Below, piece by piece: positions 1-64,000 of a stretch of 64,000 nucleotides of DNA (its first letter is position 1; each line of letters starts with the position of its first letter). The stretch is taken from assembly GCF_900445235.1 (NCBI RefSeq), contig NZ_UFSM01000001.1:1689501-1753500 (forward strand), in the 5' to 3' direction. The notes under the pieces are model-generated. The model worked only from the letters and a program-made list of their open reading frames with translations. It was not told the origin of the DNA and did not search any database. Origin of the DNA: Aminobacter aminovorans (GTDB taxonomy: Bacteria; Pseudomonadota; Alphaproteobacteria; Rhizobiales; Rhizobiaceae). A program made the position numbers and the translations under genes.

Positions 1-200
1 AGCCGGGGCAGGCGGTGATGGTCGGCGACGACGCCGAAAGCGACGTCGCCGGCGCGTTGCGGGCAGGACTTGGCGGCGGGCTTCTGGTGCGGACGGGGAA
101 ATATCGCGCCGGTGACGAGAGCCGCCACGCGCCGCATCCGAGCGCTGTCGTCGACGATCTGACGGCAGCGGTCGACTGGATTCTTGCCCGTCGAGGCTAG
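1..200 (+). CDS. HAD-superfamily phosphatase, C-terminal fragment
   Basis: The 3' end of a gene that enters from the left edge, read in frame from base 3 to the TAG at 198-200. The visible 65 residues contain MVGDDAESDVAGA, the HAD motif with the paired Asp residues that help bind Mg, followed by an alternating Ala/Gly stretch and the typical end of a HAD-IIA (LHPP/NagD-like) phosphatase. The substrate cannot be read from this fragment. The stop overlaps by four bases the end of the convergent regulator gene, so the two genes meet tail to tail with no room for a separate terminator. Confidence 0.75.
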   Translation, partial: PGQAVMVGDDAESDVAGALRAGLGGGLLVRTGKYRAGDESRHAPHPSAVVDDLTAAVDWILARRG

Positions 201-1177
201 CCTCTGCGCATCCTCATCGGCGGCGTGCCGAAGGCATGCGAGAAGCTGCGAGAGAACGAGGCGGCCGATGAGAAGCCGGTGCGCTCTGCCACCTCGGCCA
301 TGCTGACGCGGGTGTCGACAACCAGCCGGCGCGCGGCGTTCAGCCTGAGCCTGAGATAGTAGGCACCGGGCGTTTCGCCGATCGAGGCGCGAAAGATGCT
401 TTCCAGCGTGCGTGCCGTCACGCCGGCGCGTCTGGCGATCGCGGCGATGGTCAGCGGCTGGTCGACATGCGCTTCCATCAGCCGGATCGCCTGGGCGAGG
501 CGCGGGTCGTAGCCGTCGAGCCGGCCGAGCGAGACCAAGGGCTGCGCGTCGGTCGCGGCGCGCGACTGGTCGTAGATGAAGACGCTGGCGACATCGAGGG
601 CGGTGGCCATGCCAAGGCGCGAGCGCACCAGATGCAGCATCAGGTCGAAGGTGGGGGCGGCACCGCCCGAGGTGAAGACGGGGCCGTCGATGATGTAGCG
701 GTCGGGGCGGACCTCGACCTCGGGGAAGGCTGCGGCGAAATCCTCCATGTCTTCCCAGTGTGTGGTCGCCGTGCGGCCCTCGAGCAGCCCGGCGCGGGCG
801 ACGAGCCAGGTGCCGGCCTCGATGCCGCCGACGGCGCGGGCTTGGCGGGCACAGCGCCTGATGCCGCCGAGCAGCTTCGATGTGGTGTAGCCCTGCGTGC
901 CGAAGCCGGCGATGACCATCAGCACGTCGCATGGCGCGTCGGGGTCGAAGGCGCCCGATACCGCCACCGGCAGGCCGCAGGTGGTGATCGCCGGTTCGCC
1001 GGTGGCGGACACCAGCCGGAAGTCGAAATGCGTTTCGCCTGAAATGCGGTTGGCGGCGCGCAGCGGATCGATGGTCGAGGCGACGCACATGATCGACGCG
1101 CCGGAGAACACCAGCATCGTCACCTTGAGCGGTGAGCGGTCCTCGCGAAAGATTGTCGGCTTTTCGCTTTTTGCCAT
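197..1177 (-). CDS. GlxA/CdhR-family transcriptional regulator (DJ-1/PfpI + AraC HTH)
   Basis: A 326-residue protein with an N-terminal DJ-1/PfpI-like (class I amidotransferase fold) sensing domain, about residues 18-190, and a C-terminal AraC-type double helix-turn-helix, about residues 215-320 (ARRAGVTARTLESIFRASIG, then FSSAASFSRSFSHAFG). This architecture is that of GlxA, GbdR and CdhR, activators of glycine-betaine and carnitine catabolism. It is divergent from the CdhC-like and carnitine dehydrogenase genes, which makes it the likely carnitine-responsive activator. That assignment rests on context and architecture; the ligand is not proven. The start is the ATG at 1177, just before the intergenic repeat. 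Confidence 0.85.
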   Translation of the reverse strand: MAKSEKPTIFREDRSPLKVTMLVFSGASIMCVASTIDPLRAANRISGETHFDFRLVSATGEPAITTCGLPVAVSGAFDPDAPCDVLMVIAGFGTQGYTTSKLLGGIRRCARQARAVGGIEAGTWLVARAGLLEGRTATTHWEDMEDFAAAFPEVEVRPDRYIIDGPVFTSGGAAPTFDLMLHLVRSRLGMATALDVASVFIYDQSRAATDAQPLVSLGRLDGYDPRLAQAIRLMEAHVDQPLTIAAIARRAGVTARTLESIFRASIGETPGAYYLRLRLNAARRLVVDTRVSMAEVAERTGFSSAASFSRSFSHAFGTPPMRMRRG

Positions 1178-1230
1178 TTGTCTTTCGTAAAACGCAAAAC
1201 AAGTCGAGGCAAGCGGCGCGATGATCCCTA

Positions 1231-1334
1231 ACGCATCGGCCCGAAAATCGGCACCGATTTTCGGTAAGCACGATGCGTAGGTTCAAGGTGTTAGAGCGTC
1301 CTTTGCGCGTCCGAATGGACGCGCGGCGCTCTAA
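1231..1334. repeat. Rhizobiales twin-hairpin intergenic repeat, copy 1
   Basis: Two adjacent hairpins. The first has arms ACGCATCG (1231-1238) and CGATGCGT (1271-1278) enclosing a CGAAAATCGG / CCGATTTTCG inner stem. The second has arms TTAGAGCG (1291-1298) and CGCTCTAA (1327-1334) enclosing GCGCGTCC / GGACGCGC. The same two modules occur in reverse order and orientation at 16139-16242. It fills the promoter region between the regulator and the BKACE gene and resembles the short palindromic repeats common in rhizobial genomes. Confidence 0.8.
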
Positions 1335-1356
1335 GTTTCGTATAGGAGGAACTGCG

Positions 1357-2274
1357 ATGCCGCTCGAAATGAACCGCGAGGTTTTCATTACCTGTGCCGT
1401 GACCGGGTCCGGCGGCACGCAGGATCGCAGCCATCTGGTGCCGCGTTCGCCCAAGGAGATTGCCGACTCGGCCATCGAGGCGGCCAAGGCCGGTGCTGCC
1501 ATCGTCCACTGCCATGTCCGCGATCCCGAGACCGGCAAGCCGCGCCGCGATATCCATCTTTACCGCGAGGTGACCGAGCGCATCCGCGCTGCCAATGTCG
1601 ACGTGGTGCTGAACCTGACCGCCGGCATGGGCGGCGACATGGTGTTTGGCGGTGTCGAGACCCCGCTGCCGCTGCAGCAAGCCGGCACCGACATGGGCGG
1701 CGCCACCAACCGCGTCGAGCATGTGCGCCAGTGCCTGCCGGAGATCTGTACGCTCGACTGCGGCACGATGAACTTCGCCGAGGCCGACTATGTCATGACC
1801 AACACGCCGGGCATGTTGCGCGCCATGGGCGGCATGATGACCGCGATGGGCGTGAAGCCTGAGATCGAGGCCTTCGACACCGGCCATCTGTGGTTCGCCA
1901 AGCAGTTGGTGGAGGAGGGCGTGCTGGCGCCCGACGCGCTGGTGCAACTGTGCATGGGCGTGCCGTGGGGCGCGCCCGACGACCTCAACACCTTCATGGC
2001 GATGGTCAACAACGTGCCGAAGAGCTGGACCTTCTCGGCCTTCTCGCTCGGCCGCAACCAGATGGCCTATGCGGCGGCCGCGGTGCTGGCCGGCGGCAAT
2101 GTGCGCGTCGGCCTCGAGGACAATCTCTGGCTCGACAAGGGCGTACTCGCCACCAATGCGCAACTGGTCGAAAAGGCCGTCACCGTCGTCGAGACCCTCG
2201 GCGCGCGGGTGATCGGGCCGCAAGAGGTGCGCAAGAAGCTCAACCTCGTCAAGCGCGCGCCGCTGGCAGCATAA
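1357..2274 (+). CDS. cdhC: BKACE beta-keto acid cleavage enzyme, 3-dehydrocarnitine cleavage (CdhC-like)
   Basis: 305 residues of the BKACE (DUF849) family. These Zn enzymes condense a beta-keto acid with acetyl-CoA and split it into a new CoA ester and acetoacetate. Family hallmarks are the metal-binding HCHVRDP motif near residue 48, the NLTAGMGGD loop, and the GLEDN motif near the C terminus. The ATG at 1357 is chosen over upstream in-frame starts because it follows a strong ribosome site (AGGAGG at 1344-1349), and the longer frame would run through the intergenic repeat. The next gene is carnitine dehydrogenase, whose product 3-dehydrocarnitine is the CdhC substrate, giving glycine betaine-CoA plus acetoacetate. 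The carnitine assignment is by context; other BKACE substrates are possible. Confidence 0.88.
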   Translation: MPLEMNREVFITCAVTGSGGTQDRSHLVPRSPKEIADSAIEAAKAGAAIVHCHVRDPETGKPRRDIHLYREVTERIRAANVDVVLNLTAGMGGDMVFGGVETPLPLQQAGTDMGGATNRVEHVRQCLPEICTLDCGTMNFAEADYVMTNTPGMLRAMGGMMTAMGVKPEIEAFDTGHLWFAKQLVEEGVLAPDALVQLCMGVPWGAPDDLNTFMAMVNNVPKSWTFSAFSLGRNQMAYAAAAVLAGGNVRVGLEDNLWLDKGVLATNAQLVEKAVTVVETLGARVIGPQEVRKKLNLVKRAPLAA

Positions 2275-2305
2275 CGAGATTTCAGAACGCCGGGAGGGCT
2301 TTGTG

Positions 2306-3403
2306 ATGAGCACAATTTCAAAGGCGGCCGCCATCGGCGGCGGGGTGATCGGCGCGGGCTGGGTGGCGCGGCTGCTGCTCAACGGCATCGACGTGTCGAT
2401 CTTCGATCCCGATCCGGAGGCGTCGCGCAAAGTCGGCGAAGTGATGAAGGGTGCGCGCCGCGCCTACAAGCAGATGGTACCAGGTGGACTGCCTAAGGAA
2501 GGCAAGCTGACCTTCGCCAAGACCATCGCCGAAGCGGTCGCCGATGCCGACTTCATCCAGGAAAGCGTGCCCGAACGGCTCGACCTCAAGCACAAGGTGC
2601 TGGCCGAGATCGATCTTCATGCGCCAGCCAACGCGATCATCGGTTCGTCCACTTCGGGCATCAAGCCGTCTGACATGCAGGTGGCGATGAAGAAGCATCC
2701 TGAAAGGCTGGTCGTCGGCCATCCGTTCAACCCGGTCTACCTCTTGCCCATCGTCGAGATCGTCGGAGGCGCGCAGACCTTCCCCGAGGCGATAGAGGTC
2801 GCCAAGGAGATCTATTCGTCGATCGGCATGAAGCCTGTCGTCATCCGCAAGGAGATCGAGGCCTTCGTCGGCGACCGCCTGCTCGAGGCGGCATGGCGCG
2901 AGGCGCTGTGGCTGATCAAGGACGGCATCTGCTCGGTCGAGGAACTTGACGACATCATGCGCTACGGCTTCGGCCTGCGCTGGGCCCAGATGGGTATGTT
3001 CCAGGTCTATCGGGTCGCCGGCGGAGAGGCCGGCATGCGCCACTTCATGGCTCAGTTCGGGCCGTGCCTGAAATGGCCGTGGACCAAGCTGATGGACGTG
3101 CCGGAGTTCAATGACGAGCTTGTCGACCTGATCGCCACCCAGTCGGACGAACAATCCGACAAATGGTCGATCCGCGAGCTGGAAAAGATCCGCGACGACA
3201 ATCTCGTTGCGATCATGGATGCGCTGTCGAAGCAGAACAAAGGCAAGGGCTGGGGCGCTGGTGCGCTCTACAAGGACTACACGAAACAGCTCGCCGCCCA
3301 GGCCAAGCCCAAGGTCTCGAAGGCCGCAGAAAAGGCCAAGGCGAGCAAGCCGGTGAAGAAGGCAGCAAAGGCTGCGAAGAAAGTTGCTGGCAAGAAGGGC
3401 TGA
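2306..3403 (+). CDS. cdhA: L-carnitine 3-dehydrogenase with lysine-rich C-terminal tail
   Basis: A 365-residue NAD-dependent 3-hydroxyacyl-CoA dehydrogenase-fold protein. Residues 8-20 carry the GGGVIGAGW dinucleotide loop; FIQESVPERLDLK, GSSTSGIKPSD and VGHPFNPVYLLPIVEIVGG match carnitine dehydrogenases (CdhA/LcdH) closely. It oxidises L-carnitine to 3-dehydrocarnitine, feeding the BKACE enzyme just upstream. The start is ATG 2306, seven bases after GGGAGGG; a GTG at 2303 is also possible. The dehydrogenase ends near residue 333 and is followed by a 32-residue tail with 13 lysines and many alanines, similar to histone H1-like tails. Some rhizobial homologues instead end in a thioesterase domain, which is absent here. 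Confidence 0.92.
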   Translation: MSTISKAAAIGGGVIGAGWVARLLLNGIDVSIFDPDPEASRKVGEVMKGARRAYKQMVPGGLPKEGKLTFAKTIAEAVADADFIQESVPERLDLKHKVLAEIDLHAPANAIIGSSTSGIKPSDMQVAMKKHPERLVVGHPFNPVYLLPIVEIVGGAQTFPEAIEVAKEIYSSIGMKPVVIRKEIEAFVGDRLLEAAWREALWLIKDGICSVEELDDIMRYGFGLRWAQMGMFQVYRVAGGEAGMRHFMAQFGPCLKWPWTKLMDVPEFNDELVDLIATQSDEQSDKWSIRELEKIRDDNLVAIMDALSKQNKGKGWGAGALYKDYTKQLAAQAKPKVSKAAEKAKASKPVKKAAKAAKKVAGKKG

Positions 3404-3423
3404 GGCGATGCGCGTGGAGGTCG

Positions 3424-3608
3424 ACCCCCACTCCGGTTTGCTGCGCAAACCACCTCTCCCACGTTCGACGGGGGAGAGGAAGGGTGCGACGTCTTCGGCC
3501 GCCGCCCCTCTTCACCAACTATCAGGCAAGGGCACCCGGCGCCCCGCTGGCCTTCCTCTCCCTCGGGCAGGGGGAGAGGTGGCGCGCGTAGCGCGACGGA
3601 GTGGGGGT
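3424..3608. repeat. Intergenic inverted-repeat element (CCCCACTCCGG...CGGAGTGGGG)
   Basis: The gap between the carnitine dehydrogenase and acyl-CoA dehydrogenase genes holds facing copies of one sequence. The left unit (3424-3480) reads CCCCCACTCCGG then ACCTCTCCC then GGGGGAGAGGAAGG. The right unit (3551-3608) reads CCTTCCTCTCCC then GGGGGAGAGGT then CGGAGTGGGGG. Short open frames run through it in several directions, but none has a protein-like sequence. It splits the catabolic genes by about 260 bases and may separate transcription units or act at the RNA level. Confidence 0.75.
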
Positions 3609-3665
3609 GATTCCGCTCCTCTGGCGTGCAAGTCCGGTAACCCGCTGCAATCAAGGGTCTAAGCC

Positions 3666-4829
3666 ATGCATTTCGGTCTGTCCGAGGAACAACAGCTGAT
3701 CGTCGACACGACGCGCGCCTTCGTCGAGAATGAGCTCTATCCGCATGAGCTGGAGGTTGAACGATCAGGCCATCTCCGTCGCGAGCTGATCGAAGAGATC
3801 AAGGCAAAGGCGATATCAGCCGGGCTCTATGCCGCCAACATGCCGGCGGATGTCGGAGGTGCCGGGCTCGATACGCTGACCTGGCTACTCTATGAGAAAG
3901 AGCTCGGCCGCGCCAACTACGCACTGCACTGGACCTGCGTGGCGCGCCCGTCCAACATCCTGCTGGCCGGCACGCCCGAGCAGCGCGAGAAGTATCTGTT
4001 TCCCTGCATCCGCGGCGAAAAGTCGGACTGTCTCGCAATGACCGAGCCGGGGGCGGGTTCCGACCTCCGCGGCATGAAGGCGTCTGCTGTCCAGGATGGC
4101 AGCGACTGGGTGCTCAACGGGACCAAGCATTTCATCTCCCACGCCGACATCGCCGATTTCGCCATCGTCTTCATGGCTTCGGGCGAGGAAGAGACACCAC
4201 GCGGCAAGCGCAAGAAGATCACCGCGTTTTTCGTCGACAAGGGTGCGCCTGGCTTTACCGTGCGCGACGGCTACCGCAACGTCTCGCATCGCGGCTACAC
4301 CAATTCGGTGCTGGAGTTCGATGACTGCCGGCTGCCGGCAAGCCAGGTTCTTGGCGAGGTGCACAAGGGCTTCGAGGTTGCCAACAGCTGGCTCGGCGCC
4401 ACCCGCCTGCAGGTCGGCGCGACCTGCCTCGGCCGTGCCGAACGCGCGCTCGGCCATGCCATCGACTATGCCGCGCAGCGCCAGCAGTTCGGCCAGCAGA
4501 TCGGCAAGTTCCAGGGCGTGTCGTTCAAGCTTGCCGACATGGCGACCGAGCTCAAGGCGGCCGAGCTGATGGTGATGGAGGCTGGCTGGAAATACGACCA
4601 GGGCACGGTCACCGACCAGGACATGGCGATGGCCAAGCTCAAGGCCACCGAGATGCTGGCCTTCGTTGCCGACGAGGCGATCCAGATCCATGGCGGCATG
4701 GGCCTGATGGACGACCTGCCGCTCGAGCGCATCTGGCGCGATGCGCGCGTCGAACGCATCTGGGAAGGCACCTCGGAAATCCAGCGCCACATCATTTCGC
4801 GCGCGTTACTGAGGGCGGTGGGCGGATGA
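3666..4829 (+). CDS. Acyl-CoA dehydrogenase, candidate gamma-butyrobetainyl-CoA dehydrogenase
   Basis: 387 residues with the full acyl-CoA dehydrogenase fold: N-terminal helical domain, FAD-contacting beta domain (AMTEPGAGSDLRG; FISHADIADF), and C-terminal domain with QQFGQQIGKFQG, IQIHGGMG and WEGTSEIQR. Glu367 in WEGTSEI sits at the catalytic-base position of this family. It would introduce an alpha-beta double bond into an acyl-CoA and pass electrons to ETF. Its place between carnitine dehydrogenase and the CoA ligase/CaiD genes suggests gamma-butyrobetainyl-CoA to crotonobetainyl-CoA. The enzyme class is seen in the sequence; the substrate is inferred. Confidence 0.9.
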   Translation: MHFGLSEEQQLIVDTTRAFVENELYPHELEVERSGHLRRELIEEIKAKAISAGLYAANMPADVGGAGLDTLTWLLYEKELGRANYALHWTCVARPSNILLAGTPEQREKYLFPCIRGEKSDCLAMTEPGAGSDLRGMKASAVQDGSDWVLNGTKHFISHADIADFAIVFMASGEEETPRGKRKKITAFFVDKGAPGFTVRDGYRNVSHRGYTNSVLEFDDCRLPASQVLGEVHKGFEVANSWLGATRLQVGATCLGRAERALGHAIDYAAQRQQFGQQIGKFQGVSFKLADMATELKAAELMVMEAGWKYDQGTVTDQDMAMAKLKATEMLAFVADEAIQIHGGMGLMDDLPLERIWRDARVERIWEGTSEIQRHIISRALLRAVGG

Positions 4830-4911
4830 GCTTGGCGCTGCGCAGGCGGCAATCCGGTTTGACCTTGCTCCTTGTGGGCAAGGTGGCCCGCAGGGCCGGG
4901 TGGAGGTGGAA

Positions 4912-7029
4912 ATGAGTAGCTCGACTTTGACCACCTCCACCCCGAAGCCTGGCGGCCGTCTCGAACGCCTGCTGCGCCCCAGATCCATCGCAGTGTTCGG
5001 CGGTTCGCAGGCGGCGGCCGTGGTCAGGCAATGCCTGAAGATGGGCTTTGCCGGCGACATCTGGCCGGTGCACCCGACAAAGGCCGAGGTCGAGGGCATC
5101 AGAACCTTCCGCTCGGTGGCCGAACTGCCGGCAGCCCCCGATGCCGCCTTTGTCGGTGTCAACCGCTTCCTGACCATCGAAGTGATCGCAGCGCTTGCCG
5201 AGCGCGGGGCGGGCGGGGCGATCTGCTTTGCCTCCGGCTTCCTCGAGGCCGGCCACGACGATGCCGATGGCGAGCGGCTGCAGGCCGAGTTGGTGGCGGC
5301 CGCCGGTGCGATGCCTGTCATCGGACCCAATTGCTACGGCCTGATCAACTATGCCGACGGCGCGCTTTTGTGGCCAGACCAGCACGGCGGCCAGAGGCTC
5401 GCACCTGATCGGCGCGGCGTTGCCATCATCACGCAATCCTCCAACATCGCCTGCAACCTGACGATGCAGAAGCGCGGCCTGCCGGTCGCCTTCCTGATGA
5501 CGGCCGGCAACCAGGCGCAGACCGGGCTCTCCGAGATGGCGCTGGGCCTGATCGAGGACGAGCGCGTCTCCTGCCTTGGCCTGCATATCGAAGGTTTCGA
5601 CACCGTCGACGGCTTCGAGAAACTGGCGGCGCGGGCGCGCGAACTGAACAAGCCGATCGTCGCCATGAAGGTCGGCCGCTCCGAGCAGGCGCGCAAGGCG
5701 ACGATCTCGCACACGGCGTCGCTGGCTGGCTCGGATGCCGCCTCCGATGCCTTCCTCAAACGCCTGGGCATTGCCCGTGTCGACACCATCCCGTCCCTGC
5801 TCGAAACGCTGAAGCTGTTGCACGCTGTCGGTCCTCTGCCGGGCTTCACGCTATCGTCGATGAGCTGTTCGGGCGGCGAGGCCTCCGTCATGGCCGACAG
5901 CGCCGAAGGCCGGCGGCTGAGCTTTCCGGCGCTTACGCCCGAGCACTATGCGCGGATAAAATCGACGCTCGGCGCCTTCGTTGCGGTCGCCAATCCGCTC
6001 GACTACCACACCTTCATCTGGAACGACGAGCCGGCGATGACGGCCACTTTCACCGCCATGGCATCAGGCGGTTTCGACCTCAACATGCTGGTGCTCGATT
6101 TCCCGCGTAACGACCGCTGCTCGGATGCCGACTGGTGGCCGACCGTCAGCGCCTTCGAGGCGGCGCTGAAAGCCAATGGCGCGTCTGGTGCGGTGGTTGC
6201 ATCGATGTCGGAGAACCTGACCGAAGAACACGCCGCCGATCTGTTCGCGCGTGGCATCGTGCCGTTGCAGGGCATAGCGGAGGCGATGGACGCGGCGGAG
6301 GCTGCGGCATTCATTGGCGAGGCGTTGGCGAGGCCCGTTGCGGCGGCGGTGGGGCGTGACACTGATGCACCCCGCTCCGGCAACAGGCCAGAGGGGGGCA
6401 AGGCGACGCTCGACGAAGCCGCAGCCAAATCCCTGCTGCGCGACGCGGGTCTCGCCGTGCCGGTCGGCCGTCGCGCCGCAAGCGTCGCGGAGGCCATAGC
6501 TGTGGCGGAGGCGCTGGGCTATCCCGTTGCGCTCAAGGCGCTCGGCGTCGCCCACAAGAGCGAACTCGGTGCCGTCAGGCTCGACCTGCGGACCGGCGAG
6601 GAGGTCGGCGCGGCGGCTTCAGCCCTGTTGCCACTCGGCTTCGGCCTCTATGTCGAAAAGATGGTCTCGGGCGGCGTGGCCGAGCTGATCGTCGGTGTCA
6701 CCAGCGATCCGCTGTTCGGGCCTGTGATGACCATCGGTACCGGCGGCGTGCTGGTCGAACTGCTCAAGGACAGCGCCACGCTGCTGCTGCCCGCCGCGCG
6801 CGGCGAGGTCGAGGCGGCGCTCAAGGGGCTGAAGATGTATCCGTTGCTCCAAGGCTATCGCGGCCGCGCCAGCGCGGATGTCGGTGCCGCGGTCGATGCG
6901 ATCATCGCCATATCAGGCTTTGCGTTGCATCATGCCGACGCAATCGAGGAACTCGATATCAATCCGCTGATCGTCTGCGGCGAAGGGCAGGGCGCCTGGA
7001 TTGCGGATGCGCTGCTGGTGACGGCCTAG
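4912..7029 (+). CDS. Single-chain ADP-forming acyl-CoA ligase (acetate-CoA ligase family)
   Basis: 705 residues in the order CoA-binding Rossmann domain (about 15-130), succinyl-CoA-synthetase-like ligase domains (about 140-460), and an ATP-grasp domain at the C terminus (about 480-705; GYPVALKALGVAHKSELGAV, GTGGVLVELLKD, ELDINPLIV). These enzymes make acyl-CoA from acid, CoA and ATP with release of ADP and phosphate. The start ATG 4912 has GGAGG five bases upstream; an in-frame GTG lies at 4900. It lies 12 bases before the CaiD-like gene, so it probably activates the same substrate (gamma-butyrobetaine, crotonobetaine or carnitine), in place of the AMP-forming CaiC of enterobacteria. Confidence 0.87.
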   Translation: MSSSTLTTSTPKPGGRLERLLRPRSIAVFGGSQAAAVVRQCLKMGFAGDIWPVHPTKAEVEGIRTFRSVAELPAAPDAAFVGVNRFLTIEVIAALAERGAGGAICFASGFLEAGHDDADGERLQAELVAAAGAMPVIGPNCYGLINYADGALLWPDQHGGQRLAPDRRGVAIITQSSNIACNLTMQKRGLPVAFLMTAGNQAQTGLSEMALGLIEDERVSCLGLHIEGFDTVDGFEKLAARARELNKPIVAMKVGRSEQARKATISHTASLAGSDAASDAFLKRLGIARVDTIPSLLETLKLLHAVGPLPGFTLSSMSCSGGEASVMADSAEGRRLSFPALTPEHYARIKSTLGAFVAVANPLDYHTFIWNDEPAMTATFTAMASGGFDLNMLVLDFPRNDRCSDADWWPTVSAFEAALKANGASGAVVASMSENLTEEHAADLFARGIVPLQGIAEAMDAAEAAAFIGEALARPVAAAVGRDTDAPRSGNRPEGGKATLDEAAAKSLLRDAGLAVPVGRRAASVAEAIAVAEALGYPVALKALGVAHKSELGAVRLDLRTGEEVGAAASALLPLGFGLYVEKMVSGGVAELIVGVTSDPLFGPVMTIGTGGVLVELLKDSATLLLPAARGEVEAALKGLKMYPLLQGYRGRASADVGAAVDAIIAISGFALHHADAIEELDINPLIVCGEGQGAWIADALLVTA

Positions 7030-7041
7030 AGGGAGAGAAGA

Positions 7042-7824
7042 ATGTCCGATGTCGTGAAAACACGTCGCGAGGGTGCGATCCTCGAAGTCACGCTCGACCG
7101 GCCCAAGGCCAATGCCATCGACCTCGCTACATCGCGGCTCTTGGGCGAGACCTTCAAGGCCTTCCGCGACGATGACGGCCTGCGCATCGCCATCGTCAAG
7201 ACCGCGGGGGAGAAGTTCTTCTCGGCCGGCTGGGACCTCAAGGCGGCTGCCAATGGCGATGCGGTCGATGGCGATTACGGCGTCGGCGGCTTCGGCGGGC
7301 TGCAGGAACTGCGCGACCTCAACAAGCCTGTCATCGCCTGCGTCAACGGCATGGCTGTCGGCGGCGGCTTCGAGCTGGCGCTGTCCTGCGACCTGATCTA
7401 CGCCTCCGAGCATTCGAGCTTTGCCTTGCCGGAGATCAAGGCCGGCACGCTGGCCGACGCTGCCACCATCAAGCTGCCCAAGCGCATTCCCTACCATGTG
7501 GCGATGGACCTTCTGCTGACCGGGCGCTGGATGGACGTGGCCGAGGCGCATCGCTGGGGCCTGGTCAACGAGGTGCTGCCGGCCGACGGGCTCGAGGACC
7601 GTGTATGGGAGATCGCCCGCCTGCTTGCCGGCGGTCCACCGCTGGTCTTCGCCGCCATCAAGGAGGTGGCGCGCGCGGCCGAGGGAACCGGCTTCCAGGA
7701 AACGATGAACCGCATCACCAAGCGCCAATTCCCAACGGTCGACGAACTCTACGCCTCGGAGGACAATCTCGAAGGCTTCAAGGCGTTCGCCGAAAAGCGC
7801 GATCCGGTGTGGAAGGGGAAGTAG
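7042..7824 (+). CDS. caiD: Enoyl-CoA hydratase family, CaiD-like carnitinyl-CoA dehydratase
   Basis: 260 residues of the crotonase fold. It follows enterobacterial CaiD nearly end to end: ILEVTLDRPKANAID, GEKFFSAGWDLKAAA, GGGFELALSCDLI, SFALPEIKAGTL and the C-terminal FAEKRDPVWKGK. The FSAGWDLKAA and MAVGGGFELA segments form the CoA-oxyanion hole. The reaction is reversible hydration of crotonobetainyl-CoA to L-carnitinyl-CoA. It is tightly spaced with the ligase (12 bases) and the esterase (9 bases), indicating one operon. In CaiD a Glu follows FALPEAKLGIVP; here the segment reads FALPEIKAGTLAD, so the active-site loop differs somewhat. Confidence 0.88.
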   Translation: MSDVVKTRREGAILEVTLDRPKANAIDLATSRLLGETFKAFRDDDGLRIAIVKTAGEKFFSAGWDLKAAANGDAVDGDYGVGGFGGLQELRDLNKPVIACVNGMAVGGGFELALSCDLIYASEHSSFALPEIKAGTLADAATIKLPKRIPYHVAMDLLLTGRWMDVAEAHRWGLVNEVLPADGLEDRVWEIARLLAGGPPLVFAAIKEVARAAEGTGFQETMNRITKRQFPTVDELYASEDNLEGFKAFAEKRDPVWKGK

Positions 7825-7833
7825 GCCGGCTCG

Positions 7834-8775
7834 ATGACCAACTACGCCAAACTCATCGACGCCGAGACCTGGGCCTTCATCGAGCGGACCAATTCCTACT
7901 ATCCGCCTGATACCATCGACTACACGATCGCCCAGCAGCGCGAAATCTACGACCGCATGTGCCGCGAGTTTTTCGCCGGTTATCCCGAGGGCGTGTCGGC
8001 CGAAACGACTGCCATCGTGGCGCCAGGGCGCGACGTGCCGATCCGCGTCTATCGCCTCGCCGGCAAGGCGCCGGAGGCCGTGGTGCTCTATTTTCATGGT
8101 GGGGGCTTCATCCTGGGTGGGCTCGACAGCCATGACGACGTTTGTGCCGAACTCTGCGGTCGCACCGGCTACGAGGTCGTTTCGGTCGACTACCGGCTGG
8201 CGCCCGAGCACAAGCATCCGGCTGCCTTCGACGATGCCATGGCCGCTTTCGAATGGGCGGTGGCGAGATACAGTCAGCCCATCATGCTTGCCGGCGACAG
8301 CGCCGGCGGCAACATCGCGGCTGCCGCCAGCCACGCGACGCGCGGGCACGCAAGGCGTCCGGTCGGGCAATTGCTGGTCTATCCCGGCCTTGGCGGCGAC
8401 CGCAGCCAAGGCTCCTATGTCAGCCACGCCGAGGCGCCGATGCTGACCATGCGTGATCTCGAATTCTACAAGCACATCCGCAGCGGCGGCGAGGACCGCA
8501 CCGGTGACATCACGCTGTCGCCGCTTGCCGACGCCGACTTCGCCAATCTGCCGCCGACAGTCATCATCACGGCCGAATGCGACCCGCTGTCGTCAGACGG
8601 CGAGGCCTATGGCCAGCGTATCGTCGCGGCAGGCGGCAAGGCGTTCTGGCACGAGGAGCCGGGGCTGGTGCACGGCTACCTGAGGGCTCGCCACACCGTC
8701 ACCCGCGCCCGCCAAAGCTTCACCCACATCGTCGATGCGGCGGCCGCGCTGGGGCGAGGCGAGTGGGTGTGGTGA
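7834..8775 (+). CDS. Alpha/beta hydrolase, hormone-sensitive-lipase type esterase
   Basis: 313 residues. The oxyanion motif HGGGF is at residues 88-92 and the nucleophile Ser156 sits in GDSAGG; Asp250 (ECDPL) and His280 (GLVHGY) complete the triad. This is the HSL/group IV esterase pattern. There is no signal peptide, so it is cytoplasmic. As the last gene of the carnitine-type operon it could hydrolyse acylcarnitines or act as a thioesterase releasing carnitine from carnitinyl-CoA before the dehydrogenase step. The family and triad are seen; the substrate is inferred. Confidence 0.85.
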   Translation: MTNYAKLIDAETWAFIERTNSYYPPDTIDYTIAQQREIYDRMCREFFAGYPEGVSAETTAIVAPGRDVPIRVYRLAGKAPEAVVLYFHGGGFILGGLDSHDDVCAELCGRTGYEVVSVDYRLAPEHKHPAAFDDAMAAFEWAVARYSQPIMLAGDSAGGNIAAAASHATRGHARRPVGQLLVYPGLGGDRSQGSYVSHAEAPMLTMRDLEFYKHIRSGGEDRTGDITLSPLADADFANLPPTVIITAECDPLSSDGEAYGQRIVAAGGKAFWHEEPGLVHGYLRARHTVTRARQSFTHIVDAAAALGRGEWVW

Positions 8776-8784
8776 TTGGCTTCT

Positions 8785-8910
8785 TTCTCCCCGTTTACGG
8801 GGAGAAGGTGCCGGCAGGCGGATGAGGGGCGGCACTAACCGATCGAAGTTCTGCGCTGCCCCTCACCCGACCGCTACGCGGCCACCCTCTCCCCGTAAAC
8901 GGGGCGAGGG
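8785..8910. repeat. Facing hairpin repeats between convergent operons
   Basis: A perfect hairpin TTCTCCCCGT / ACGGGGAGAA (8785-8806) and a second one, CCCTCTCCCCGT / ACGGGGCGAGGG (about 8885-8910), face each other as an inverted pair, with GATGAGGGGC and GCCCCTCACC also inverted between them. The element sits exactly between the stop of the esterase gene and the stop of the convergent ABC ATPase gene, so it could serve as a two-way transcription terminator although it lacks long T runs. It looks like another family of rhizobial intergenic palindromes. Confidence 0.75.
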
Positions 8911-8924
8911 AAGGGGCCCGCTGC

Positions 8925-10583
8925 TTAATTCCCGGCGCTTGCCATCCTGCGTCCGCCGATTGCCTTTTCCAGCCAGCCGATCTCCATCTCAGGCACCGAC
9001 GACAGCAGCAGGTCGGTGTAATCGTCGAAGGGCGGCTTCAGCACGTCCGATTTCGGCCCGTAGCGGACCATCTCGCCGCGATACATGACAGCGATGGAGT
9101 CGGCGATGGACTTCACCGTCGCCAAATCGTGGGTGATGAACAGATAGGCGACACCTTCCTCGGCCTGTAGCCCGAGCAGCAGCTTGAGGATGCCGTTGGC
9201 GACCAGCGGATCGAGCGCGCTCGTCACCTCGTCGCAGATGATCAGTCTCGGTTTGGCGGCAAGCGCACGGGCAATGCAGACGCGTTGTTTCTGACCGCCG
9301 GAAAGCTCCGCCGGGTAGCGATCGATGAAACCGCGCCCCATCTCGATCTTGTCCAGCAGTTCGGCGACCCTGGTATCGCGCTCCTTGCCACCCATGCCGA
9401 AATAGAACTCCAGCGGACGGCCGATGATGGTGCCCACGGTCTGGCGTGGGTTCATTGCCACATCGGCCATCTGGTAGATCATCTGCAGTTCGCGCAGGTC
9501 GTCGCGGCTGCGGTCGGCGAGGCGGTTGCCGAGCGTGCGTCCGGCAAAGGTGATGCTGCCTTCTTCGGGCGGCAAAAGGCCGGTTATGGCGCGGGCCAGC
9601 GTCGACTTGCCCGAACCGGACTCGCCCACGACGGCGAGCGTCTGACCGGGCAGGATGTCGACCGAGACGTTCTTGAGCACCTTGATCTTGCCGCCGCCAT
9701 AGGCGGCCGTCACGTTCCGGACCGAAAGGAACGGCGCGGCGCCGGGCTTCTTTTCCTCGTGCTCGATCTCATGCACGGAGACCAGCGCCGAGGTGTATTC
9801 CTGCCGCGGCTCCTTGATGATCTGGCGCGTTCCGCCCCACTCGACCAGCTTGCCATGGCGCAGCACCATGATCTCGTCAGAGACCTGGGCGACGACGGCG
9901 AGGTCGTGACTGATGTAGAGCGCGGCCACACCTGTATCGCGGATCGCGTCCTTGATGGCGGCGAGCACGTCGATCTGGGTGGTGACGTCGAGGGCGGTCG
10001 TCGGTTCGTCGAAGACGATCAGGTCGGGCTCGGAGCACAAGGCCATGGCCGTCATGACGCGCTGCAACTGGCCGCCCGAGACCTGGTGGGGGAAGCGCTT
10101 GCCGATGTTCTCGGGATCGGGAAGGCTGAGTTTCTTGAACAGCGCCACGGCGCGCCGTTCCGCCTCGGCGCGGCTCGCCACGCCGTGCAGGATCGAGGCT
10201 TCGACGACCTGGTCCATCAGCCGGTGCGCCGGGTTGAAGGCGGCCGCCGCCGACTGCGCGACATAGCAGACCTCGCGCCCTCGCAAAGCGCGGATGCCTT
10301 GCGTGCCGCCTTTGCGGATGTCGCGGCCGTTGAGCATGATCTCGCCGCCGGTGATCTTCACGCCACCGCGGCCATAGGCCATGGAGGACAAGCCGATTGT
10401 CGACTTGCCGGCGCCGGATTCGCCGATCAGGCCGAGTACCTTGCCTTTCTCGAGCGTCAGCGACACGTCGTGCACGAGCGTTACCGTGCGCGGCGCTTCG
10501 CCGGGCGGGTAGACCTTGGCCTCGATCCTGAGGTTGCGGATGTCGAGCAGCGGTCCGGAACCATGAACGGGTGCCTTAGCCAT
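8925..10583 (-). CDS. Peptide-type ABC transporter, fused double ATPase (DppD-DppF-like)
   Basis: 552 residues with two complete ABC ATPase halves. Half one has GESGAGKST, VSGGQLQRVM and LIVFDEPTTALD; half two has GESGSGKST, LSGGQKQRVCIARAL and LIICDEVTSALD. Such fusions power PepT-family importers (dipeptides, oligopeptides and other family-5 ligands). The start ATG 10583 follows GGGAGGG by seven bases and overlaps the upstream permease gene by eight bases; a GTG six bases earlier is less likely. It is the last gene of the binding protein - permease - permease - ATPase operon, so the transporter is complete. Confidence 0.93.
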   Translation of the reverse strand: MAKAPVHGSGPLLDIRNLRIEAKVYPPGEAPRTVTLVHDVSLTLEKGKVLGLIGESGAGKSTIGLSSMAYGRGGVKITGGEIMLNGRDIRKGGTQGIRALRGREVCYVAQSAAAAFNPAHRLMDQVVEASILHGVASRAEAERRAVALFKKLSLPDPENIGKRFPHQVSGGQLQRVMTAMALCSEPDLIVFDEPTTALDVTTQIDVLAAIKDAIRDTGVAALYISHDLAVVAQVSDEIMVLRHGKLVEWGGTRQIIKEPRQEYTSALVSVHEIEHEEKKPGAAPFLSVRNVTAAYGGGKIKVLKNVSVDILPGQTLAVVGESGSGKSTLARAITGLLPPEEGSITFAGRTLGNRLADRSRDDLRELQMIYQMADVAMNPRQTVGTIIGRPLEFYFGMGGKERDTRVAELLDKIEMGRGFIDRYPAELSGGQKQRVCIARALAAKPRLIICDEVTSALDPLVANGILKLLLGLQAEEGVAYLFITHDLATVKSIADSIAVMYRGEMVRYGPKSDVLKPPFDDYTDLLLSSVPEMEIGWLEKAIGGRRMASAGN

Positions 10584-11406
10584 TGCCACGCCCTCCCTTG
10601 AGATCGGTGGTGCGGTTGAGCACCCAGTCGGCGACGAGGTTGACGGAGATGGCGAGCGCTGCGATCGCGGCGGCCGGGATCAGTGCGGCCGGGATGCCGA
10701 AGACGATGCCGTCCTTGTTTTCCTTGACCATGCCACCCCAGTCGGCATCTGGCGGTTGCACGCCGAGGCCAAGGAAGGACAGTGCCGACAGGAACAGCAC
10801 GGCATAGATGAAGCGCAGGCCGAGTTCGGAGATCAGCGGCGACAGGGCATTGGGCAAGATCTCGCGGAAAATGATCCAGCCCTTGCCTTCGCCGCGCAGC
10901 TTGGCCGCCTCGACGAAATCCATGACGTTGATATCGACGGCTACCGCCCGCGACAGGCGATAGACGCGGGTGGCGTCGAGGATGCCCATGACCAGGATCA
11001 GCGTCACCACTGTCGACGGCAACACCGACAGCACGACGAGTGCGAAGATCAGCGTCGGGATTGCCATCAAGAGATCGACGAAGCGCGACATGCCGGTGTC
11101 GAGCCAGCCGCCGACGACGGCTGCGGTGAAGCCGAGGATCGCGCCGAGCGAAAACGACAGTGCGGTTGCCATCACGGCGATGAAGATCGTCGTGCGCGCA
11201 CCGAAGATCATGCGCGAGAGCAGGTCGCGGCCAAGATTGTCGGTGCCGAGCAGGAACTGCGACGACATTGGTGCCCAGACGTCGCCAACGATCTCGCCCA
11301 GGCCGTAGGGTGCGATCAGCGGCGCGAAGATCGCCGCGATCAGGAACAATGCGGTCAGTACCAGCCCGATCGCGGCGCCGAGTGGAATATTCTTCAGGTC
11401 AAGCAT
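10576..11406 (-). CDS. ABC transporter permease, DppC-like
   Basis: 276 residues, an inner-membrane permease of the DppC type. An N-terminal transmembrane helix (about 10-32) is followed by a periplasmic stretch with SQFLLGTDNLGRDLLSR, the DppC signature, and then five further helices with the cytoplasmic EAA loop (EAAKLRGEGKGWIIFREILP). It pairs with the DppB-like gene nine bases upstream and overlaps the fused ATPase gene by eight bases. Confidence 0.92.
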   Translation of the reverse strand: MLDLKNIPLGAAIGLVLTALFLIAAIFAPLIAPYGLGEIVGDVWAPMSSQFLLGTDNLGRDLLSRMIFGARTTIFIAVMATALSFSLGAILGFTAAVVGGWLDTGMSRFVDLLMAIPTLIFALVVLSVLPSTVVTLILVMGILDATRVYRLSRAVAVDINVMDFVEAAKLRGEGKGWIIFREILPNALSPLISELGLRFIYAVLFLSALSFLGLGVQPPDADWGGMVKENKDGIVFGIPAALIPAAAIAALAISVNLVADWVLNRTTDLKGGRGNG

Positions 11407-11415
11407 GGCGCGCCC

Positions 11416-12375
11416 TCACTTCGGATGCCTGAGGCGCGGATTGGCCACGATGGCTGCAATGTCGGCGATGATGTTGAGGCCGATATAGACGGCAGCGAAG
11501 ATCAGCCCGACCGCCTGCACCACCGGCACGTCGCGCTTGGCGACATGATCGACCAGATATTGCCCCATGCCGGGATAGACGAAGATCACCTCGATGACGA
11601 CGACGCCGACGATGAGGAAGGCGAGGTTGAGCATGACGACGTTGATCACAGGGGCGATCGCATTGGGGAAGGCGTGCTTGCGGATGATCTCGAAGGGCGA
11701 CAGGCCCTTGAGCTCGGCGGTCTCGATATAGGCAGACTGCATGACGTTGAGGATCGCCGCACGCGTCATGCGCATCATGTGGGCCAGCACCACAAGTGTC
11801 AGGGCCGTTGCCGGCAGGGCGATCGCCCGCATCCGCTCGAGGAACGGCATGCCGTCATAGACGGTGGAGATGCCGGGAAAGATCTGCCATTTCACCGCGA
11901 AGAAATAGACGAGCAGGTAGCCGACGAAGAACTCTGGCAGCGAGGTCGAGGCCAGCGCCAGGCCGGAGATGGTCTTGTCGATCCAGCCATTGCGGTAGCG
12001 CACGGCGAGCAGGCCGAGGATGATGGCCAGCGGGATCGACACGATCGCCGCCCAGAAGGCGAGGAACAGCGTGTTCCACAGCCGCCCGCCGATGGCTGTG
12101 GCGATATCCTGCCGGCTCGAAAGTGCGGTGCCGAGGTCGCCGGTCAAGACGCCGCCGAGCCAGCGGAAATACCTGACATAGGCAGGCGCGTTGAGACCAA
12201 GTTCCTCGCGCAGGTTGGCGAGCGCCTGCGGTGTGGCCGACTGGCCGAGAATGGATTGGGCGACGTCGCCGGGCAGGATCTGGGTGCCGGCGAAGATCAG
12301 GACCGAAACGGCCAGGAGCAGCAGAAGGCCCAGCGCAATGCGCTGGGCTATCAGTTTCAGGATCGGATTGGACAT
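11416..12375 (-). CDS. ABC transporter permease, DppB-like
   Basis: 319 residues. The N-terminal helix (about 10-32) precedes ILPGDVAQSILG and then the BPD_transp_1 domain with about five helices and the EAA-type loop (ETAELKGLSPFEIIRKHAFP). This is the DppB/OppB partner of the DppC-like permease. It follows the binding-protein gene by 16 bases, giving the usual operon order. Confidence 0.92.
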   Translation of the reverse strand: MSNPILKLIAQRIALGLLLLLAVSVLIFAGTQILPGDVAQSILGQSATPQALANLREELGLNAPAYVRYFRWLGGVLTGDLGTALSSRQDIATAIGGRLWNTLFLAFWAAIVSIPLAIILGLLAVRYRNGWIDKTISGLALASTSLPEFFVGYLLVYFFAVKWQIFPGISTVYDGMPFLERMRAIALPATALTLVVLAHMMRMTRAAILNVMQSAYIETAELKGLSPFEIIRKHAFPNAIAPVINVVMLNLAFLIVGVVVIEVIFVYPGMGQYLVDHVAKRDVPVVQAVGLIFAAVYIGLNIIADIAAIVANPRLRHPK

Positions 12376-12391
12376 GCGCTCAATGCCTTTG

Positions 12392-13975
12392 TCAGGCGTT
12401 GAGCCAGCACTTGGACAGTGCGTAGCCGCCCATCATCTCCTGGTTGCCGTCATCGACCCAACCGCCGACCTTGGCGCTGGTGGCGTCGATGAAGTCGTTG
12501 AACATCGGCGTGATGACGCCGCCTTCGTCGCGCACGATCTGGCCCATGTCGGCATAGATCTTCTTGCGCTTCTCCGGATCGAGTTCCGAACGGGCGGCAA
12601 ACAGCATCTTGTCGAAGTCCTCGCGCTGGAAGCGCGTGTCGTTCCACTCGGCCTTCGAATAATAGGCGGTCGAATACATCTGGTCCTGGGTCGGGCGGCC
12701 GCCCCAGTAGGAGGCCGAGAAGGGCTGCTTGTTCCAGACTTCCGACCAGTAGCCGTCGCCGGGTTCGCGCTTGACCTCGAGCGTGATACCCGCCTTGGCG
12801 GCACTCTGCTGGTAGAGCTGGGCGGCGTCGACGGCACCGGGGAAGGCGACGTCGGAGGTGCGCAGCAACACCGAACCGGAATGTCCCGACTTCTTGTAGT
12901 GGAAGGCGGCTTTTTCCGGATCGAACTTGCGCTGTTCCATTTCGGTGAACAGCGGATAGGCCTTGTTGATCGGCGTGTCGTTTCCGACCGAGCCATATCC
13001 CATCAGGATCTTCTGCAGCATCTCCTCGCGGTCGAGCGCATATTTCAACGCCAGCCGGAGATCGTTATTGTCGAAGGGAGCGGTGTTGCAGTGGGCAATG
13101 AAGACATAGTGGCCGCGGCCGGCGACGTTGCGGATGACCACGCCGGGCACGCGCTTGATCAACTCGACGATCTTCGGCTCGACGCGGTTGATGATGTCGA
13201 CCTGGCCGCCCTGGAGTGCCGATGTACGCGCCGTGGCATCATTGATGACGATGATCTCGATCTGGTCGGCAAAGCCGCGGTCGTCGCGCCAGTAGTTGGC
13301 GAACTTCTCACCGCCGAGGCGCACGCCGGCTTCGTTGACCGTGACCTTGTAGGGGCCTGTGCCGATGCCGGCATCTGGCTTGTCCTTGCCGCCATTGGGC
13401 TGGATCATCAGATGGTAGTCGTCGAGCAGGAACGGTAGGTCGGCGTTGGCGTCCTTGAGTTCGAAGACGACGTTCTGGCCGTCGGCCTTGACCGAGGCGA
13501 TGCCGCCCATCAGGCCGAGCGCGCCGGACTTTGCCTTCTCGTCGGAGTGGCGCTCGATGGTGGCGACGACGTCTGCCGGCGTCATCTCCTGGCCGTTGTG
13601 GAACTGCACGCCCTTGCGGATCTTGAAGGTCCAGGTCTTGGCGTCGTCGGAAGCCCCCCACTCCTCGGCCAGCGCCGGCTTGGGCTCGCCCTCAGCCGAG
13701 ATCTGCACCAACTGCTCGCCCCACTGGCGACCGAAGAAATAGGGCACCTGGCTCGACCAGGATGCAGGGTCGAGGCTGTCGGTGGCTGCACCACCCTGCA
13801 TGCCGGCGCGCAGGATGCCGCCCTTGACGGGCCCTTCGGCCCTGGCGGCGCTGGCCAGCAACGAGTTTGCGAAAGTTGCCGCGACGCCCAGGGCCGCAGC
13901 GCGGCCCAGGAAATCGCGACGGTTCAATTTGCCCGCAGCGACTCGGCGGCTCAGATATTCCAGTTCATTCGACAT
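12392..13975 (-). CDS. ABC transporter substrate-binding protein, family 5
   Basis: 527 residues. The N terminus carries a twin-arginine signal (NRRDFLGRAAALG) and a cleavage region near ASAARA, so it is exported folded through Tat. The body is a family-5 solute-binding protein (WTFKIRKGVQFHNGQEMTPADVVATI; GTGPYKV; ALKYALDREEML). The family takes up peptides, but also opines, nickel and quaternary amines, so the ligand is open; the neighbouring carnitine-type genes make a betaine or acylcarnitine ligand possible. It is the first gene of the transporter operon; a perfect inverted repeat lies about 85 bases upstream. Confidence 0.92.
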   Translation of the reverse strand: MSNELEYLSRRVAAGKLNRRDFLGRAAALGVAATFANSLLASAARAEGPVKGGILRAGMQGGAATDSLDPASWSSQVPYFFGRQWGEQLVQISAEGEPKPALAEEWGASDDAKTWTFKIRKGVQFHNGQEMTPADVVATIERHSDEKAKSGALGLMGGIASVKADGQNVVFELKDANADLPFLLDDYHLMIQPNGGKDKPDAGIGTGPYKVTVNEAGVRLGGEKFANYWRDDRGFADQIEIIVINDATARTSALQGGQVDIINRVEPKIVELIKRVPGVVIRNVAGRGHYVFIAHCNTAPFDNNDLRLALKYALDREEMLQKILMGYGSVGNDTPINKAYPLFTEMEQRKFDPEKAAFHYKKSGHSGSVLLRTSDVAFPGAVDAAQLYQQSAAKAGITLEVKREPGDGYWSEVWNKQPFSASYWGGRPTQDQMYSTAYYSKAEWNDTRFQREDFDKMLFAARSELDPEKRKKIYADMGQIVRDEGGVITPMFNDFIDATSAKVGGWVDDGNQEMMGGYALSKCWLNA

Positions 13976-14060
13976 TGGAAAGGCTCCTCACTCTGGCGGT
14001 CGTTATTGCTCGACTTCTGGTGGCAATATTGACCGTAACGTAAGGGCATCAGCAAGGCCG

Positions 14061-14097
14061 AATGCGACATCGAGTGGCGCAATCTCCATGTCGCATT
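14061..14097. promoter_or_regulatory. Perfect inverted repeat upstream of the ABC transporter operon
   Basis: AATGCGACAT (14061-14070) and ATGTCGCATT (14088-14097) are perfect 10-base arms separated by 17 bases. It lies in the 142-base gap between the CocE-type gene and the binding-protein gene, on the 5' side of the transporter operon. The wide spacing is like an operator for a dimeric regulator bound on one DNA face. No T run follows, so a terminator is less likely. The regulator is unknown; the GlxA-type protein is one candidate. Confidence 0.5.
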
Positions 14098-14117
14098 TGG
14101 ACTAAGCCGCTTTCGCG

Positions 14118-16118
14118 TCAGATGTGGTCGCGCGCGATGATTTCGTCGAAATCGCGCTCGAAGACGAGCTTGTCGCCTTCATAAGCCTCGATCCGACCAG
14201 TCAACTGGAAGTTTTGGCGATCGGAGCGCATTGTCGTGAAAGTTTCCGTCCGGATCGCCCAGTCGTTTCTCGACAAAGTCTGTGTCCAGTGGGTCTCGCC
14301 ATGGGCAGAAAGCGGGTCGGACCGGTCGATTGTCCAGTGCTCGCGCGCGACATCGCCGATGACAAGGCCGTGGTCGGAATCGCGGATTTCGCCGAAGTCG
14401 TCGACGATGTTCAAGGTCACCGTGCCGTCGATGCGTTCGACCGTGCGGCTGTTCGAGCTTTCGCGCAGCGTCTCGGTCTGCCAGGGCGTGGCGCCTTCGG
14501 GCTCTTCGAATCTCCACTCTTCGCCATCGCCCGATGGACGCACCGGCAGCTCGATCGCGCCGCCATGCAGCGTCAGCGTCACTTCCTCCGGCGATGGCCA
14601 GACCAGCGGCCAGTAGGTCGAGGAAATGGCGACACGCAGCCTATTGCCCGGCAGCACGCGGTACGCAATATCGTCGAGCTTGACGGTGATCTCCATCGTC
14701 TCGCCTGGCACAACGTCGTGGGGGAATTCGTGGCCGTTGCGGTGGCAGAGGTTGAGCACGCCATAGGTGATGCGCGTCGAGGCGCCGTCAGGCTGGACAT
14801 CGCAAAGGCGCACCGCGACCATCGCCCGCCGGCGATCGGCGGCGAGCTTGAGCCGGATGACAGGCGCTCCGACGATGTCGAGCGGCGCGTCGAGCGTGGC
14901 ACCGTCGAAACATGCGGATTTGCCGTCGTCGATGCGTTGGTCACCGGGTAGTTCGGGCCCGAGCCAGATGGCGCAATATTCGCCACCATCCATGCCGCAG
15001 TCCTGCGGTGAGTTGATTGTCAGCTTCTCCGTCAGCGTAGCTGTTTCCGACAGTTGCCCATTCGCGCCAAGCCTGAGTTGCCTGGCCTGGATACCAGGCG
15101 TTGGCCATTGCTGTTCCGCAATCCAGCGGCCCGGTCGTTCAAGATACCAGTCGCGTGGCGGCTCGGAATCCATGACGTAGAGCCGCATCGCCGGATCGCC
15201 TTCAACGCCGGTGTCGATGCCCTTGAGCCAGTGGTCCCACCAGCGTAGCGCCTCCTGCAGGAAGCCGATGGCCGGTTTGGGTACGGCGAAATGCGGGTAT
15301 TTGTGAATCCAGGGGCCGACGATGCCCTTGACCGGCGCCTTCACGCCCTCGACCAAGCGGGACACCGCATTCTTGTAGGCGTCGCCCCAGCCGCCGATTG
15401 CCAGCACCGCCGCCTTGATCGTGGAAAAATCCTCATTGACCGAGCCGCGCTTCCAGTAGGCGTCGCGGGTCTGGTGCCTGAGCCAGACCGCCGGCAGGAA
15501 CGGCTCGTGCTCAAGCCGGTCGAGCCACATGTCGCGCCACTTTTCGCCGACCAGCGCCGGATCCGGCGGCCTGGAGGAGTAGGACAGCATTGTCGCTCCC
15601 CAGCCCATGTTCTCGTTCAACAGCAGGCCGCCCTTGTAGTGGATGTCGTCGGCGTAGCGGTCGTCGGTCGAGCACAAGGTGATGATGGCCTTCAGCGCCT
15701 TGGGCTGTTTCGCCGCCACCTGCAGGCCGTTGAAGCCGCCCCAGGAGATGCCCATCATGCCGACCTTGCCGCTGCACCATGGCTGCGCCGCTGCCCATGC
15801 GATGACGTCGCATGCGTCCTGCCATTCCTGCTCGGTATACTCGTCGTCCATCAGCCCTTCGGAATCGCCGTTGCCGCGCATGTCGACGCGGATCGAGGCG
15901 TAGCCATGGCCGGCGAAATAGGGATGGGTCAGGCAGTCGCGCGTCGTCGTGCCGTCGCGCTTGCGGTAGGGCAGGTGCTCGAGGATGGCCGGCACCGGGT
16001 CCTGGTCGGCATCAGCCGGCATCCACACCCGCGCCGACAGGCGCGTGCCGTCGGGCATGATGATGCCCATGTCAGGGAATTCGACGATGTCGCGCGGAAA
16101 ATCGATGATGGTCTTCAT
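14118..16118 (-). CDS. CocE/NonD-family serine hydrolase
   Basis: 666 residues of the X-Pro dipeptidyl-peptidase/CocE family: an alpha/beta hydrolase domain (about 15-320) and a C-terminal jelly-roll domain (PepX_C, about 340-570). The nucleophile Ser125 sits in GISWGG; HLPYRKRDGT and RGNGDSEG are typical. These enzymes cleave esters or amides, for example cocaine esterase and glutaryl-acylases. The start ATG 16118 follows GGGAG; a longer frame reaches 16238 but only by reading through the intergenic repeat at 16139-16242. It precedes the ABC operon on the same strand and may process its imported substrate. Confidence 0.88.
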   Translation of the reverse strand: MKTIIDFPRDIVEFPDMGIIMPDGTRLSARVWMPADADQDPVPAILEHLPYRKRDGTTTRDCLTHPYFAGHGYASIRVDMRGNGDSEGLMDDEYTEQEWQDACDVIAWAAAQPWCSGKVGMMGISWGGFNGLQVAAKQPKALKAIITLCSTDDRYADDIHYKGGLLLNENMGWGATMLSYSSRPPDPALVGEKWRDMWLDRLEHEPFLPAVWLRHQTRDAYWKRGSVNEDFSTIKAAVLAIGGWGDAYKNAVSRLVEGVKAPVKGIVGPWIHKYPHFAVPKPAIGFLQEALRWWDHWLKGIDTGVEGDPAMRLYVMDSEPPRDWYLERPGRWIAEQQWPTPGIQARQLRLGANGQLSETATLTEKLTINSPQDCGMDGGEYCAIWLGPELPGDQRIDDGKSACFDGATLDAPLDIVGAPVIRLKLAADRRRAMVAVRLCDVQPDGASTRITYGVLNLCHRNGHEFPHDVVPGETMEITVKLDDIAYRVLPGNRLRVAISSTYWPLVWPSPEEVTLTLHGGAIELPVRPSGDGEEWRFEEPEGATPWQTETLRESSNSRTVERIDGTVTLNIVDDFGEIRDSDHGLVIGDVAREHWTIDRSDPLSAHGETHWTQTLSRNDWAIRTETFTTMRSDRQNFQLTGRIEAYEGDKLVFERDFDEIIARDHI

Positions 16119-16138
16119 GCTTGGCTCCCTGCGCCATC

Positions 16139-16242
16139 CTACAGCGCCGCGCGTCCCTGCGGACGCGCAAAGGACGCTGTAGCGCTTAAGTCTGTGCATG
16201 ATCCTTGGCCGAAAATCGACTTCGATTTTCGAGGTCATGCAC
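16139..16242. repeat. Rhizobiales twin-hairpin intergenic repeat, copy 2 (inverted)
   Basis: The same two modules as at 1231-1334 in the opposite orientation. CTACAGCG / CGCTGTAG (16139-16146 / 16175-16182) encloses GCGCGTCC / GGACGCGC; GTGCATGA / TCATGCAC (16194-16201 / 16235-16242) encloses CGAAAATCGA and TCGATTTTCG. The outer arms have compensatory differences from copy 1 (TTAGAGCG versus CTACAGCG) that keep the pairing, which suggests that structure is what is conserved. The remaining bases to 16312 show nothing else. Confidence 0.8.
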
Positions 16243-16312
16243 TTGGCGACAGGTTGCCAAACGCAAAGTCTGTGGCATGAGCCAGCGAGCGGATTTCTCT
16301 GGCCTGTTCGCG

Positions 16313-16906
16313 TCAGTTCAGCGGGATGTCGTTGTCTGATTTGCTGGCCTGGTAGGTCTCCGACATTTCGTCGTAGCGCCTCGAGATCTTTGCGACGCGC
16401 TCCTCCAACCGCTTTCGGTCGGCCTCGGGCAGTTCGCGCACCAGCTTGCGCAGCGAATAGCTCTTCCAGTAGGCGTTTTCGGCGTTGTAGCCGCCGGGCT
16501 CCAGCGTGAAGACCTCTTTCAGGATCTTGAGGTCATGCGGGATGGCGAAGCTGTCGCGCGAATCCTCGTGGCTGAACAGATAATAGAAATTGTCGAAGCC
16601 GGCCCAGGTGATCGCCGACAGGCACAACGAGCAGGGCTCGTGGGTCGACAGGAAGATCAGGTCCTTGGTGTCGGCGCGGGTGGCCCTGGGCATTTCGTAG
16701 AAGCGCTTCAGGCAGTGCATCTCGCCGTGCCAGAGCGGATTTTCGAGCTCATTGTTGGTCTCGGCCAGCACCAGCGAGCGGTCGTCCTTGGCAAGCAGGG
16801 CTGCACCGAACAGCTTGTTGCCCTTCGTCACGCCTGCGGCGGTCTTGGGCATGATGTCGTGTTCGATGACGTCGAAGAGACGTTCGATGAGCGAGAGTTC
16901 GGCCAT
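16313..16906 (-). CDS. Cytidine/nucleoside deaminase-fold enzyme in purine operon
   Basis: 197 residues of the CMP/dCMP deaminase zinc family. The zinc site is visible as H60-G-E62 (the usual HAE is HGE here) and P91-C92-x-x-C95, with Glu62 as proton shuttle. It has an extended charged C-terminal helix region (about 150-197). It lies three bases after allA and is the last gene of the allantoin operon, so it probably deaminates a purine or a related ring. A separate amidohydrolase-type guanine deaminase (30679-31995) exists, so its substrate may differ. Confidence 0.85.
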   Translation of the reverse strand: MAELSLIERLFDVIEHDIMPKTAAGVTKGNKLFGAALLAKDDRSLVLAETNNELENPLWHGEMHCLKRFYEMPRATRADTKDLIFLSTHEPCSLCLSAITWAGFDNFYYLFSHEDSRDSFAIPHDLKILKEVFTLEPGGYNAENAYWKSYSLRKLVRELPEADRKRLEERVAKISRRYDEMSETYQASKSDNDIPLN

Positions 16907-16909
16907 ATG

Positions 16910-17422
16910 TCAGAAGCCTTCCGGGAGGACGATTTCATAAGGGTGCGAGAAATGGAATTCCTCGAGATTGGGGCCTGTGCCGCCCCGGTCGACGACGACG
17001 AAGTCCTGGTTCTCGCCGATCGGCGTCAGCACCCCATGCCAGAGGTTGCGTGGGTAGTTGACGCCCTGACCGGGCGAACTGATGAAGGCATATGGCTCGC
17101 CCGGACCGTCGCCGATGTCGTGGCAGACGACGACGAGATAAGGGCGCTGGGTGAGTGGAATGAAGGCCTGGCTACCAAAGGGATGGCGTTCGACCATCGA
17201 GAGCTTCAGCGGGAAATCGTAGGGCGTTCCCTTGAAGATGTTGATGATGACGTGGCCATCGGGGCCGGCAGCCTCGGCGCGGGCGAGCGCATGGTAGCGC
17301 TCGCATTTGCCAGCGTTGATCGGGTAGTGCGTGTCGCAGTTGGTGTCGATCACCTCGCCGAACTCGGCGAAGTTCTCCCGCGTCAGCGGCTTGGCGACGA
17401 TCCGCTTCATCTCACCCGACAT
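16910..17422 (-). CDS. allA: Ureidoglycolate lyase
   Basis: 170 residues of the AllA family, a cupin-like fold that splits (S)-ureidoglycolate to glyoxylate and urea. Diagnostic segments are FGEVIDT, HYPINAGKCERYH, MVERHPFGSQAFIPL, and NYPRNLWHGVLTPIG. The start ATG 17422 is used; a longer frame overlapping the upstream gene has no homology. It sits 11 bases after the ureidoglycine aminohydrolase gene, which supplies its substrate, and three bases before the deaminase gene. Confidence 0.93.
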   Translation of the reverse strand: MSGEMKRIVAKPLTRENFAEFGEVIDTNCDTHYPINAGKCERYHALARAEAAGPDGHVIINIFKGTPYDFPLKLSMVERHPFGSQAFIPLTQRPYLVVVCHDIGDGPGEPYAFISSPGQGVNYPRNLWHGVLTPIGENQDFVVVDRGGTGPNLEEFHFSHPYEIVLPEGF

Positions 17423-17433
17423 GGCTTCAGTCC

Positions 17434-18279
17434 TCAGCGGCGGCGCGTGGCGTTGAAGGCGCCGAGCTGCATGTGGCGGTTGACGTCCTTGTAGAGCAGG
17501 TAGCGGAACTTGCCGGGACCACCGGCATAGCAGGCCTGCGGGCAGAAGGCGCGCAGCCACATGAAGTCGCCTGCTTCAACCTCGACCCAGTCGTTATTCA
17601 GCCGGTAGACCGCCTTGCCTTCGAGCACGTAGAGGCCGTGCTCCATGACGTGGGTCTCGGGGAACGGGATGATGCCGCCCGGTTCGAAGGTCACGATCGT
17701 GACATGCATGTCGTGGCGCAGGTCGTTGGGATCGACGAAGCGTGTGGTCGCCCAGGTGCCGTTGGTGTCGGGCATCGGGTTGGGTGCGATGTCGTTGTCG
17801 TTGAGGAACAGCGGCTCGGGCGCGTCGAGGCCTTCGACATATTCATAGGCCTTGCGGATCCAGTGGAAACGCGTGGTCTCCGAGCCTGCGTTGCGCATCG
17901 TCCAGGCGCTTGCCGGCGGCAGGTAGGCATAGCCGCCCGGCGTCAGCACATGGCTTTTGCCCGCAATCGTGACCGTCACTTCGCCTTCGACGACGAAGAA
18001 CACACCCTCGGCGCCCGCGTCCGGCTCCGGCCGATCGCTGCCGCCGCCAGGTTGCACTTCCATGATGTATTGCGAGAAGGTCTCGGCGAAGCCCGAGAGC
18101 GGTCGCGCAATGACCCAGACCCGCGTCTTGTCCCAGTGGGGCAGGAAGCTGGTGACGATGTCCGAAAACTCGCGCTTCGGGATCACCGCATAGGCTTCGG
18201 TGAAGACGGCGCGGTCGGTGATCAGGTCTGTCTGGGGCGGCAAGCCGCCTTTCGGAGCGTAGTAGGAGCGGTTGGCCAT
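17434..18279 (-). CDS. allE: (S)-ureidoglycine aminohydrolase (bicupin)
   Basis: 281 residues with two cupin domains (about 45-125 and 185-270). The second cupin has ETHVMEHGLYVLEGKAVYRL, supplying His/Glu ligands for Mn. It hydrolyses (S)-ureidoglycine to (S)-ureidoglycolate and ammonia, between allantoate amidohydrolase and AllA. The family is YlbA/AllE (plant UGLYAH). It lies six bases downstream of the puuE-uraD fusion. The allantoate amidohydrolase that should precede it is not in this window. Confidence 0.92.
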   Translation of the reverse strand: MANRSYYAPKGGLPPQTDLITDRAVFTEAYAVIPKREFSDIVTSFLPHWDKTRVWVIARPLSGFAETFSQYIMEVQPGGGSDRPEPDAGAEGVFFVVEGEVTVTIAGKSHVLTPGGYAYLPPASAWTMRNAGSETTRFHWIRKAYEYVEGLDAPEPLFLNDNDIAPNPMPDTNGTWATTRFVDPNDLRHDMHVTIVTFEPGGIIPFPETHVMEHGLYVLEGKAVYRLNNDWVEVEAGDFMWLRAFCPQACYAGGPGKFRYLLYKDVNRHMQLGAFNATRRR

Positions 18280-18285
18280 GGTCTC

Positions 18286-19719
18286 TTAGCTTGGAAGGAG
18301 GTCGTGAAGTCGATACCAGGCGATGCGTTCCACCTGCTTGCAGGCGGTCAGGAATTCCTGGTCGCGGTTGTTGGCGATGCGGGTCTCGAATGCCTTGAGG
18401 ATGCTCGCCTTGTCATTGTCGCGCACGGCGATGATGAAGGGGAAGCCGAATTTCTCCACATAGGTCGTGTTGAGCTCGGTGAAGCGGGCGCGCTCGGCGT
18501 CGGTCAGCGCGTCGAGACCGGCGGAGGCCTGTTCCTTCGTCGATTCCTCGGTCAGGCGTCTGGCCTGAGCCAGCTTGCCGGCGAGATCGGGGTGGGCAGT
18601 CAGCACGCCGAGGCGCTCCGTCTCGCTCGCCGAGCGGAAGGCGCGGGAAAGCGCATTGTGCAGGCCGCCGGCGCTGTCATGCGCTGGGCCGAGCTCGAAT
18701 TCGAAGGCGCGTTCGGCGATCCAGGGCGAATGCTCGAAGATCGAGCCGAAGCGCTGGACGAATTCGTCGCGGGCCATGCGCGAGGGGCGCAGCGCCTGCG
18801 GCTGGTAAGGATGGGTATCGCGCCAATGCTGGGCGATGTCCTGGCGGCGGGCCAGCCAGACCTTGTCGTGACCCTGCACATAGTCGATGAAGCGGCGCAG
18901 CGCCTCGGCGCGGCCGGGGCGACCGACGAGACGGCAGTGCAGGCCGATGCTCATCATGCGCGGCCGGCCATCAGCACCTTCGCGGTACAGTGTGTCGAAG
19001 CTGTCCTTGAGATAGGCGTAGAACTGATCGCCCGAGTTGAAGCCCTGGGCTGTGGCAAAACGCATGTCGTTAGCGTCGAGTGTGTAGGGGATGACGAGTT
19101 GAGGAGGAATCGCATTGCCGTGGCCGTCATGGTCGAGCCAGTAGGGCAACTCGTCGTCATAGGTATCGGAAATCCACTCAAAGCCACCTTCGGCAGCGGC
19201 AAGCCGCACCGAATAGACAGAAGTACGACCGAGATAGAGGCCCTTGGGGCGTTCGCCGACGACTTCGGTGTGGAGGCGGATGGCTTCGATCAGGTCGGCG
19301 CGTTCGTCGGCTTCCGCATGATCGCGATAGTCGATCCAGCGCAGGCCGTGAGAGGCGATCTCCCAGTCTGCGTCCTGCATCGCAGCGACATGGTCGGGTG
19401 AACGTGCAAGGGCGGTCGCCACGCCATAGACGGTAACAGGCACATTGGCTTCGGTGAACATGCGGTGGAGCCGCCAGAAGCCGGCGCGGGCGCCGTATTC
19501 GTAGATCGATTCCATGTTCCAGTGGCGCTTGCCGGGCCATTGTGCCGCGCCGACCACCTCCGACAGGAACGCTTCCGAAGCGGCATCGCCATGCAGGATG
19601 TTGTTTTCGCCGCCCTCTTCGTAGTTGACCACGAATTGCACGCAAACATTCGCGTTGCCAGGCCATTGCGGGTGGGGTGGGTTTGCGCCGTAGCCGCGCA
19701 TATCTCTTACGTAACGCAT
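18286..19719 (-). CDS. puuE-uraD: Allantoinase PuuE fused to OHCU decarboxylase UraD
   Basis: 477 residues in two parts. Residues 1-310 are a polysaccharide-deacetylase (NodB)-fold allantoinase of the PuuE type (NYEEGGENN, SHGLRWIDY, SIGLHCRLVGRPGRA), opening allantoin to allantoate without metal-amidohydrolase motifs. Residues about 318-475 are a UraD domain (FVQRFGSIFEHSPWIAERAF; LTAHPDLAGKLA; ELNTTYVEKFGFPFIIAVR), decarboxylating OHCU to (S)-allantoin. The fusion couples consecutive steps. It is the first gene of the minus-strand operon and diverges from uraH, whose product is the UraD substrate. Confidence 0.95.
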   Translation of the reverse strand: MRYVRDMRGYGANPPHPQWPGNANVCVQFVVNYEEGGENNILHGDAASEAFLSEVVGAAQWPGKRHWNMESIYEYGARAGFWRLHRMFTEANVPVTVYGVATALARSPDHVAAMQDADWEIASHGLRWIDYRDHAEADERADLIEAIRLHTEVVGERPKGLYLGRTSVYSVRLAAAEGGFEWISDTYDDELPYWLDHDGHGNAIPPQLVIPYTLDANDMRFATAQGFNSGDQFYAYLKDSFDTLYREGADGRPRMMSIGLHCRLVGRPGRAEALRRFIDYVQGHDKVWLARRQDIAQHWRDTHPYQPQALRPSRMARDEFVQRFGSIFEHSPWIAERAFEFELGPAHDSAGGLHNALSRAFRSASETERLGVLTAHPDLAGKLAQARRLTEESTKEQASAGLDALTDAERARFTELNTTYVEKFGFPFIIAVRDNDKASILKAFETRIANNRDQEFLTACKQVERIAWYRLHDLLPS

Positions 19720-19899
19720 GTTCCCTCAAAACCGGATTCTTGCCGGGCACTTGAGCAGAATAGCGAAAGGTGCGTCAGACATTCCCTCGAAAAATTTTGA
19801 AAGTCTTTTTGTAGTGCTCTGCTCGACCACACCTTATGCAATGGCCTTAAATGGCGCAAAATCTATATCGATGGCGTTCAGCGCCAATAGGGAGAGCGA

Positions 19900-20265
19900 A
19901 TGACAAAGGCCGAAGGCGGACGCCTCACCACCCATGTCCTTGATACTGCTACCGGAAAGCCTGCCGAAGGTCTGGCGATCTCGCTGTTTCGCATCGACGG
20001 CGACGCGCGCACGCTGCTGAAGAAGGTCACCACCAATTCCGACGGCCGCTGCGATGCGCCGGTTCTGGCCGGCGACGAGTTCGAGACAGGCGAGTACGAG
20101 CTGATCTTCGCAGCCGGCGATTATCTCCGCGGCCTGGGCATCGAGCTGCCGAAGCCGGCCTTCCTCGACATCGTGCCGATCCGCTTTGGCATGGCCGAGC
20201 GCACGCATTATCATGTGCCTCTGTTGATCTCACCCTTCGGTTATTCCACCTATAGGGGGAGCTGA
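19900..20265 (+). CDS. uraH: 5-hydroxyisourate hydrolase (transthyretin-like)
   Basis: 121 residues. N-terminal [14 protein letters not shown] and the C-terminal YRGS tetrapeptide are the HIU-hydrolase signatures that separate it from transthyretin; [19 protein letters not shown] closes the active site. It hydrolyses 5-hydroxyisourate, the product of urate oxidase, to OHCU. A GGGAG site stands before the ATG. It is divergent from puuE-uraD across 180 bases and three bases before xdhA, so it begins the xdh operon. Confidence 0.96.
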
Positions 20266-20268
20266 ACG

Positions 20269-21750
20269 ATGGCGATGGTCAAGACACGCAACCACATCCG
20301 CTTCATCCTCAATGGCGAGGATGTGACGCTGGGCCATGTCGCGCCCGACGCCACGCTGCTCGATTATCTCCGGCTCCAGCGTACCCTGCGCGGCACCAAG
20401 GAAGGCTGTGCAGAAGGCGACTGCGGCGCCTGCACGGTGCTGGTCGGCCGGCTCTCCAGCGGCAAGCTGGTCTATGAAAGCGTCAACGCCTGCATCCGCT
20501 TCATGGGGTCGCTGGACGGTTGCCATGTCGTGACGGTCGAGCATCTAGGCACCAGCAACGGCCAACTGCACCCGGTGCAGCAGGCGATGGTCGATTTCCA
20601 CGGCTCGCAATGCGGCTTCTGCACGCCGGGTTTCGTCATGTCGCTCTACGGCCTGTGGATGGAAACACCCGATCCATCCGACCAGGCGATCGAGAAGGCG
20701 CTGCAGGGAAATCTGTGCCGCTGCACCGGCTATGAGGCGATCATGCGCGCCGCACGCGCCATCTCCGACTATGGCAAGGTCGCCAAGGATCCGCTGCTGG
20801 TGGAACGCAAGGCGATCACCGCCCGGCTCGAAGCCTTCAGGGATGGCACCCGAGTCGAAGTCGGCGCGGGCAAGGAGCGCTTCGTTATCCCGGCCAGCGT
20901 CGACGATCTCGCCGCTGTGCTCGAAGCCGAGCCGACAGCGACCGTGGTTGCCGGCTCGACCGATGTCGGCCTGTGGGTCACCAAGCACATGCGCGCCATC
21001 TCACCCGCCGTGTTCATCGCCAATATCGATGGCTTGCACACCATGTCTGAGGACAAGGGCGTCATCTCGATCGGCGCCGGCGTCACCTACACCGAAGCGT
21101 TTGAGACGCTGTCGAAGCGCATTCCAGCGCTTGGGCCGCTGATCGACCGCATCGGTGGGCAGCAGGTACGCAACATGGGCACCATCGGCGGCAACATCGC
21201 CAACGGCTCGCCGATCGGCGACACGCCGCCGCCGCTGATCGCACTCGGCGCGACGCTCACGCTGCGCAAGGGCAATACCCGCAGGACCATTTCGCTGCAG
21301 GACTTCTTCATCGCCTATGGCAAGCAGGACCGTGCGCCGGGTGAATTCGTCGAGACCGTGCATGTGCCGGTGCCCGCCAAGGGCGAGCATTTTGCCGTCC
21401 ACAAGATCACCAAGCGCCGCGACGAAGACATCACCGCTACGCTCGGCGCCTTCTGGTTGAAGCTTGCCAAGGACGGCAGCGTCGACCAGGTCCGCATCGC
21501 CTATGGCGGCATGGCGGCGACGCCGAAGCGTGCCGCAGCGGTCGAGGCAGCACTTGTCGGCCAGCCCTGGACGGAAAAAACGGTCGAGGCGGCGATGGCA
21601 AAATATGCCGAAGACTTCACGCCGCTGACCGACATGCGTGCCACATCAGAATACCGCGCGCTGGCGGCGAAGAACCTGCTGTTGCGTTTCTACATGGAAA
21701 CGACCGGCACCAAGGCACCGCTGCAGGTGTCGAGATACGAGGCCGCGTGA
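20269..21750 (+). CDS. xdhA: Xanthine dehydrogenase small subunit (FeS + FAD)
   Basis: 493 residues: an N-terminal plant-type [2Fe-2S] domain (C47, C52, C55 in CAEGDCGAC), a helical [2Fe-2S] domain (CGFC and CRC motifs, about 115-160), and the FAD-binding domain (about 200-375; VVAGSTDVG, MGTIGGNIANGSPIGDTPP) with its C-terminal subdomain. It moves electrons from the molybdenum subunit to NAD. Only one base separates its stop from the xdhB start. Confidence 0.95.
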   Translation: MAMVKTRNHIRFILNGEDVTLGHVAPDATLLDYLRLQRTLRGTKEGCAEGDCGACTVLVGRLSSGKLVYESVNACIRFMGSLDGCHVVTVEHLGTSNGQLHPVQQAMVDFHGSQCGFCTPGFVMSLYGLWMETPDPSDQAIEKALQGNLCRCTGYEAIMRAARAISDYGKVAKDPLLVERKAITARLEAFRDGTRVEVGAGKERFVIPASVDDLAAVLEAEPTATVVAGSTDVGLWVTKHMRAISPAVFIANIDGLHTMSEDKGVISIGAGVTYTEAFETLSKRIPALGPLIDRIGGQQVRNMGTIGGNIANGSPIGDTPPPLIALGATLTLRKGNTRRTISLQDFFIAYGKQDRAPGEFVETVHVPVPAKGEHFAVHKITKRRDEDITATLGAFWLKLAKDGSVDQVRIAYGGMAATPKRAAAVEAALVGQPWTEKTVEAAMAKYAEDFTPLTDMRATSEYRALAAKNLLLRFYMETTGTKAPLQVSRYEAA

Positions 21751-21751
21751 G

Positions 21752-24112
21752 ATGACCCAGCACACTCCGAACCTCAAGGCGCAGAAGATTACCGGCGGCG
21801 TCCACACCGACCAGCGCCATGATTCCGCGCACAAGCACGTTGCCGGCGAGGCGGTCTATATCGACGACATGCCCGAGCCGGCGGGTACGCTGCATGTCGG
21901 GCTTGGCCTGTCCAATGTTGCCCATGGCACCTTGAAGACCGTCGACCTGTCGGCGGTCCGCGCTGCACCTGGCGTCGTCGACGTTTTGACCTATGCCGAC
22001 GTGCCAGGCGAAAACGACGTCTCGCCGAGCGGCATGCATGACGACCCCGTTCTTGCCCAGGGCAAGGTGCAGTTCCACGGCCAGCCGATCTTTGCCGTCA
22101 TCGCCGAAACCCGCGAGCAGGCGCGCCGCGCCGCGCGGCTGGCCAAGATCGAATATGACGAACTGCCTGCGGTCATCAGCATCTGGGATCTCGATACCGA
22201 AAAAGACAAGCAGGTGACGACGCCGCTGACGCTCAAGCGCGGCGATGCGGCGGCAGCGATCGCTGCGGCGCCGCGCCGGATCAAGGGGCGGATGAAGCTC
22301 GGCGGCCAGGACCATTTCTATCTCGAAGGCCAGATTTCTTTGGCTGTGCCCGGCGAAGACGACGAGGTAACAGTCTATTGCTCGACGCAAGGGCCAAGCG
22401 AGACCCAGCACCTGGTTTCGCATGTGCTTGGCGTGCCGAGCCACGCGGTGACGGTGGAAGTGCGCCGCATGGGCGGCGGCTTCGGCGGCAAGGAAACCCA
22501 GGCCAACCAGTGCGCGGCGATTGCCGCGATCGCTGCCAAGAAGCACAAGCGCGCCGTCAAGGTCAGGCTCGACCGCGACGAAGACATGACCGCCACCGGC
22601 AAGCGCCACGACTTTGCCATCGACTACGAGGTCGGCTTCGACGACGAAGGCAACATCCTCGGCGTCGACTACATGTTCGCGCTCAATGCCGGCTTTTCGG
22701 CCGACCTGTCGGGGCCGGTCGGCGACCGGGCGCTGTTTCACTGCGACAACGCCTATTTCTATCCCAACGTCCATGCCCAGTCGGCGCCGCTTTACACCAA
22801 CACCGTCTCCAACACGGCGTTCCGTGGCTTTGGCGGTCCGCAAGGCATGGTCGGCGCCGAACGGGTCATCGACGAGGTCGCCTTTGCCGTCGGCAAGGAC
22901 TCGCTCGAAATCCGCAAGCTGAACTTCTACGACCAGATCGGCACGCCGGGCGAGCGCAACCTCACGCCCTATCACCAGAGGGTCGAGGACTGCATCATCC
23001 AGCGCATCGTTGCCGAACTCGAGGAAAGCGCCCAATACGCACGGCGCCGGCGCGAGATCGCGGCGTTCAACGCCAACAGCCGCTTCATCAAGCGCGGCCT
23101 GGCGCTGACGCCGGTCAAGTTCGGCATCTCTTTCACCAAGACAGAGTCCAACCAGGCCGGCGCACTGGTGCATGTCTATGCCGACGGTTCGGTGCATATG
23201 AACCATGGCGGCACCGAGATGGGCCAGGGCCTGCACCTCAAGGTGGCGCAGGTGGTGGCGGAGGAGTTCCAGATCGACCTCGAGCGGGTGAAGATCACTG
23301 CGACCACAACAGCAAAGGTACCGAACACCGCGCCGACCGCAGCCTCGTCCGGCGCCGACCTCAACGGCATGGCGGCGCAGGATGCGGCACGGCAGATCCG
23401 CAAGCGGCTGACCGACTTCGCCGCCGAGAAGTATCAGGTGCCGGCCGACCAAGTGGTCTTCCTGCCAAACCGCGTGCGCGTCGGCAACCAGGAGATTTCG
23501 TTCAACGATCTGGTCAAGCAGGCCTATCTCAACCGCATCCAGCTTTCGGCCGCCGGCCACTACAAGACACCGAAGATCCACTGGGACCGCAGCAAGGGCA
23601 GGGGCCACGCCTTCTACTACTATGCCTATGGCGCGGCCTGTGCAGAGGTTTCGGTCGACGTCTTGACAGGCGAATATGTCGTCGAGCGCGCCGACATCCT
23701 GCACGACACCGGCCGTTCGCTGAACCGGGCGATCGACATCGGCCAGGTCGAAGGGGGCTTCATCCAGGGCATGGGCTGGCTGACCACCGAAGAGCTGTGG
23801 TGGGACGGCAAGGGCCGGCTGCGCACACATGCGCCGTCGACCTACAAGATCCCACTCGCTTCCGACCGGCCCAAGATCTTCAACGTCGCGCTGACCGACT
23901 GGTCCGAGGCCTATGAGCCGACGATCCATCGCTCCAAGGCTGTGGGCGAGCCGCCGCTGCCGCATGGCATGGCAGTGCTGCACGCGCTGTCGGACGCGGT
24001 GGCAAGTGTTGCCGACCACAAGATCTGTCCGCGCCTCGACGCTCCGGCTACGCCGGAGCGCGTGCTGATGGCGATCGAACGCCTGCGGGCCGAGGCGGCC
24101 CTGGCAAAGTGA
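21752..24112 (+). CDS. xdhB: Xanthine dehydrogenase large (molybdopterin) subunit
   Basis: 786 residues. Moco-contacting motifs are present: RRMGGGFGGKET, FRGFGGPQG, GGTEMGQGLH, and GEPPLPHG near the C terminus, whose Glu matches the catalytic base of the family. It oxidises hypoxanthine to xanthine to urate. The ATG at 21752 is used; upstream in-frame starts lie inside xdhA. The long frames on the other strand and in another frame across this gene are high-GC shadows. Confidence 0.95.
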   Translation: MTQHTPNLKAQKITGGVHTDQRHDSAHKHVAGEAVYIDDMPEPAGTLHVGLGLSNVAHGTLKTVDLSAVRAAPGVVDVLTYADVPGENDVSPSGMHDDPVLAQGKVQFHGQPIFAVIAETREQARRAARLAKIEYDELPAVISIWDLDTEKDKQVTTPLTLKRGDAAAAIAAAPRRIKGRMKLGGQDHFYLEGQISLAVPGEDDEVTVYCSTQGPSETQHLVSHVLGVPSHAVTVEVRRMGGGFGGKETQANQCAAIAAIAAKKHKRAVKVRLDRDEDMTATGKRHDFAIDYEVGFDDEGNILGVDYMFALNAGFSADLSGPVGDRALFHCDNAYFYPNVHAQSAPLYTNTVSNTAFRGFGGPQGMVGAERVIDEVAFAVGKDSLEIRKLNFYDQIGTPGERNLTPYHQRVEDCIIQRIVAELEESAQYARRRREIAAFNANSRFIKRGLALTPVKFGISFTKTESNQAGALVHVYADGSVHMNHGGTEMGQGLHLKVAQVVAEEFQIDLERVKITATTTAKVPNTAPTAASSGADLNGMAAQDAARQIRKRLTDFAAEKYQVPADQVVFLPNRVRVGNQEISFNDLVKQAYLNRIQLSAAGHYKTPKIHWDRSKGRGHAFYYYAYGAACAEVSVDVLTGEYVVERADILHDTGRSLNRAIDIGQVEGGFIQGMGWLTTEELWWDGKGRLRTHAPSTYKIPLASDRPKIFNVALTDWSEAYEPTIHRSKAVGEPPLPHGMAVLHALSDAVASVADHKICPRLDAPATPERVLMAIERLRAEAALAK

Positions 24113-24999
24113 GCACGATCGCCAAGAGCCTCCGGGCCTTCCTCGATGCAGCGCCCGCCGTGGCGCTGGTCGAGGTGGCCGAGGCCAGGGGCTCGACGCC
24201 ACGCGAGAAGGGCGCCTGGATGCTGGTGTCGCCGCAGCGCATCTTCGGCACCATCGGCGGCGGCCAGCTCGAATTCATGGCCATCGATACGGCACGCGCG
24301 ATGCTGGCCGGTTCGTCCAAGCGCAGCACTGTGATGGAGCATGTCACCGGCGACCCTGTCCCGGCGCGCTATCTCGACCCTGCCAGGGATGCCAAGGACA
24401 GTCTCACCCTCGACATTCCGCTCGGGCCGGAGATCGGCCAATGCTGCGGTGGTCGAGTCGAGGTCGCCGTCAGGAACGTCGACGCGGCCATGCGCGCCGA
24501 TCTTCTGGCCACAGCCGAAGCGTCCGACGCGGCACGTCCGCATGTCCATGTCTTCGGCGGCGGCCATGTCGGCCATGCGCTGGCATCGGCCTTTGCGCTC
24601 CTGCCGCTCAATGTCGTGGTCGTCGAGACCCGCACTGATGCGCTCGACGACATGCCCGACAACGTCGTCACGCGGCTGACGCCGATGCCCGAAGAGATGG
24701 TGCGCGAGGCGCCCGCCGGCACGGCCTTCGTCGTGCTGACCCACGACCACGCGCTCGATTTCCTGATCGTCGCCGAAGCGCTCAAGCGCGCCGACGCGGC
24801 CTATGTCGGCATGATCGGCTCCAAGACCAAGAAGGCGACGTTCAGGAGCTGGTTCCTCAAGACCGCCGGCGGCAGCGAGGCACAGTTCGCGCGGCTGATC
24901 TGCCCGATCGGCGGCGACGCGGTGAAGGACAAACGCCCAGCCGTCATCGCCGCGCTCGCCGCAGCCGAGATCATGACCGCGCTGGTTCTCAGGGCCTAG
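24109..24999 (+). CDS. xdhC: XdhC, molybdenum cofactor insertion/sulfuration chaperone
   Basis: 296 residues: N-terminal XdhC_CoxI domain (VEVAEARGSTPREKGAWM, TIGGGQLE) and C-terminal Rossmann domain (HVHVFGGGHVGHALA; MIGSKTKK). It binds Moco, promotes its sulfuration and delivers it to XdhB. The start is GTG at 24109, overlapping the xdhB stop by four bases (GTGA), so it is translationally coupled. Confidence 0.94.
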   Translation: MSTIAKSLRAFLDAAPAVALVEVAEARGSTPREKGAWMLVSPQRIFGTIGGGQLEFMAIDTARAMLAGSSKRSTVMEHVTGDPVPARYLDPARDAKDSLTLDIPLGPEIGQCCGGRVEVAVRNVDAAMRADLLATAEASDAARPHVHVFGGGHVGHALASAFALLPLNVVVVETRTDALDDMPDNVVTRLTPMPEEMVREAPAGTAFVVLTHDHALDFLIVAEALKRADAAYVGMIGSKTKKATFRSWFLKTAGGSEAQFARLICPIGGDAVKDKRPAVIAALAAAEIMTALVLRA

Positions 25000-25026
25000 T
25001 GAACGGGGCCAAGTGAACAGGGCAAA
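24999..25026. repeat. 14-base tandem repeat after xdhC
   Basis: Two units of 14 bases, GTGAACGGGGCCAA and GTGAACAGGGCAAA (12 of 14 identical), followed by a partial third, GTGACC. The first unit begins inside the xdhC stop codon. It probably arose by local slippage and may vary between strains. No coding role is seen. Confidence 0.6.
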
Positions 25027-25060
25027 GTGACCGGCGCGGCGACCCGAGGTCGGCCGGCGG

Positions 25061-25549
25061 CTATTCGCTTTCCTGGGTGTGGGCCTCGAGGAACCACAAC
25101 GACTTGTCGAGCATGCGCGAATAGGCGGTGAAGATGTCGGCCGTGTCGGCGTCGCCCGCCTCTCCAGCCTCGTCGATCGCGGCGCGCACGCTTTTTGCGG
25201 CGTCGGCATAGCGGTCGATCAGGGCTGCGATGTGATCCTTGGTCTTTGAGATGTCGGTCGGGTAGGGCCTCAGTTTGCTTGCCTCGACGACGACCTGCGA
25301 GGTGCCGAGGGCAGCCCCGCCCAACTGGGCGACACGTTCGGCGACGGTGTCGATATGCCCGTCCAGGTCCTTGCGAAAGCCGTCCAGCATCTCGTGGATG
25401 GCGATGAAATGCGGGCCCTTGACGTTCCAGTGCGCCTGCTTGGTGATCAGCGCCAGGTCGATCGCCTCGGCAAGCCGTGTGTTCAGCAGTTCGATCGAAA
25501 CCTTCTTGGCGTTGGACTTGAGATCATTGCGCGTCGGGTGGGAAATCAT
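25061..25549 (-). CDS. dps: Dps ferritin-like DNA-protection protein
   Basis: 162 residues, a four-helix Dps monomer. The inter-subunit ferroxidase ligands H40, H52, D56, D67 and E71 keep the exact spacing of E. coli Dps (51, 63, 67, 78, 82). The N-terminal tail (residues 1-16) has several Arg/Lys for DNA contact. It forms a dodecamer that oxidises Fe(II) with peroxide. AGGAG precedes the start ATG. It is convergent with xdhC, whose enzyme can produce superoxide and peroxide; a functional tie is only suggested by position. Confidence 0.93.
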   Translation of the reverse strand: MISHPTRNDLKSNAKKVSIELLNTRLAEAIDLALITKQAHWNVKGPHFIAIHEMLDGFRKDLDGHIDTVAERVAQLGGAALGTSQVVVEASKLRPYPTDISKTKDHIAALIDRYADAAKSVRAAIDEAGEAGDADTADIFTAYSRMLDKSLWFLEAHTQESE

Positions 25550-25698
25550 TGCCTGCTCCTTGATGACTGGTCGCGTCGCGAGGTGGCCGCCTGGCGACGC
25601 ACGCAGGCTACAACAGCCTCATGACAGTTCGGTTCCGGGCCGGCCAAGAGCGTCTCCGCTTCTCTTCGAAGCGCGCAAACGCTCCATCTTCTTGTCTT

Positions 25699-25746
25699 GC
25701 GCAATTCAGGACGGAAAACCGCTGCACCGTTTTCCTGGAGTTGCGC
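25699..25746. repeat. Intergenic hairpin repeat (GCGCAATTC...family)
   Basis: Outer arms GCGCAA (25699-25704) and TTGCGC (25741-25746), inner arms GGAAAAC (25713-25719) and GTTTTCC (25729-25735). It lies in the gap between dps and the end of the HxlR regulator gene. It shares the GGAAAACCGC core and a CCTGGA right arm with the hairpin at 41090-41128, so the two look like diverged members of one family. Confidence 0.65.
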
Positions 25747-25756
25747 GGGTCGAAAA

Positions 25757-26272
25757 TCAACCTGCCACGGCGTTGCGGGCAACCACTTCGAGATAGGCCG
25801 CCTGCAGCTCCTGGCGCACCGGCAGCCGGTGCTGTGCTGCCTCCGACAGCGGCTCGCCGAGATGGTCGGTGCGCAGTTCCTCCATGAAACGCTGCCACAT
25901 TTCGGGCCCGCCCTTTTCCAGCAGTTCGGCGCGGATGCTGAGCTCTTCGCTGACCGGCAGCCATTTGCGACCCCAGGCGGCGATCTGCGCGAAAACCGGC
26001 AGCAGCTCGATCGCCATTTCGGTCAGCGAGTAGATCGCCTTCTGCTTGTGGCTGGGGTCGTCAGCCTTGCTGATCAGCCCGTCCTCGAGCAGCCGCCGCA
26101 GCCTGTCGGCCAGGATGTTGGAGGCGATGCCTTCCTCGGACTGGGTCAGCAATTCGCGGAAGTGCCTGCGATTGCCGAACATCATGTCGCGCAGGACGAT
26201 GAGGCTCCATTTGTCGCCTACCACCTCGAGGGTCAGGTTGATCGGACAGCCCGACCGATGCTGCTGGTTCAT
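25757..26272 (-). CDS. HxlR-family transcriptional regulator
   Basis: 171 residues with the HxlR winged helix: CPINLTLEVVGDKWSLIVLRDMM, then FRELLTQSEEGIASNILADRL, with an early Cys (Cys9) as in redox-sensing family members such as YodB and HypR. The C-terminal half (about 105-171) is longer than in minimal HxlR proteins. ATG 26272 is the start that leaves the conserved N terminus intact. It is divergent from the broken SRPBCC gene across 113 bases holding repeated AACCRGTT boxes, which it may bind. Confidence 0.88.
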   Translation of the reverse strand: MNQQHRSGCPINLTLEVVGDKWSLIVLRDMMFGNRRHFRELLTQSEEGIASNILADRLRRLLEDGLISKADDPSHKQKAIYSLTEMAIELLPVFAQIAAWGRKWLPVSEELSIRAELLEKGGPEMWQRFMEELRTDHLGEPLSEAAQHRLPVRQELQAAYLEVVARNAVAG

Positions 26273-26288
26273 GCAAGTGTCTCCAAAA

Positions 26289-26350
26289 AACCAGTTGCAA
26301 TGTAAAATCAGTCTGCCTATCGTACAACCAGTTAGTTTATGCAACCGGTT
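26289..26350. promoter_or_regulatory. Three AACCRGTT boxes in the HxlR/SRPBCC divergent promoter
   Basis: AACCAGTT at 26289-26296, AACCAGTT at 26326-26333 and AACCGGTT at 26343-26350. The last is the core of the palindrome CAACCGGTTG, and the second and third are 17 bases apart, about one and a half helical turns. They lie between the HxlR start and the SRPBCC start. Autoregulatory binding by the HxlR protein is inferred from position and repetition. Confidence 0.45.
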
Positions 26351-26385
26351 GTGAATGCCGACAATGGCGCGCGATGTAGAGAGAC

Positions 26386-26859
26386 ATGACCGCGACGTCA
26401 GCAGTTCAGGCCGGCTTCAGCATCGACCATTGTTACGCAGCGCCGCCCGCCGAGGTGTTTGCCGCTTTCTCCAGTGCCGAGCGCAAGCGCCGCTGGGTCG
26501 CCTAAGGCGAAGGCTGGGAGGTCGATGAATTCTCGCTCGATGTCCGCATTGGCGGATCGGAGCGCAGCCGTTTCCGCTTGCAGGGAGGTCCTGAGATTTC
26601 CAACGACACCACCTATCTCGACATCGTTGCCGACCGCCGCGTCGTTATCGCCTATGTCATGGCGCTTGCCGGCATCCGCTTTTCCGCCGCGCTCGCCACC
26701 ATCGAGTTCACGGCCGAAGGCAATGGCACGCGACTGACCTATGTCGAGCAGGATTCGTTCCTCGACGGACAATACGGCTTGGCCGATCGCGAGGCCGGCT
26801 GCAGGAGCCGGCTCGAGACCCTGACCGGCGAAGTCGAGACGGTGGCGGTCGCCGCCTAG
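26386..26859 (+). pseudogene. SRPBCC/AHSA1-domain protein interrupted by an in-frame TAA
   Basis: Read from ATG 26386, the frame gives an SRPBCC (Aha1-type lipid/steroid-binding fold) N terminus (IDHCYAAPPAEVFAAFSSAE, then RKRRWVA), then TAA at 26503-26505, then continues without a shift: GEGWEVDEFSLDVRIGGSE to the TAG at 26857-26859. Without the stop the protein would be 157 residues, normal for the family. Homologues usually have Glu at this position (FAEGEGW), so a single G-to-T change, GAA to TAA, explains it. An internal start downstream would lack the first strand and helix. It is divergent from the HxlR gene, its probable regulator. Confidence 0.85.
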
Positions 26860-26904
26860 CGCGGTGCGCCTGAGATGGGAGAGATGCCAGACAAGGAGGC
26901 TGAG

Positions 26905-28251
26905 ATGAGTATGTCTTCGGGATTGGATCGTCGTAGCTTGATGAAGGGATTTGCGCTGTCGGCGGCTCTTGCCGCGCCGACGGCGGCCAGTGCCCAGGTG
27001 GCGCCGGCACAACCGGCTTCGGCCGCCACAGCTGCAACAGGGAAGACGGCGATGAGTGTGCGAAATTTTGTACCGGAGCGGCTCGATCGGATGCGCAAGG
27101 TCATGGCCGGCCATGTCGAGCGCGGCGATGTACCTGGTCTCGTCTGGGCGGTCAGCCGCGGCGGCGAGATCCATGTCGAGGCAGCCGGCACGCTTGCGCT
27201 CAACGGCTCGGCGCCGATGCGGAGCGACAGCATCTTCCGTATCGCCTCGCTGACCAAGCCGGTCACCGCGACTGCTGCGATGATCCTGGTCGAGGAAAGC
27301 CGTCTCAGGCTCGACGATCCCGTCGACACATGGCTGCCCGAGCTTGCCGACCGCAAGGTGCTCAAGAGCCTCGATGCCAAGCTCACCGATACCGTTCCAG
27401 CCAACCGGCCTGTCACGCTGCGCGACTTGCTCACCCTGCGCTTCGGCGTCGGCGCGATCATGGTCTATCCATTCGCCTATCCGGTGCAGCATGCGATGGT
27501 CGAGGCTGGCATAGCACCCAGCGCCGACCTGTTCCGCGGCTCGCCCGACGCCTTCATGAAGGCCGTCGGCTATCTGCCGCTCGCACATCAGCCGGGCGAG
27601 GGCTGGCTCTACCACACCGGCCTCGACGTTGCAGGCGTGCTGGTCGCGCGCGCTGCCGGCCAACCGCTGTCCGCCTTCATGCAGGAGCGTATCTTCGGAC
27701 CGCTTGGCATGAAGGATACCGGCTTCCACGTGCCGGCGGAGAAGGTCGACCGGCTCGCCACCGCTTACTCCTGGGATTTCCAGACCGGCAAGCTTGGCGT
27801 CTATGACGAGGCCAGGGGTGGATTGTTCGCCAGGCCCGCGACCTTCGAATCCGGCGGTGCCGGGCTCGTCTCGACAGCCGACGACTATCTCGCCTTCCAG
27901 AAGATGCTGCTTGGCAAGGGCGAACTCGGCGCCGAGCGCATCCTGTCGCGCGCCTCGGTCGAGCTGATGACCACCGACCAGCTTAGCGAAGAACAAAAGG
28001 CGAGTGCAGCGATGTTCTTCAACGGCAATTCGGGCTGGGGTCTCGGCATGTCGGTGGCGCTCAAGCGCGACAATCTCTTTACGACGCCTGGGCGCTTCGG
28101 CTGGGACGGCGGCTACGGCACCTCAGGATATGCCGATCCCGAAAACGACCTTGCCGGCGTGCTGCTGACCCAGCGGCTGATGGATTCGCCTGAGGCACCC
28201 AAGCACCATGTCGATTTCTGGACATCGGCCTACCAGGCCATCGCCGGGTGA
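26905..28251 (+). CDS. Exported serine hydrolase, class C beta-lactamase-like
   Basis: 448 residues. A twin-arginine signal (DRRSLMKGFALSAALAAP) with an Ala-rich cleavage area near residue 30 suggests export by Tat. The catalytic SxxK is S115-L-T-K118, and YHTG (in place of YxN) and GWDGGYGTSGY lie at the expected later places. The fold is that of AmpC/EstB-type esterases and D-amino-acid peptidases; its substrate is unknown. ATG 26905 follows AAGGAGG; an upstream ATG at 26875 is weaker. It lies 45 bases behind the broken SRPBCC gene on the same strand. Confidence 0.88.
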   Translation: MSMSSGLDRRSLMKGFALSAALAAPTAASAQVAPAQPASAATAATGKTAMSVRNFVPERLDRMRKVMAGHVERGDVPGLVWAVSRGGEIHVEAAGTLALNGSAPMRSDSIFRIASLTKPVTATAAMILVEESRLRLDDPVDTWLPELADRKVLKSLDAKLTDTVPANRPVTLRDLLTLRFGVGAIMVYPFAYPVQHAMVEAGIAPSADLFRGSPDAFMKAVGYLPLAHQPGEGWLYHTGLDVAGVLVARAAGQPLSAFMQERIFGPLGMKDTGFHVPAEKVDRLATAYSWDFQTGKLGVYDEARGGLFARPATFESGGAGLVSTADDYLAFQKMLLGKGELGAERILSRASVELMTTDQLSEEQKASAAMFFNGNSGWGLGMSVALKRDNLFTTPGRFGWDGGYGTSGYADPENDLAGVLLTQRLMDSPEAPKHHVDFWTSAYQAIAG

Positions 28252-28278
28252 GGCGCAAGCCTCACTTCCCCGCCAGCT

Positions 28279-29199
28279 TCACTTGCCGGCCAAAATATCC
28301 TTGATCAGCTTGTGGCAGCGCTCGGCCATGAAGTCGAGCAGCAGCCGGACCTTCGGGTCCTGCAGCTTCTTGTGCGGATAGACGGCGGCAAACTGCACCG
28401 GCGTCGGCGGCGTCTGCGGCAGGATGATGTGCAGCCGCTGGTCGCGGATGAAGGGCTCGACCTCGAAGCGTGGCTTGTTGATGATGCCGCGCCCGGCAAG
28501 CGCCCAGCCGGTCAGTACGTCGCCGTCGTCGGAATCGAAGGGACCGTGGACCTCGAACTTGGTCGGCCCGTTGGGCGTCTCCAACGTCCAGAAATATTCG
28601 CGCGATCCGGGATAACGCAGCATCAGGCAGTCATGCTTCTTGCCGATCAACTCGTTCGGGCTTTCAGGTTCGCCGCGCTTTTCGAGATATTTGGGCGCTG
28701 CGACCAGCACGCGCTCGCATTCCATGATGCCGCGCATCCTGAGGCTGGAATCCTCGATCACGCCGAGCCGGAAGGCGACGTCGAGACCTTCCTTGAGGAT
28801 GTCGACATTGTGGTCCGAAAGCCTGAGCCTGACCTCTATGTCGGGATACTTGTCATGGAATTCGGGAATGCCCGAGGCGACCAGGCGACGGCCAAGGCCA
28901 AGCGGGGCGGTGACGCGGATGGTGCCGCGCGGCTGGCCGGAAAGTGCAGAGACCGCAGCCTCGGCCTCGGTGATCGCCTCCAGCACCTGCTTGGCGCCAG
29001 AATAGAACACGTTGCCGTGCTCGGTCGGCATCAGCTGGCGCGTCGTGCGGTTGAACAGGCGGACGCCGAGGTGCTTCTCCAACTCCTTGATGCGGTTGGA
29101 GGCAACCGCCGGCGAAATGCGCATATCCCGGCCCGCGGCGGAAAGATTGCCGAGTTCCACGACGCGGACGAAGACAGCGATGTTATCGAGATATGCCAT
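28279..29199 (-). CDS. LysR-family regulator, CrgA-like, divergent from puuD
   Basis: 306 residues: N-terminal winged helix (residues 1-60; ELGNLSAAGRDMRISPAVAS then IKELEKHLGVRLFNRTTRQL) and a CrgA-type effector domain (about 88-300). ATG 29199 is preferred because the N terminus MAYLDNIAVFVRVVELG is standard; a longer frame to 29403 enters puuD. It is divergent from puuD over 147 bases and could control the purine genes. This is inference; CrgA-like regulators act on many pathways. Confidence 0.88.
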   Translation of the reverse strand: MAYLDNIAVFVRVVELGNLSAAGRDMRISPAVASNRIKELEKHLGVRLFNRTTRQLMPTEHGNVFYSGAKQVLEAITEAEAAVSALSGQPRGTIRVTAPLGLGRRLVASGIPEFHDKYPDIEVRLRLSDHNVDILKEGLDVAFRLGVIEDSSLRMRGIMECERVLVAAPKYLEKRGEPESPNELIGKKHDCLMLRYPGSREYFWTLETPNGPTKFEVHGPFDSDDGDVLTGWALAGRGIINKPRFEVEPFIRDQRLHIILPQTPPTPVQFAAVYPHKKLQDPKVRLLLDFMAERCHKLIKDILAGK

Positions 29200-29346
29200 G
29201 CGAGACCGATGGTTCCATAGCCGGCTTGTGCCGTGCAGCGCTACGCTAGTATTTTCCAGATTTTTTTGAAAGTCATCGCGAATCCTTCCACTTCCCCAAT
29301 GCATCGGGCATCGTAAGATCGGCACGCTGCGAAAAAGGGACGGCGG

Positions 29347-30567
29347 ATGTACGACTTGGCGTTTTTCATGGACTGGGCGAGCTTCGCCGTGCGGTGGCTG
29401 CATGTCATCACCGCCATGGCCTGGATCGGCTCATCGTTCTACTTCATCGCCCTCGACCTCGGGCTGAGGAAGCACGATAATCTGCCGGTCGGCGCGCATG
29501 GCGAGGAATGGCAGGTCCATGGCGGCGGCTTCTACCACATCCAGAAATATCTGGTGGCGCCGGCCCAGATGCCGGAGCACCTTACCTGGTTCAAGTGGGA
29601 ATCCTATGCCACCTGGCTTTCCGGCTTCACGCTGCTCTGCCTGGTCTATTACGGCGGCGCCGAGCTGTTCCTTGTCGACCGCAACGTGCTCGACGTATCG
29701 GCGCCTGTCGCCATCGCCATCTCACTCGCCTCGATCGGCCTCGGCTGGATCGTCTACGACCTGCTCTGCAAGTCGAAGCTCGGCGACCACGACACGCTTC
29801 TGATGATCATCCTCTACGTCGTCGTCGTCTTCATGAGCTGGGGCTATACGCAGCTGTTCACCGGCCGCGCCGCCTTCCTGCATCTCGGCGCCTTTACCGC
29901 GACGATCATGTCGGCCAACGTCTTCATGGTCATCATTCCCAACCAGAAGATCGTCGTCGCCGACCTCATCGCCGGCCGCAAGCCCGACCCGAAATATGGC
30001 AAGATCGCCAAGACCCGCTCGACGCACAACAACTACCTGACCCTGCCGGTCGTGTTCCTGATGCTGTCGAACCACTATCCGCTGGCCTTCGGCACCGAGT
30101 TCAACTGGATCATCGCCGCGCTGATCTTCATCATCGGTGTGCTGATCCGTCACTACTTCAACACTCTGCACAAGCGCGAAGGCAATCCGCACTGGACCTG
30201 GCTCGCCGCCGCCCTGCTGTTCGTCGTCATCATGTGGCTGTCGACGGTGCCAAAGGTGCTGACCGGCGAGGACAAGAACGCGTCCGTCACCACCGAGCCC
30301 TACATCGCGGCCGCGCAGTTCCCAAAGGTTCGCGATACCGTGCTCGGCCGCTGCGCCATGTGCCATGCCAACGAGCCGTCCTACGAAGGCGTCTACCATG
30401 CGCCCAAGGGCGTGGTGCTGGAGACCGACAACGCGATCGCCCTGCATGCGCGCGAAATCTACCTGCAGGCCGGTCGCAGCCATGCCATGCCACCGGCCAA
30501 CGTGACCCAGATCACGCCCGAGGAGCGGGCGTTGCTGGTTGCCTGGTACGAACAGGCGCGCAAGTAG
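29347..30567 (+). CDS. puuD: Membrane-bound urate oxidase with cytochrome c domain
   Basis: 406 residues. The membrane part (1-305) has about eight helices, including WLHVITAMAWIGSSFYFIALD and the conserved RSTHNNYLTLPVVFLMLSNH. A periplasmic C-terminal domain (about 315-406) carries one heme c site, C336-A-M-C339-H340, with Met residues downstream (SHAMPP) as a possible axial ligand. This PuuD type oxidises urate to 5-hydroxyisourate and passes electrons to the respiratory chain, avoiding the peroxide made by uricase. It fills the step between XdhAB and UraH. Confidence 0.95.
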   Translation: MYDLAFFMDWASFAVRWLHVITAMAWIGSSFYFIALDLGLRKHDNLPVGAHGEEWQVHGGGFYHIQKYLVAPAQMPEHLTWFKWESYATWLSGFTLLCLVYYGGAELFLVDRNVLDVSAPVAIAISLASIGLGWIVYDLLCKSKLGDHDTLLMIILYVVVVFMSWGYTQLFTGRAAFLHLGAFTATIMSANVFMVIIPNQKIVVADLIAGRKPDPKYGKIAKTRSTHNNYLTLPVVFLMLSNHYPLAFGTEFNWIIAALIFIIGVLIRHYFNTLHKREGNPHWTWLAAALLFVVIMWLSTVPKVLTGEDKNASVTTEPYIAAAQFPKVRDTVLGRCAMCHANEPSYEGVYHAPKGVVLETDNAIALHAREIYLQAGRSHAMPPANVTQITPEERALLVAWYEQARK

Positions 30568-30596
30568 CGCCTGAGACATATGGATTGAAAGTTCGG

Positions 30597-30615
30597 GGGC
30601 GCGCTCGTCGCGCCC
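30597..30615. terminator. Hairpin after puuD
   Basis: GGGCGCG / CGCGCCC with a five-base loop (CTCGT) lies 30 bases past the puuD stop and before guaD. It is GC-rich and followed by AATTCG rather than a T run, so it may be a weak or factor-dependent terminator or an mRNA 3'-end stabiliser between puuD and guaD. Confidence 0.45.
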
Positions 30616-30678
30616 AATTCGACGCGCGGCGATACGGGCCGCGATTTCGCCACGCCAGAAAGCCTGTAGAGTTCGATC

Positions 30679-31995
30679 ATGATCACCACACTTCTTCGCG
30701 GCCGTACCTTGTCCTTCCTGCGCTGGCCCGACAGCGCTGACGACCATGCGTCCTATGCCTATGAGGAAGACGGTGCCGTGCTGATGCGCGACGGCAGGAT
30801 CGCAGCCGTAGGCGCCTTTTCAGAGGTTGCGGCCCAGGCCGGCGACGCCAAGGTCGTCGACCATCGCCCGCATCTGATCCTGCCCGGTTTCATCGACGCC
30901 CATGTTCACATCCCGCAGATGCAGATCATCGCCTCCTATGGCGCCGAGCTGCTGGAATGGCTGAACAAATACACCTTCCCCGAGGAAACGCGCTTCATCG
31001 ACGCCCAGCATGGCCGCCGCATCGCGCGCCTGTTCCTCGATGAGATGGTGCGCCATGGCACGACGACCGTTGCGGCCTACTGCTCGGTGCACAAGCAGTC
31101 GGCCGAAGCCTTCTTCGCCGAATCGCACGAGCGCAACATGCTCAACATCGCCGGCAAGGTGATGATGGACCGCAATGCGCCCGATGGTGTGCTCGACACG
31201 CCGCAGGCGAGCTATGACGACACCAAGGCGCTGATCACGGAATGGCATGGCAAGGGCCGTCAGCATTATGCCATTACCCCGCGCTTCGCCATCACATCGA
31301 CGCCCGAGCAGATGGCGATGGCCGGCCAGCTGGCGCGCGAGCACCCCGACCTGCATATCCAGACGCATCTGTCGGAAAACCACGCCGAGATCGCCTTCAC
31401 CCAGGAACTCTATCCCTGGTCTCGCGACTATACCGATGTCTACGAACACTACGGCCTGCTCGGCAAGCGCACGCTGCTTGGCCACTGCATCCACCTCGGC
31501 GAGCGCGAATCCGACGCGATCTCCGAGCATGGCTCGATCGCCGTGTTCTGCCCGACCTCCAACCTGTTCCTTGGTTCGGGCCTGTTCGATTACCAGCGTT
31601 ACCGGAAGCGCGACAAGCCGCTCAGGATCGCCACCGCCACCGACGTCGGCGGGGGCACCAACTATTCGATGCTGCGCACCATGGACGAGGCCTACAAGGT
31701 CATCGCCCTCAATGGCGAGAAGCTCAACCCGCTCGCCTCCTACTGGCAGCTGACGCGCGGCAATGCCGAGTCGCTGTCGATCGCAGACAAGGTCGGCACG
31801 CTCGACGTCGGCACCGATGCCGACATCGTGGTGCTCAATGCCCGCGCCACGCCTGGCATGCGGCTCCGGATGGAGCGCACCGGCACGCTGGCCGAGGAGC
31901 TGTTCCTGCTCCAGACGCTCGGTGATGACCGTGCCGTGGTGGAAGTTTATGTCGCGGGCAAAGCCGCAAAGTCGACAATGGATCAGGCCGCCTGA
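30679..31995 (+). CDS. guaD: Guanine deaminase (amidohydrolase type)
   Basis: 438 residues of the metal-dependent amidohydrolase superfamily. Zinc ligands are visible in DAHVHIPQM, THLSENHAE, GHCIHL and the TDVGGGTNYSML aspartate. The segment ASYGAELLEWLNKYTFPEE is diagnostic of guanine deaminase. It converts guanine to xanthine and ammonia, feeding XdhAB. The ribosome site is weak. It heads a series with the UPF0303 and glycerate kinase genes, all on the plus strand. Confidence 0.94.
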   Translation: MITTLLRGRTLSFLRWPDSADDHASYAYEEDGAVLMRDGRIAAVGAFSEVAAQAGDAKVVDHRPHLILPGFIDAHVHIPQMQIIASYGAELLEWLNKYTFPEETRFIDAQHGRRIARLFLDEMVRHGTTTVAAYCSVHKQSAEAFFAESHERNMLNIAGKVMMDRNAPDGVLDTPQASYDDTKALITEWHGKGRQHYAITPRFAITSTPEQMAMAGQLAREHPDLHIQTHLSENHAEIAFTQELYPWSRDYTDVYEHYGLLGKRTLLGHCIHLGERESDAISEHGSIAVFCPTSNLFLGSGLFDYQRYRKRDKPLRIATATDVGGGTNYSMLRTMDEAYKVIALNGEKLNPLASYWQLTRGNAESLSIADKVGTLDVGTDADIVVLNARATPGMRLRMERTGTLAEELFLLQTLGDDRAVVEVYVAGKAAKSTMDQAA

Positions 31996-32052
31996 CCTTG
32001 CGTCATTCGCCCGCGTCTGCCATGTGAGCCGTGTCTGACGGAGGAACGGACG

Positions 32053-32559
32053 ATGGCAGCAGCCGAGGACCTGAAAAAGCTCGCCGAACAGGAAGACCGA
32101 CTGGTCTTCGACCGCTTCGATGAGGCGGTTGCCTTCGACATCGGCACGGCCATCCGCGCCCGTGGGGTGACCGAGAAATTTCCCATCATCGTCGACATCC
32201 GCCTGTGGGATCGGGCGCTGTTCTACTGCGCGCTGCCAGGCTCGACGGTCCACAACACCGAATGGGCGCGGCGCAAGATCAACGTCGTCAGGACCTTCCA
32301 CCGCAGCAGCTACCGCATGGTGCTGCACAAGGCACGGACCGACCGCACATTCGCTGTCGGCGATGCCTTGCCGATCGACGACTATGTATTGGCCGGCGGC
32401 GGATTCCCGATCCGCGTCAAGGGCGTCGGCGTCGTCGGCGCCATTGCCGTTTCAGGCCTGCCGGAGAGGCAGGATCATGAGGTGGTGGTCGCGGCGATCT
32501 GCGAGCACCTGGGCATTCCCAGCCACGACCTCGCCTTGCCCCCCGTTGCGAACAGCTGA
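32053..32559 (+). CDS. UPF0303 / HbpS-like (GlcG-fold) heme-binding family protein
   Basis: 168 residues of the UPF0303 family, related to GlcG/HbpS. IGTAIRARGVTEKFPIIVDI, TVHNTEWARRKINVVRTFHRSS and YVLAGGGFPIRVKGVGVVGAIAVSG are the conserved blocks. The fold is a small Gly-rich PAS-like one; the biochemical role is not settled, though heme or ligand binding is known in relatives. GGAGG precedes the ATG. It lies between guaD and the glycerate kinase gene, and GlcG-type genes often accompany glycolate/glyoxylate metabolism. Confidence 0.88.
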   Translation: MAAAEDLKKLAEQEDRLVFDRFDEAVAFDIGTAIRARGVTEKFPIIVDIRLWDRALFYCALPGSTVHNTEWARRKINVVRTFHRSSYRMVLHKARTDRTFAVGDALPIDDYVLAGGGFPIRVKGVGVVGAIAVSGLPERQDHEVVVAAICEHLGIPSHDLALPPVANS

Positions 32560-32577
32560 GAGAGTTTGAACGTCCCG

Positions 32578-33858
32578 ATGGCCATGACCGACCCGAAGCA
32601 TTTTCTGACCAGCGTTTTCGAAGCCACCGTGGCTGCTGCCGACCCCGAGCTCACCATCCGCCGCCATCTGCCGGAAAAGCCCAAGGGTCGCACCATCGTC
32701 ATCGGCGCAGGCAAAGGCTCGGCGCAGATGGCAGCTGCCTTCGAAAAAGCCTGGGACGGGCCACTGGAGGGCGTGGTCGTCACCCGCTATGGCTTTGCCG
32801 CCCCTTGCGATCGCATCAGGATCGTCGAGGCTTCGCACCCGGTGCCCGACGCCAACGGCCTCGAGGCGGGAAAGCTTCTGCTGGAGACGGTTGCTGGCCT
32901 GAGCGAGGACGATCTTGTCGTGGCGCTGGTTTCCGGCGGCGGCTCGGCTCTGCTGCCGTCGCCTGCCGGCAATCTGACGCTGGCCGACGAGATCGCCGTC
33001 AACGAGGCGCTGCTTGCCTCCGGCGCGCCGATCTCGGCGATGAACACCATCCGCAAGCACATCTCAGGCATCAAAGGCGGCCGGCTCGCCGCTGCCGCAT
33101 GGCCGGCGCGTGTCGTTTCGCTGGTCGTGTCGGACATTCCCGGCGACAACCCGGCGCTGGTCGCTTCGGGTCCGACAGTGCCCGATGCGGCTTCGCGCGC
33201 CGACGCCTTGCGCCTGATCGAGACCTATCGCATCGCGCTGCCCGCCAATGTCATGGCCCATATCAACTCGGCAGCCGCCGACGCGCCGCAGCCGACCGAC
33301 CCGCGCTTTGCCCGCAACAAGGTGCATGTCATCGCCTCTGCCGCCGTATCGCTCGATGCCGCCGCTGAAGCGGCGCGCAAGCAGGGCGTCGAGACAGTGA
33401 TCCTCTCCGACGCCATCGAAGGTGAGGCACGCGAGGTCGGTGGTGTGCATGCGGCCATCGCCCGCGAGGTCGCGACCCGCAACCGGCCGTTCAACAAGCC
33501 GGTTCTGATACTGTCCGGCGGCGAAACCACCGTCACGCTGCGCGCCAAACCTGGTGAAAAAGGGGGGAAAGGCGGCCGCAACAGCGAGTTCCTGCTCGCC
33601 TTCGCCATTGGCATCGACGGCGTCTCAGGCATCGATGCACTTGCCGCCGACACCGACGGCATCGACGGCTCCGAGGACAATGCCGGCGCCTTTGCGGACG
33701 GCTCGACGGTTTCGCGCATGCATGCCGCCGGCGTCGACGCCAAGGCGATGCTCGCCGGCAACAATGCCTGGACGGCGTTCCATTCGGTGGGTGATCTTTT
33801 CGTGCCCGGGCCGACCGGCACGAACGTGAATGATCTCAGGGCGATCTTGGTCCGCTAG
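32578..33858 (+). CDS. ttuD: Glycerate 2-kinase / hydroxypyruvate reductase family (MOFRL)
   Basis: About 426 residues: an N-terminal DUF4147 domain (about 1-235; VIGAGKGSAQMAAAFE, VALVSGGGSALLPSPAG, NTIRKHISGIKGGRLA) and a C-terminal MOFRL domain (about 305-420; LSGGETTVTLR, GGRNSEFLLAFA, DTDGIDGSEDNAGA). It phosphorylates D-glycerate to 2-phosphoglycerate; older annotations call it hydroxypyruvate reductase. The exact start is unsure (TTG 32566, ATG 32578 or ATG 32584). In a purine locus it could use glycerate made from glyoxylate through tartronate semialdehyde; the carboligase and reductase are not in the window. Its TAG overlaps the convergent udgX stop. Confidence 0.9.
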   Translation: MAMTDPKHFLTSVFEATVAAADPELTIRRHLPEKPKGRTIVIGAGKGSAQMAAAFEKAWDGPLEGVVVTRYGFAAPCDRIRIVEASHPVPDANGLEAGKLLLETVAGLSEDDLVVALVSGGGSALLPSPAGNLTLADEIAVNEALLASGAPISAMNTIRKHISGIKGGRLAAAAWPARVVSLVVSDIPGDNPALVASGPTVPDAASRADALRLIETYRIALPANVMAHINSAAADAPQPTDPRFARNKVHVIASAAVSLDAAAEAARKQGVETVILSDAIEGEAREVGGVHAAIAREVATRNRPFNKPVLILSGGETTVTLRAKPGEKGGKGGRNSEFLLAFAIGIDGVSGIDALAADTDGIDGSEDNAGAFADGSTVSRMHAAGVDAKAMLAGNNAWTAFHSVGDLFVPGPTGTNVNDLRAILVR

Positions 33859-35306
33859 GCAGCCATCATCGCGCGCACGGTCCTGATATCGGCGGCAAAG
33901 CGGGCGCGCTCGGCTGCCGCCTCCTGTGGGTCACGGATGCGCAGGATGTAGGACGGATGGATCGTCAGGAACACGGCGAGACCGTCGTCGCGTTTGATGA
34001 TATCGCCACGCTGCCTGGTGATGGCAACCGGGGCGTTCAGCAACGACTGAGCAGCGGTCGCGCCGAGGGCCACCACCAGCCTCGGCTTCAACAGCTTGAG
34101 TTCCTGCGCCAGCCACCAACGGCAGGCCTGCACCTCGCCGGCATTGGGCTTGCTGTGGATGCGGCGTTTGCCGCGCGGCTCGAACTTGAAGTGTTTGACG
34201 GCATTGGTGACGTAGACCGCGGTGCGGTCGATGCCAGCCTCGTCGAGCACCGCGTCGAAGATCTTGCCTGCAGGGCCGACGAAAGGCCTGCCCTGCAGAT
34301 CCTCCTGGTCGCCGGGCTGCTCGCCGACGAACATCAGTTCGGCCGTGTCGGGGCCTTCGCCGAAGACGGTCTGCGTCGCCTCGCTCCACAGCGGGCAGCG
34401 CCGGCACTGGCTCGCCTGCCGGCGCAAGGCGTCGATGGATTGCGCTTCAGTCACTGCCTGTTGTTCCGCAGCCGGCCAGTGCCTGGCCTGAATCGCCTGG
34501 TGATGCGGCGCGGGCATGGTCGGCATCCTTGCGATCATCTCGCGGGCGGCTTGGTCGGCACCTGATATCAGTCCCGGAATGAGTGAAGCCTCGGGAAGGT
34601 TCCGCCAATATTTCTTGGGCATCTCCGATTGCATTGCCTTCACCTTGAGGCGGGCCGGATTGAAGATGCTGGCGAAATAGGTCCGCCACATCTCCTCCGA
34701 CTGGTCGGCGGCGGGCGCATCATCCTTCGACGCGCCGGGGCCGAGCACCAGTCTTTCGCGGTCCCATTCGGCCGAGCCGTGTGGCGTCAGGATCGCCCAA
34801 TGCATGCCGGTGAAGCGACGCACGAAGAACGGTGCTGCCAATTCGAGGATGAAGTGGTCAGGCTCGAACCAGGCAACGAAGTGTTCGGCCTCGCCGTCGC
34901 CGATCTTTCGGAAGCGGACGAAGGCGTGCATCTTGTGCTCGTCGCGCCTGACCGAATTTTCCATCGCTTCGAAACGGCGCACGTCGGGGTCGGAAGCGAT
35001 GCGGAGCAGATGCGGCTCGCTGCGCTGCCGCCACAGCAGCCGGTAGAGCAGGGCGAAGCGCTGGCTGTCGGAATGGCAGGCGACGATGGCGGCGCGGTCG
35101 ATGAAGTCTCTCGAGACCCTGAATTCGACACCCGGGGTCGGCGCCGGCAGCTCGGTCGCTTCGCCGCCGACATGCCACTCGATGTCCTCGGGCTTCACCT
35201 CGTTTGTCGCCAGTCTTCGCGCGGCGTCGCGCCAGCCGTCGAAGTCGGTCGGGCCGGCGAGCTGCACGACATATGCGGCCAGCGACAAGGTGGGTTGGCA
35301 TACCAT
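33855..35306 (-). CDS. udgX: UdgX-type uracil-DNA cross-linking protein with N-terminal DUF4130
   Basis: 483 residues. Residues 1-265 form the DUF4130 (TIGR03915) domain; residues about 290-483 form a family-4-like uracil-DNA glycosylase domain. FeS cysteines include C301, C304 and C395. GEQPGDQEDLQGRPFVGPAG is the substrate loop and K380-R-R-I-H384 is the UdgX hallmark: in mycobacterial UdgX this His becomes covalently bonded to the DNA after uracil release. The start ATG 35306 shares one base with the stop of the radical-SAM gene, so they are coupled. The operon is preceded by a LexA-type box. Confidence 0.93.
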   Translation of the reverse strand: MVCQPTLSLAAYVVQLAGPTDFDGWRDAARRLATNEVKPEDIEWHVGGEATELPAPTPGVEFRVSRDFIDRAAIVACHSDSQRFALLYRLLWRQRSEPHLLRIASDPDVRRFEAMENSVRRDEHKMHAFVRFRKIGDGEAEHFVAWFEPDHFILELAAPFFVRRFTGMHWAILTPHGSAEWDRERLVLGPGASKDDAPAADQSEEMWRTYFASIFNPARLKVKAMQSEMPKKYWRNLPEASLIPGLISGADQAAREMIARMPTMPAPHHQAIQARHWPAAEQQAVTEAQSIDALRRQASQCRRCPLWSEATQTVFGEGPDTAELMFVGEQPGDQEDLQGRPFVGPAGKIFDAVLDEAGIDRTAVYVTNAVKHFKFEPRGKRRIHSKPNAGEVQACRWWLAQELKLLKPRLVVALGATAAQSLLNAPVAITRQRGDIIKRDDGLAVFLTIHPSYILRIRDPQEAAAERARFAADIRTVRAMMAA

Positions 35307-36541
35307 CACAGCAGCTCGAGTTGTCGTGGCTTTGGCGCGATCGTCTCGCGCAGCCGTGCTGCGTCGGTCGTGGCACCCGGCGACCAACCATCGGCTATAA
35401 TGAACGGGCGCACCCTGGCGATGGACTGGCACAGCCGGCCGACATCCTCGAGCCGCAGCCGCTTGAAGCGGCGGGTCTCGATGATGCGTTCCACGGCGCG
35501 CGTGCCGAAGCCCGGGATGCGCAGCAGCATCTCCTTGTCGGCGCGGTTGACGTCGAGGGGAAACGAGGCGCGATTGCGCAGCGCCCAGGCGAGCTTGGGG
35601 TCGATTTCCAAGTCGAGCATGCCGTCAGGCGTGCCGTCGAGGATCTCGCCCTGTTCAAAGCCGTAGAAACGCATCAGCCAGTCGGCCTGGTAGAGCCGGT
35701 GCTCGCGCATCAGCGGCGGCTTCTTCAGAGGCAGGGCAGAGGAGGCGTCGGGGATCGGGCTGAAGGCGGAGTAGTAGACGCGCCGCAACTGGTAGCTGCC
35801 GTAAAGGCGAGCGCTGGTCTTGAGGATGCCGGCATCTGAAGTGGCGTCGGCGCCGACGATCATCTGCGTCGACTGCCCGCCGGGAGCAAAGCGTTCACGC
35901 GTTTTCGTCCTCAATGTCGGCTCCGCCTTCTCCTCGATCTTCGAGCGCAACTTTGCCATCGAGACGCGGATCGTCTCCGGTCGCTTCTCCGGCGCCAGTC
36001 GTTTCACCCCCTCATCGGTCGGCAGTTCGACATTGATCGACAGGCGGTCGGCATAGAGGCCGGCCTTTTCGACCAACTCGGCCGAGGCTTCCGGGATCGT
36101 CTTGAGATGGATGTAGCCGCCGAACTTTTCGTCGAGCCTCAGCCGCCTGGCCACCTCCACCATCTCGGTCATGGTCTCGTCGGGCGAACGGATGACGCCG
36201 GAAGACAGGAACAATCCCTCGATGTAGTTGCGCTTGTAGAAATCCATGGTCAACCGCACCACCTCGTCGACCGTGAAGCGGGCGCGGCGGACATTGGAGG
36301 AGGAGCGGTTGATGCAGTAGCTGCAGTCGTAGATGCAGAAATTGGTCAGCAGGATCTTGAGCAGCGAAATGCAGCGGCCGTCGGGCGCGTAAGAGTGGCA
36401 GATGCCCATGCCCTCGGTCGAACCGATGCCGCGCGACTTAAGCGAGTCGCGGCCGCCGGCACCCGAAGAGGCGCAGGAGGCGTCATATTTCGCGGCGTCG
36501 GAAAGGATCGCGAGTTTCTCGGGGGTCGAAAGAACTGTCAT
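35306..36541 (-). CDS. Putative DNA modification/repair radical-SAM protein (TIGR03916)
   Basis: 411 residues. The radical-SAM cluster motif is C69-I-Y-D-C73-S-Y-C76. Conserved blocks include GICHSYAPDGRCISLLKILLTNFCIYDC (in part), IHLKTIPEAS and FAPGGQSTQMIVGADA; near the C terminus (about 330-365) is a helix-hairpin-helix stretch (LLRIPGFGTRAVERI) for DNA contact. It is consistently paired with UdgX-type proteins in known genomes, but its chemistry is unproven. ATG 36541 is used rather than the TTG at 36571, because the LexA box would otherwise lie inside the gene. Confidence 0.9.
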   Translation of the reverse strand: MTVLSTPEKLAILSDAAKYDASCASSGAGGRDSLKSRGIGSTEGMGICHSYAPDGRCISLLKILLTNFCIYDCSYCINRSSSNVRRARFTVDEVVRLTMDFYKRNYIEGLFLSSGVIRSPDETMTEMVEVARRLRLDEKFGGYIHLKTIPEASAELVEKAGLYADRLSINVELPTDEGVKRLAPEKRPETIRVSMAKLRSKIEEKAEPTLRTKTRERFAPGGQSTQMIVGADATSDAGILKTSARLYGSYQLRRVYYSAFSPIPDASSALPLKKPPLMREHRLYQADWLMRFYGFEQGEILDGTPDGMLDLEIDPKLAWALRNRASFPLDVNRADKEMLLRIPGFGTRAVERIIETRRFKRLRLEDVGRLCQSIARVRPFIIADGWSPGATTDAARLRETIAPKPRQLELL

Positions 36542-36543
36542 TA

Positions 36544-36558
36544 GTTCATGATATGTTC
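36544..36558. promoter_or_regulatory. LexA (SOS) box, GTTC-N7-GTTC
   Basis: GTTC at 36544-36547 and GTTC at 36555-36558 with seven bases between give the direct repeat recognised by alphaproteobacterial LexA. It ends three bases upstream of the radical-SAM start codon, so LexA bound there would block initiation. This predicts DNA-damage induction of the radical-SAM/udgX operon. Confidence 0.75.
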
Positions 36559-36653
36559 TTTTGGCTGCCAAGGCCAGAGGGTTCGCTATGATGCGGCAAA
36601 TTGTGAACGACGTGTCGGCGAATGGATGGCGGTATTAGCCGCCATCCCGGGGA

Positions 36654-38042
36654 TCACACCTCGTGCAGATAAAGGTGGTAGTCGAGCTCGCTCACCGTGC
36701 GGGCGACGCGCAGGTATTCGCTTTCCTTGATCGCCGTAAACGTGCGGTGCAGGTCGTGGCCCAGCGCCTCGCGCAGGAATTCCGACGCTTTCGCCGCCTC
36801 GATCGCCGATCGCCAGTCCGGCGGCATCACGCTTTCGGTGCCTTCGGCCTGTTCGTAACCGTTGCCTGATGTCTCAGGACCGGGGTCCAGCTGTTCCTCC
36901 AGCCCCTTCGAGATGCCGGCGAGGATGGTCGCCGCGACGAGGTAGGGGTTGGCGTCGACGCCAGAGGGACGGTGCTCGATGCGGCGGTTCTTGGCGTCGC
37001 CCGCCGGCACGCGCAGCGCCACCGAGCGGTTGTTGACGCCCCAGGTCGGGGCCACCGGAGCGTAGGACTGGGAGACGAAGCGACGCCAGGAGTTGGCATG
37101 CGGCGCAAACACCAGCATCGATTCCGCCATCGTCTCGGCCAGGCCGCCGAGCGCGTGTAGCAGATTGGGCTCCCAGGTGCCTTCTTCGGCTTCGGTGAAG
37201 ACGTTGTTGCCGTCGCTGTCGAGCAACGAGACGTGAAAATGCATGCCCGAGCCGGCATATTTCTCGATCGGCTTGGCCATGAAGCAGGCGGTGACACCGT
37301 GGCGGCGGGCCTGGGCACGCACCAGCCGCTTCAGCATCAGCAGGTCGTCGGCGGCCTGCATGACGTCCTTACGGTAGCGCAAAGTGAGTTCGTACTGGCC
37401 CGGCGCATATTCCGAGATCACCGTCTCGGCGGGAATGCCTTGTGCCTTGGCGGCGGCATAGATGTCGGAGAACAGCGGTTCCATGCCGTGCAGGTGGTCG
37501 ACCGAATAGACTTCTGTCTTGCCGGACGCGCGGCCGTCGAGCACGGCACGGGCCGGTTGGACCTTGCCGTCGCCGTCGCGCTCGTTGGCGAGCAGGAAAA
37601 ATTCGAGCTCGAAGGCGCCGGCGGGGTAGAGGCCCTTTTCGGCCAGCCTGTCGACCTGCCGCTTCAGCGCCAGCCGAGGGTCCGAGGTCATCGGCGCGCC
37701 GTCGAGATGGAACATCGACATCAGCACCTGGCCGCGGGCCGGGCTTGTGCCGTGCAAAGACTTCAGCGTGCCAGGGATCGGCCAGGCGCGCATGTCGCCG
37801 TCGCCAGAGTCCCAGATCAGGCCGGTTTCGTGGACGTCCTCGCCTGTGATGTCCAGGCCGAGGATGGAAATGGGCAGGTGGCGCCCGCCTTCGTAGAGCC
37901 CCATCAACTCATGGCGGCGGATGATCTTGCCGCGGCCAACGCCATTGGCGTCGGTCAAGACGATGTCGAAGGCTTCGATATCAGGGTTCGCGTCGAGAAA
38001 CGCTCTGGCCTCGTCGACGGTCGAGCCGGAAGGTGATGTCAT
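36654..38042 (-). CDS. Glutamine synthetase-family enzyme (gamma-glutamyl-amine ligase-like)
   Basis: 462 residues of the glutamine synthetase fold: beta-grasp N-terminal domain (about 15-110; DIVLTDANGVGRGKIIRRHEL) and the catalytic domain with EFEFFL, GQYELTLRY, SGMHFHVSLLD and a PNPYL-like VDANPYLVAATILAG near the C terminus. It is closer to PuuA/GlnT-like gamma-glutamylamide synthetases than to assimilatory GlnA, as it lacks the usual adenylylation-loop context. It probably joins glutamate to an amine. It lies 30 bases behind a class III aminotransferase in the same operon; the amine is not known. Confidence 0.88.
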   Translation of the reverse strand: MTSPSGSTVDEARAFLDANPDIEAFDIVLTDANGVGRGKIIRRHELMGLYEGGRHLPISILGLDITGEDVHETGLIWDSGDGDMRAWPIPGTLKSLHGTSPARGQVLMSMFHLDGAPMTSDPRLALKRQVDRLAEKGLYPAGAFELEFFLLANERDGDGKVQPARAVLDGRASGKTEVYSVDHLHGMEPLFSDIYAAAKAQGIPAETVISEYAPGQYELTLRYRKDVMQAADDLLMLKRLVRAQARRHGVTACFMAKPIEKYAGSGMHFHVSLLDSDGNNVFTEAEEGTWEPNLLHALGGLAETMAESMLVFAPHANSWRRFVSQSYAPVAPTWGVNNRSVALRVPAGDAKNRRIEHRPSGVDANPYLVAATILAGISKGLEEQLDPGPETSGNGYEQAEGTESVMPPDWRSAIEAAKASEFLREALGHDLHRTFTAIKESEYLRVARTVSELDYHLYLHEV

Positions 38043-38072
38043 GATGTCACTCGATTGTCCTTGTGCCTTGTC

Positions 38073-39455
38073 TCATGCCGCAAGACGGGCGGCAATATCG
38101 TCGAAAGCAGCGACCAGCTTGTCGACCTGCCGCGCTGTCGTCACCGGCGAGACCAGCATCATGTTGTGGAACGGCGCGATCAGCACACCGCGATTGACCA
38201 GCGCCACATGCATGGCAGCCTCCAGCCGGGAGGCATGCGCATGCTCGGCCTCGCCGCCATTGCGCAGCGGGCCGGGCGCGCAGATGAATTCGGCACGGGC
38301 GCCGACGCGCATCACGTGCCAGGGCAGTTTCCGTTTTCGGATCGCCTTGTCGAGGCCGGTTGCGAGCCGTTCGGCCAGCTTCTCCATGTGGGCGTAGTTT
38401 TCTTCGGTCATCACCTCTTCGAGCGTGGCACGCATCGCTGCGAACTGGAGGGGATTGGCCGACAGAGTCGTGCCCATGCCGGAATAGCCCGGTTCCTTGG
38501 CGCTGTTGTAGGCGGCGTAGCGGGCGGCGACCTCCTCGCTCATACCCCAGACACTGGCCGGCACGCCGCCGGCGACAGGCTTGCCGAGCACGAACAGGTC
38601 GGGGTCGAGATTGTGCTCCTTGGTGTAGCCGCCCGGGCCGGTCGAGATGGTATGGGTCTCGTCGATCAAAAGCAGCGTGCCGGCCTTACGGGTTAGCGCG
38701 CGCACGCCTTCGAGAAAGCCGGGTTCCGGCAGCACCATGCAGGAGTTGGTCAGCACCGGCTCCGTGATGACGCAGGCGACATCGCCATGGCTCAGTGCCT
38801 TTTCCAGTGCTGCAAGATCGTTGAATTCGACGATGCGCGCGCGGGCGGTGAGGTCACGGAATTCCCCTGCCAGCCCGGGGCGGTTGATCGGCTTGCCGTC
38901 GGCGAGCCGCACCATCGTCTCGTCGACCGCACCGTGGTAGCAGCCGTTGAAGACGAGAATCTTGTCGCGGCCGGTGATGGCCCGCGCGACGCGCAGGGCA
39001 AAGCGGTTGGCGTCGGTGGCGGTGGTGGCGATCTGCCAATGTGGCAGGCCGAAGCGTTTTGCCAGCAACAGGCCGAGAGTGAGCGAATCTTCCGACGGCA
39101 GCATGTAGGTCAGGCCGCGGGCTGCCTGTCTGCGGATGGCGCGGGCGACAGGCGCCGGCGAATGGCCGAACATCGAGCCGGTGTCGCCGAGGCAAAAGTC
39201 GGCCAGCCTGATGCCGTCGACATCGGTGATGGTGGCGCCGTTCGCCTTGTCGACAAGAATGGGAAAGGGCGTCGGCCAGTCTTTCATCCAGTGCATCGGA
39301 ACGCCGTTGAAGAACCCTGCCAGGCCGTTGCCCAACGCGGCCTCCGATTTGGGCCGGGCGCGGCGGAAGATTTCCGCCTCCGTCGCTGCAAGCTCTGCGA
39401 TGCGCGACAGCGGCACGCCGCCTTCGGTGGCTTCAGGTCGTTCGATGCGATTCAT
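38073..39455 (-). CDS. Class III PLP aminotransferase (GSA-aminomutase-like)
   Basis: About 460 residues of the class III aminotransferase family. Visible sites are GDTGSMFGHSPAPV, the FNGCYHGAVDET loop, LLIDETHTISTGPGG (PLP-ring Asp region, here DETHT) and the lysine in VLGKPVAGGVPAS that forms the Schiff base. Closest in pattern to glutamate-1-semialdehyde aminomutase-like and omega-amino acid aminotransferases. ATG 39455 (five bases after GGGAG) or the adjacent ATG 39458 is the start. With the glutamine-synthetase-like gene it probably handles one amine or amino acid, with an unknown substrate. Confidence 0.88.
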   Translation of the reverse strand: MNRIERPEATEGGVPLSRIAELAATEAEIFRRARPKSEAALGNGLAGFFNGVPMHWMKDWPTPFPILVDKANGATITDVDGIRLADFCLGDTGSMFGHSPAPVARAIRRQAARGLTYMLPSEDSLTLGLLLAKRFGLPHWQIATTATDANRFALRVARAITGRDKILVFNGCYHGAVDETMVRLADGKPINRPGLAGEFRDLTARARIVEFNDLAALEKALSHGDVACVITEPVLTNSCMVLPEPGFLEGVRALTRKAGTLLLIDETHTISTGPGGYTKEHNLDPDLFVLGKPVAGGVPASVWGMSEEVAARYAAYNSAKEPGYSGMGTTLSANPLQFAAMRATLEEVMTEENYAHMEKLAERLATGLDKAIRKRKLPWHVMRVGARAEFICAPGPLRNGGEAEHAHASRLEAAMHVALVNRGVLIAPFHNMMLVSPVTTARQVDKLVAAFDDIAARLAA

Positions 39456-39609
39456 CATGGCTCCCATTGGAAAGACGGGCGCCACTCTAGCCAGCCGCCA
39501 CTGCAAACGGCAACTGGCCGTTGCAACGGTCTCTATTGGCTCAGCGCGGCCGTCTTGACCCGGCCGTCGCAATGGCGATCATCAGACTGTGCTTTGGGGG
39601 GAGATGCCG

Positions 39610-40062
39610 ATGCGTGCTATCATGACCGCCATGTCGATCCTGCTTGCCGCGGGCCCGGCCGGTGCCTCTGGCGGGCTCTCATGCGGTGCCAAGGATGAGG
39701 CGGTGAACCTGACCATCGAGAGTGGCGTCACTCGTGGCATGGGCAGCCCGGTGTTCAATTTCCGCGGCGAGATCGAGATTTCGGAAAAGGCGATCTCGCA
39801 GGATCTGCGCAAGATGAGCTTCGAACGCGACCATCTCGCGCAATACTGGCTCGACGGCGAGGAGTTGCGCATGGTCGTGTATCGCGAGCGCGAAGCCGAC
39901 AAGCCGCATGGCTATGTCGAGATCACGGTAAGAACCAAGTCCGGCGACGAGGGCGACTATATCGGCCAGTATTCGGTCACCGTGTTCGACATGACTGACG
40001 CCACCGGCGGCGAAGGCAAGACCTACAATTTCACCGGCCGGGCCACCTGCCTGGTGGAATAG
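39610..40062 (+). CDS. Hypothetical exported protein
   Basis: 150 residues. An N-terminal signal sequence (MRAIMTAMSILLAAGPAGASG) points to the periplasm, with a probable cleavage near residue 18-20. Two cysteines (GGLSCGAKDE near the N terminus and RATCLVE at the very end) could form a disulfide. The rest is beta-rich with charged residues. I do not recognise the family. ATG 39610 is chosen because GGGGGAG lies six bases upstream; an ATG at 39604 lies inside that site. It is on the opposite strand to both neighbours. Confidence 0.75.
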   Translation: MRAIMTAMSILLAAGPAGASGGLSCGAKDEAVNLTIESGVTRGMGSPVFNFRGEIEISEKAISQDLRKMSFERDHLAQYWLDGEELRMVVYREREADKPHGYVEITVRTKSGDEGDYIGQYSVTVFDMTDATGGEGKTYNFTGRATCLVE

Positions 40063-40111
40063 TCGAGCCGGATAGGTCGACGCTGGTTTCGCTCTTCGCG
40101 CAGACTGGTGG

Positions 40112-40543
40112 TCAATCTTTATGCATGGCAGCAATGGCGCGCCGCATCAGCGCCAGAAAGGTGTCCCGTTCCTCTTCCGAAAAGCCTGCCAGCGCCGCCT
40201 CGTTCTGGGCGCGGGCGGCGGTGGTCGCCGGGTCGCGAAGCGCTTTTGCTCTCGGCGTCAGGTGGATGGCCTGCGAGCGTCCGTCGTCCGGGTTGGCGCG
40301 CCGCTCGATCAGGCCGTCGCGCTCCATCCTTGTCAGCGTGTTGGCCATCGTTGCCTGTTCGACGTCGAGGCGCCGCACCAGCTCGCGCTGGGGTAGCCCA
40401 TCCTCGTCCCACAAGGCCAGCAGCGTCATGAACTGTGCCGGTGCCAGATCGAGTGGACGAATGCGCTCGTGCAGGCCCTTGGCGAAGAGGCGTGCCATCT
40501 GGTTGGCAAGGTATCCGGCGGAGCGTTCTTTCTGAAAAGCCAT
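40112..40543 (-). CDS. MarR-family transcriptional regulator
   Basis: 143 residues with a MarR winged helix: LDLAPAQFMTLLALWDEDGL, QRELVRRLDVEQATMANTLTRMERDGLIERRANPDDGR (recognition helix and wing). ATG 40543 leaves a normal N terminus (MAFQKERSAGYLANQMARLF). It is divergent from a small membrane-protein gene, and the shared promoter has two palindromic sites, the usual pattern of a self-repressing MarR protein that controls its neighbour. Confidence 0.9.
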   Translation of the reverse strand: MAFQKERSAGYLANQMARLFAKGLHERIRPLDLAPAQFMTLLALWDEDGLPQRELVRRLDVEQATMANTLTRMERDGLIERRANPDDGRSQAIHLTPRAKALRDPATTAARAQNEAALAGFSEEERDTFLALMRRAIAAMHKD

Positions 40544-40559
40544 GACAGGGAAATAGCCG

Positions 40560-40597
40560 TTGAATAGCATGCTATGCAATGATATATAGCTTGCTAT
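40560..40597. promoter_or_regulatory. Double palindromic operator for the divergent MarR regulator
   Basis: Site 1, 40560-40579, is a 20-base palindrome with ATAGCATGCTAT as a perfect 12-base core; only one base pair (position 4/17) is unmatched. Site 2, 40586-40597, is ATAGC-TT-GCTAT. The sites are 25 bases apart centre to centre (about 2.4 helical turns) and lie between the MarR start (40543) and the membrane protein start (40617). Binding by this MarR protein is inferred. Confidence 0.7.
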
Positions 40598-40616
40598 GCA
40601 AAATGGAGGTTCGACA

Positions 40617-41069
40617 ATGAAAGTGAAGCTTCATGCCGTGGCCGGCGGGGTTGCCTTGCTCACGGTCAGCTGTTTCTGGATTTCCACGGTTGCAGCCGAA
40701 CTCACCGGCAGCGCCGAAATCATCGCCACGGTGAAGGCCTCGGTTCTCGCCGGCATGGCGGTGCTTGTCCCGGCGATGATCATTGCCGGGGGCACGGGAT
40801 TCTCGCTCGGCAAGGGCTGGAAGCGCCCTGTCGTCCAACACAAGAAGCGCCGCATGCGCGTCATCGCCGCCAACGGCCTGCTGGTGCTGCTGCCGTCTGC
40901 CTATCTGCTGGCCGGCTGGGCGGCGGAAGGCCGTTTCGACGCGGTGTTCATCATCGTGCAGACGCTGGAGTTGGCGGCCGGGGCCGTCAATATTGCGCTT
41001 CTGTCGCTCAATATGCGTGACGGCCTGGCGCTTCGGCGCAAACCGGCGAGGGCTGTTCGCGCCGGCTGA
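40617..41069 (+). CDS. Small four-helix membrane protein under MarR control
   Basis: 150 residues with about four predicted transmembrane helices: near residues 8-28 (GGVALLTVSCFWISTVAA), 42-62, 85-103 (VIAANGLLVLLPSAYLLAGW) and 110-130 (FDAVFIIVQTLELAAGAVNI), with a basic cytoplasmic loop (KGWKRPVVQHKKRRMR) and a basic C terminus. No catalytic motif is recognised. The ATG at 40617 has TGGAGG upstream; an ATG at 40596 lies in the operator. Expression is probably repressed by the divergent MarR gene. Confidence 0.8.
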   Translation: MKVKLHAVAGGVALLTVSCFWISTVAAELTGSAEIIATVKASVLAGMAVLVPAMIIAGGTGFSLGKGWKRPVVQHKKRRMRVIAANGLLVLLPSAYLLAGWAAEGRFDAVFIIVQTLELAAGAVNIALLSLNMRDGLALRRKPARAVRAG

Positions 41070-41089
41070 GTTTGAGCGGGATCGCATCA

Positions 41090-41128
41090 TTCCAGGGGAA
41101 AACCGCGTTCACGTCTCTCCCTGGAATT
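41090..41128. repeat. Intergenic hairpin between convergent genes
   Basis: Perfect nine-base arms ATTCCAGGG (41090-41098) and CCCTGGAAT (41120-41128) around a 21-base loop that includes GGAAAACCGCG. It shares the GGAAAACCGC core with the hairpin at 25699-25746. It fills the gap between the membrane protein and the end of the WD40 gene, and could end both transcripts. Confidence 0.65.
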
Positions 41129-41131
41129 GTG

Positions 41132-42106
41132 CTAGCCGGTGATGTCGATGACGCCGCAATCGCCGGCGGCGCTGCCAAAGGCGAGACGACGTTCTTCCTT
41201 GTCCCAGGCCATCGAGGTGATGGCGCCTTTGCCGGGGCGGCGCAGCAGCACTTCCTTGGCGTCGGCAAAACGCACCGCCAGCACCATGCCGTCTTCATAG
41301 CCAATGGCGACGATGTCTTCGCTTGGATGGCAGGCAACCGAGGTCACCATGGTGTTGCCGCGGGTGCCGAGTTCCAGCGGCGCCTTGCCCATCGGGCCGT
41401 CCTTGCCTGTGAAGGGCCAGACGATCGCTGCCGGCGCGCCGGAGCTTGCCAGCCATTTGCCCTTGGCGCTCCACGACAGGCTCTTCACCTTGGCCGGATA
41501 CCCGGTCATACGCATGTGCTTGGCATCGACGAGCTTCCAGCCATGCAGAGCGTTCTCCTGCATGGTCGTGACCAGGAAGGCGCCGTCGGGCGAGAATGTG
41601 ATTCCGGTATGCGCCCCGTCCCATTGCAGCTCGGTCGGGGTGCCGTCGGCGGCGGGGAAATGCAGTGTCGCGCCATTGTAACGGGCAACGCCGATGCGCA
41701 TGCCCTTGGGTGAAAAAGCTATGCCTTCGACCGAGCGGGGGTGGGGGAATTCCTTGGTCTTGCCGTCGGCGAAACGCACCCAGGCATTGCGACCGCTGGC
41801 GTAAGCCACGGCGCCTTGCGGGCCGGCAGCGACAGAGGTCACCCATTTCTTGCCGACGCTCGCCAGCTCAGCCGTGACGCCGGCCGAGGTCAGTGTCATT
41901 ACCTTGCCGTCCTCGCCGCCCGAGATCATCAGGTCGTTCTTGGTCGTCGTCGTCGCCGACAGCAGCCCGTCATGCAGCTTCACCGACTTCTGGCCGTGAT
42001 CGAGCCAGTGCACCATGCCGTCGGCAAGGGCGAAGAAGGGGATGTCGTCGAGGAAGCTTGCTGTGACGCAATGTCCGTCGAGATCAAGCGGGGCGACTGT
42101 CGGCAT
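41132..42106 (-). CDS. WD40-repeat beta-propeller protein
   Basis: 324 residues made almost wholly of WD40-type blades. Recurrent units include ALADGMVHWLDHGQKSVKLHD, MISGGEDGKVMTLTSAGV, GIAFSPKGMRIGVARYNGA, GITFSPDGAFLVTTMQENALHGWKL and SVACHPSEDIVAIGYEDGMVLAV, which suggests about seven blades. There is no signal peptide, so it is cytoplasmic and likely a protein-interaction scaffold. It lies 157 bases downstream of the COG0523 GTPase gene on the same strand; rhizobia and Brucella often pair these two, so a shared role in metal homeostasis is likely. ATG 42106 is taken as the start. Confidence 0.87.
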   Translation of the reverse strand: MPTVAPLDLDGHCVTASFLDDIPFFALADGMVHWLDHGQKSVKLHDGLLSATTTTKNDLMISGGEDGKVMTLTSAGVTAELASVGKKWVTSVAAGPQGAVAYASGRNAWVRFADGKTKEFPHPRSVEGIAFSPKGMRIGVARYNGATLHFPAADGTPTELQWDGAHTGITFSPDGAFLVTTMQENALHGWKLVDAKHMRMTGYPAKVKSLSWSAKGKWLASSGAPAAIVWPFTGKDGPMGKAPLELGTRGNTMVTSVACHPSEDIVAIGYEDGMVLAVRFADAKEVLLRRPGKGAITSMAWDKEERRLAFGSAAGDCGVIDITG

Positions 42107-42263
42107 GGGCTGTAAGACTTCCGGTGCTGATTTGTCCTCACCCCTAAGGACAGGGTGAGCAAGCGTCAACTTCGACGCTGGGTCGATGCTGGCGCTCGAC
42201 TCGCATCTGGGGCGAGGCAAGCGACCGGCCCCCGACAGATCGAGGGCCGTTGTTGTCCGATGG

Positions 42264-43346
42264 CTAGGCTGCCTGGCAAGCCTCGAAGCTGCGCTTCAGG
42301 CGCTCGGCGTCGAGCTCGCGGCCGATAAACACCAGCCGGCTCTCATGCTTCTCGTCGTCCTTCCAGGCACGCTGGTGGTCACCCTCGATGATCATGTGCA
42401 CGCCCTGGATGACGTAGCGGTCCGGGTCGTCCTTGATCGCGATGATGCCCTTGAGGCGCAGGATGTTCGGCCCTTCCATCTGGGTGATCTTCTCGATCCA
42501 GGGGAAGAATTTCTTGGAATCCATCTCGCCGCCGCGCAGCGACACCGACTGCACCGTCACGTCATGGATCGGCGACACCGCGCCATGCTCGTGGTGGTCG
42601 TGATCATGATGGTCATGATCGTGGTGGTGATGATGGTGGTCGTGGTCGCAGTTCGGGCCGCAATCATGATCGTGGTCGTGGTCATGATCATGGGCGTCGA
42701 GGAAATGCGGGTCGTCGGCGAGCACGCGCTTCAGGTCGAAAGCGCCGCGGTCGAGCACCTGGTCGAGCGCCACGCCGGCGCGGGTGGTGCGGTGGATCTT
42801 CGCCGATGGGTTGATGGCGCGGATGGCGGCTTCGACGTCGCGCAGCTCGTCTGCTGTCACCAGGTCGGTCTTGTTGAGCACGACGACGTCGGCGAAGGCG
42901 ATCTGATCCTCGGCTTCGCGACTGTCTTTCAGGCGCAGCGGCAGGTGCTTGGCATCGACGAGGGCAACGACCGCGTCGAGCTTGGTCTTGGAGCGGACGT
43001 CGTCGTCCATGAAGAAGGTCTGTGCAACCGGCACCGGATCGGCAAGACCGGTTGTCTCGACGACGATGGCATCGAAACGGTCGGGCCGGCGCATCAGGCC
43101 TTCGACGACACGGATCAGGTCGCCGCGCACGGTGCAACAGACGCAGCCATTGTTCATCTCGTAGATTTCCTCGTCGGATTCCACGATCAGGTCGTTGTCG
43201 ATGCCGATTTCGCCGAATTCATTGACGATGACCGCATATCGCTTGCCGTGGTTCTCCGACAGGATGCGGTTGAGCAGCGTCGTTTTGCCGGAACCGAGAT
43301 AGCCGGTCAGCACGGTGACGGGGATTTGGGTCTGAGCTTCGGTCAT
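42264..43346 (-). CDS. COG0523 (CobW/ZNG1-family) metallochaperone GTPase, His-rich
   Basis: 360 residues. G-domain: Walker [10 protein letters not shown] (residues 15-23), the CxCC metal motif GCVCC near residue 68, ETTGLADP and LNKTDLV. A metal-binding linker near residues 220-260 is almost all His and Asp with two Cys (CGPNC), followed by the CobW C-terminal domain ([31 protein letters not shown]). Such proteins move Zn or Co to client enzymes using GTP. A perfect inverted repeat lies 24 bases upstream. The WD40 gene follows. The metal is not certain; zinc is the most likely. Confidence 0.92.
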
Positions 43347-43369
43347 GGTCGTCCTCGGGATCGGATAGA

Positions 43370-43388
43370 GGCATCCATATAGGATGCC
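43370..43388. promoter_or_regulatory. Inverted repeat upstream of the COG0523 gene
   Basis: GGCATCC (43370-43376) and GGATGCC (43382-43388) flank ATATA, 24 bases before the GTPase start. The AT centre and the position suggest an operator or the -10 region. It does not match the usual alphaproteobacterial Zur box, so the regulator is unknown. Confidence 0.4.
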
Positions 43389-43532
43389 GGCCAAGCTTTT
43401 GCACGTCTCAAACGGCATCATGGCGCCACCTTGCGTACATTACGGAAGTTTCATTGGGAGGACGACCGGCCTGCACCTAGATTGATGGCTAGGCAAGGGC
43501 TTGCCGACCCCATTTCGCGGAGACAGCCAGCG

Positions 43533-44264
43533 ATGCACAAGGCATCCTTTCCCAGCAAACTCAACCGCCGCCGGGCGCTCGGCCTGATCGCGGTGACGGC
43601 CGGCGGCACAGCACTCGTACCGGTGCAACTGTTCGCGCAGCAGGCTCCGTCGCAATCGGCCTCGCTGCTTCTGCCGGAAGCCGGTGTCTGCTCGATCACG
43701 CCGGAGACCACCGAAGGCCCCTATTATTTCGACCCGGAGCTCGAGCGCAGCGAAATCACCGAGGGCCGCGAAGGCGTCGGCCTCACCGTGCGCCTGCAGA
43801 TCGTGGACGAGGCGTGCAATCCGATTGAGGGCGCCCGCGTCGACCTCTGGCACTGCGATGCGAGCGGGCACTATTCGGGCTATCCCGGCCAGGGCGATGG
43901 CCGCGACGTCGACACCACGGGCCAGAAATTCCTGCGGGGGTGGCAGCGGGCCGACAAGGCCGGCGTCGCCACTTTCCAGACCATCTATCCTGGCTGGTAT
44001 CGCGGGCGCACCACCCACATCCACTTCAAGGCGTTTCCGGAGGAGGGCAGGGCCATGAGCGGGCAGATGTTCTTTCCCGACGATCTCAGCGAGCGCATCT
44101 TCTCGACCAGGGCGCCTTACAACCAGCGGGACGGACGGCGCGACACGATGAACGCCGACGACGGCATCCTGCGCCGCGCCGGGTCGGGCGTGCAAAGTGC
44201 GGTGCGCGAAGCCGCCTCCACATATGAGGCACTGATGATCATTGCCGTGAAAAGGGCGGGATAA
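43533..44264 (+). CDS. Exported intradiol ring-cleavage dioxygenase-like protein
   Basis: 243 residues. A Tat-like signal (NRRRALGLIAVTAGGTALVP) precedes an intradiol dioxygenase domain (about 55-240). All four Fe(III) ligands of the family can be placed: Tyr114 (SGHYSGY), Tyr156 (YPGWYRG), His162 and His164 (THIHFK). It cleaves catechol-type rings between the hydroxyls in cytoplasmic relatives; exported ones are poorly characterised. The next genes are not aromatic-degradation genes, so the natural substrate is open. ATG 43533 is the start, with the extension to 43431 lacking homology. Confidence 0.88.
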   Translation: MHKASFPSKLNRRRALGLIAVTAGGTALVPVQLFAQQAPSQSASLLLPEAGVCSITPETTEGPYYFDPELERSEITEGREGVGLTVRLQIVDEACNPIEGARVDLWHCDASGHYSGYPGQGDGRDVDTTGQKFLRGWQRADKAGVATFQTIYPGWYRGRTTHIHFKAFPEEGRAMSGQMFFPDDLSERIFSTRAPYNQRDGRRDTMNADDGILRRAGSGVQSAVREAASTYEALMIIAVKRAG

Positions 44265-44323
44265 TCTGAACTCTCAGGTCAGCGTGCGTTGACACTCTTG
44301 CACTCGTCGCTTCGATTGAGCGA

Positions 44324-44728
44324 ATGAAAGCGAGCGCTACTTTGCTTCGATTTGTCACGCACTCGACACACGAACCCTTCGGGCATCGTAGCGGTCTGTT
44401 CAAGATCGCCTACGCTCTTCGAAGGGAGCTTCCGGCCGAAGCGCCATTTGCAGCGGATCTCGCGGAGCAGTTGTTGTGGTTCGAAGCCAACATGGCGGTC
44501 CCGACACGGTTTTCGACCTCACGTCATCCCGGGGCACAAGAGTCAGCGCTTTCCTGGGTCAAGGCCGGCGCGCACGAACACGTTCGGCGGTTGCGTTTGC
44601 TCGTCTCTCTTGTCGAGGCGGTTGGGCATCTCAAGATTGTCGAATTGCGGACAATGCGACCGGGCTATGTGTTTTTCGAAGACGATCATCAGGTGATCGC
44701 TCTGCCTTTCGCCGACACCCCTCGCTGA
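44324..44728 (+). CDS. Hypothetical protein
   Basis: 134 residues, soluble, with no signal peptide, membrane helix or known motif. The sequence is rich in Arg, Glu and Leu, with a helical middle section (EAPFAADLAEQLLWFEANM, then HEHVRRLRLLVSLVEAVGHLK) and a beta-like C-terminal end (PGYVFFEDDHQVIALPFAD). Base composition is a little more AT-rich than its neighbours. I do not recognise it. It follows the dioxygenase gene by 59 bases. Coding potential is moderate; protein-like composition supports it over the overlapping frames. Confidence 0.6.
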   Translation: MKASATLLRFVTHSTHEPFGHRSGLFKIAYALRRELPAEAPFAADLAEQLLWFEANMAVPTRFSTSRHPGAQESALSWVKAGAHEHVRRLRLLVSLVEAVGHLKIVELRTMRPGYVFFEDDHQVIALPFADTPR

Positions 44729-44733
44729 ACATA

Positions 44734-44757
44734 ATGTAATCCCGCATGTAATCCCGC
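44734..44757. repeat. Perfect 12-base tandem duplication
   Basis: ATGTAATCCCGC occurs twice in direct tandem (44734-44745, 44746-44757), five bases after the hypothetical gene's stop. The rest of the 258-base gap to the MarR gene shows no gene and no clear RNA; it is somewhat lower in GC. The duplication may be recent slippage. Confidence 0.6.
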
Positions 44758-44986
44758 GCGATTTCGCGCCACCACCTGTGTCCGCGGCGCGTATTCGTAC
44801 TGGCAATTTGCCGACGAAGCATTCCTGTCATCGAACTGTAACATGCATCTGGCACAGAGCGCTCGTGCGGGTGGTCGGTTGCCGGCAAAACGAGCAGGCA
44901 ACAATCTCTCGTGCGGTCGATTGCAAAGGGCCACGCAGCAACTATTCTCGGCCATCACGGTACGAGGCGTGGCGCAGGAGATGCGG

Positions 44987-45499
44987 ATGTCCAAGTCCAA
45001 CAAAGGCGCGGCGATGAGCCGGCTTCACCAGGTCGCCCGGCTGGCGCGCACCTCGCTGGCCGCACGGCTTCTGGCGCATGGCTTCTATGCCGGCCAGGAC
45101 CAGATCATGCTGTCGCTGCACGACGATGACGGCCAGACTCCCGGCCAGCTCGCATCGCGGCTCGGCGTGCGTCCCCCGACCATCACCAAGACCATCAACC
45201 GGTTGCAGGCCCAGGGGTTCCTGGAAAAGCGTGCGTCCGAAACCGATGCCCGCCAGGCCCACATCTTCCTCACCGAAACCGGCCGCGACGCCATCCGCGC
45301 CGTCGAGAAGTCGGTCAAGAAGACCGAAAAGCAGGCGCTCAAGGGCTTTGACAAGAAGGACGTCAAGCAGCTTTCCAAGCTTCTGCTGCGCATCGAGGCC
45401 AATCTGTCGGACCTGACCCTGATCGATGACGAGGCAGCCGCCGATGTCGAGGGCGCGGCCGAGGTCGAGCCCGAAGTGGAAGCCGAAGCGGCGGAGTAG
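44987..45499 (+). CDS. MarR-family regulator with acidic C-terminal tail
   Basis: 170 residues. Winged helix: MLSLHDDDGQTPGQLASRLG then RPPTITKTINRLQAQGFLEK then the wing ASETDARQAHIFLTETGRD. A basic helical segment (KSVKKTEKQALKGFDKKD) is followed by a 24-residue tail of Asp, Glu and Ala (from about 147), unusual for MarR. ATG 44987 follows AGGAG; longer frames begin in non-conserved DNA. Its target is unknown; the DMT permease gene lies 130 bases downstream on the same strand. Confidence 0.88.
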   Translation: MSKSNKGAAMSRLHQVARLARTSLAARLLAHGFYAGQDQIMLSLHDDDGQTPGQLASRLGVRPPTITKTINRLQAQGFLEKRASETDARQAHIFLTETGRDAIRAVEKSVKKTEKQALKGFDKKDVKQLSKLLLRIEANLSDLTLIDDEAAADVEGAAEVEPEVEAEAAE

Positions 45500-45629
45500 C
45501 CGCACCGGCAAAGGCGTTCCCTCCCGTATCAGGGATGGAAAATGTCTTGGTTCACCTATTTAGCCTTGCCGGGCAGCCGCGATAGGCGCAATAGCCAACA
45601 ATCCATCGTCATTTGCCCGGCCTGCCAGC

Positions 45630-46568
45630 GTGTCTCCTCAAAAACCAGCAGAAATCGCAACGCCCTCGTCGGCGATCCTGCTGATATTTGCTTCGGGCCT
45701 GGTGTTTTCCTTCCTCGACACCAGCGCCAAGCATCTGGTGACGTCGGGCATGGCCGCGCCCTTCGTCACCTGGGTGCGTTTTGCCGTACATGCGGTGATC
45801 GTGCTGGTGCTGTTCAAGGCCTGGGAACGGCCGGAGCGATTGGTGCCCCAGAGCCTGTGGCTGCAGATCCTGCGCGCCGTCTTCATGTTCGGCTCGACGA
45901 TCTTCAATTTCCTCGCGCTGCAGACGCTTCAGCTTGCCGAAACCGTGTCGATCAACTTCGCCAGCCCGATGGTCATCACCGCACTTGCCGGGCCGTTACT
46001 TGGCGAATGGGCCGGCTGGCGGCGCTGGCTCGCGGTCTTCGTCGGCTTTATCGGCGTGCTCGTCATCACCCGGCCGGGCTTCGGCGGCTTCGACATGGGG
46101 CACATCTTTTCGCTGTGCGCCATGCTGAGCTCGTCGCTCTACACCATCATGACGCGCCAGATGGGCAGGCGGGAGACGGCAGAGAGCCTGATTCTCTATT
46201 CGGCAGTCGTTCCGGCAATCTTCATGCTGCCCGCCGTTCCGCTCGCCGGTTCGTTGCCGCTCCACCTCTATGACTGGCTGGTGTTGTTCGGGCTCGGCGT
46301 CTTCGGTGGTTTCGGCCACTGGCTGCTGATCAAGGCCTACCAGCGCGCCTCGGCCACCGCACTCGCGCCTTACCCCTATCTGCAGATGGTCTGGATGATC
46401 ATCCTGGGCTGGCTGGTATTCGACCAGTTGCCCGATCGCTGGACGCTTGCCGGTGCTGCGATCATCGTAGCGAGTGGGCTCTACATCATCCATCGCGAGC
46501 ACACGCTGAGGGTCCGGAACCGCGCCGCACCAAGTGCCGAAACCGAAGAGCTGGCAAAAAAGCTTTGA
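45630..46568 (+). CDS. DMT-superfamily permease (EamA/RhaT family)
   Basis: 312 residues with ten predicted transmembrane helices in two EamA repeats (about 15-145 and 160-295). Typical features include FASGLVFSFLDTSAKHL at the N terminus and PYPYLQMVWMIILGWLVF near the end of repeat two. It is an inner-membrane drug/metabolite carrier of unknown substrate. The start is GTG 45630. It ends 64 bases before the LacI-type gene. Confidence 0.88.
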   Translation: MSPQKPAEIATPSSAILLIFASGLVFSFLDTSAKHLVTSGMAAPFVTWVRFAVHAVIVLVLFKAWERPERLVPQSLWLQILRAVFMFGSTIFNFLALQTLQLAETVSINFASPMVITALAGPLLGEWAGWRRWLAVFVGFIGVLVITRPGFGGFDMGHIFSLCAMLSSSLYTIMTRQMGRRETAESLILYSAVVPAIFMLPAVPLAGSLPLHLYDWLVLFGLGVFGGFGHWLLIKAYQRASATALAPYPYLQMVWMIILGWLVFDQLPDRWTLAGAAIIVASGLYIIHREHTLRVRNRAAPSAETEELAKKL

Positions 46569-46594
46569 TTTGCCGTTGAACAATGGCATACGGC

Positions 46595-46609
46595 TTTAAA
46601 CGGTTTAAA
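46595..46609. promoter_or_regulatory. Palindromic LacI-type operator
   Basis: TTTAAAC-G-GTTTAAA is a perfect 15-base palindrome with one central base, 24 bases upstream of the lacI-type gene start. Size, odd symmetry and place fit an autoregulatory LacI-family operator. Confidence 0.65.
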
Positions 46610-46632
46610 AGACCGTCCGTTCACGCTTGCGG

Positions 46633-47667
46633 ATGGAGGGCCCGCTGGCTCAGAAGATCAAGCTTTCGACGATTGCCGACGCGCTCGGCGTTTCGACCGC
46701 GACCGTGTCGCTCGCCTTGCGCGACAGCCCGCTTGTCGCCGACGTCACCCGTGACCGCATCAAGCAGCATGCCCGCGAGATCGGCTACATCTACAATCGC
46801 CGCGCCGCCAGCCTGCGCACCTCGCGTTCCGGCATCGTCGGTGTCGTCGTCCACGACATCATGAACCCGTTCTACGCCGAGATCCTGCGCTCCATCGAGA
46901 GTGAGCTCGACCGCAGCCGGCAGACCTTCATCCTCTCCAACCACTATGACGACCTGGAGAAGCAGCGCACCTTCGTCGACACGCTGCTGCAACTCGGCGC
47001 CGACGGGGTGATCATGTCACCTGCCATTGGAACGCCGGCGGAAGACATCGTCATGGCCGAGGAGAACGGACTTCCCGCGGTGCTGATTGCGCGGTCGGTC
47101 GAGGGCGCCGAGGTCCCGGTGTTTCGCGGCGACGACGCCTATGGCACGGCCCTTGCCACCAACCACCTGATCTCGCTCGGGCATAAGCGCATCGCCATGA
47201 TCGGCGGCACCGACCAGACGTCGACCGGCCGCCACCGTTACCAGGGTTATCTCAACGCCATGGAGGCGGCGGGGCTCGAAGTGTTGCCGACCTGGCGCAT
47301 CGCCGGCCCGCGCACCAAGCAAGGCGGCTTCGAGGCGGCGGGGCAGTTCCTTGCACTGAAGGACAAGCCGACCGCCGCCTGCTGCTGGAACGACCTCGTC
47401 GCCATCGGTCTGATGAACGGCATCGCCCGTGCCGGCCTCGTGCCAGGTATCGACGTGTCCGTTACCGGCTATGACGATCTCGAGGAAGCGCAGATCGCGA
47501 CGCCGGCGCTGACTACGGTGTGGAACGGCCAGCGTGAGGTTGGCCGCCGCGCCGCCAGCGCTTTGCTTGACAAGCTCAACGGCCAGTCGGTGCGCCCGTC
47601 CCAGGAACTGATCAAGCCCGAGCTGCATGTCAGGCAGTCGACCGGAAAGCCCAAAGAACGCACATGA
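46633..47667 (+). CDS. LacI-family transcriptional regulator
   Basis: 344 residues: N-terminal LacI helix-turn-helix (KLSTIADALGVSTATVSLALR) with hinge helix, then a periplasmic-binding-protein-like sensor domain (about 65-335; GIVGVVVHDIMNPFYAEIL, GADGVIMSPA, NHLISLGHKRIAMIGG, CCWNDLVAIGLMNG). It overlaps the 2-hydroxyacid dehydrogenase gene by four bases (ATGA), so it likely senses a sugar acid or hydroxy-acid linked to that enzyme. ATG 46633 is used; a TTG at 46627 is possible. Confidence 0.9.
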   Translation: MEGPLAQKIKLSTIADALGVSTATVSLALRDSPLVADVTRDRIKQHAREIGYIYNRRAASLRTSRSGIVGVVVHDIMNPFYAEILRSIESELDRSRQTFILSNHYDDLEKQRTFVDTLLQLGADGVIMSPAIGTPAEDIVMAEENGLPAVLIARSVEGAEVPVFRGDDAYGTALATNHLISLGHKRIAMIGGTDQTSTGRHRYQGYLNAMEAAGLEVLPTWRIAGPRTKQGGFEAAGQFLALKDKPTAACCWNDLVAIGLMNGIARAGLVPGIDVSVTGYDDLEEAQIATPALTTVWNGQREVGRRAASALLDKLNGQSVRPSQELIKPELHVRQSTGKPKERT

Positions 47668-48647
47668 TCGTGTCGAATTCCGAAGCGCCGGCGATCCTGA
47701 TCCCCGGCCTGTTGCACCCGCGCGTCGCCGAGCGGCTCAAATCGGCATTTCCGCTCGTCCACTTAGCGGAAGGCGATCCTGCGTTGCTGACTGCGGAGAT
47801 GAAGTCAAAGGTGCGCGGCCTTGCCTCGGCCGGCCGCGTCGACGCGGTTTTCATCGACGCACTTCCCAATCTCGAGATCATCGCCAGTTTCGGTGTTGGT
47901 TATGATGCCGTCGACGCGCGCCATGCCGGCATGCGTGGCATCATGGTCACCAACACGCCCGATGTTCTGACCGAGGAGGTCGCCGATACCGCTATCGGCC
48001 TGCTCATCAACACGGTGCGCGAGCTGCCACGGGCCGAGGCATGGCTGCGCGACGGGCGCTGGAGCAGCGAGGGCGGCTATCGGTTGACACCGGGAACGCT
48101 GCGCGGCCGCCGCATCGGCATCTTCGGCATGGGCCGCATCGGCCTGGCCATCGCGCGCCGGCTCGAAGCCTTCGGGCTGCCGATCGCCTATCACAATCGT
48201 CGCCCTGTCGATGGCGTCGCCTACGCCTACTATCCGACGCTGAAGGAACTGGCAGCCGCCGTCGACACGTTGGTGTCGGTGGCTCCGGCCACGCCGCAGA
48301 CGGAAAAAATTGTCAGTGCGGAGATTCTCGTAGCCCTCGGTGCCAACGGCGTCTTCGTCAATGTCGGTCGCGGCGCCACCGTCGATGAAGCAGCCCTGAT
48401 CGAGGCCCTGTCAAAAGGCACCATCCTGGCGGCCGGCCTCGACGTCTTCACTGACGAGCCGAATGTGCCGCAGGCGCTGATCGACCTGCCCAACGCATCG
48501 CTGCTTCCGCACGTTGCCTCCGCCACCGTCCACACCCGGCAAGCGATGGCCGATCTTGCCGCCGACAACATCTTTTCGTGGTTTTCCCAAGAGCGCCGGG
48601 CGTTGACGCCGGTCCCCGAGACCGCCGAAGTGACGGCCAGGATCTAG
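47664..48647 (+). CDS. D-isomer-specific 2-hydroxyacid dehydrogenase (GhrB/hydroxypyruvate reductase-like)
   Basis: 327 residues. NAD(P)-binding fold GIFGMGRIGLAIARRLEAFG; catalytic Arg (SVAPATPQTEKIV region), Glu and His (LLPHVASATVHTR) follow the D-2-hydroxyacid dehydrogenase layout, and NVGRGATVDEAAL is conserved. It probably reduces glyoxylate, hydroxypyruvate or a sugar-derived 2-keto acid. It is translated in a coupled way with the LacI regulator gene, which likely controls it. Confidence 0.92.
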   Translation: MIVSNSEAPAILIPGLLHPRVAERLKSAFPLVHLAEGDPALLTAEMKSKVRGLASAGRVDAVFIDALPNLEIIASFGVGYDAVDARHAGMRGIMVTNTPDVLTEEVADTAIGLLINTVRELPRAEAWLRDGRWSSEGGYRLTPGTLRGRRIGIFGMGRIGLAIARRLEAFGLPIAYHNRRPVDGVAYAYYPTLKELAAAVDTLVSVAPATPQTEKIVSAEILVALGANGVFVNVGRGATVDEAALIEALSKGTILAAGLDVFTDEPNVPQALIDLPNASLLPHVASATVHTRQAMADLAADNIFSWFSQERRALTPVPETAEVTARI

Positions 48648-48683
48648 CTGAGCCGATCTGGCTGGGGTGGTGCTGCCCGGAGC

Positions 48684-49457
48684 TTACTCCGCTGCCGTCC
48701 GTGCCGCCTGCCTTGCGACAGCATGGGCCCGCACGGCATCTCCGAAGGCCTTGAAGATACGCTGCGAGACGTCGTCCGACTTGACCCAGTATTCGGGGTG
48801 CCATTGCACGCCGACGGCGAAGGCGCGAGAGTCGCGGACCGACACAGCTTCGACAGTACCGTCGGGTGCCACCGCCTCGACCTGGAGCTTCGAACCGAGC
48901 CGTTCGACCGCCTGGCGGTGGACCGAATTGACCAGGATGTCGCCTGGGCCGAACACGCCGGCAAGGCAGCTGCCTGGCTTGATGGTCGCCACCTGATGGA
49001 TGGCGAAGCGTTCGTCCTGGTTGTCGCTGACGGGTGCGCGGTGATCGGCGATGCCTTCGCGCTCCTGGATTTCGGTGGCGAGCGAGCCGCCAAGCGCGAC
49101 GTTCAATTCCTGGATGCCGCGGCAGATGGCGAGCAGCGGCACGCCGCGCTCGATCGCCTTGCGGATCAGCGGCATGGTCGTGGCATCGCGGGCGAAGTCG
49201 TAGGGGCCGTTGGCCTCGGTCGCTTCCTCGCCATACAGGCGCGGATCGACGTTGGACTTCGAGCCGGTCAGCATCACCCCGTCGACGGATGACAACAGCT
49301 CGTCGAGGTCTAGGCGGTCGCCGAAATTGGGCACCAGTACCGGCAGCACACCGGCGCCGGAGATTGCCGCCTCGAGATATTGCTGGGGTGCTGCATGCCA
49401 GGTGTAGTTCTCGAACTGCTTGACATCTGACGACACGGCAACAAGCGGCTGGTGCAT
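48684..49457 (-). CDS. Class I amidotransferase, gamma-glutamyl-GABA hydrolase-like
   Basis: 257 residues of the peptidase C26 / PuuD-type gamma-glutamyl hydrolase family. Nucleophile Cys112 sits in AICRGIQELNVALGG; His220 and Glu222 (GVQWHPEYW) complete the triad; MLTGSKSNVDPRLYG is conserved. It frees glutamate from gamma-glutamyl-linked amines. The gamma-glutamyl-amine ligase-like gene at 36654-38042 could make its substrate, but it lies over 10 kb away, so the link is weak. It is convergent with the 2-hydroxyacid dehydrogenase gene. Confidence 0.9.
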   Translation of the reverse strand: MHQPLVAVSSDVKQFENYTWHAAPQQYLEAAISGAGVLPVLVPNFGDRLDLDELLSSVDGVMLTGSKSNVDPRLYGEEATEANGPYDFARDATTMPLIRKAIERGVPLLAICRGIQELNVALGGSLATEIQEREGIADHRAPVSDNQDERFAIHQVATIKPGSCLAGVFGPGDILVNSVHRQAVERLGSKLQVEAVAPDGTVEAVSVRDSRAFAVGVQWHPEYWVKSDDVSQRIFKAFGDAVRAHAVARQAARTAAE

Positions 49458-49691
49458 GATCGGGTTCGCATCCTTGTGGAAAGCAGGCTGTTTCCTTGCC
49501 TACAAAATAGGCGATCCCGAGGCGCTTTTCCAACACAAGTTTGCATATCTCGTATGTGCCAGACGAGTGGGATTAGACTATAGTTTTAGATGCTTGGGCT
49601 GCCGCAGCGTTTTGCCCGGTCAAACCTTCCCCGCCCTCTCGGGCGCGCTTTACTCATCCCCTTCGCCGTGTATTGTCGCGGTCGGCGTTAG

Positions 49692-50864
<1,173 letters not shown>

Positions 50865-50885
50865 GCTTCCGCACTGCACCGTGTC

Positions 50886-50926
50886 AGAGGCCCGGGGCGC
50901 ACATGCGTCCCGGGCCTCTTCGTTTG
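50886..50926. terminator. Strong hairpin terminator between dctP and VOC gene
   Basis: A perfect 11-base stem AGAGGCCCGGG / CCCGGGCCTCT (50886-50896 / 50909-50919) with the extra CGC/GCG inside, followed by TTCGTTT. It lies 22 bases after the dctP stop and directly before the convergent VOC gene's stop, so it can serve both. Confidence 0.75.
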
Positions 50927-50927
50927 C

Positions 50928-51281
50928 TCAGGAGGAGGCGACCTCGACGAAAACGCCGCCGGGGGCATTGCAATAGAAGGTCGTCGACCCGCCGCGCGTC
51001 AGCTCCTGCACCTCGCCCGTGTCGAAACCGGCCTCGGCCAACTCGGCCTGTTTCGCGCGGACCCTCCGAGGGCTATCGACGAAGAAGCCGACATGGAAAC
51101 CGGAGGGGTAGGGACCGTCATCCCTGGACGGTTTCATCAGGTTGAGCACGAAGCCATCGGTGCCGCGCAAGACGGCAAATGCTTCCTGGCCGCGCATGTC
51201 GAGCTGTTTGAAGCCGAAGTGGGAGACGAAGAAGCCCGACAGGGCGGCGACGTCGGTGGTGGTCAGATTGGCGTGATTCAT
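50928..51281 (-). CDS. VOC-family (glyoxalase/dioxygenase fold) protein
   Basis: 117 residues, one VOC module pair (beta-alpha-beta-beta-beta repeats). MNHANLTTTDVAALSGFFVSHFGF, GTDGFVLNLMK, HVGFFVDSP and GGSTTFYCNAPGGVFVEV are the usual strands; His3, His54 and Glu113 would be placed as metal ligands. Enzymatic role is unknown. It lies between the TRAP binding protein and permease genes but is separated by terminators on both sides, so it is a single-gene unit. Confidence 0.85.
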   Translation of the reverse strand: MNHANLTTTDVAALSGFFVSHFGFKQLDMRGQEAFAVLRGTDGFVLNLMKPSRDDGPYPSGFHVGFFVDSPRRVRAKQAELAEAGFDTGEVQELTRGGSTTFYCNAPGGVFVEVASS

Positions 51282-51506
51282 GTTCGTTTTCCTGTCCTTG
51301 ATGGGTTGCGGACAGGATTTGACTTATCGAGACCGGAAAGACCGTGCGCTGACGTTCAGCGTGTTGCCACAAACCCGCCGGCCGCGCGGCAAGTGCCGTC
51401 GCAGTCCGGCCGTGGGACTCCCGCATAACGGTGGACAGGCTTCCAAGGGGGAAGTGACCGGACTTACTGAACCGGTCAGGGACCGCAACTCGTGTCGGGG
51501 TAAATG

Positions 51507-51533
51507 AGAAGGGCGCCACTTGGGCGCCCTTCT
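51507..51533. terminator. Hairpin terminator after the TRAP permease operon
   Basis: AGAAGGGCGCC (51507-51517) and GGCGCCCTTCT (51523-51533) form a perfect 11-base stem around a five-base loop, starting 11 bases past the end of the DctM gene (minus strand). The minus-strand continuation, CATTTA, has a short T-rich part. Bases 51282-51506 upstream of the VOC gene hold no other gene that I can support. Confidence 0.7.
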
Positions 51534-51543
51534 GGTTTGTGGC

Positions 51544-53277
51544 TTAGTTGAAGCTCGGAGGCTTTGTCAGGTCGTTGGCAGGTGCTGCAGGTGCTGGGCC
51601 GGGGGCAGGTGCCGTGCCGGGAGCCGGTGCGCCAAGCGGCGGCAGGCCGAGGCCACCACCCAGTCCGGGCATGTCGGGCATCTTGATCTCGATGGTGGTT
51701 GGATCGACCGGCGTGCCCTTGTAGTGCATCACCATCTGCGGGAAGGCGATCGTCAGCCCGATCATGATGATCTGGATGCAGACGAAGGGAACGGCACCCC
51801 AGTAGATCTGTCCCGTTGTCACCGGCTCGATGTTCTTGCCGGTGATGCGGTCGAGATAGGGCACACGGGCCGCGACCGAACGCAGGTAAAACAGCGCGAA
51901 GCCGAACGGCGGGTGCATGAAGCTGGTCTGCATGTTGACACCCAGGAGCACGCCGAACCAGATCAGGTCGATGCCGAGCTTGTCGGCGGCCGGCGCCAAA
52001 AGCGGCACGATGATGAAGGCCAGCTCGAAGAAGTCGAGGAAGAAGGCCAGCAGGAAGACCAGGATGTTGACGGCGATCAGGAAGCCGACCTCACCGCCGG
52101 GCAGCGACACCAGCAGGTGCTCGACCCAGAGATGGCCGTTGACGCCGTAGAAGGTCAACGAAAACACCCGCGCACCGATCAGGATGAACAGCACGAAGGA
52201 CGACAGCCTCGTCGTCGAGGCCAGCGCCTGGCGAATGACGTCAAGCGAAAGCCGTCCCTTGATCGCGGCCATGATCAGGGCGCCCACCGCGCCCATCGCT
52301 CCGCCTTCGGTCGGCGTGGCGATGCCGAGGAAGATAGTGCCGAGCACGAGGAAGATCAGCGCGAGCGGCGGGATCAGCACGATGATGACCTGCTGTGCCA
52401 GTCGCGACATCATGTTGAACTTGAGGCCGCGGTCGAGGATTGCAGCGATGTAGATGACGACGACGCCGACGCAGGCGCCGAGGATATCGGCGTTGGCGCC
52501 GTGGGTCGGCGACAGGTAGACATGCGCGGCATAGGCGATCACCGCTGCCAGCAGCAATGCCGCAAACAGCGAGGTCACGCCATGGCCGAGCGTGCGCGCC
52601 TCGAGCGGCAGCGCCGGCATCGATTTCGGCCGGAAGATCGACATCAGGAAGATGTAGCCCATGTACAGACCGGTCAGCACCAGTCCGGGGATCAGCGCGC
52701 CCTTGTACATGTCGCCAACCGAGCGGCCGAGTTGGTCGGCGAGCACGATGAGCACGAGCGAAGGCGGTATGATCTGGGCGAGGGTGCCGGATGCAGCGAT
52801 GACACCCGAAGCAAGCCGCCGGTCGTAGCCGTAGCGCAGCATGATCGGCAGCGAGATCAGGCCCATGGCGATGACCGAGGCGGCAACCACGCCCGTGGTC
52901 GCCGCGAGCAGCGCACCGACGAAGATCACGGCATAGGCGAGGCCGCCGCGGATCGGGCCGAACAACTGGCCGATGGTGTCGAGCAGGTCTTCGGCCATGC
53001 CGGAGCGTTCGAGCACGATGCCCATGAAGGTGAAGAACGGGATCGCCAGCAGCGTCTCGTTCGACATCACCCCCCAGAAACGTTCGGGCAACGCATAGAG
53101 CAAAGGCCAGGACAGGTTGATCGAGCCGTTGGAGTAGGGTGCCAACTCGACGCCGATGAAGAAGAACAGCAGGCCGTTGGCGGCGAGCGAAAATGCGACG
53201 GGATAGCCGAGCAGCATGAAGACGATGAGCGAGAAGAACATGATCGGTGCCATGTTCTGGGCGATGAACTCGATCAT
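51544..53277 (-). CDS. TRAP transporter large permease (DctM, TakM-like) with Pro/Ala tail
   Basis: 577 residues, longer than the usual 430. The DctM family is clear: VFMLLGYPVAFSLAANGLLFF, FTFMGIVLERSGMAEDLL, GALLAATTGVVAASVIAMG, and GTIFLGIATPTEGGAMGAVGAL. The extra length is an insert (about 215-300) with additional helices, typical of the 2-oxo-acid TRAP class, and a C-terminal tail of about 40 residues rich in Pro, Gly and Ala. It carries the substrate with Na. It overlaps the DctQ gene by four bases (ATGA). Confidence 0.92.
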   Translation of the reverse strand: MIEFIAQNMAPIMFFSLIVFMLLGYPVAFSLAANGLLFFFIGVELAPYSNGSINLSWPLLYALPERFWGVMSNETLLAIPFFTFMGIVLERSGMAEDLLDTIGQLFGPIRGGLAYAVIFVGALLAATTGVVAASVIAMGLISLPIMLRYGYDRRLASGVIAASGTLAQIIPPSLVLIVLADQLGRSVGDMYKGALIPGLVLTGLYMGYIFLMSIFRPKSMPALPLEARTLGHGVTSLFAALLLAAVIAYAAHVYLSPTHGANADILGACVGVVVIYIAAILDRGLKFNMMSRLAQQVIIVLIPPLALIFLVLGTIFLGIATPTEGGAMGAVGALIMAAIKGRLSLDVIRQALASTTRLSSFVLFILIGARVFSLTFYGVNGHLWVEHLLVSLPGGEVGFLIAVNILVFLLAFFLDFFELAFIIVPLLAPAADKLGIDLIWFGVLLGVNMQTSFMHPPFGFALFYLRSVAARVPYLDRITGKNIEPVTTGQIYWGAVPFVCIQIIMIGLTIAFPQMVMHYKGTPVDPTTIEIKMPDMPGLGGGLGLPPLGAPAPGTAPAPGPAPAAPANDLTKPPSFN

Positions 53278-53858
53278 GGGCGGACCTCGTCGGCCAGCGC
53301 CTTGCCTTCAAGTTCGGCTTGCTCGTGGGCCGAGATGAAGGGCGTGGGGTCGTCCATGTCGCCGCGCATGATGGCGATCTTCTTGATGATCTCGGAGACG
53401 CCCTGGCAGCCGAGCTGCACGAAACCGCACAGCAGCAACGCCTTGGCCGGCCACAGGATCAGGCCGCCGGAGCTGGACGACATTTCGCCCGAGCGGAACG
53501 ACAGGCCGACATAAGGGACGAAGTAAAAGATCATCAGGATGACGAAGGGCATCAAAAACAGCAGGTGCCCGAGCAGGTCGATCCAATGCTGCACCCGGCG
53601 CGAGAACATGCCGTAGACGATGTCGATGCGGATATGCTCGTTCTGCTTCAGCGTGTAGGCGGCCGCCAGCATGAAGGCAGCACCGAACAGGTACCACTGC
53701 AGCTCCAGCCAGGCGTTGGACGACATGTTGAACGTCTTGCGGATGATGGCGTTTCCGGCACTCACCAGGATGGCAACCAGGATTGCCCAGGATACCGTCT
53801 TGCCGATTGCCTCGTTGATGCGGTCAATGAACCTGGATAGAGCGAGAAGCCCTGCCAT
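53274..53858 (-). CDS. TRAP transporter small permease (DctQ)
   Basis: 194 residues with four predicted transmembrane helices (about 20-42, 48-68, 90-112, 130-155) and the family motif NAWLELQWYLFGAAFMLAAAYTLKQNEHIRID (in part). ATG 53858 follows GGGAGG, in preference to the longer frame at 53915. It is the first gene of the permease operon and couples to DctM; the binding protein is encoded on the opposite strand. Confidence 0.92.
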   Translation of the reverse strand: MAGLLALSRFIDRINEAIGKTVSWAILVAILVSAGNAIIRKTFNMSSNAWLELQWYLFGAAFMLAAAYTLKQNEHIRIDIVYGMFSRRVQHWIDLLGHLLFLMPFVILMIFYFVPYVGLSFRSGEMSSSSGGLILWPAKALLLCGFVQLGCQGVSEIIKKIAIMRGDMDDPTPFISAHEQAELEGKALADEVRP

Positions 53859-54064
53859 GCATTCCTCCCTATGTAGTGGGGCAGCTGGTGTTCCCCGACG
53901 TTCTTTTTCCAGCATTCCCCGATGTTCATGGGTATGCCGGTCAAGGGTGTCGCGTCAACACGACAGCCTTACGGCGTCAATTGCTGCGAAGGTCGCAATT
54001 CTGGGGAAAAAGCTGCTGTGACGCTGCGGCATACAACCAAAGTCGCACCCGCAAAGCGGGTCTT

Positions 54065-54970
54065 TCAGACCCGGCTTGGCGCGTCGCTGCGGTCGCCGGT
54101 CAACACCAGCATCGCTGCGAGCAGGCCGTACATCCAGGCGTCGCGCCATTCGATCGGGAAGTAGCCGGCCCAGAGCGACTCGGCGATGCCGAAGGCGGCG
54201 GCACCGAGAGCTGCCCTTCCAGGCGCGTAGTAGCCGCCGACCGCGGTGATAAACAGAATCTTCAGGCCATAGACCACGCCGGCGCCGAAGCCGAGATTGC
54301 CGTAATAAAGCGCCGCCAGTACACCCGCCAGGGCGGCGCACAGGCCGCCGAACAGCAAGGCACGGTGAAACACCTTTGCCGTGTCGATGCCGCAGAGTCT
54401 TGCAGCGCACGGATCGTCGGCGACGGCCTTCCAGTTCCGCCCGAAATTCGAGCGCGACAGCTTTGCCGTTCCCCACATGATGACGGCGACTGCCATTGCC
54501 GTGTTGATCAGCTGGATCACAGTCAGCGTCGCGACGAAGTTGACACCCGAAGCGAAGACCACCGGCGTCGCCAGCATCGGTGGCAGCCAGTAGTCGTGCG
54601 TGTCGGCGGCAATGCGGCTCAGTTCCATCAAAACGATCATCACGCCGAGTGTGGCGGCGACGATCGCGTTGGGCGAGCGGTTGGCCAACGGGGCGAAGAC
54701 GGTCTTGGACAGGACTCGGCTCAGAAGCGCCGCATAAGCGAGCGCCACGGCGACGCCGAAAGCGATCGTTGCCGGCAGCGTCAGCCACAGTGCCTGATAG
54801 CCATAGACGGCAGCCAGGATCATCGTCTGACCTGAGAAGGCGAAGATGCCGCCATAGGCGAGATTGGTGCGCTGAAGCAGGCCGTTACCCAACGCATAGC
54901 CAAAGGCCAGCAGGCCGTAGATTGCAGCCGAATGCACGCCATTGAGAAGCTGTTGGAGGAAATAGAGCAT
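54065..54970 (-). CDS. Branched-chain-type ABC permease (LivH-like), orphan
   Basis: 301 residues, full length for LivH, with about eight helices: LNGVHSAAIYGLLAFGYALG, then RTNLAYGGIFAFSGQ (LivH signature), LANRSPNAIVAATLGVMIVL, and the conserved RNWKAVADDPCAARLCGID cytoplasmic loop. The start ATG 54970 is preferred over 55024. No LivM, ATPase or binding protein adjoins it; the next gene on its strand is the unrelated DctQ. A Liv-type binding protein does begin at 63305 but on the other strand. The divergent CGNR regulator gene may control it. Confidence 0.87.
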   Translation of the reverse strand: MLYFLQQLLNGVHSAAIYGLLAFGYALGNGLLQRTNLAYGGIFAFSGQTMILAAVYGYQALWLTLPATIAFGVAVALAYAALLSRVLSKTVFAPLANRSPNAIVAATLGVMIVLMELSRIAADTHDYWLPPMLATPVVFASGVNFVATLTVIQLINTAMAVAVIMWGTAKLSRSNFGRNWKAVADDPCAARLCGIDTAKVFHRALLFGGLCAALAGVLAALYYGNLGFGAGVVYGLKILFITAVGGYYAPGRAALGAAAFGIAESLWAGYFPIEWRDAWMYGLLAAMLVLTGDRSDAPSRV

Positions 54971-55063
54971 GCGTTGTCCGGCGGCGCTGCACTGTCGTGC
55001 CATCCACAAGACTGCGCCGACCATACTAACTTGTCAAATCGCGTTTACCAGTTAGATTGAGGC

Positions 55064-55663
55064 ATGGCAGTTTCCTGGACCCGGCATCGTTTCTCCGGCG
55101 GCATGCTCGCCCTCGACACCACCAACACGGTGGTGTTGCGGGGCGATGCAGGGCGCAGCTTCGACCGTTTCGACGACCCGGCAGAGATTGCCCGTTTCGC
55201 TGCGGCCGCCAGCGGTTTTCGCGCCGACGAGCTCAGGGGCAGGGTGCTTGCCGCACCTGACCCGAAGGCGATTGCAGGCAGGGTGCTTGCCATTCGCGAA
55301 GCCACCGACCGCCTGATGCGCCGCAGCGTTGTCGAGGGCGTGCTGGCAACCGTCGACATGCCCCATTTTCTCAACGCCTGCGCCGACGGGCTCACCGCTT
55401 CGCGCGAAAGGCTGAGCGCTGAGGCACCCTTCGGTGTCGAGTCGGAGCCGCTGGCCTTCGAGGCAGCACTCGCCGTGTCGGCGCTGTCGCTTTTATCGGC
55501 CGGCATCATGTCCCGGCTGCGCATTTGTCCGAACTGCAACTGGCTGTTCGTCGATCGCAGCCGCAACGGCAGCCGGCTGTGGTGCGACATGGCCGTCTGC
55601 GGCAACCGCCAGAAGGCGCGGCGCCATTACAGCAGGCGGAAGGAAGAGGTGGTGAATGGTTGA
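55064..55663 (+). CDS. CGNR zinc-finger / ABATE-domain regulator
   Basis: 199 residues: an N-terminal ABATE domain (about 10-135; LALDTTNTVVLR) and a C-terminal CGNR zinc finger, C-x2-C (RICPNCNWLFVDRSRNG) then C-x4-C with CGNRQKARRHY. These proteins are putative stress-linked or metabolic transcription regulators. It is divergent from the LivH-like gene over about 90 bases, a common arrangement for a regulator and its target. It overlaps the lipoprotein gene by eight bases. Confidence 0.9.
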   Translation: MAVSWTRHRFSGGMLALDTTNTVVLRGDAGRSFDRFDDPAEIARFAAAASGFRADELRGRVLAAPDPKAIAGRVLAIREATDRLMRRSVVEGVLATVDMPHFLNACADGLTASRERLSAEAPFGVESEPLAFEAALAVSALSLLSAGIMSRLRICPNCNWLFVDRSRNGSRLWCDMAVCGNRQKARRHYSRRKEEVVNG

Positions 55664-56189
55664 CCGTAGATTTTTGCGCGCCACCTTTGCCTTTTTGACG
55701 GCTGCATTGCTGGTATTTGCCGGCTGTCGCGAAAGCGGGCGCGAGGGTGAGTATTTCGAACTGTCAGGCCGGCTGTTCGTCTTCAACTATCGGGTGGCGA
55801 CCGTACAGTATCTTGTCACCCTGAGACCGCTGAAGCCGATCGGCGAGGGCGAATTCGCGGTCGCCACTTTCGAGAACCCTGCCGGGGGCGAGGCGATCAT
55901 GGTACGCCAGAAGATATGGCCGCTCAACGACAAGGTGACGATCAACAGCCCGCCGCTCGAATGCGTGGTCAAGGACAAGCCCTACAAGGTGTCGATCCGC
56001 ATCGAGAATGCACAGGGCGCGCTGATGCAGGCGCTGGAGACGACGATGGCCTCGTCTCAGGATCAGTCGGTGCTTCCCGACAAGCCGCTCGTCGTCGGCC
56101 CGTTCTACGATCCAAATCCCGAGCTGAAGGGCCATCCGGATGGGCATCTCCCCGGAGGTCGCGGCGTGACCTGTCCGCCCGCCGCCTGA
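55656..56189 (+). CDS. Hypothetical lipoprotein
   Basis: 177 residues. A signal II lipobox is visible in LLVFAG-C23, so the mature protein should be lipid-anchored. The body is beta-rich (RLFVFNYRVATVQYLVTLRPL, FAVATFENPAGGEAI, KPYKVSIRIENAQGALMQ), with a flexible Pro/Gly C terminus (NPELKGHPDGHLPGG). No family is recognised. The 8-base overlap with the CGNR gene suggests a joint transcript, though the roles do not obviously fit. ATG at 55656. Confidence 0.78.
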   Translation: MVDRRFLRATFAFLTAALLVFAGCRESGREGEYFELSGRLFVFNYRVATVQYLVTLRPLKPIGEGEFAVATFENPAGGEAIMVRQKIWPLNDKVTINSPPLECVVKDKPYKVSIRIENAQGALMQALETTMASSQDQSVLPDKPLVVGPFYDPNPELKGHPDGHLPGGRGVTCPPAA

Positions 56190-56389
56190 GCTTCTCTCCG
56201 ACGGCAATTTTCATGCGCAGGGAAGTCTTTCGCTTGCGGTTTCGTGCGCAGCAGACGGCCATACGAGCTTTCGATTGTTCTTTTCCCCAAACAAAGAAAT
56301 TCGTTTGACGCGACAGTCGCGCCCGGAAAAGCTATCGCTAGGCTACCCAAGGTCAGCTGCCCGAATCGAGGGTGGTTGGGGCACAGGAA

Positions 56390-59300
56390 ATGCTGATGAC
56401 GCTTCACGACGTCGCTCTCGACGACAAGTTCGATCTGGGCAAGGAGCGGATTTTCCTCTCCGGCGCCCAGGCCGTCATCCGCATGCTGCTGATGCAGCGC
56501 GAGCGTGATCGGCTCGCTGGCCTTGATACCGCAGGTTTCGTTTCGGGCTATCGCGGCTCGCCGCTCGGCGGTCTCGACCTGCAGCTGTGGAAGGCCAAGA
56601 AGCAGCTGGCACAGTCCAATATCGTCTTCCAGCCCGGCCTCAACGAGGAACTCGCTGCCACCGCCTGCTGGGGCTCGCAACAGGCGGAGCTTCTCGGCGA
56701 AGGCAAGCATGACGGCGTCTTTTCAGTCTGGTACGGCAAGGGTCCGGGCGTCGACCGCTCGGGCGACGTCTTCCGCCATGCCAATCTCGCCGGCTCCTCG
56801 AAGAAGGGCGGTGTGCTAGCGCTGATGGGCGATGACCATACCGCCGAATCCTCAACCAACGCGCATGCCACCGAGTTCCTGTTCGTCGACACGATGATCC
56901 CGATCCTCAATCCGGGCGGGGTGCAGGAGTTGATCGACTACGGTCTCTACGGCTTTGCCCTGTCGCGCTTCGCCGGCACCTGGGCGGCGATCAAATGCGT
57001 CAAGGACAACATCGAGTCCACGGCGTCCGTCGATGCCTCGCTCGGCCGGCTCAACATCGTCACCCCTGAGTTCGACATGCCGCCAGGCGGGCTCAGCATC
57101 CGCCATGAGCTCGACCAGCTCGGCCAGGAGGCGCGGCTGCACGAATACAAGCGCGCCGCTGCGTCCGCCTTCATCCGCGCCAACAACATCAACCGCATCA
57201 TCTATTCAGGCGGCCGCAAGCCGAAGATCGGCATCATTACCGTCGGCAAGAGTTTCCTCGACGTGCGCCAGGCGCTCGATGATCTCGGCATCGACGAGAG
57301 CCGCGCCAACCAGCTCGGCATCCGCCTGTTCAAGGTCGGCTGCCCGTGGCCGCTCGACATCGAGCACATCAGGGATTTTGCCCGCGACCTCGAGATGATC
57401 GTCGTCGTCGAGGAAAAGCGCTCGCTGCTCGAGGTACAGGTGCGCGAGGAGCTTTACGGCACCGCAATGCAGCCGAAGGTCGTCGGCAAGAAGGACGAAC
57501 GCGGTGACTGGCTGTTTCCGGCCAAGGGCGCGCTCGACCCCAACGACATCGCCATCGCCATCGGCGAGCGCGTGCTCAAGGTCATCGGCCCGTCGGAAGA
57601 GATCGCCGCCCGGGTCAGCCGCTTGCGCCAGTACCAGGCGATGCTGGCCGACACAAAGGACGTGGCCTCGCGCACGCCGTTTTTCTGCTCCGGCTGCCCG
57701 CACAATTCCTCAACCAAGGTGCCTGAGGGCTCGATCGCCGGCGCCGGCATCGGCTGCCACTTCATGTCGTTGTGGATGGACCGCAGCACGCTCGGCTTCA
57801 CCGCCATGGGCGGAGAGGGCGCGCAATGGGTCGGCCAGGCGCCGTTCACCAAGCGCGATCATATCTTCCAGAATCTCGGCGATGGTACCTACAATCACTC
57901 CGGCACGCTGGCGCTCCGCTTCGCGCTCGCCTCGGATGCCAACATCACCTACAAGATCCTCTACAACGACGCGGTTGCGATGACCGGCGGCCAGCCGCAT
58001 GAAGGAAGTCTGACCGTCGACATGATCGCCCGCCAGGTTCGTGCCGAGGGCGTCGAGCGTATCGCCGTCGTCACCGACGAGCCGGACAAATATGGCGGCC
58101 GTTCGCAGTTTCCTGCCGGCGCCACCTTTCACCACCGCGACGATCTCGACCTCGTCCAGCGTGAGCTGCGCGACATCAAGGGCGTCACCGTCCTGCTCTA
58201 CGACCAGACCTGCGCTGCCGAGAAGCGCCGCCGCCGCAAGCGTGGCACCTTCCCCGATCCTGACAAGCGCGTGTTCATCAATGAACTGGTCTGCGAAGGC
58301 TGTGGCGACTGCGGCGTCAAGTCGAACTGCGTCTCGATCCAGCCTGTCGAAACCGAGTTCGGTCGCAAACGCAAGATCGACCAGTCGAGCTGCAACAAGG
58401 ATTTTTCCTGCATTAACGGCTTCTGCCCGTCCTTCGTCACCGTGCATGGTGCCAGGATCCGCAAGGCGGAAGGCATTGCCGGCACCAGCGACGCTTTGCA
58501 GGGTGTGCCCGAGCCCAAGCCGTTTGCGCTTGACCGCGATGGCTGGGCGGCGATCATCGACGGCGTCGGCGGCACCGGTGTCGTCACCGTCGGCGCGGTG
58601 CTTGGCATGGCCGCCCACCTTGAGGGCAAGGGCTGCGGCATGATCGACATGGCAGGCCTCGCCCAGAAGGGCGGCTCGGTGTTCACCCATGTCCGCATCG
58701 CCCGCTCGCCTGACGATATCAATGCCATTCGCGTTTCGGCCGGCAAAGCCGACCTGATCCTCGGCTGCGACCTCGTCGTGTCCGGCGCCAAGAAGGTGCT
58801 GGCGGCGGTTCGCGAAAATCATACAATCTTCGTGGCCAATACCGCCGAGATCATGCCCGGCGAGTTTACGCGCTCGGCCGATTTCTCGCTGCCGACGGAG
58901 CGGTTGAAGAAGACCATCCGCGAGGCGGCAGGCGAGACCAACACGCATTTCTTCGACGCCACCCGCACAGCATCCGCCCTGTTCGGCAGTTCGCTCGGCG
59001 CCAACATGTTCATGCTCGGCTTTGCATTCCAGCATGGCGGCTTGCCGCTGTCGACTGAAGCGGTCGAAAAGGCGATCGCGCTCAATGGTGAAGCCGTTGC
59101 GATGAACGTCGCTGCCTTCCGCTGGGGTCGTCGCGCGGCCCACGAGCCGGAATTCGTCCGCTCCATGATCGACCGGACCAGCCGTGGCGACGAGCCTGCG
59201 GTCGCACAGACACTCGACGAGATGATCGCGCGGCGCGCCGAATTCCTGAAAGCCTACCAGAACGCTGCCTATGCCGGGCGCTACATCGACCGCATTGCCT

Positions 59301-59872
59301 CGCTTCGCGCCGCTGAGCAGACGGCAAAACCCGGTTCGACCATCGTCGCCGAGGCGGCTGCACGTTCGCTGTTCAAGCTGATGGCGATCAAGGACGAGTA
59401 TGAGGTCGCCCGGCTCTACACCGACGGCTCGTTCCAGCGCGAGTTGGCAAAGCAGTTCCAGGGTTACGACAAGCTCGAATTCCATCTCGCGCCGCCGATC
59501 CTCGGTCGCAAGGGCGCCGATGGCGTTGCGCGAAAGTCGAGTTTCGGTCCGTGGATGATGAAGAGCTTCAAGCTGCTTGCGGCGATGAAGGGTTTGCGGG
59601 GCGGTGCTCTCGACGTCTTCGGCTACACCGCCGAGCGGCGCATGGAGCGCGCATTGCTCGGCCGCTACGAGGCCGACCTCGAGCTGATCCGCGGATCACT
59701 GTCGAGCGACAATCTTGACGCTGCGGCAGCTCTGGCATCGGTGCCGCAATTGATCCGCGGCTATGGTCACGTCAAGCATGCGAGCGTCAAAAAGGCATCG
59801 GAGGAACGGGAGCGGCTGGTCAAAAGGTTGAATTCTACGCCGGCAACTCCCACCCTGCAGGCTGCCGAGTAG
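56390..59872 (+). CDS. Indolepyruvate ferredoxin oxidoreductase, fused subunits
   Basis: 1160 residues uniting the alpha (IorA-like) and gamma (IorB-like) parts. Residues about 20-400 are pyrimidine-binding; about 425-615 hold the TPP-binding domain (GIGCHFMSLWMDRS; MGGEGAQWVGQ; GDGTYNHSG; YNDAVAMTGGQ). A ferredoxin-like region (about 620-690; CEGCGDCGVKSNC, CNKDFSCINGFCP) binds FeS. The rest (about 720-910) is the gamma domain (GVGGTGVVTVGAVLGMAA). It oxidatively decarboxylates indolepyruvate and other aryl-pyruvates to aryl-acetyl-CoA. ATG 56390 follows AGGA; alternatives are ATG 56396 and GTG 56372. Confidence 0.93.
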   Translation: MLMTLHDVALDDKFDLGKERIFLSGAQAVIRMLLMQRERDRLAGLDTAGFVSGYRGSPLGGLDLQLWKAKKQLAQSNIVFQPGLNEELAATACWGSQQAELLGEGKHDGVFSVWYGKGPGVDRSGDVFRHANLAGSSKKGGVLALMGDDHTAESSTNAHATEFLFVDTMIPILNPGGVQELIDYGLYGFALSRFAGTWAAIKCVKDNIESTASVDASLGRLNIVTPEFDMPPGGLSIRHELDQLGQEARLHEYKRAAASAFIRANNINRIIYSGGRKPKIGIITVGKSFLDVRQALDDLGIDESRANQLGIRLFKVGCPWPLDIEHIRDFARDLEMIVVVEEKRSLLEVQVREELYGTAMQPKVVGKKDERGDWLFPAKGALDPNDIAIAIGERVLKVIGPSEEIAARVSRLRQYQAMLADTKDVASRTPFFCSGCPHNSSTKVPEGSIAGAGIGCHFMSLWMDRSTLGFTAMGGEGAQWVGQAPFTKRDHIFQNLGDGTYNHSGTLALRFALASDANITYKILYNDAVAMTGGQPHEGSLTVDMIARQVRAEGVERIAVVTDEPDKYGGRSQFPAGATFHHRDDLDLVQRELRDIKGVTVLLYDQTCAAEKRRRRKRGTFPDPDKRVFINELVCEGCGDCGVKSNCVSIQPVETEFGRKRKIDQSSCNKDFSCINGFCPSFVTVHGARIRKAEGIAGTSDALQGVPEPKPFALDRDGWAAIIDGVGGTGVVTVGAVLGMAAHLEGKGCGMIDMAGLAQKGGSVFTHVRIARSPDDINAIRVSAGKADLILGCDLVVSGAKKVLAAVRENHTIFVANTAEIMPGEFTRSADFSLPTERLKKTIREAAGETNTHFFDATRTASALFGSSLGANMFMLGFAFQHGGLPLSTEAVEKAIALNGEAVAMNVAAFRWGRRAAHEPEFVRSMIDRTSRGDEPAVAQTLDEMIARRAEFLKAYQNAAYAGRYIDRIASLRAAEQTAKPGSTIVAEAAARSLFKLMAIKDEYEVARLYTDGSFQRELAKQFQGYDKLEFHLAPPILGRKGADGVARKSSFGPWMMKSFKLLAAMKGLRGGALDVFGYTAERRMERALLGRYEADLELIRGSLSSDNLDAAAALASVPQLIRGYGHVKHASVKKASEERERLVKRLNSTPATPTLQAAE

Positions 59873-60011
59873 GCGATACGACTTGTTTACCTGAACCTAA
59901 ATTAGAAGTTGTGGCGCGCGATTGAGTAGCGTTTCAAGCACATAAGTGCGCGCTTTCTAAGCCTTTCTTAAGGTGGATGTGGCAGTCCTTGGCCTCCCAG
60001 GCAGGCCTCGG

Positions 60012-62321
60012 ATGCGCAGAAGAAACAACGAGATACCGGTCGACGTCTACATCCCCTTCGTGGAAACGCTTTTCCGCGATGGCGCGACGCTGGCTGTTGG
60101 TATGGTTGCGCAGACTCTGCTGATTGGCGTCGTGTGGTGGAAAACCGCTCACCCGCTCTATCTCGTCGTTGCGCTGTTCATGGTGCTGGTCGCCACGTTG
60201 CGCATGCGAAACTTCCGCAAATACAACAGCTTGCCGGCTGCCACGACGTGGGAGGAAGCGCACAAGCGCGAAAACGACTACATCCTGTATGGCACTTTGC
60301 ATGGCCTGGCGCTGGGCTCGTTCTGCCTCGCCGGCATCTATTTCGCGCATGATCCTTTTGCCGAAATCGCCTCCGTCTGCGTGACATTGGCATCGGCCAC
60401 CTCGATTGCCGGCCGCAACTACGGCTCGCCGCGCATGGTGATGATCTTCACAGTCACCATGACCTGGGCGATCTCACTCGGCTTCCTGCTGCGCGGTGAT
60501 TTCTACCACGTCTTCCTGGGGCTGCTTTCGGCGCCGTTCCTCTATGCGATCCGCAAGTTCGCCGACACGGTGCGCGACGTTCTGTTCACCGCCGTGTCGG
60601 AAGAGAAGAAATCCAACCGCCTTGCCCAGCGCTTCAATCGCGCACTCAACACCATGTCGCACGGCCTGGTCATGCTCGGGCCCGACGGCCGGGTGGCGGT
60701 CGCCAATGCCGAAGCTGCGCATCTGATGTCGGTGAAGTCGCCTGAGGCGCTGCTCGGCCGTTCGATCCACGGCCTGCTGATGCGTGGCGTCGCCGGTGGC
60801 CAGCTTGCGCTCAAGGACTGCCGCTACATCGAGGCGCAACTGACCCGCGCGCTGCGCGAGGGCAGGGACCGCAAGGTGCTTGTCTCGCTCGCCAACGGCC
60901 AGTGCCTGGAGTTCTCCGCACGCGAAGGCAGCCAGGAACTCGGCGTCATCACCTTCGAGGACGTGACGGCCCGTGTCGCGGCCGAAGAGAAGATCCGTTT
61001 CATGGCCCGTTATGACGGCCTCACCGGGCTGCCCAACCGCGCCTACTTCCATGAGGTCGCGGCTGAGTGCGTTCTCTCCGGCGACCGCGAGCGGCTGTGC
61101 GCGCTTGCCGTGCTCGACCTCGACGACTTCAAGAGTGTCAACGACACGCTTGGCCATCCCGTCGGCGACGGGCTCATCTATGCGGTTGCGGAACGCTTGG
61201 CGGCGTTCGCCTCCGACACCGTCAAGGTCAGCCGCTTTGGCGGCGACGAGTTCATGATCTATTTCGACAAGGTCGACGACGAGAGCCATCTCAAGCTGAT
61301 GCTCGACCGGATCTTCGCCGAGATGCAGGGCGAGGTCGATGTCGCCGGCCATGTGTTGCGCATTCAGGCCAGCGGTGGCGCGGTACTCGGCAGGGCGCGC
61401 GAATCCGACGTCGACGCGATGATCGTCAAGGCTGACCTTGCGCTCTACAAGGCCAAGGAATCCGGCAAGAACAGCTGGCAGCTGTTCGAGGCGGTGATGG
61501 ATGCCGCATTCCGCAATCGCCAGCTGATGAAAGCCGACCTGCGCAATGCCGTGGAAGCGCGTGCCTTGCGCGTCGTCTACCAGCCGATCGTTTCGATGAG
61601 CACGATGCGCATCGCCAGTTGCGAGGCGCTGTGCCGCTGGGATCACCCCGAGCTTGGTCCGGTTTCCCCCGCGACCTTCATTCCGCTTGCTGAAGAGATG
61701 GGCATCATCTCCGACATCAGCACCTTCGTGTTGCAGGCGGCTTGCGCCGAATGCGCCAAATGGCCTGCGCCGATCGGCGTGTCGGTCAACCTGTCCGCCA
61801 AGGATTTCCGCGACCGCGATGTGGTCGAGAAGGTGCGGGAGGCGCTTATGGCTTCGGGCCTGGCGCCGCACCGCCTCGAAATCGAGGTCACGGAGACAGC
61901 GCTGCTCGACGACAAGTCGTCGACGCGCAGCTATATCGAGGAACTCAAGGCGCTCGGCGTGCGCATAGCGCTCGACGATTTCGGCACCGGCTACTCCAGC
62001 TTGAGCTACCTGCACAAGCTGCCGCTCGACAAGGTCAAGATCGACCGCAGTTTCCTGGCCGATGTCGCCCAGAACCCACGTTCGCTGAAGCTGCTGAAGG
62101 GCATTGTCGACCTGTCGCGCCCGCTCGGCCTGTCGGTCACCGTCGAAGGCGTCGAGACCTTCGAGCAACTCAAGATCCTCGCCGTCGAGGTTCATCCCGA
62201 TCTCGTACAGGGCTTCCTGTTTGGCTCGGCGCTGTCGTCGTCCGGTATCGAGACCATGTCCAACACTGTCTGGCCCTTCGCCAAGGACATTGGTCTCGCA
62301 CGCATTTCAGCCCGTCGTTGA
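60012..62321 (+). CDS. Membrane GGDEF-EAL c-di-GMP protein with PAS domain
   Basis: 769 residues. The N terminus (about 10-185) has five to six predicted membrane helices (VGMVAQTLLIGVVWW, PLYLVVALFMVLVATL, ASVCVTLASATSIAG, MVMIFTVTMTWAISLGFLL, VFLGLLSAPFLYAI). A PAS-like region spans about 205-325 (FNRALNTMSHGLVMLGPDG). The GGDEF domain has an intact GGDEF near 409; the EAL domain an intact EAL near 537, plus DDFGTGYSSLSYL. No RxxD inhibitory site is seen before GGDEF. It may make and/or break c-di-GMP. The start may be ATG 60012 or GTG 59973. Confidence 0.93.
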   Translation: MRRRNNEIPVDVYIPFVETLFRDGATLAVGMVAQTLLIGVVWWKTAHPLYLVVALFMVLVATLRMRNFRKYNSLPAATTWEEAHKRENDYILYGTLHGLALGSFCLAGIYFAHDPFAEIASVCVTLASATSIAGRNYGSPRMVMIFTVTMTWAISLGFLLRGDFYHVFLGLLSAPFLYAIRKFADTVRDVLFTAVSEEKKSNRLAQRFNRALNTMSHGLVMLGPDGRVAVANAEAAHLMSVKSPEALLGRSIHGLLMRGVAGGQLALKDCRYIEAQLTRALREGRDRKVLVSLANGQCLEFSAREGSQELGVITFEDVTARVAAEEKIRFMARYDGLTGLPNRAYFHEVAAECVLSGDRERLCALAVLDLDDFKSVNDTLGHPVGDGLIYAVAERLAAFASDTVKVSRFGGDEFMIYFDKVDDESHLKLMLDRIFAEMQGEVDVAGHVLRIQASGGAVLGRARESDVDAMIVKADLALYKAKESGKNSWQLFEAVMDAAFRNRQLMKADLRNAVEARALRVVYQPIVSMSTMRIASCEALCRWDHPELGPVSPATFIPLAEEMGIISDISTFVLQAACAECAKWPAPIGVSVNLSAKDFRDRDVVEKVREALMASGLAPHRLEIEVTETALLDDKSSTRSYIEELKALGVRIALDDFGTGYSSLSYLHKLPLDKVKIDRSFLADVAQNPRSLKLLKGIVDLSRPLGLSVTVEGVETFEQLKILAVEVHPDLVQGFLFGSALSSSGIETMSNTVWPFAKDIGLARISARR

Positions 62322-62477
62322 AGTAAGCAGGAGGGCAGCTCGCCCAAACGCCAAAAGCGCTTCATTATCCGTCGATTGTTAACCTTAACGGAAGGTAAAT
62401 AGAGACAGTTTGAATTTCATCTTTACATAACCTCGTCCTCCGCTACCCTTCGACTGGGCGGAAGTACGGGGAATACC

Positions 62478-63257
62478 ATGACGATCCATCAAGCGACGTC
62501 CGGCGGTGACGCCGACGTCAAGAGTGGCAGTGTGTCCGGTGGCGGCTCGAGTTTTGCGAGCCATGTTTCAAGTCTGCTCGAGCGGGCCGAATACCGGCGC
62601 TGCGACAAGGGCGAGGACCTCGAAGACATCTACCGCCTCCGCTACAAGTCATACCGGCTGAGCGACATGGTCTCGGAAAACCCCGACCATATCATCCATG
62701 ACGATCTCGATGATGCCGAGAACTGCTACAAATTCGGCATCTACATCGATGGCCACCTCGTCAGCACCCTGCGCATCCATCATGCCTGCCGCGAAACGCC
62801 AGCATCCCCGTCGACGACTGTCTATGGCGACATCCTGCGTCCCCAGCTGGCAGCCGGCGCCAATTTCGTCGACCCCAGCCGCTTCGCGGCCGATCCGGAC
62901 TGGTCGCGCGTCTATCCGCAGATACCCTATCTCACCTTGCGCCTGGCCGGCATGGCCTGCTTCTATTTCGACGCGCCATACTGCCTGTCGACCATTCGTC
63001 CCGAGCATGCTGGCTTCTACCGCCGCATCTACAAATCGGAGCAGATCGGCGAGTTGCGCGACTATCCCGGCCTCAACTATCGGGTCGTGCTCTACCGCGC
63101 CGACGTCAACAGCATCCGCGAGCGCTCGTTCCAGCGGTTCCCGTTTTTCAAGTCGACGCCGATGGAACAGCGGCTGATGTTCGGCCGGCAGCCGATGGGC
63201 GAGCTAGCGCCATTGACCATCCTGCCGACGGCAAAATATTTTCGCGAAGCCGCCTGA
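62478..63257 (+). CDS. FeeM/LuxI-fold N-acyltransferase-like protein
   Basis: 259 residues. After a Ser/Gly-rich N terminus (about 1-27) comes a GNAT fold related to N-acyl amino acid synthase FeeM and autoinducer synthases: RLRYKSYRLSDMVSENPDHI, DDLDDAENCYKFGIYIDGHL, STLRIHHACRETPASPS, NFVDPSRFAADPDWSR, and LRLAGMACFYFDAPYCLST. The second half (about 175-259) is as usual for FeeM-type proteins in Rhizobiales. It would link a fatty acyl group from ACP to an amino acid-like acceptor; neither is known. It lies 156 bases after the GGDEF-EAL gene, with GGGGA before its ATG. Confidence 0.82.
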   Translation: MTIHQATSGGDADVKSGSVSGGGSSFASHVSSLLERAEYRRCDKGEDLEDIYRLRYKSYRLSDMVSENPDHIIHDDLDDAENCYKFGIYIDGHLVSTLRIHHACRETPASPSTTVYGDILRPQLAAGANFVDPSRFAADPDWSRVYPQIPYLTLRLAGMACFYFDAPYCLSTIRPEHAGFYRRIYKSEQIGELRDYPGLNYRVVLYRADVNSIRERSFQRFPFFKSTPMEQRLMFGRQPMGELAPLTILPTAKYFREAA

Positions 63258-63304
63258 GCTTGGCGTAAGGTCGGCGGCGCTGTAGTCCGGACTCTGCGGG
63301 AACA

Positions 63305-64000
63305 ATGACGACGCCTGTGATCAAGCACCTTTTACGGGCGGCACTGCTGCTCGGGCTGACCCTGCCCGCGCCCGTGCGGGCCGCGGAAGACACGCTCGCA
63401 ATCGCCAACATGACCTTCCGCACCGGCCCGTTCGCCGAAGCCGGCACGCCGCTGATGGACGGACAGCGCGACTACATGCTGATGCTCAACGAGCGCGACG
63501 GCGGCATCAACGGCATCAAGCTGAACTACGACGAGTGCGAGACCGGCTTCAGCGTCGACAAGGCCGCCGAGTGCTACGACAAGGCCAAGGGGTCGAGCCT
63601 GGTCATCCAGCCCTGGTCGCCCGCCATCACGCTCGAACTGCTACCGAAGGCCAGCGCCGACAAGGTGCCGCTGCTCGCGCCTGGATACGGCTTCTCGGCG
63701 ATATCAGACGGCAAGCGTTTTCCCTGGGCCTTCAATCCACCGGTCAGCTACTGGGACGGCGCCTCGATGATGCTCAAGGGCATATCGGGCGACGACCTGG
63801 ACAGTCTGCGCGGCAAGAAGATCGTGCTACTGCATCTCGACGGTGCTTATGGCGAGGAGCCGATCGCGCTGCTCCAGGCCTATGCCGACAGTTTTGACTT
63901 CACGCTGCTGCCCGTGCCGGTGGCGGCCAAGGAGATGCAGAGCCAGTCGGCGCAATGGGCGAAGATCAAGGCCGAGCGTCCCGATTTCGTGCTGTTGTGG
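63305..64000 (+). CDS. Liv-type ABC substrate-binding protein, 5' part (cut by window end)
   Basis: The frame opens at ATG 63305 and stays open to the last base, 232 residues. A signal peptide (HLLRAALLLGLTLPAPVRAA) ends near residue 27. The body is a Peripla_BP_6 (LivJ/LivK-like) domain: MTFRTGPFAEAGTPLMDGQRD, NERDGGINGIKLNYDECETG, SADKVPLLAPGYGFSA, GKKIVLLHLDGAYGEEP. The ligand is not clear. The rest of the gene and any permease genes lie beyond the window. The 47 bases before it show no separate promoter. Confidence 0.88.
   Translation, partial: MTTPVIKHLLRAALLLGLTLPAPVRAAEDTLAIANMTFRTGPFAEAGTPLMDGQRDYMLMLNERDGGINGIKLNYDECETGFSVDKAAECYDKAKGSSLVIQPWSPAITLELLPKASADKVPLLAPGYGFSAISDGKRFPWAFNPPVSYWDGASMMLKGISGDDLDSLRGKKIVLLHLDGAYGEEPIALLQAYADSFDFTLLPVPVAAKEMQSQSAQWAKIKAERPDFVLLW

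Follow-up and report, generated by a model that had tools for sequence, protein, structure and literature searches.

A conserved locus of Aminobacter aminovorans probably linking gamma-butyrobetaine activation to carnitine breakdown

Two genes for carnitine breakdown, cdhC and cdhA, share a locus in Aminobacter aminovorans with genes for the formation and conversion of CoA esters. This raises the question of whether the two gene groups serve a single route, and how carnitine would be set free between them. We analyzed a window of 64,000 nucleotides (contig NZ_UFSM01000001.1, positions 1,689,501 to 1,753,500); positions below refer to this window.

Gene content of the locus

Six genes, encoding CdhC, CdhA, an acyl-CoA dehydrogenase, an ADP-forming acyl-CoA ligase, a CaiD-like protein and an HSL-family esterase, were all found as intact open reading frames on the forward strand. 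This bears out the shared locus given in the preliminary description. The group ends at 8775 and begins at 1351, or at 1273 if a second in-frame start of cdhC is used. A CdhR-like regulator with DJ-1/PfpI and AraC-type HTH domains (197..1177, reverse strand; PF12833, PF01965) is encoded divergently; it reached 208.6 bits with the GbdR model, below the cut-off of 480. On the other side lies a convergent Dpp-type ABC transporter (8925..13975, reverse strand; DF fusion, C, B and SBP_bac_5, the latter with 252 bits), which is likely used for quaternary-ammonium uptake. Its genes may be orthologous to SMc01642/3/4 of S. meliloti, a proline-betaine transporter according to the excerpt of PMC3596328.

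CdhC (1351..2274, forward) belongs to the BKACE family (PF05853, 321 bits) and adjoins CdhA. By sequence, 3-dehydrocarnitine is its predicted substrate, to be cleaved with acetyl-CoA. CdhA (2303..3403, forward; 366 aa) passed the carnitine 3-dehydrogenase model NF005716 (597.8 bits, cut-off 592). The match stops at model position 347 of 495, having started at position 1, and we therefore regard this L-carnitine 3-dehydrogenase as lacking a fused thioesterase. Indeed, the C-terminal thioesterase domain of the rhizobial CdhA form was not present in the open reading frame, which ends in a Lys/Ala-rich tail (61% K and A in the last 46 residues). For SMc01638 of S. meliloti, the excerpt of PMC12482172 gives both carnitine dehydrogenase and betainyl-CoA thioesterase activity.

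The acyl-CoA dehydrogenase (3666..4829, forward; PF00441/02770/02771) is of the short-chain type and predicted to act on gamma-butyrobetainyl-CoA. Butyryl- and short-chain acyl-CoA dehydrogenases are among its best PDB relatives, and E367 in WEGTSE aligned with the glutamate of IYEGTSE in 5ol2. The CaiA model for crotonobetainyl-CoA dehydrogenase (NF002885) matched weakly and failed its cut-off (183.7 bits against 540). For the CaiD-like protein (7042..7824, forward), a predicted crotonobetainyl-CoA hydratase, the best NCBIfam model was crotonobetainyl-CoA hydratase itself (NF002936, 303.3 bits), under the equivalog cut-off of 500; a generic crotonase family followed with 213 bits. Both crotonase glutamates are there, E111 and E131, as aligned with 3r0o. 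That hydratase and dehydrogenase stay under the curated CaiD and CaiA cut-offs counts against the pathway proposed below.

The ligase (4900..7029, forward) combines CoA_binding_2, Succ_CoA_lig and ATP-grasp_5 domains (PF13380, PF13607, PF13549). It carries the phosphohistidine H271 in ISHTAS and the motif NPLDYHTFIW; all 19 relatives in the alignment keep H271, Y369, H370, T371 and W374. Source names seen for the ligase are generic (e.g. acetate--CoA ligase family protein). The structure of DddX (7cm9), an ATP-dependent DMSP lyase, aligned over residues 27-697, with the motif at the onium-binding position. The two proteins share the ADP-forming superfamily, the phosphohistidine and an onium acid as substrate. 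A DddX-like lyase was rejected, since the ligase has D409 where DddX has its catalytic base E432, and H370 in place of W391; no lyase activity is expected. The sequence features predict a ligase for gamma-butyrobetaine or crotonobetaine. BcoAB of S. meliloti uses ATP and CoA to form gamma-butyrobetainyl-CoA, as stated in the excerpt of PMC8364193, and we infer that BcoAB belongs to this ligase family. S. meliloti has single-chain ligases of the family (687 aa) that are 89% identical to the Sinorhizobium ligase of locus L186, which sits between dehydrogenase and CaiD in the same kind of cluster; the ligase of the window is 57-58% identical to the Sinorhizobium/Ensifer ligases. The name BcoAB could denote two subunits, which counts against a single-chain match. 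Gene names of the bco type reportedly occur in a Lonza patent.

Conservation of the gene set and comparison with known systems

The preliminary description had proposed a search for co-occurrence in other genomes. Among the 80 best ligase loci, 72 have CdhC, CdhA, dehydrogenase, ligase and CaiD together, each at 45% identity or above and on the same strand of the stretch fetched around the ligase; a locus from Bradyrhizobium (L149), where the matches were weak and scattered, is not counted. Because the five genes lie on one strand in so many loci, the gene set is a unit and not a chance neighbourhood. It spans rhizobia and some gammaproteobacterial MAGs. Among the same 80 loci, a CdhR-like gene occurred in 72, a CaiD-like gene in 78, and DppB, DppC and DppDF (at least 45% identity) in 40. 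At order level, 19 loci have a ligase with the DYHT motif, and in 15 of them CdhC and CdhA are encoded close to it. Counting against the pathway, the ligases of L088, L093 and L097 carry the same motif with no CdhA or CdhC in the stretch.

Four Sinorhizobium/Ensifer loci (L175, L186, L190, L191) have the order CdhR-CdhC-CdhA-dehydrogenase-ligase-CaiD-Dpp, as here. They differ in that their CdhA carries the thioesterase and the gene next to CaiD is not an esterase, whereas A. aminovorans has an unfused CdhA and the HSL gene right after CaiD. SMc01638, SMc01642/3/4 and SMc01639, which is annotated as acyl-CoA dehydrogenase and thereby supports the pathway, would fit this order if ligase and CaiD lie between them. 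S. meliloti offers the same gene families, the ligase activity and a dual-function CdhA (excerpts of PMC8364193 and PMC12482172). The caiX-cdhCAB-hocS operon of P. aeruginosa has CdhR, CdhC and CdhA in common with the locus; loci of this type carry an HSL gene at the hocS position in 7 of 16 cases, but ligase, dehydrogenase or CaiD in 0 of the 16 examined, whereas the window has all three. With E. coli caiTABCDE the locus shares a CaiD-like hydratase and an acyl-CoA dehydrogenase step. The E. coli system is anaerobic and reductive, and uses an AMP-forming CaiC and the CoA-transferase CaiB; the locus in the window has neither. The bbu cluster of E. timonensis likewise works on gamma-butyrobetainyl-CoA, but unlike the present locus with class III CoA-transferases and with BbuA eliminating trimethylamine (excerpt of PMC8364193).

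Strain HK4, a Rhizobium/Agrobacterium-like organism, converts gamma-butyrobetaine to carnitine by a route resembling fatty-acid oxidation and degrades carnitine via L-carnitine dehydrogenase, according to the excerpt of PMC2131755. This is the route type proposed here, described for HK4 at the level of physiology. A table of the same review (PMC2131755, in the excerpt) lists a butyrobetaine hydroxylase for HK4, which counts against the proposed pathway. The combination had been presented earlier as inference only; as far as the excerpts go, the route (PMC2131755) and a ligase activity on gamma-butyrobetaine (PMC8364193) were already in print. The core of the pathway is not new; it has been reported for the Rhizobium-like HK4 and for S. 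meliloti.

It had also been suggested that the route avoids the butyrobetaine dioxygenase. This agrees with the A. aminovorans genome, where TIGR02409 gave no match at E 1e-5 (14 control genomes likewise had none) and none at 1e-20, a limit at which the model matched 44 of 62 genomes, 15 of them over the cut-off. As a general property it does not hold: 7 of 25 examined genomes with the CdhA-ligase cluster have a dioxygenase over the cut-off. We therefore rejected the idea that dioxygenase and ligase cluster are alternatives across genomes.

The HSL esterase and the release of carnitine from CoA

The HSL-family protein (7834..8775, forward; PF07859, Abhydrolase_3) contains HGGG at 88 and GDSAG at 154. 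In the preliminary description it released carnitine from carnitinyl-CoA. As such a thioesterase, possibly acting also on betainyl-CoA, it would replace the part missing in CdhA. The distribution of the genes at first sight agrees: among the 72 complete clusters, a same-strand HSL gene occurs in 33 and a fused thioesterase in 28, never both. However, this exclusion tracks one clade, and it fails where both occur near the cluster. Three of the 33 (Phyllobacterium L148, L150, L153) combine the same-strand HSL with a thioesterase homologue encoded by its own gene in the stretch. A related HSL gene lies beside the cluster in all 7 tested Rhizobium/Ensifer/Shinella genomes whose CdhA carries the fused thioesterase; in Oricola, an eighth genome with the thioesterase, the HSL match was weak. 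Elsewhere in its genome, A. aminovorans encodes two proteins homologous to the thioesterase domain alone. The HSL clade also occurs at carnitine loci without a ligase (L035, L056, L057, L072), two of which (L035 and L072) lack dehydrogenase and CaiD as well. A thioesterase function of HSL is therefore doubtful.

In the HSL tree, the protein fell into a group of 33 rows (support 99/97) with 24 rows from carnitine loci (17 of them different), 7 from the hocS position and 2 others; the tree was rooted at midpoint with long branches flagged, and represents HocS by genes at its position, not by the HocS protein itself. As this clade is found at carnitine loci with and without a ligase and at the hocS position, a HocS-like acylcarnitine esterase probably fits better than a carnitinyl-CoA thioesterase, and short-chain acylcarnitines are its predicted substrates.

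The main gap in the pathway is the discharge of carnitinyl-CoA and betainyl-CoA: there is no thioesterase fused to CdhA here, and in 11 of the 72 complete clusters both a thioesterase and an esterase are missing from the neighbourhood. Two of these 11 end at a contig edge just after CaiD; the other 9 extend more than 8 kb beyond it. A dedicated carnitinyl-CoA thioesterase was not identified for the pathway. ADP-forming ligases are generally reversible. It is conceivable, if rather unlikely, that the ligase runs both ways, activating gamma-butyrobetaine and also turning carnitinyl-CoA, perhaps betainyl-CoA too, into the free acid while regaining ATP. A single reversible enzyme would then do the work that E. 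coli divides between a ligase and a CoA-transferase, and a thioesterase would be dispensable. This would account for the ligase being the one CoA-charging enzyme that every complete cluster retains, whereas thioesterase and esterase vary. A link between ligase presence and thioesterase absence, sought by eye across the loci, was not seen.

Proposed route and other uses of the CoA genes

With high confidence, we regard the locus as an aerobic catabolic island for quaternary-ammonium compounds, leading from gamma-butyrobetaine to carnitine and its breakdown. Betaines would enter through the Dpp-type transporter. The ligase would convert gamma-butyrobetaine via its phosphohistidine to gamma-butyrobetainyl-CoA, or form crotonobetainyl-CoA. 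The dehydrogenase would oxidize the C4 ester to crotonobetainyl-CoA, passing electrons to ETF, and the CaiD-like protein would hydrate this to L-carnitinyl-CoA, from which a thioesterase in trans or the ligase in reverse may free L-carnitine. CdhA would then yield 3-dehydrocarnitine, and CdhC, with acetyl-CoA, betainyl-CoA and acetoacetate. The esterase would join at carnitine by hydrolyzing short-chain O-acylcarnitines. Gene identity, conserved linkage, catalytic residues and the shared clade of the esterase support this pathway; we infer the substrates of these particular proteins and the discharge step. The order from a CoA ester of butyrobetaine or crotonobetaine over carnitine to CdhA and CdhC, as previously described, is very probably correct given the gene set and BcoAB, apart from release by HSL.

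Two other uses of the CoA genes have to be weighed. They might serve the acyl part of acylcarnitines: HSL would free butyrate or other short acids, and ligase, dehydrogenase and crotonase would oxidize them as short-chain fatty acids. The hocS-position genes in the HSL clade, the butyryl- and short-chain enzymes among the top PDB relatives of the dehydrogenase, and a ligase within the acetate/hydroxybutyrate ligase superfamily are all compatible with this. Nevertheless, an esterase on the same strand is missing from 39 of the 72 complete clusters (among them the 11 that also lack a thioesterase, two of which are cut just after CaiD), esterase loci of other classes have such a module in 0 of 16 cases, the hydratase scored 303 bits as crotonobetainyl-CoA hydratase against 213 as generic crotonase, and S. 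meliloti BcoAB works on gamma-butyrobetaine (excerpt of PMC8364193). Fatty-acid oxidation is therefore improbable. Still less credible is a reductive module in the style of E. coli Cai, in which the cell would activate carnitine, dehydrate it and dispose of electrons by reducing it to gamma-butyrobetaine. Its three reaction types are those of CaiC, CaiD and CaiA, but the window holds no CaiB-type CoA-transferase (PF02515 genes lie elsewhere), the dehydrogenase falls far short of the cut-off of the curated CaiA model (184 bits against 540), and the genes are linked to the oxidative CdhA and CdhC.

For the oxidative gamma-butyrobetaine route, the analysis gives the esterase a different, more likely role and points to carnitinyl-CoA discharge as the one gap. 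The conserved signature CdhC-CdhA-dehydrogenase-ligase-CaiD, together with the ligase motif NP[LF]DYHT[FY], would flag aerobic use of gamma-butyrobetaine. The route is relevant to industrial carnitine production and to what becomes of a trimethylamine precursor in bacteria of soil and plants.

Layout of the carnitine locus

Carnitine genes and a CoA module had been described as sharing one locus, and this was confirmed. Seven genes, from a CdhR-like regulator through an HSL esterase, lie at 197-8775 of the window (C1:1689501-1753500 within the 5.9 Mb genome). The divergent CdhR-like gene (197-1177, minus strand) is followed on the plus strand by CdhC, a BKACE protein (1351-2274), CdhA, the carnitine 3-dehydrogenase (2303-3403), and an acyl-CoA dehydrogenase (3666-4829). 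Next on this strand come an ADP-forming acyl-CoA ligase (4900-7029), a CaiD-like hydratase (7042-7824) and the HSL esterase (7834-8775). The enzyme genes are separated, in this order, by 28, 262, 70, 12 and 9 bases. A convergent Dpp-type transporter (8925-13975, minus strand) follows the HSL gene. Further along, purine catabolism genes were seen at 16910-21750: ureidoglycolate lyase, a cupin protein, an OHCU decarboxylase carrying a fused polysaccharide-deacetylase-like domain, and an FAD/2Fe-2S subunit of the xanthine dehydrogenase type.

CdhA scored 597.8 bits on the carnitine 3-dehydrogenase model, above the cut-off of 592. The thioesterase half of this model is missing, and a Lys/Ala-rich C-terminal tail of 46 residues (61% K+A, 3260-3403) takes the place that the thioesterase domain has in other CdhA forms. 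The second-best CdhA match within the genome had 32% identity. The acyl-CoA dehydrogenase retains the EGTSE glutamate, and butyryl- and short-chain acyl-CoA dehydrogenases are among its best matches of known structure. Both crotonase glutamates are present in the hydratase, whose best family is crotonobetainyl-CoA hydratase, with a score below the curated cut-off. The three domains of the ligase are arranged as in the ADP-forming type. Among the best 80 loci listed, the three nearest named ones are all Aminobacter (84-85% identity); the closest named database proteins (92-93%) come from Aminobacter lissarensis, A. carboxidus and Aminobacter sp.

Conservation of the gene set

Co-occurrence in other genomes was analyzed in the best 80 of at least 578 confirmed ligase loci, a sample skewed to close relatives. 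Each gene had to show at least 45% identity and lie on the same strand as the ligase. Within these 80 loci we found CdhC in 72, CdhA in 73, the dehydrogenase in 77 and CaiD in 78, and the complete set in 72. Several of the eight incomplete loci are short contigs. A CdhR-like gene was present in 72/80 and DppB/DppC/DppDF in 40/80. The source genera were Aminobacter, Mesorhizobium, Phyllobacterium, Rhizobium, Ensifer/Sinorhizobium, Shinella and others; three complete loci are titled gammaproteobacterial MAGs (L158, L163, L196) and one Proteobacteria (L157).

An order-wide search detected the ligase at E 1e-80 in 23/101 genomes. Of 34 non-own matches 33 loci were fetched, one fragment being left out. 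CdhC and CdhA lay inside the stretch in 15 of the 19 loci with a DYHT-motif ligase (L083-L101), the others being L088, L090 (a contig of just 4.9 kb), L093 and L097. In L088, L093 and L097 a ligase with the carnitine-type motif accompanies the dehydrogenase and CaiD; CdhA and CdhC were not found within the fetched 20 kb.

CdhA itself was found at E 1e-60 in 54/289 genomes of the class. We fetched the 40 best-scoring places, leaving out the own place and one at a contig end. Of these, 7/40 contained the ligase (at least 37% identity) and 13/40 the dehydrogenase (at least 55%); L050 has a ligase fragment. Thus, the CdhC-CdhA carnitine pair is more widely distributed, and the CoA module has been added to it in a subset of loci. 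Two of the 40 loci (L055, L070) carry weaker ligases of another type. An SDR dehydrogenase often sits between CdhA and the dehydrogenase gene (20 loci, e.g. L063:10966-11739), perhaps acting on D-carnitine or 3-hydroxybutyrate.

Ligase pocket and discharge of the CoA esters

DddX, the ATP-dependent DMSP lyase, was the only PDB chain aligning to ligase residues 27-697 in a single stretch. According to the DddX report (PMC8163506), docking and mutants place the sulfonium in cation-pi contacts with W391 and F435, and E432 is the probable base. These residues align with H370, W412 and D409 of the window ligase, respectively. All of 19 aligned relatives, picked from loci having this ligase type, share Y369, H370, T371 and W374, and nearly all share W412. 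Counting the window, 26 of 43 survey-locus ligase ORFs have the motif NP[LF]DYHT, nine have NPLDYTTPIW (L102, L104-L111), four have NP[LF]DFTAG (L112-L115), and those of L061, L103, L055 and L070 have yet other versions. At the level of sequence, these distinct variants indicate that carnitine-linked ligases bear a signature of their own where DddX holds the onium group; the residues are predicted to bind trimethylammonium.

The nine NPLDYTTPIW loci (e.g. L105:8862-16000) hold a second, paralogous set, with a ligase at 37-43% identity, BKACE (51-53%) in 9/9, dehydrogenase (53-56%) in 8/9, a CdhA-like gene (37-41%) in 7/9 and a CaiD-like gene in 6/9. Several genomes (G355, G366, G306) have both sets, and the second may act in parallel on another onium compound or an amino acid. 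The NP[LF]DFTAG ligases are a third sub-type. Their neighbours are an acyl-CoA dehydrogenase gene and a regulator gene judged TetR-like by eye, at loci without CdhA and CdhC.

Discharge is needed for carnitinyl-CoA and betainyl-CoA alike. A CdhB-type thioesterase, fused or separate, was present in 36/73 loci of the first survey. None was found in the window, where CdhA stops before the domain and the other scanned locus genes belong to different families. Among the 72 complete clusters (from the best 80 of at least 578 loci), the thioesterase is fused in 28 and separate in three, and 33 have a same-strand HSL. Neither occurs in 11, of which L125 and L141 end just after CaiD and nine have more than 8 kb past it. 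Elsewhere in the window genome we detected two stand-alone thioesterase-domain homologues (38% and 36%), at L203:4989-5468 (minus strand) and L204:4945-5487 (plus strand). At E 1e-10 NCBIfam gave a single match for each, to the thioesterase end of the carnitine dehydrogenase model, and they may serve in trans. By eye, the L204 homologue adjoins ABC transporter-like and GMC oxidoreductase-like genes. Alternatively, a putative reverse activity of the ADP-forming ligase could itself discharge both esters, which we consider unlikely.

The preliminary description had the HSL free carnitine from carnitinyl-CoA. The same-strand HSL and the fused thioesterase never occur together in the 72 complete clusters, which speaks for this role. 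However, the exclusion tracks one clade, and a separate thioesterase homologue is present in three of the 33 same-strand-HSL clusters. We searched 19 chosen genomes, 12 of them already known to have an HSL at the carnitine locus, and obtained a match at E 1e-20 in 16. No match at this threshold was found in the genomes of L140, L147 and L179, with neither HSL nor thioesterase at the locus. In all seven Rhizobium/Ensifer/Shinella genomes with a thioesterase-bearing CdhA, the best HSL of the whole genome adjoins the cluster, three (L175, L186, L164) just beyond the stretch first fetched, as checked by overlap. In an eighth such genome (L188, Oricola) the match (34%) was not seen at the locus. 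The best HSLs of G267, G165, G037 and G148 lie at carnitine loci that lack the ligase. Of 17 hits in other classes of the phylum we took 16, leaving out one 36% match; all 16 loci show CdhC-CdhA-thioesterase without ligase, dehydrogenase or CaiD. In seven an HSL follows the thioesterase (six directly, L255 about 1.2 kb further), the position of the acylcarnitine hydrolase gene hocS in the P. aeruginosa operon caiX-cdhCAB-hocS, for which short-chain acylcarnitine hydrolysis is described (PMC5806209). In a midpoint-rooted HSL tree of 49 rows (42 different), with long-branch warnings, one group of 33 (support 99/97) united 24/24 carnitine-locus rows (17 different), 7/7 hocS-position rows and two others; the remaining 16 rows are other genome copies. 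Given HSLs beside thioesterase-type clusters, at ligase-less loci and at the hocS position, release from carnitinyl-CoA is doubtful and that step was probably wrong. A predicted acylcarnitine esterase is the better reading.

Relation to known butyrobetaine routes

The proposed route, from gamma-butyrobetaine over its CoA ester, crotonobetainyl-CoA and carnitinyl-CoA to carnitine, CdhA and CdhC, holds in outline, apart from the esterase step. Its combination had been presented as inference; its core is already known. According to a 2007 review (PMC2131755), the Rhizobium/Agrobacterium-like strain HK4 converts gamma-butyrobetaine to L-carnitine by a path resembling fatty-acid oxidation and degrades carnitine through L-carnitine dehydrogenase, although Table 2 of that review gives butyrobetaine hydroxylase for HK4. 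A 2021 paper (PMC8364193) describes gamma-butyrobetainyl-CoA made with S. meliloti BcoAB, ATP and CoA. Carnitine oxidation and conversion of betainyl-CoA to betaine are assigned to S. meliloti SMc01638 in a 2025 paper (PMC12482172, citing Bazire et al. 2019). SMc01639 is given as an acyl-CoA dehydrogenase (PMC12542648), and proline-betaine transport is ascribed to SMc01642/3/4 (PMC3596328). The genes run CdhC-CdhA-thioesterase-dehydrogenase-ligase-CaiD-Dpp in four Sinorhizobium/Ensifer loci, an order which the consecutive SMc tags fit if the ligase is 1640 and CaiD 1641. Database proteins named Sinorhizobium meliloti include single-chain ligases of the window-ligase family (687 aa, with 89% identity to the L186 Sinorhizobium ligase). 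From these ligases, the gene order and the tags, BcoAB is likely a member of this family.

The route was also said to avoid butyrobetaine hydroxylase. This holds for the window genome, which gave no match to the butyrobetaine dioxygenase model TIGR02409 at E 1e-5 or 1e-20. At E 1e-5 the control genomes gave no match; at E 1e-20 the model matched 44/62 genomes, 15 above cut-off, so the search works. Of the wider sample, 7 of 25 genomes with a CdhA-ligase cluster (our own grouping from the locus surveys) scored above the TIGR02409 cut-off. The CoA route is therefore no general replacement for the dioxygenase.
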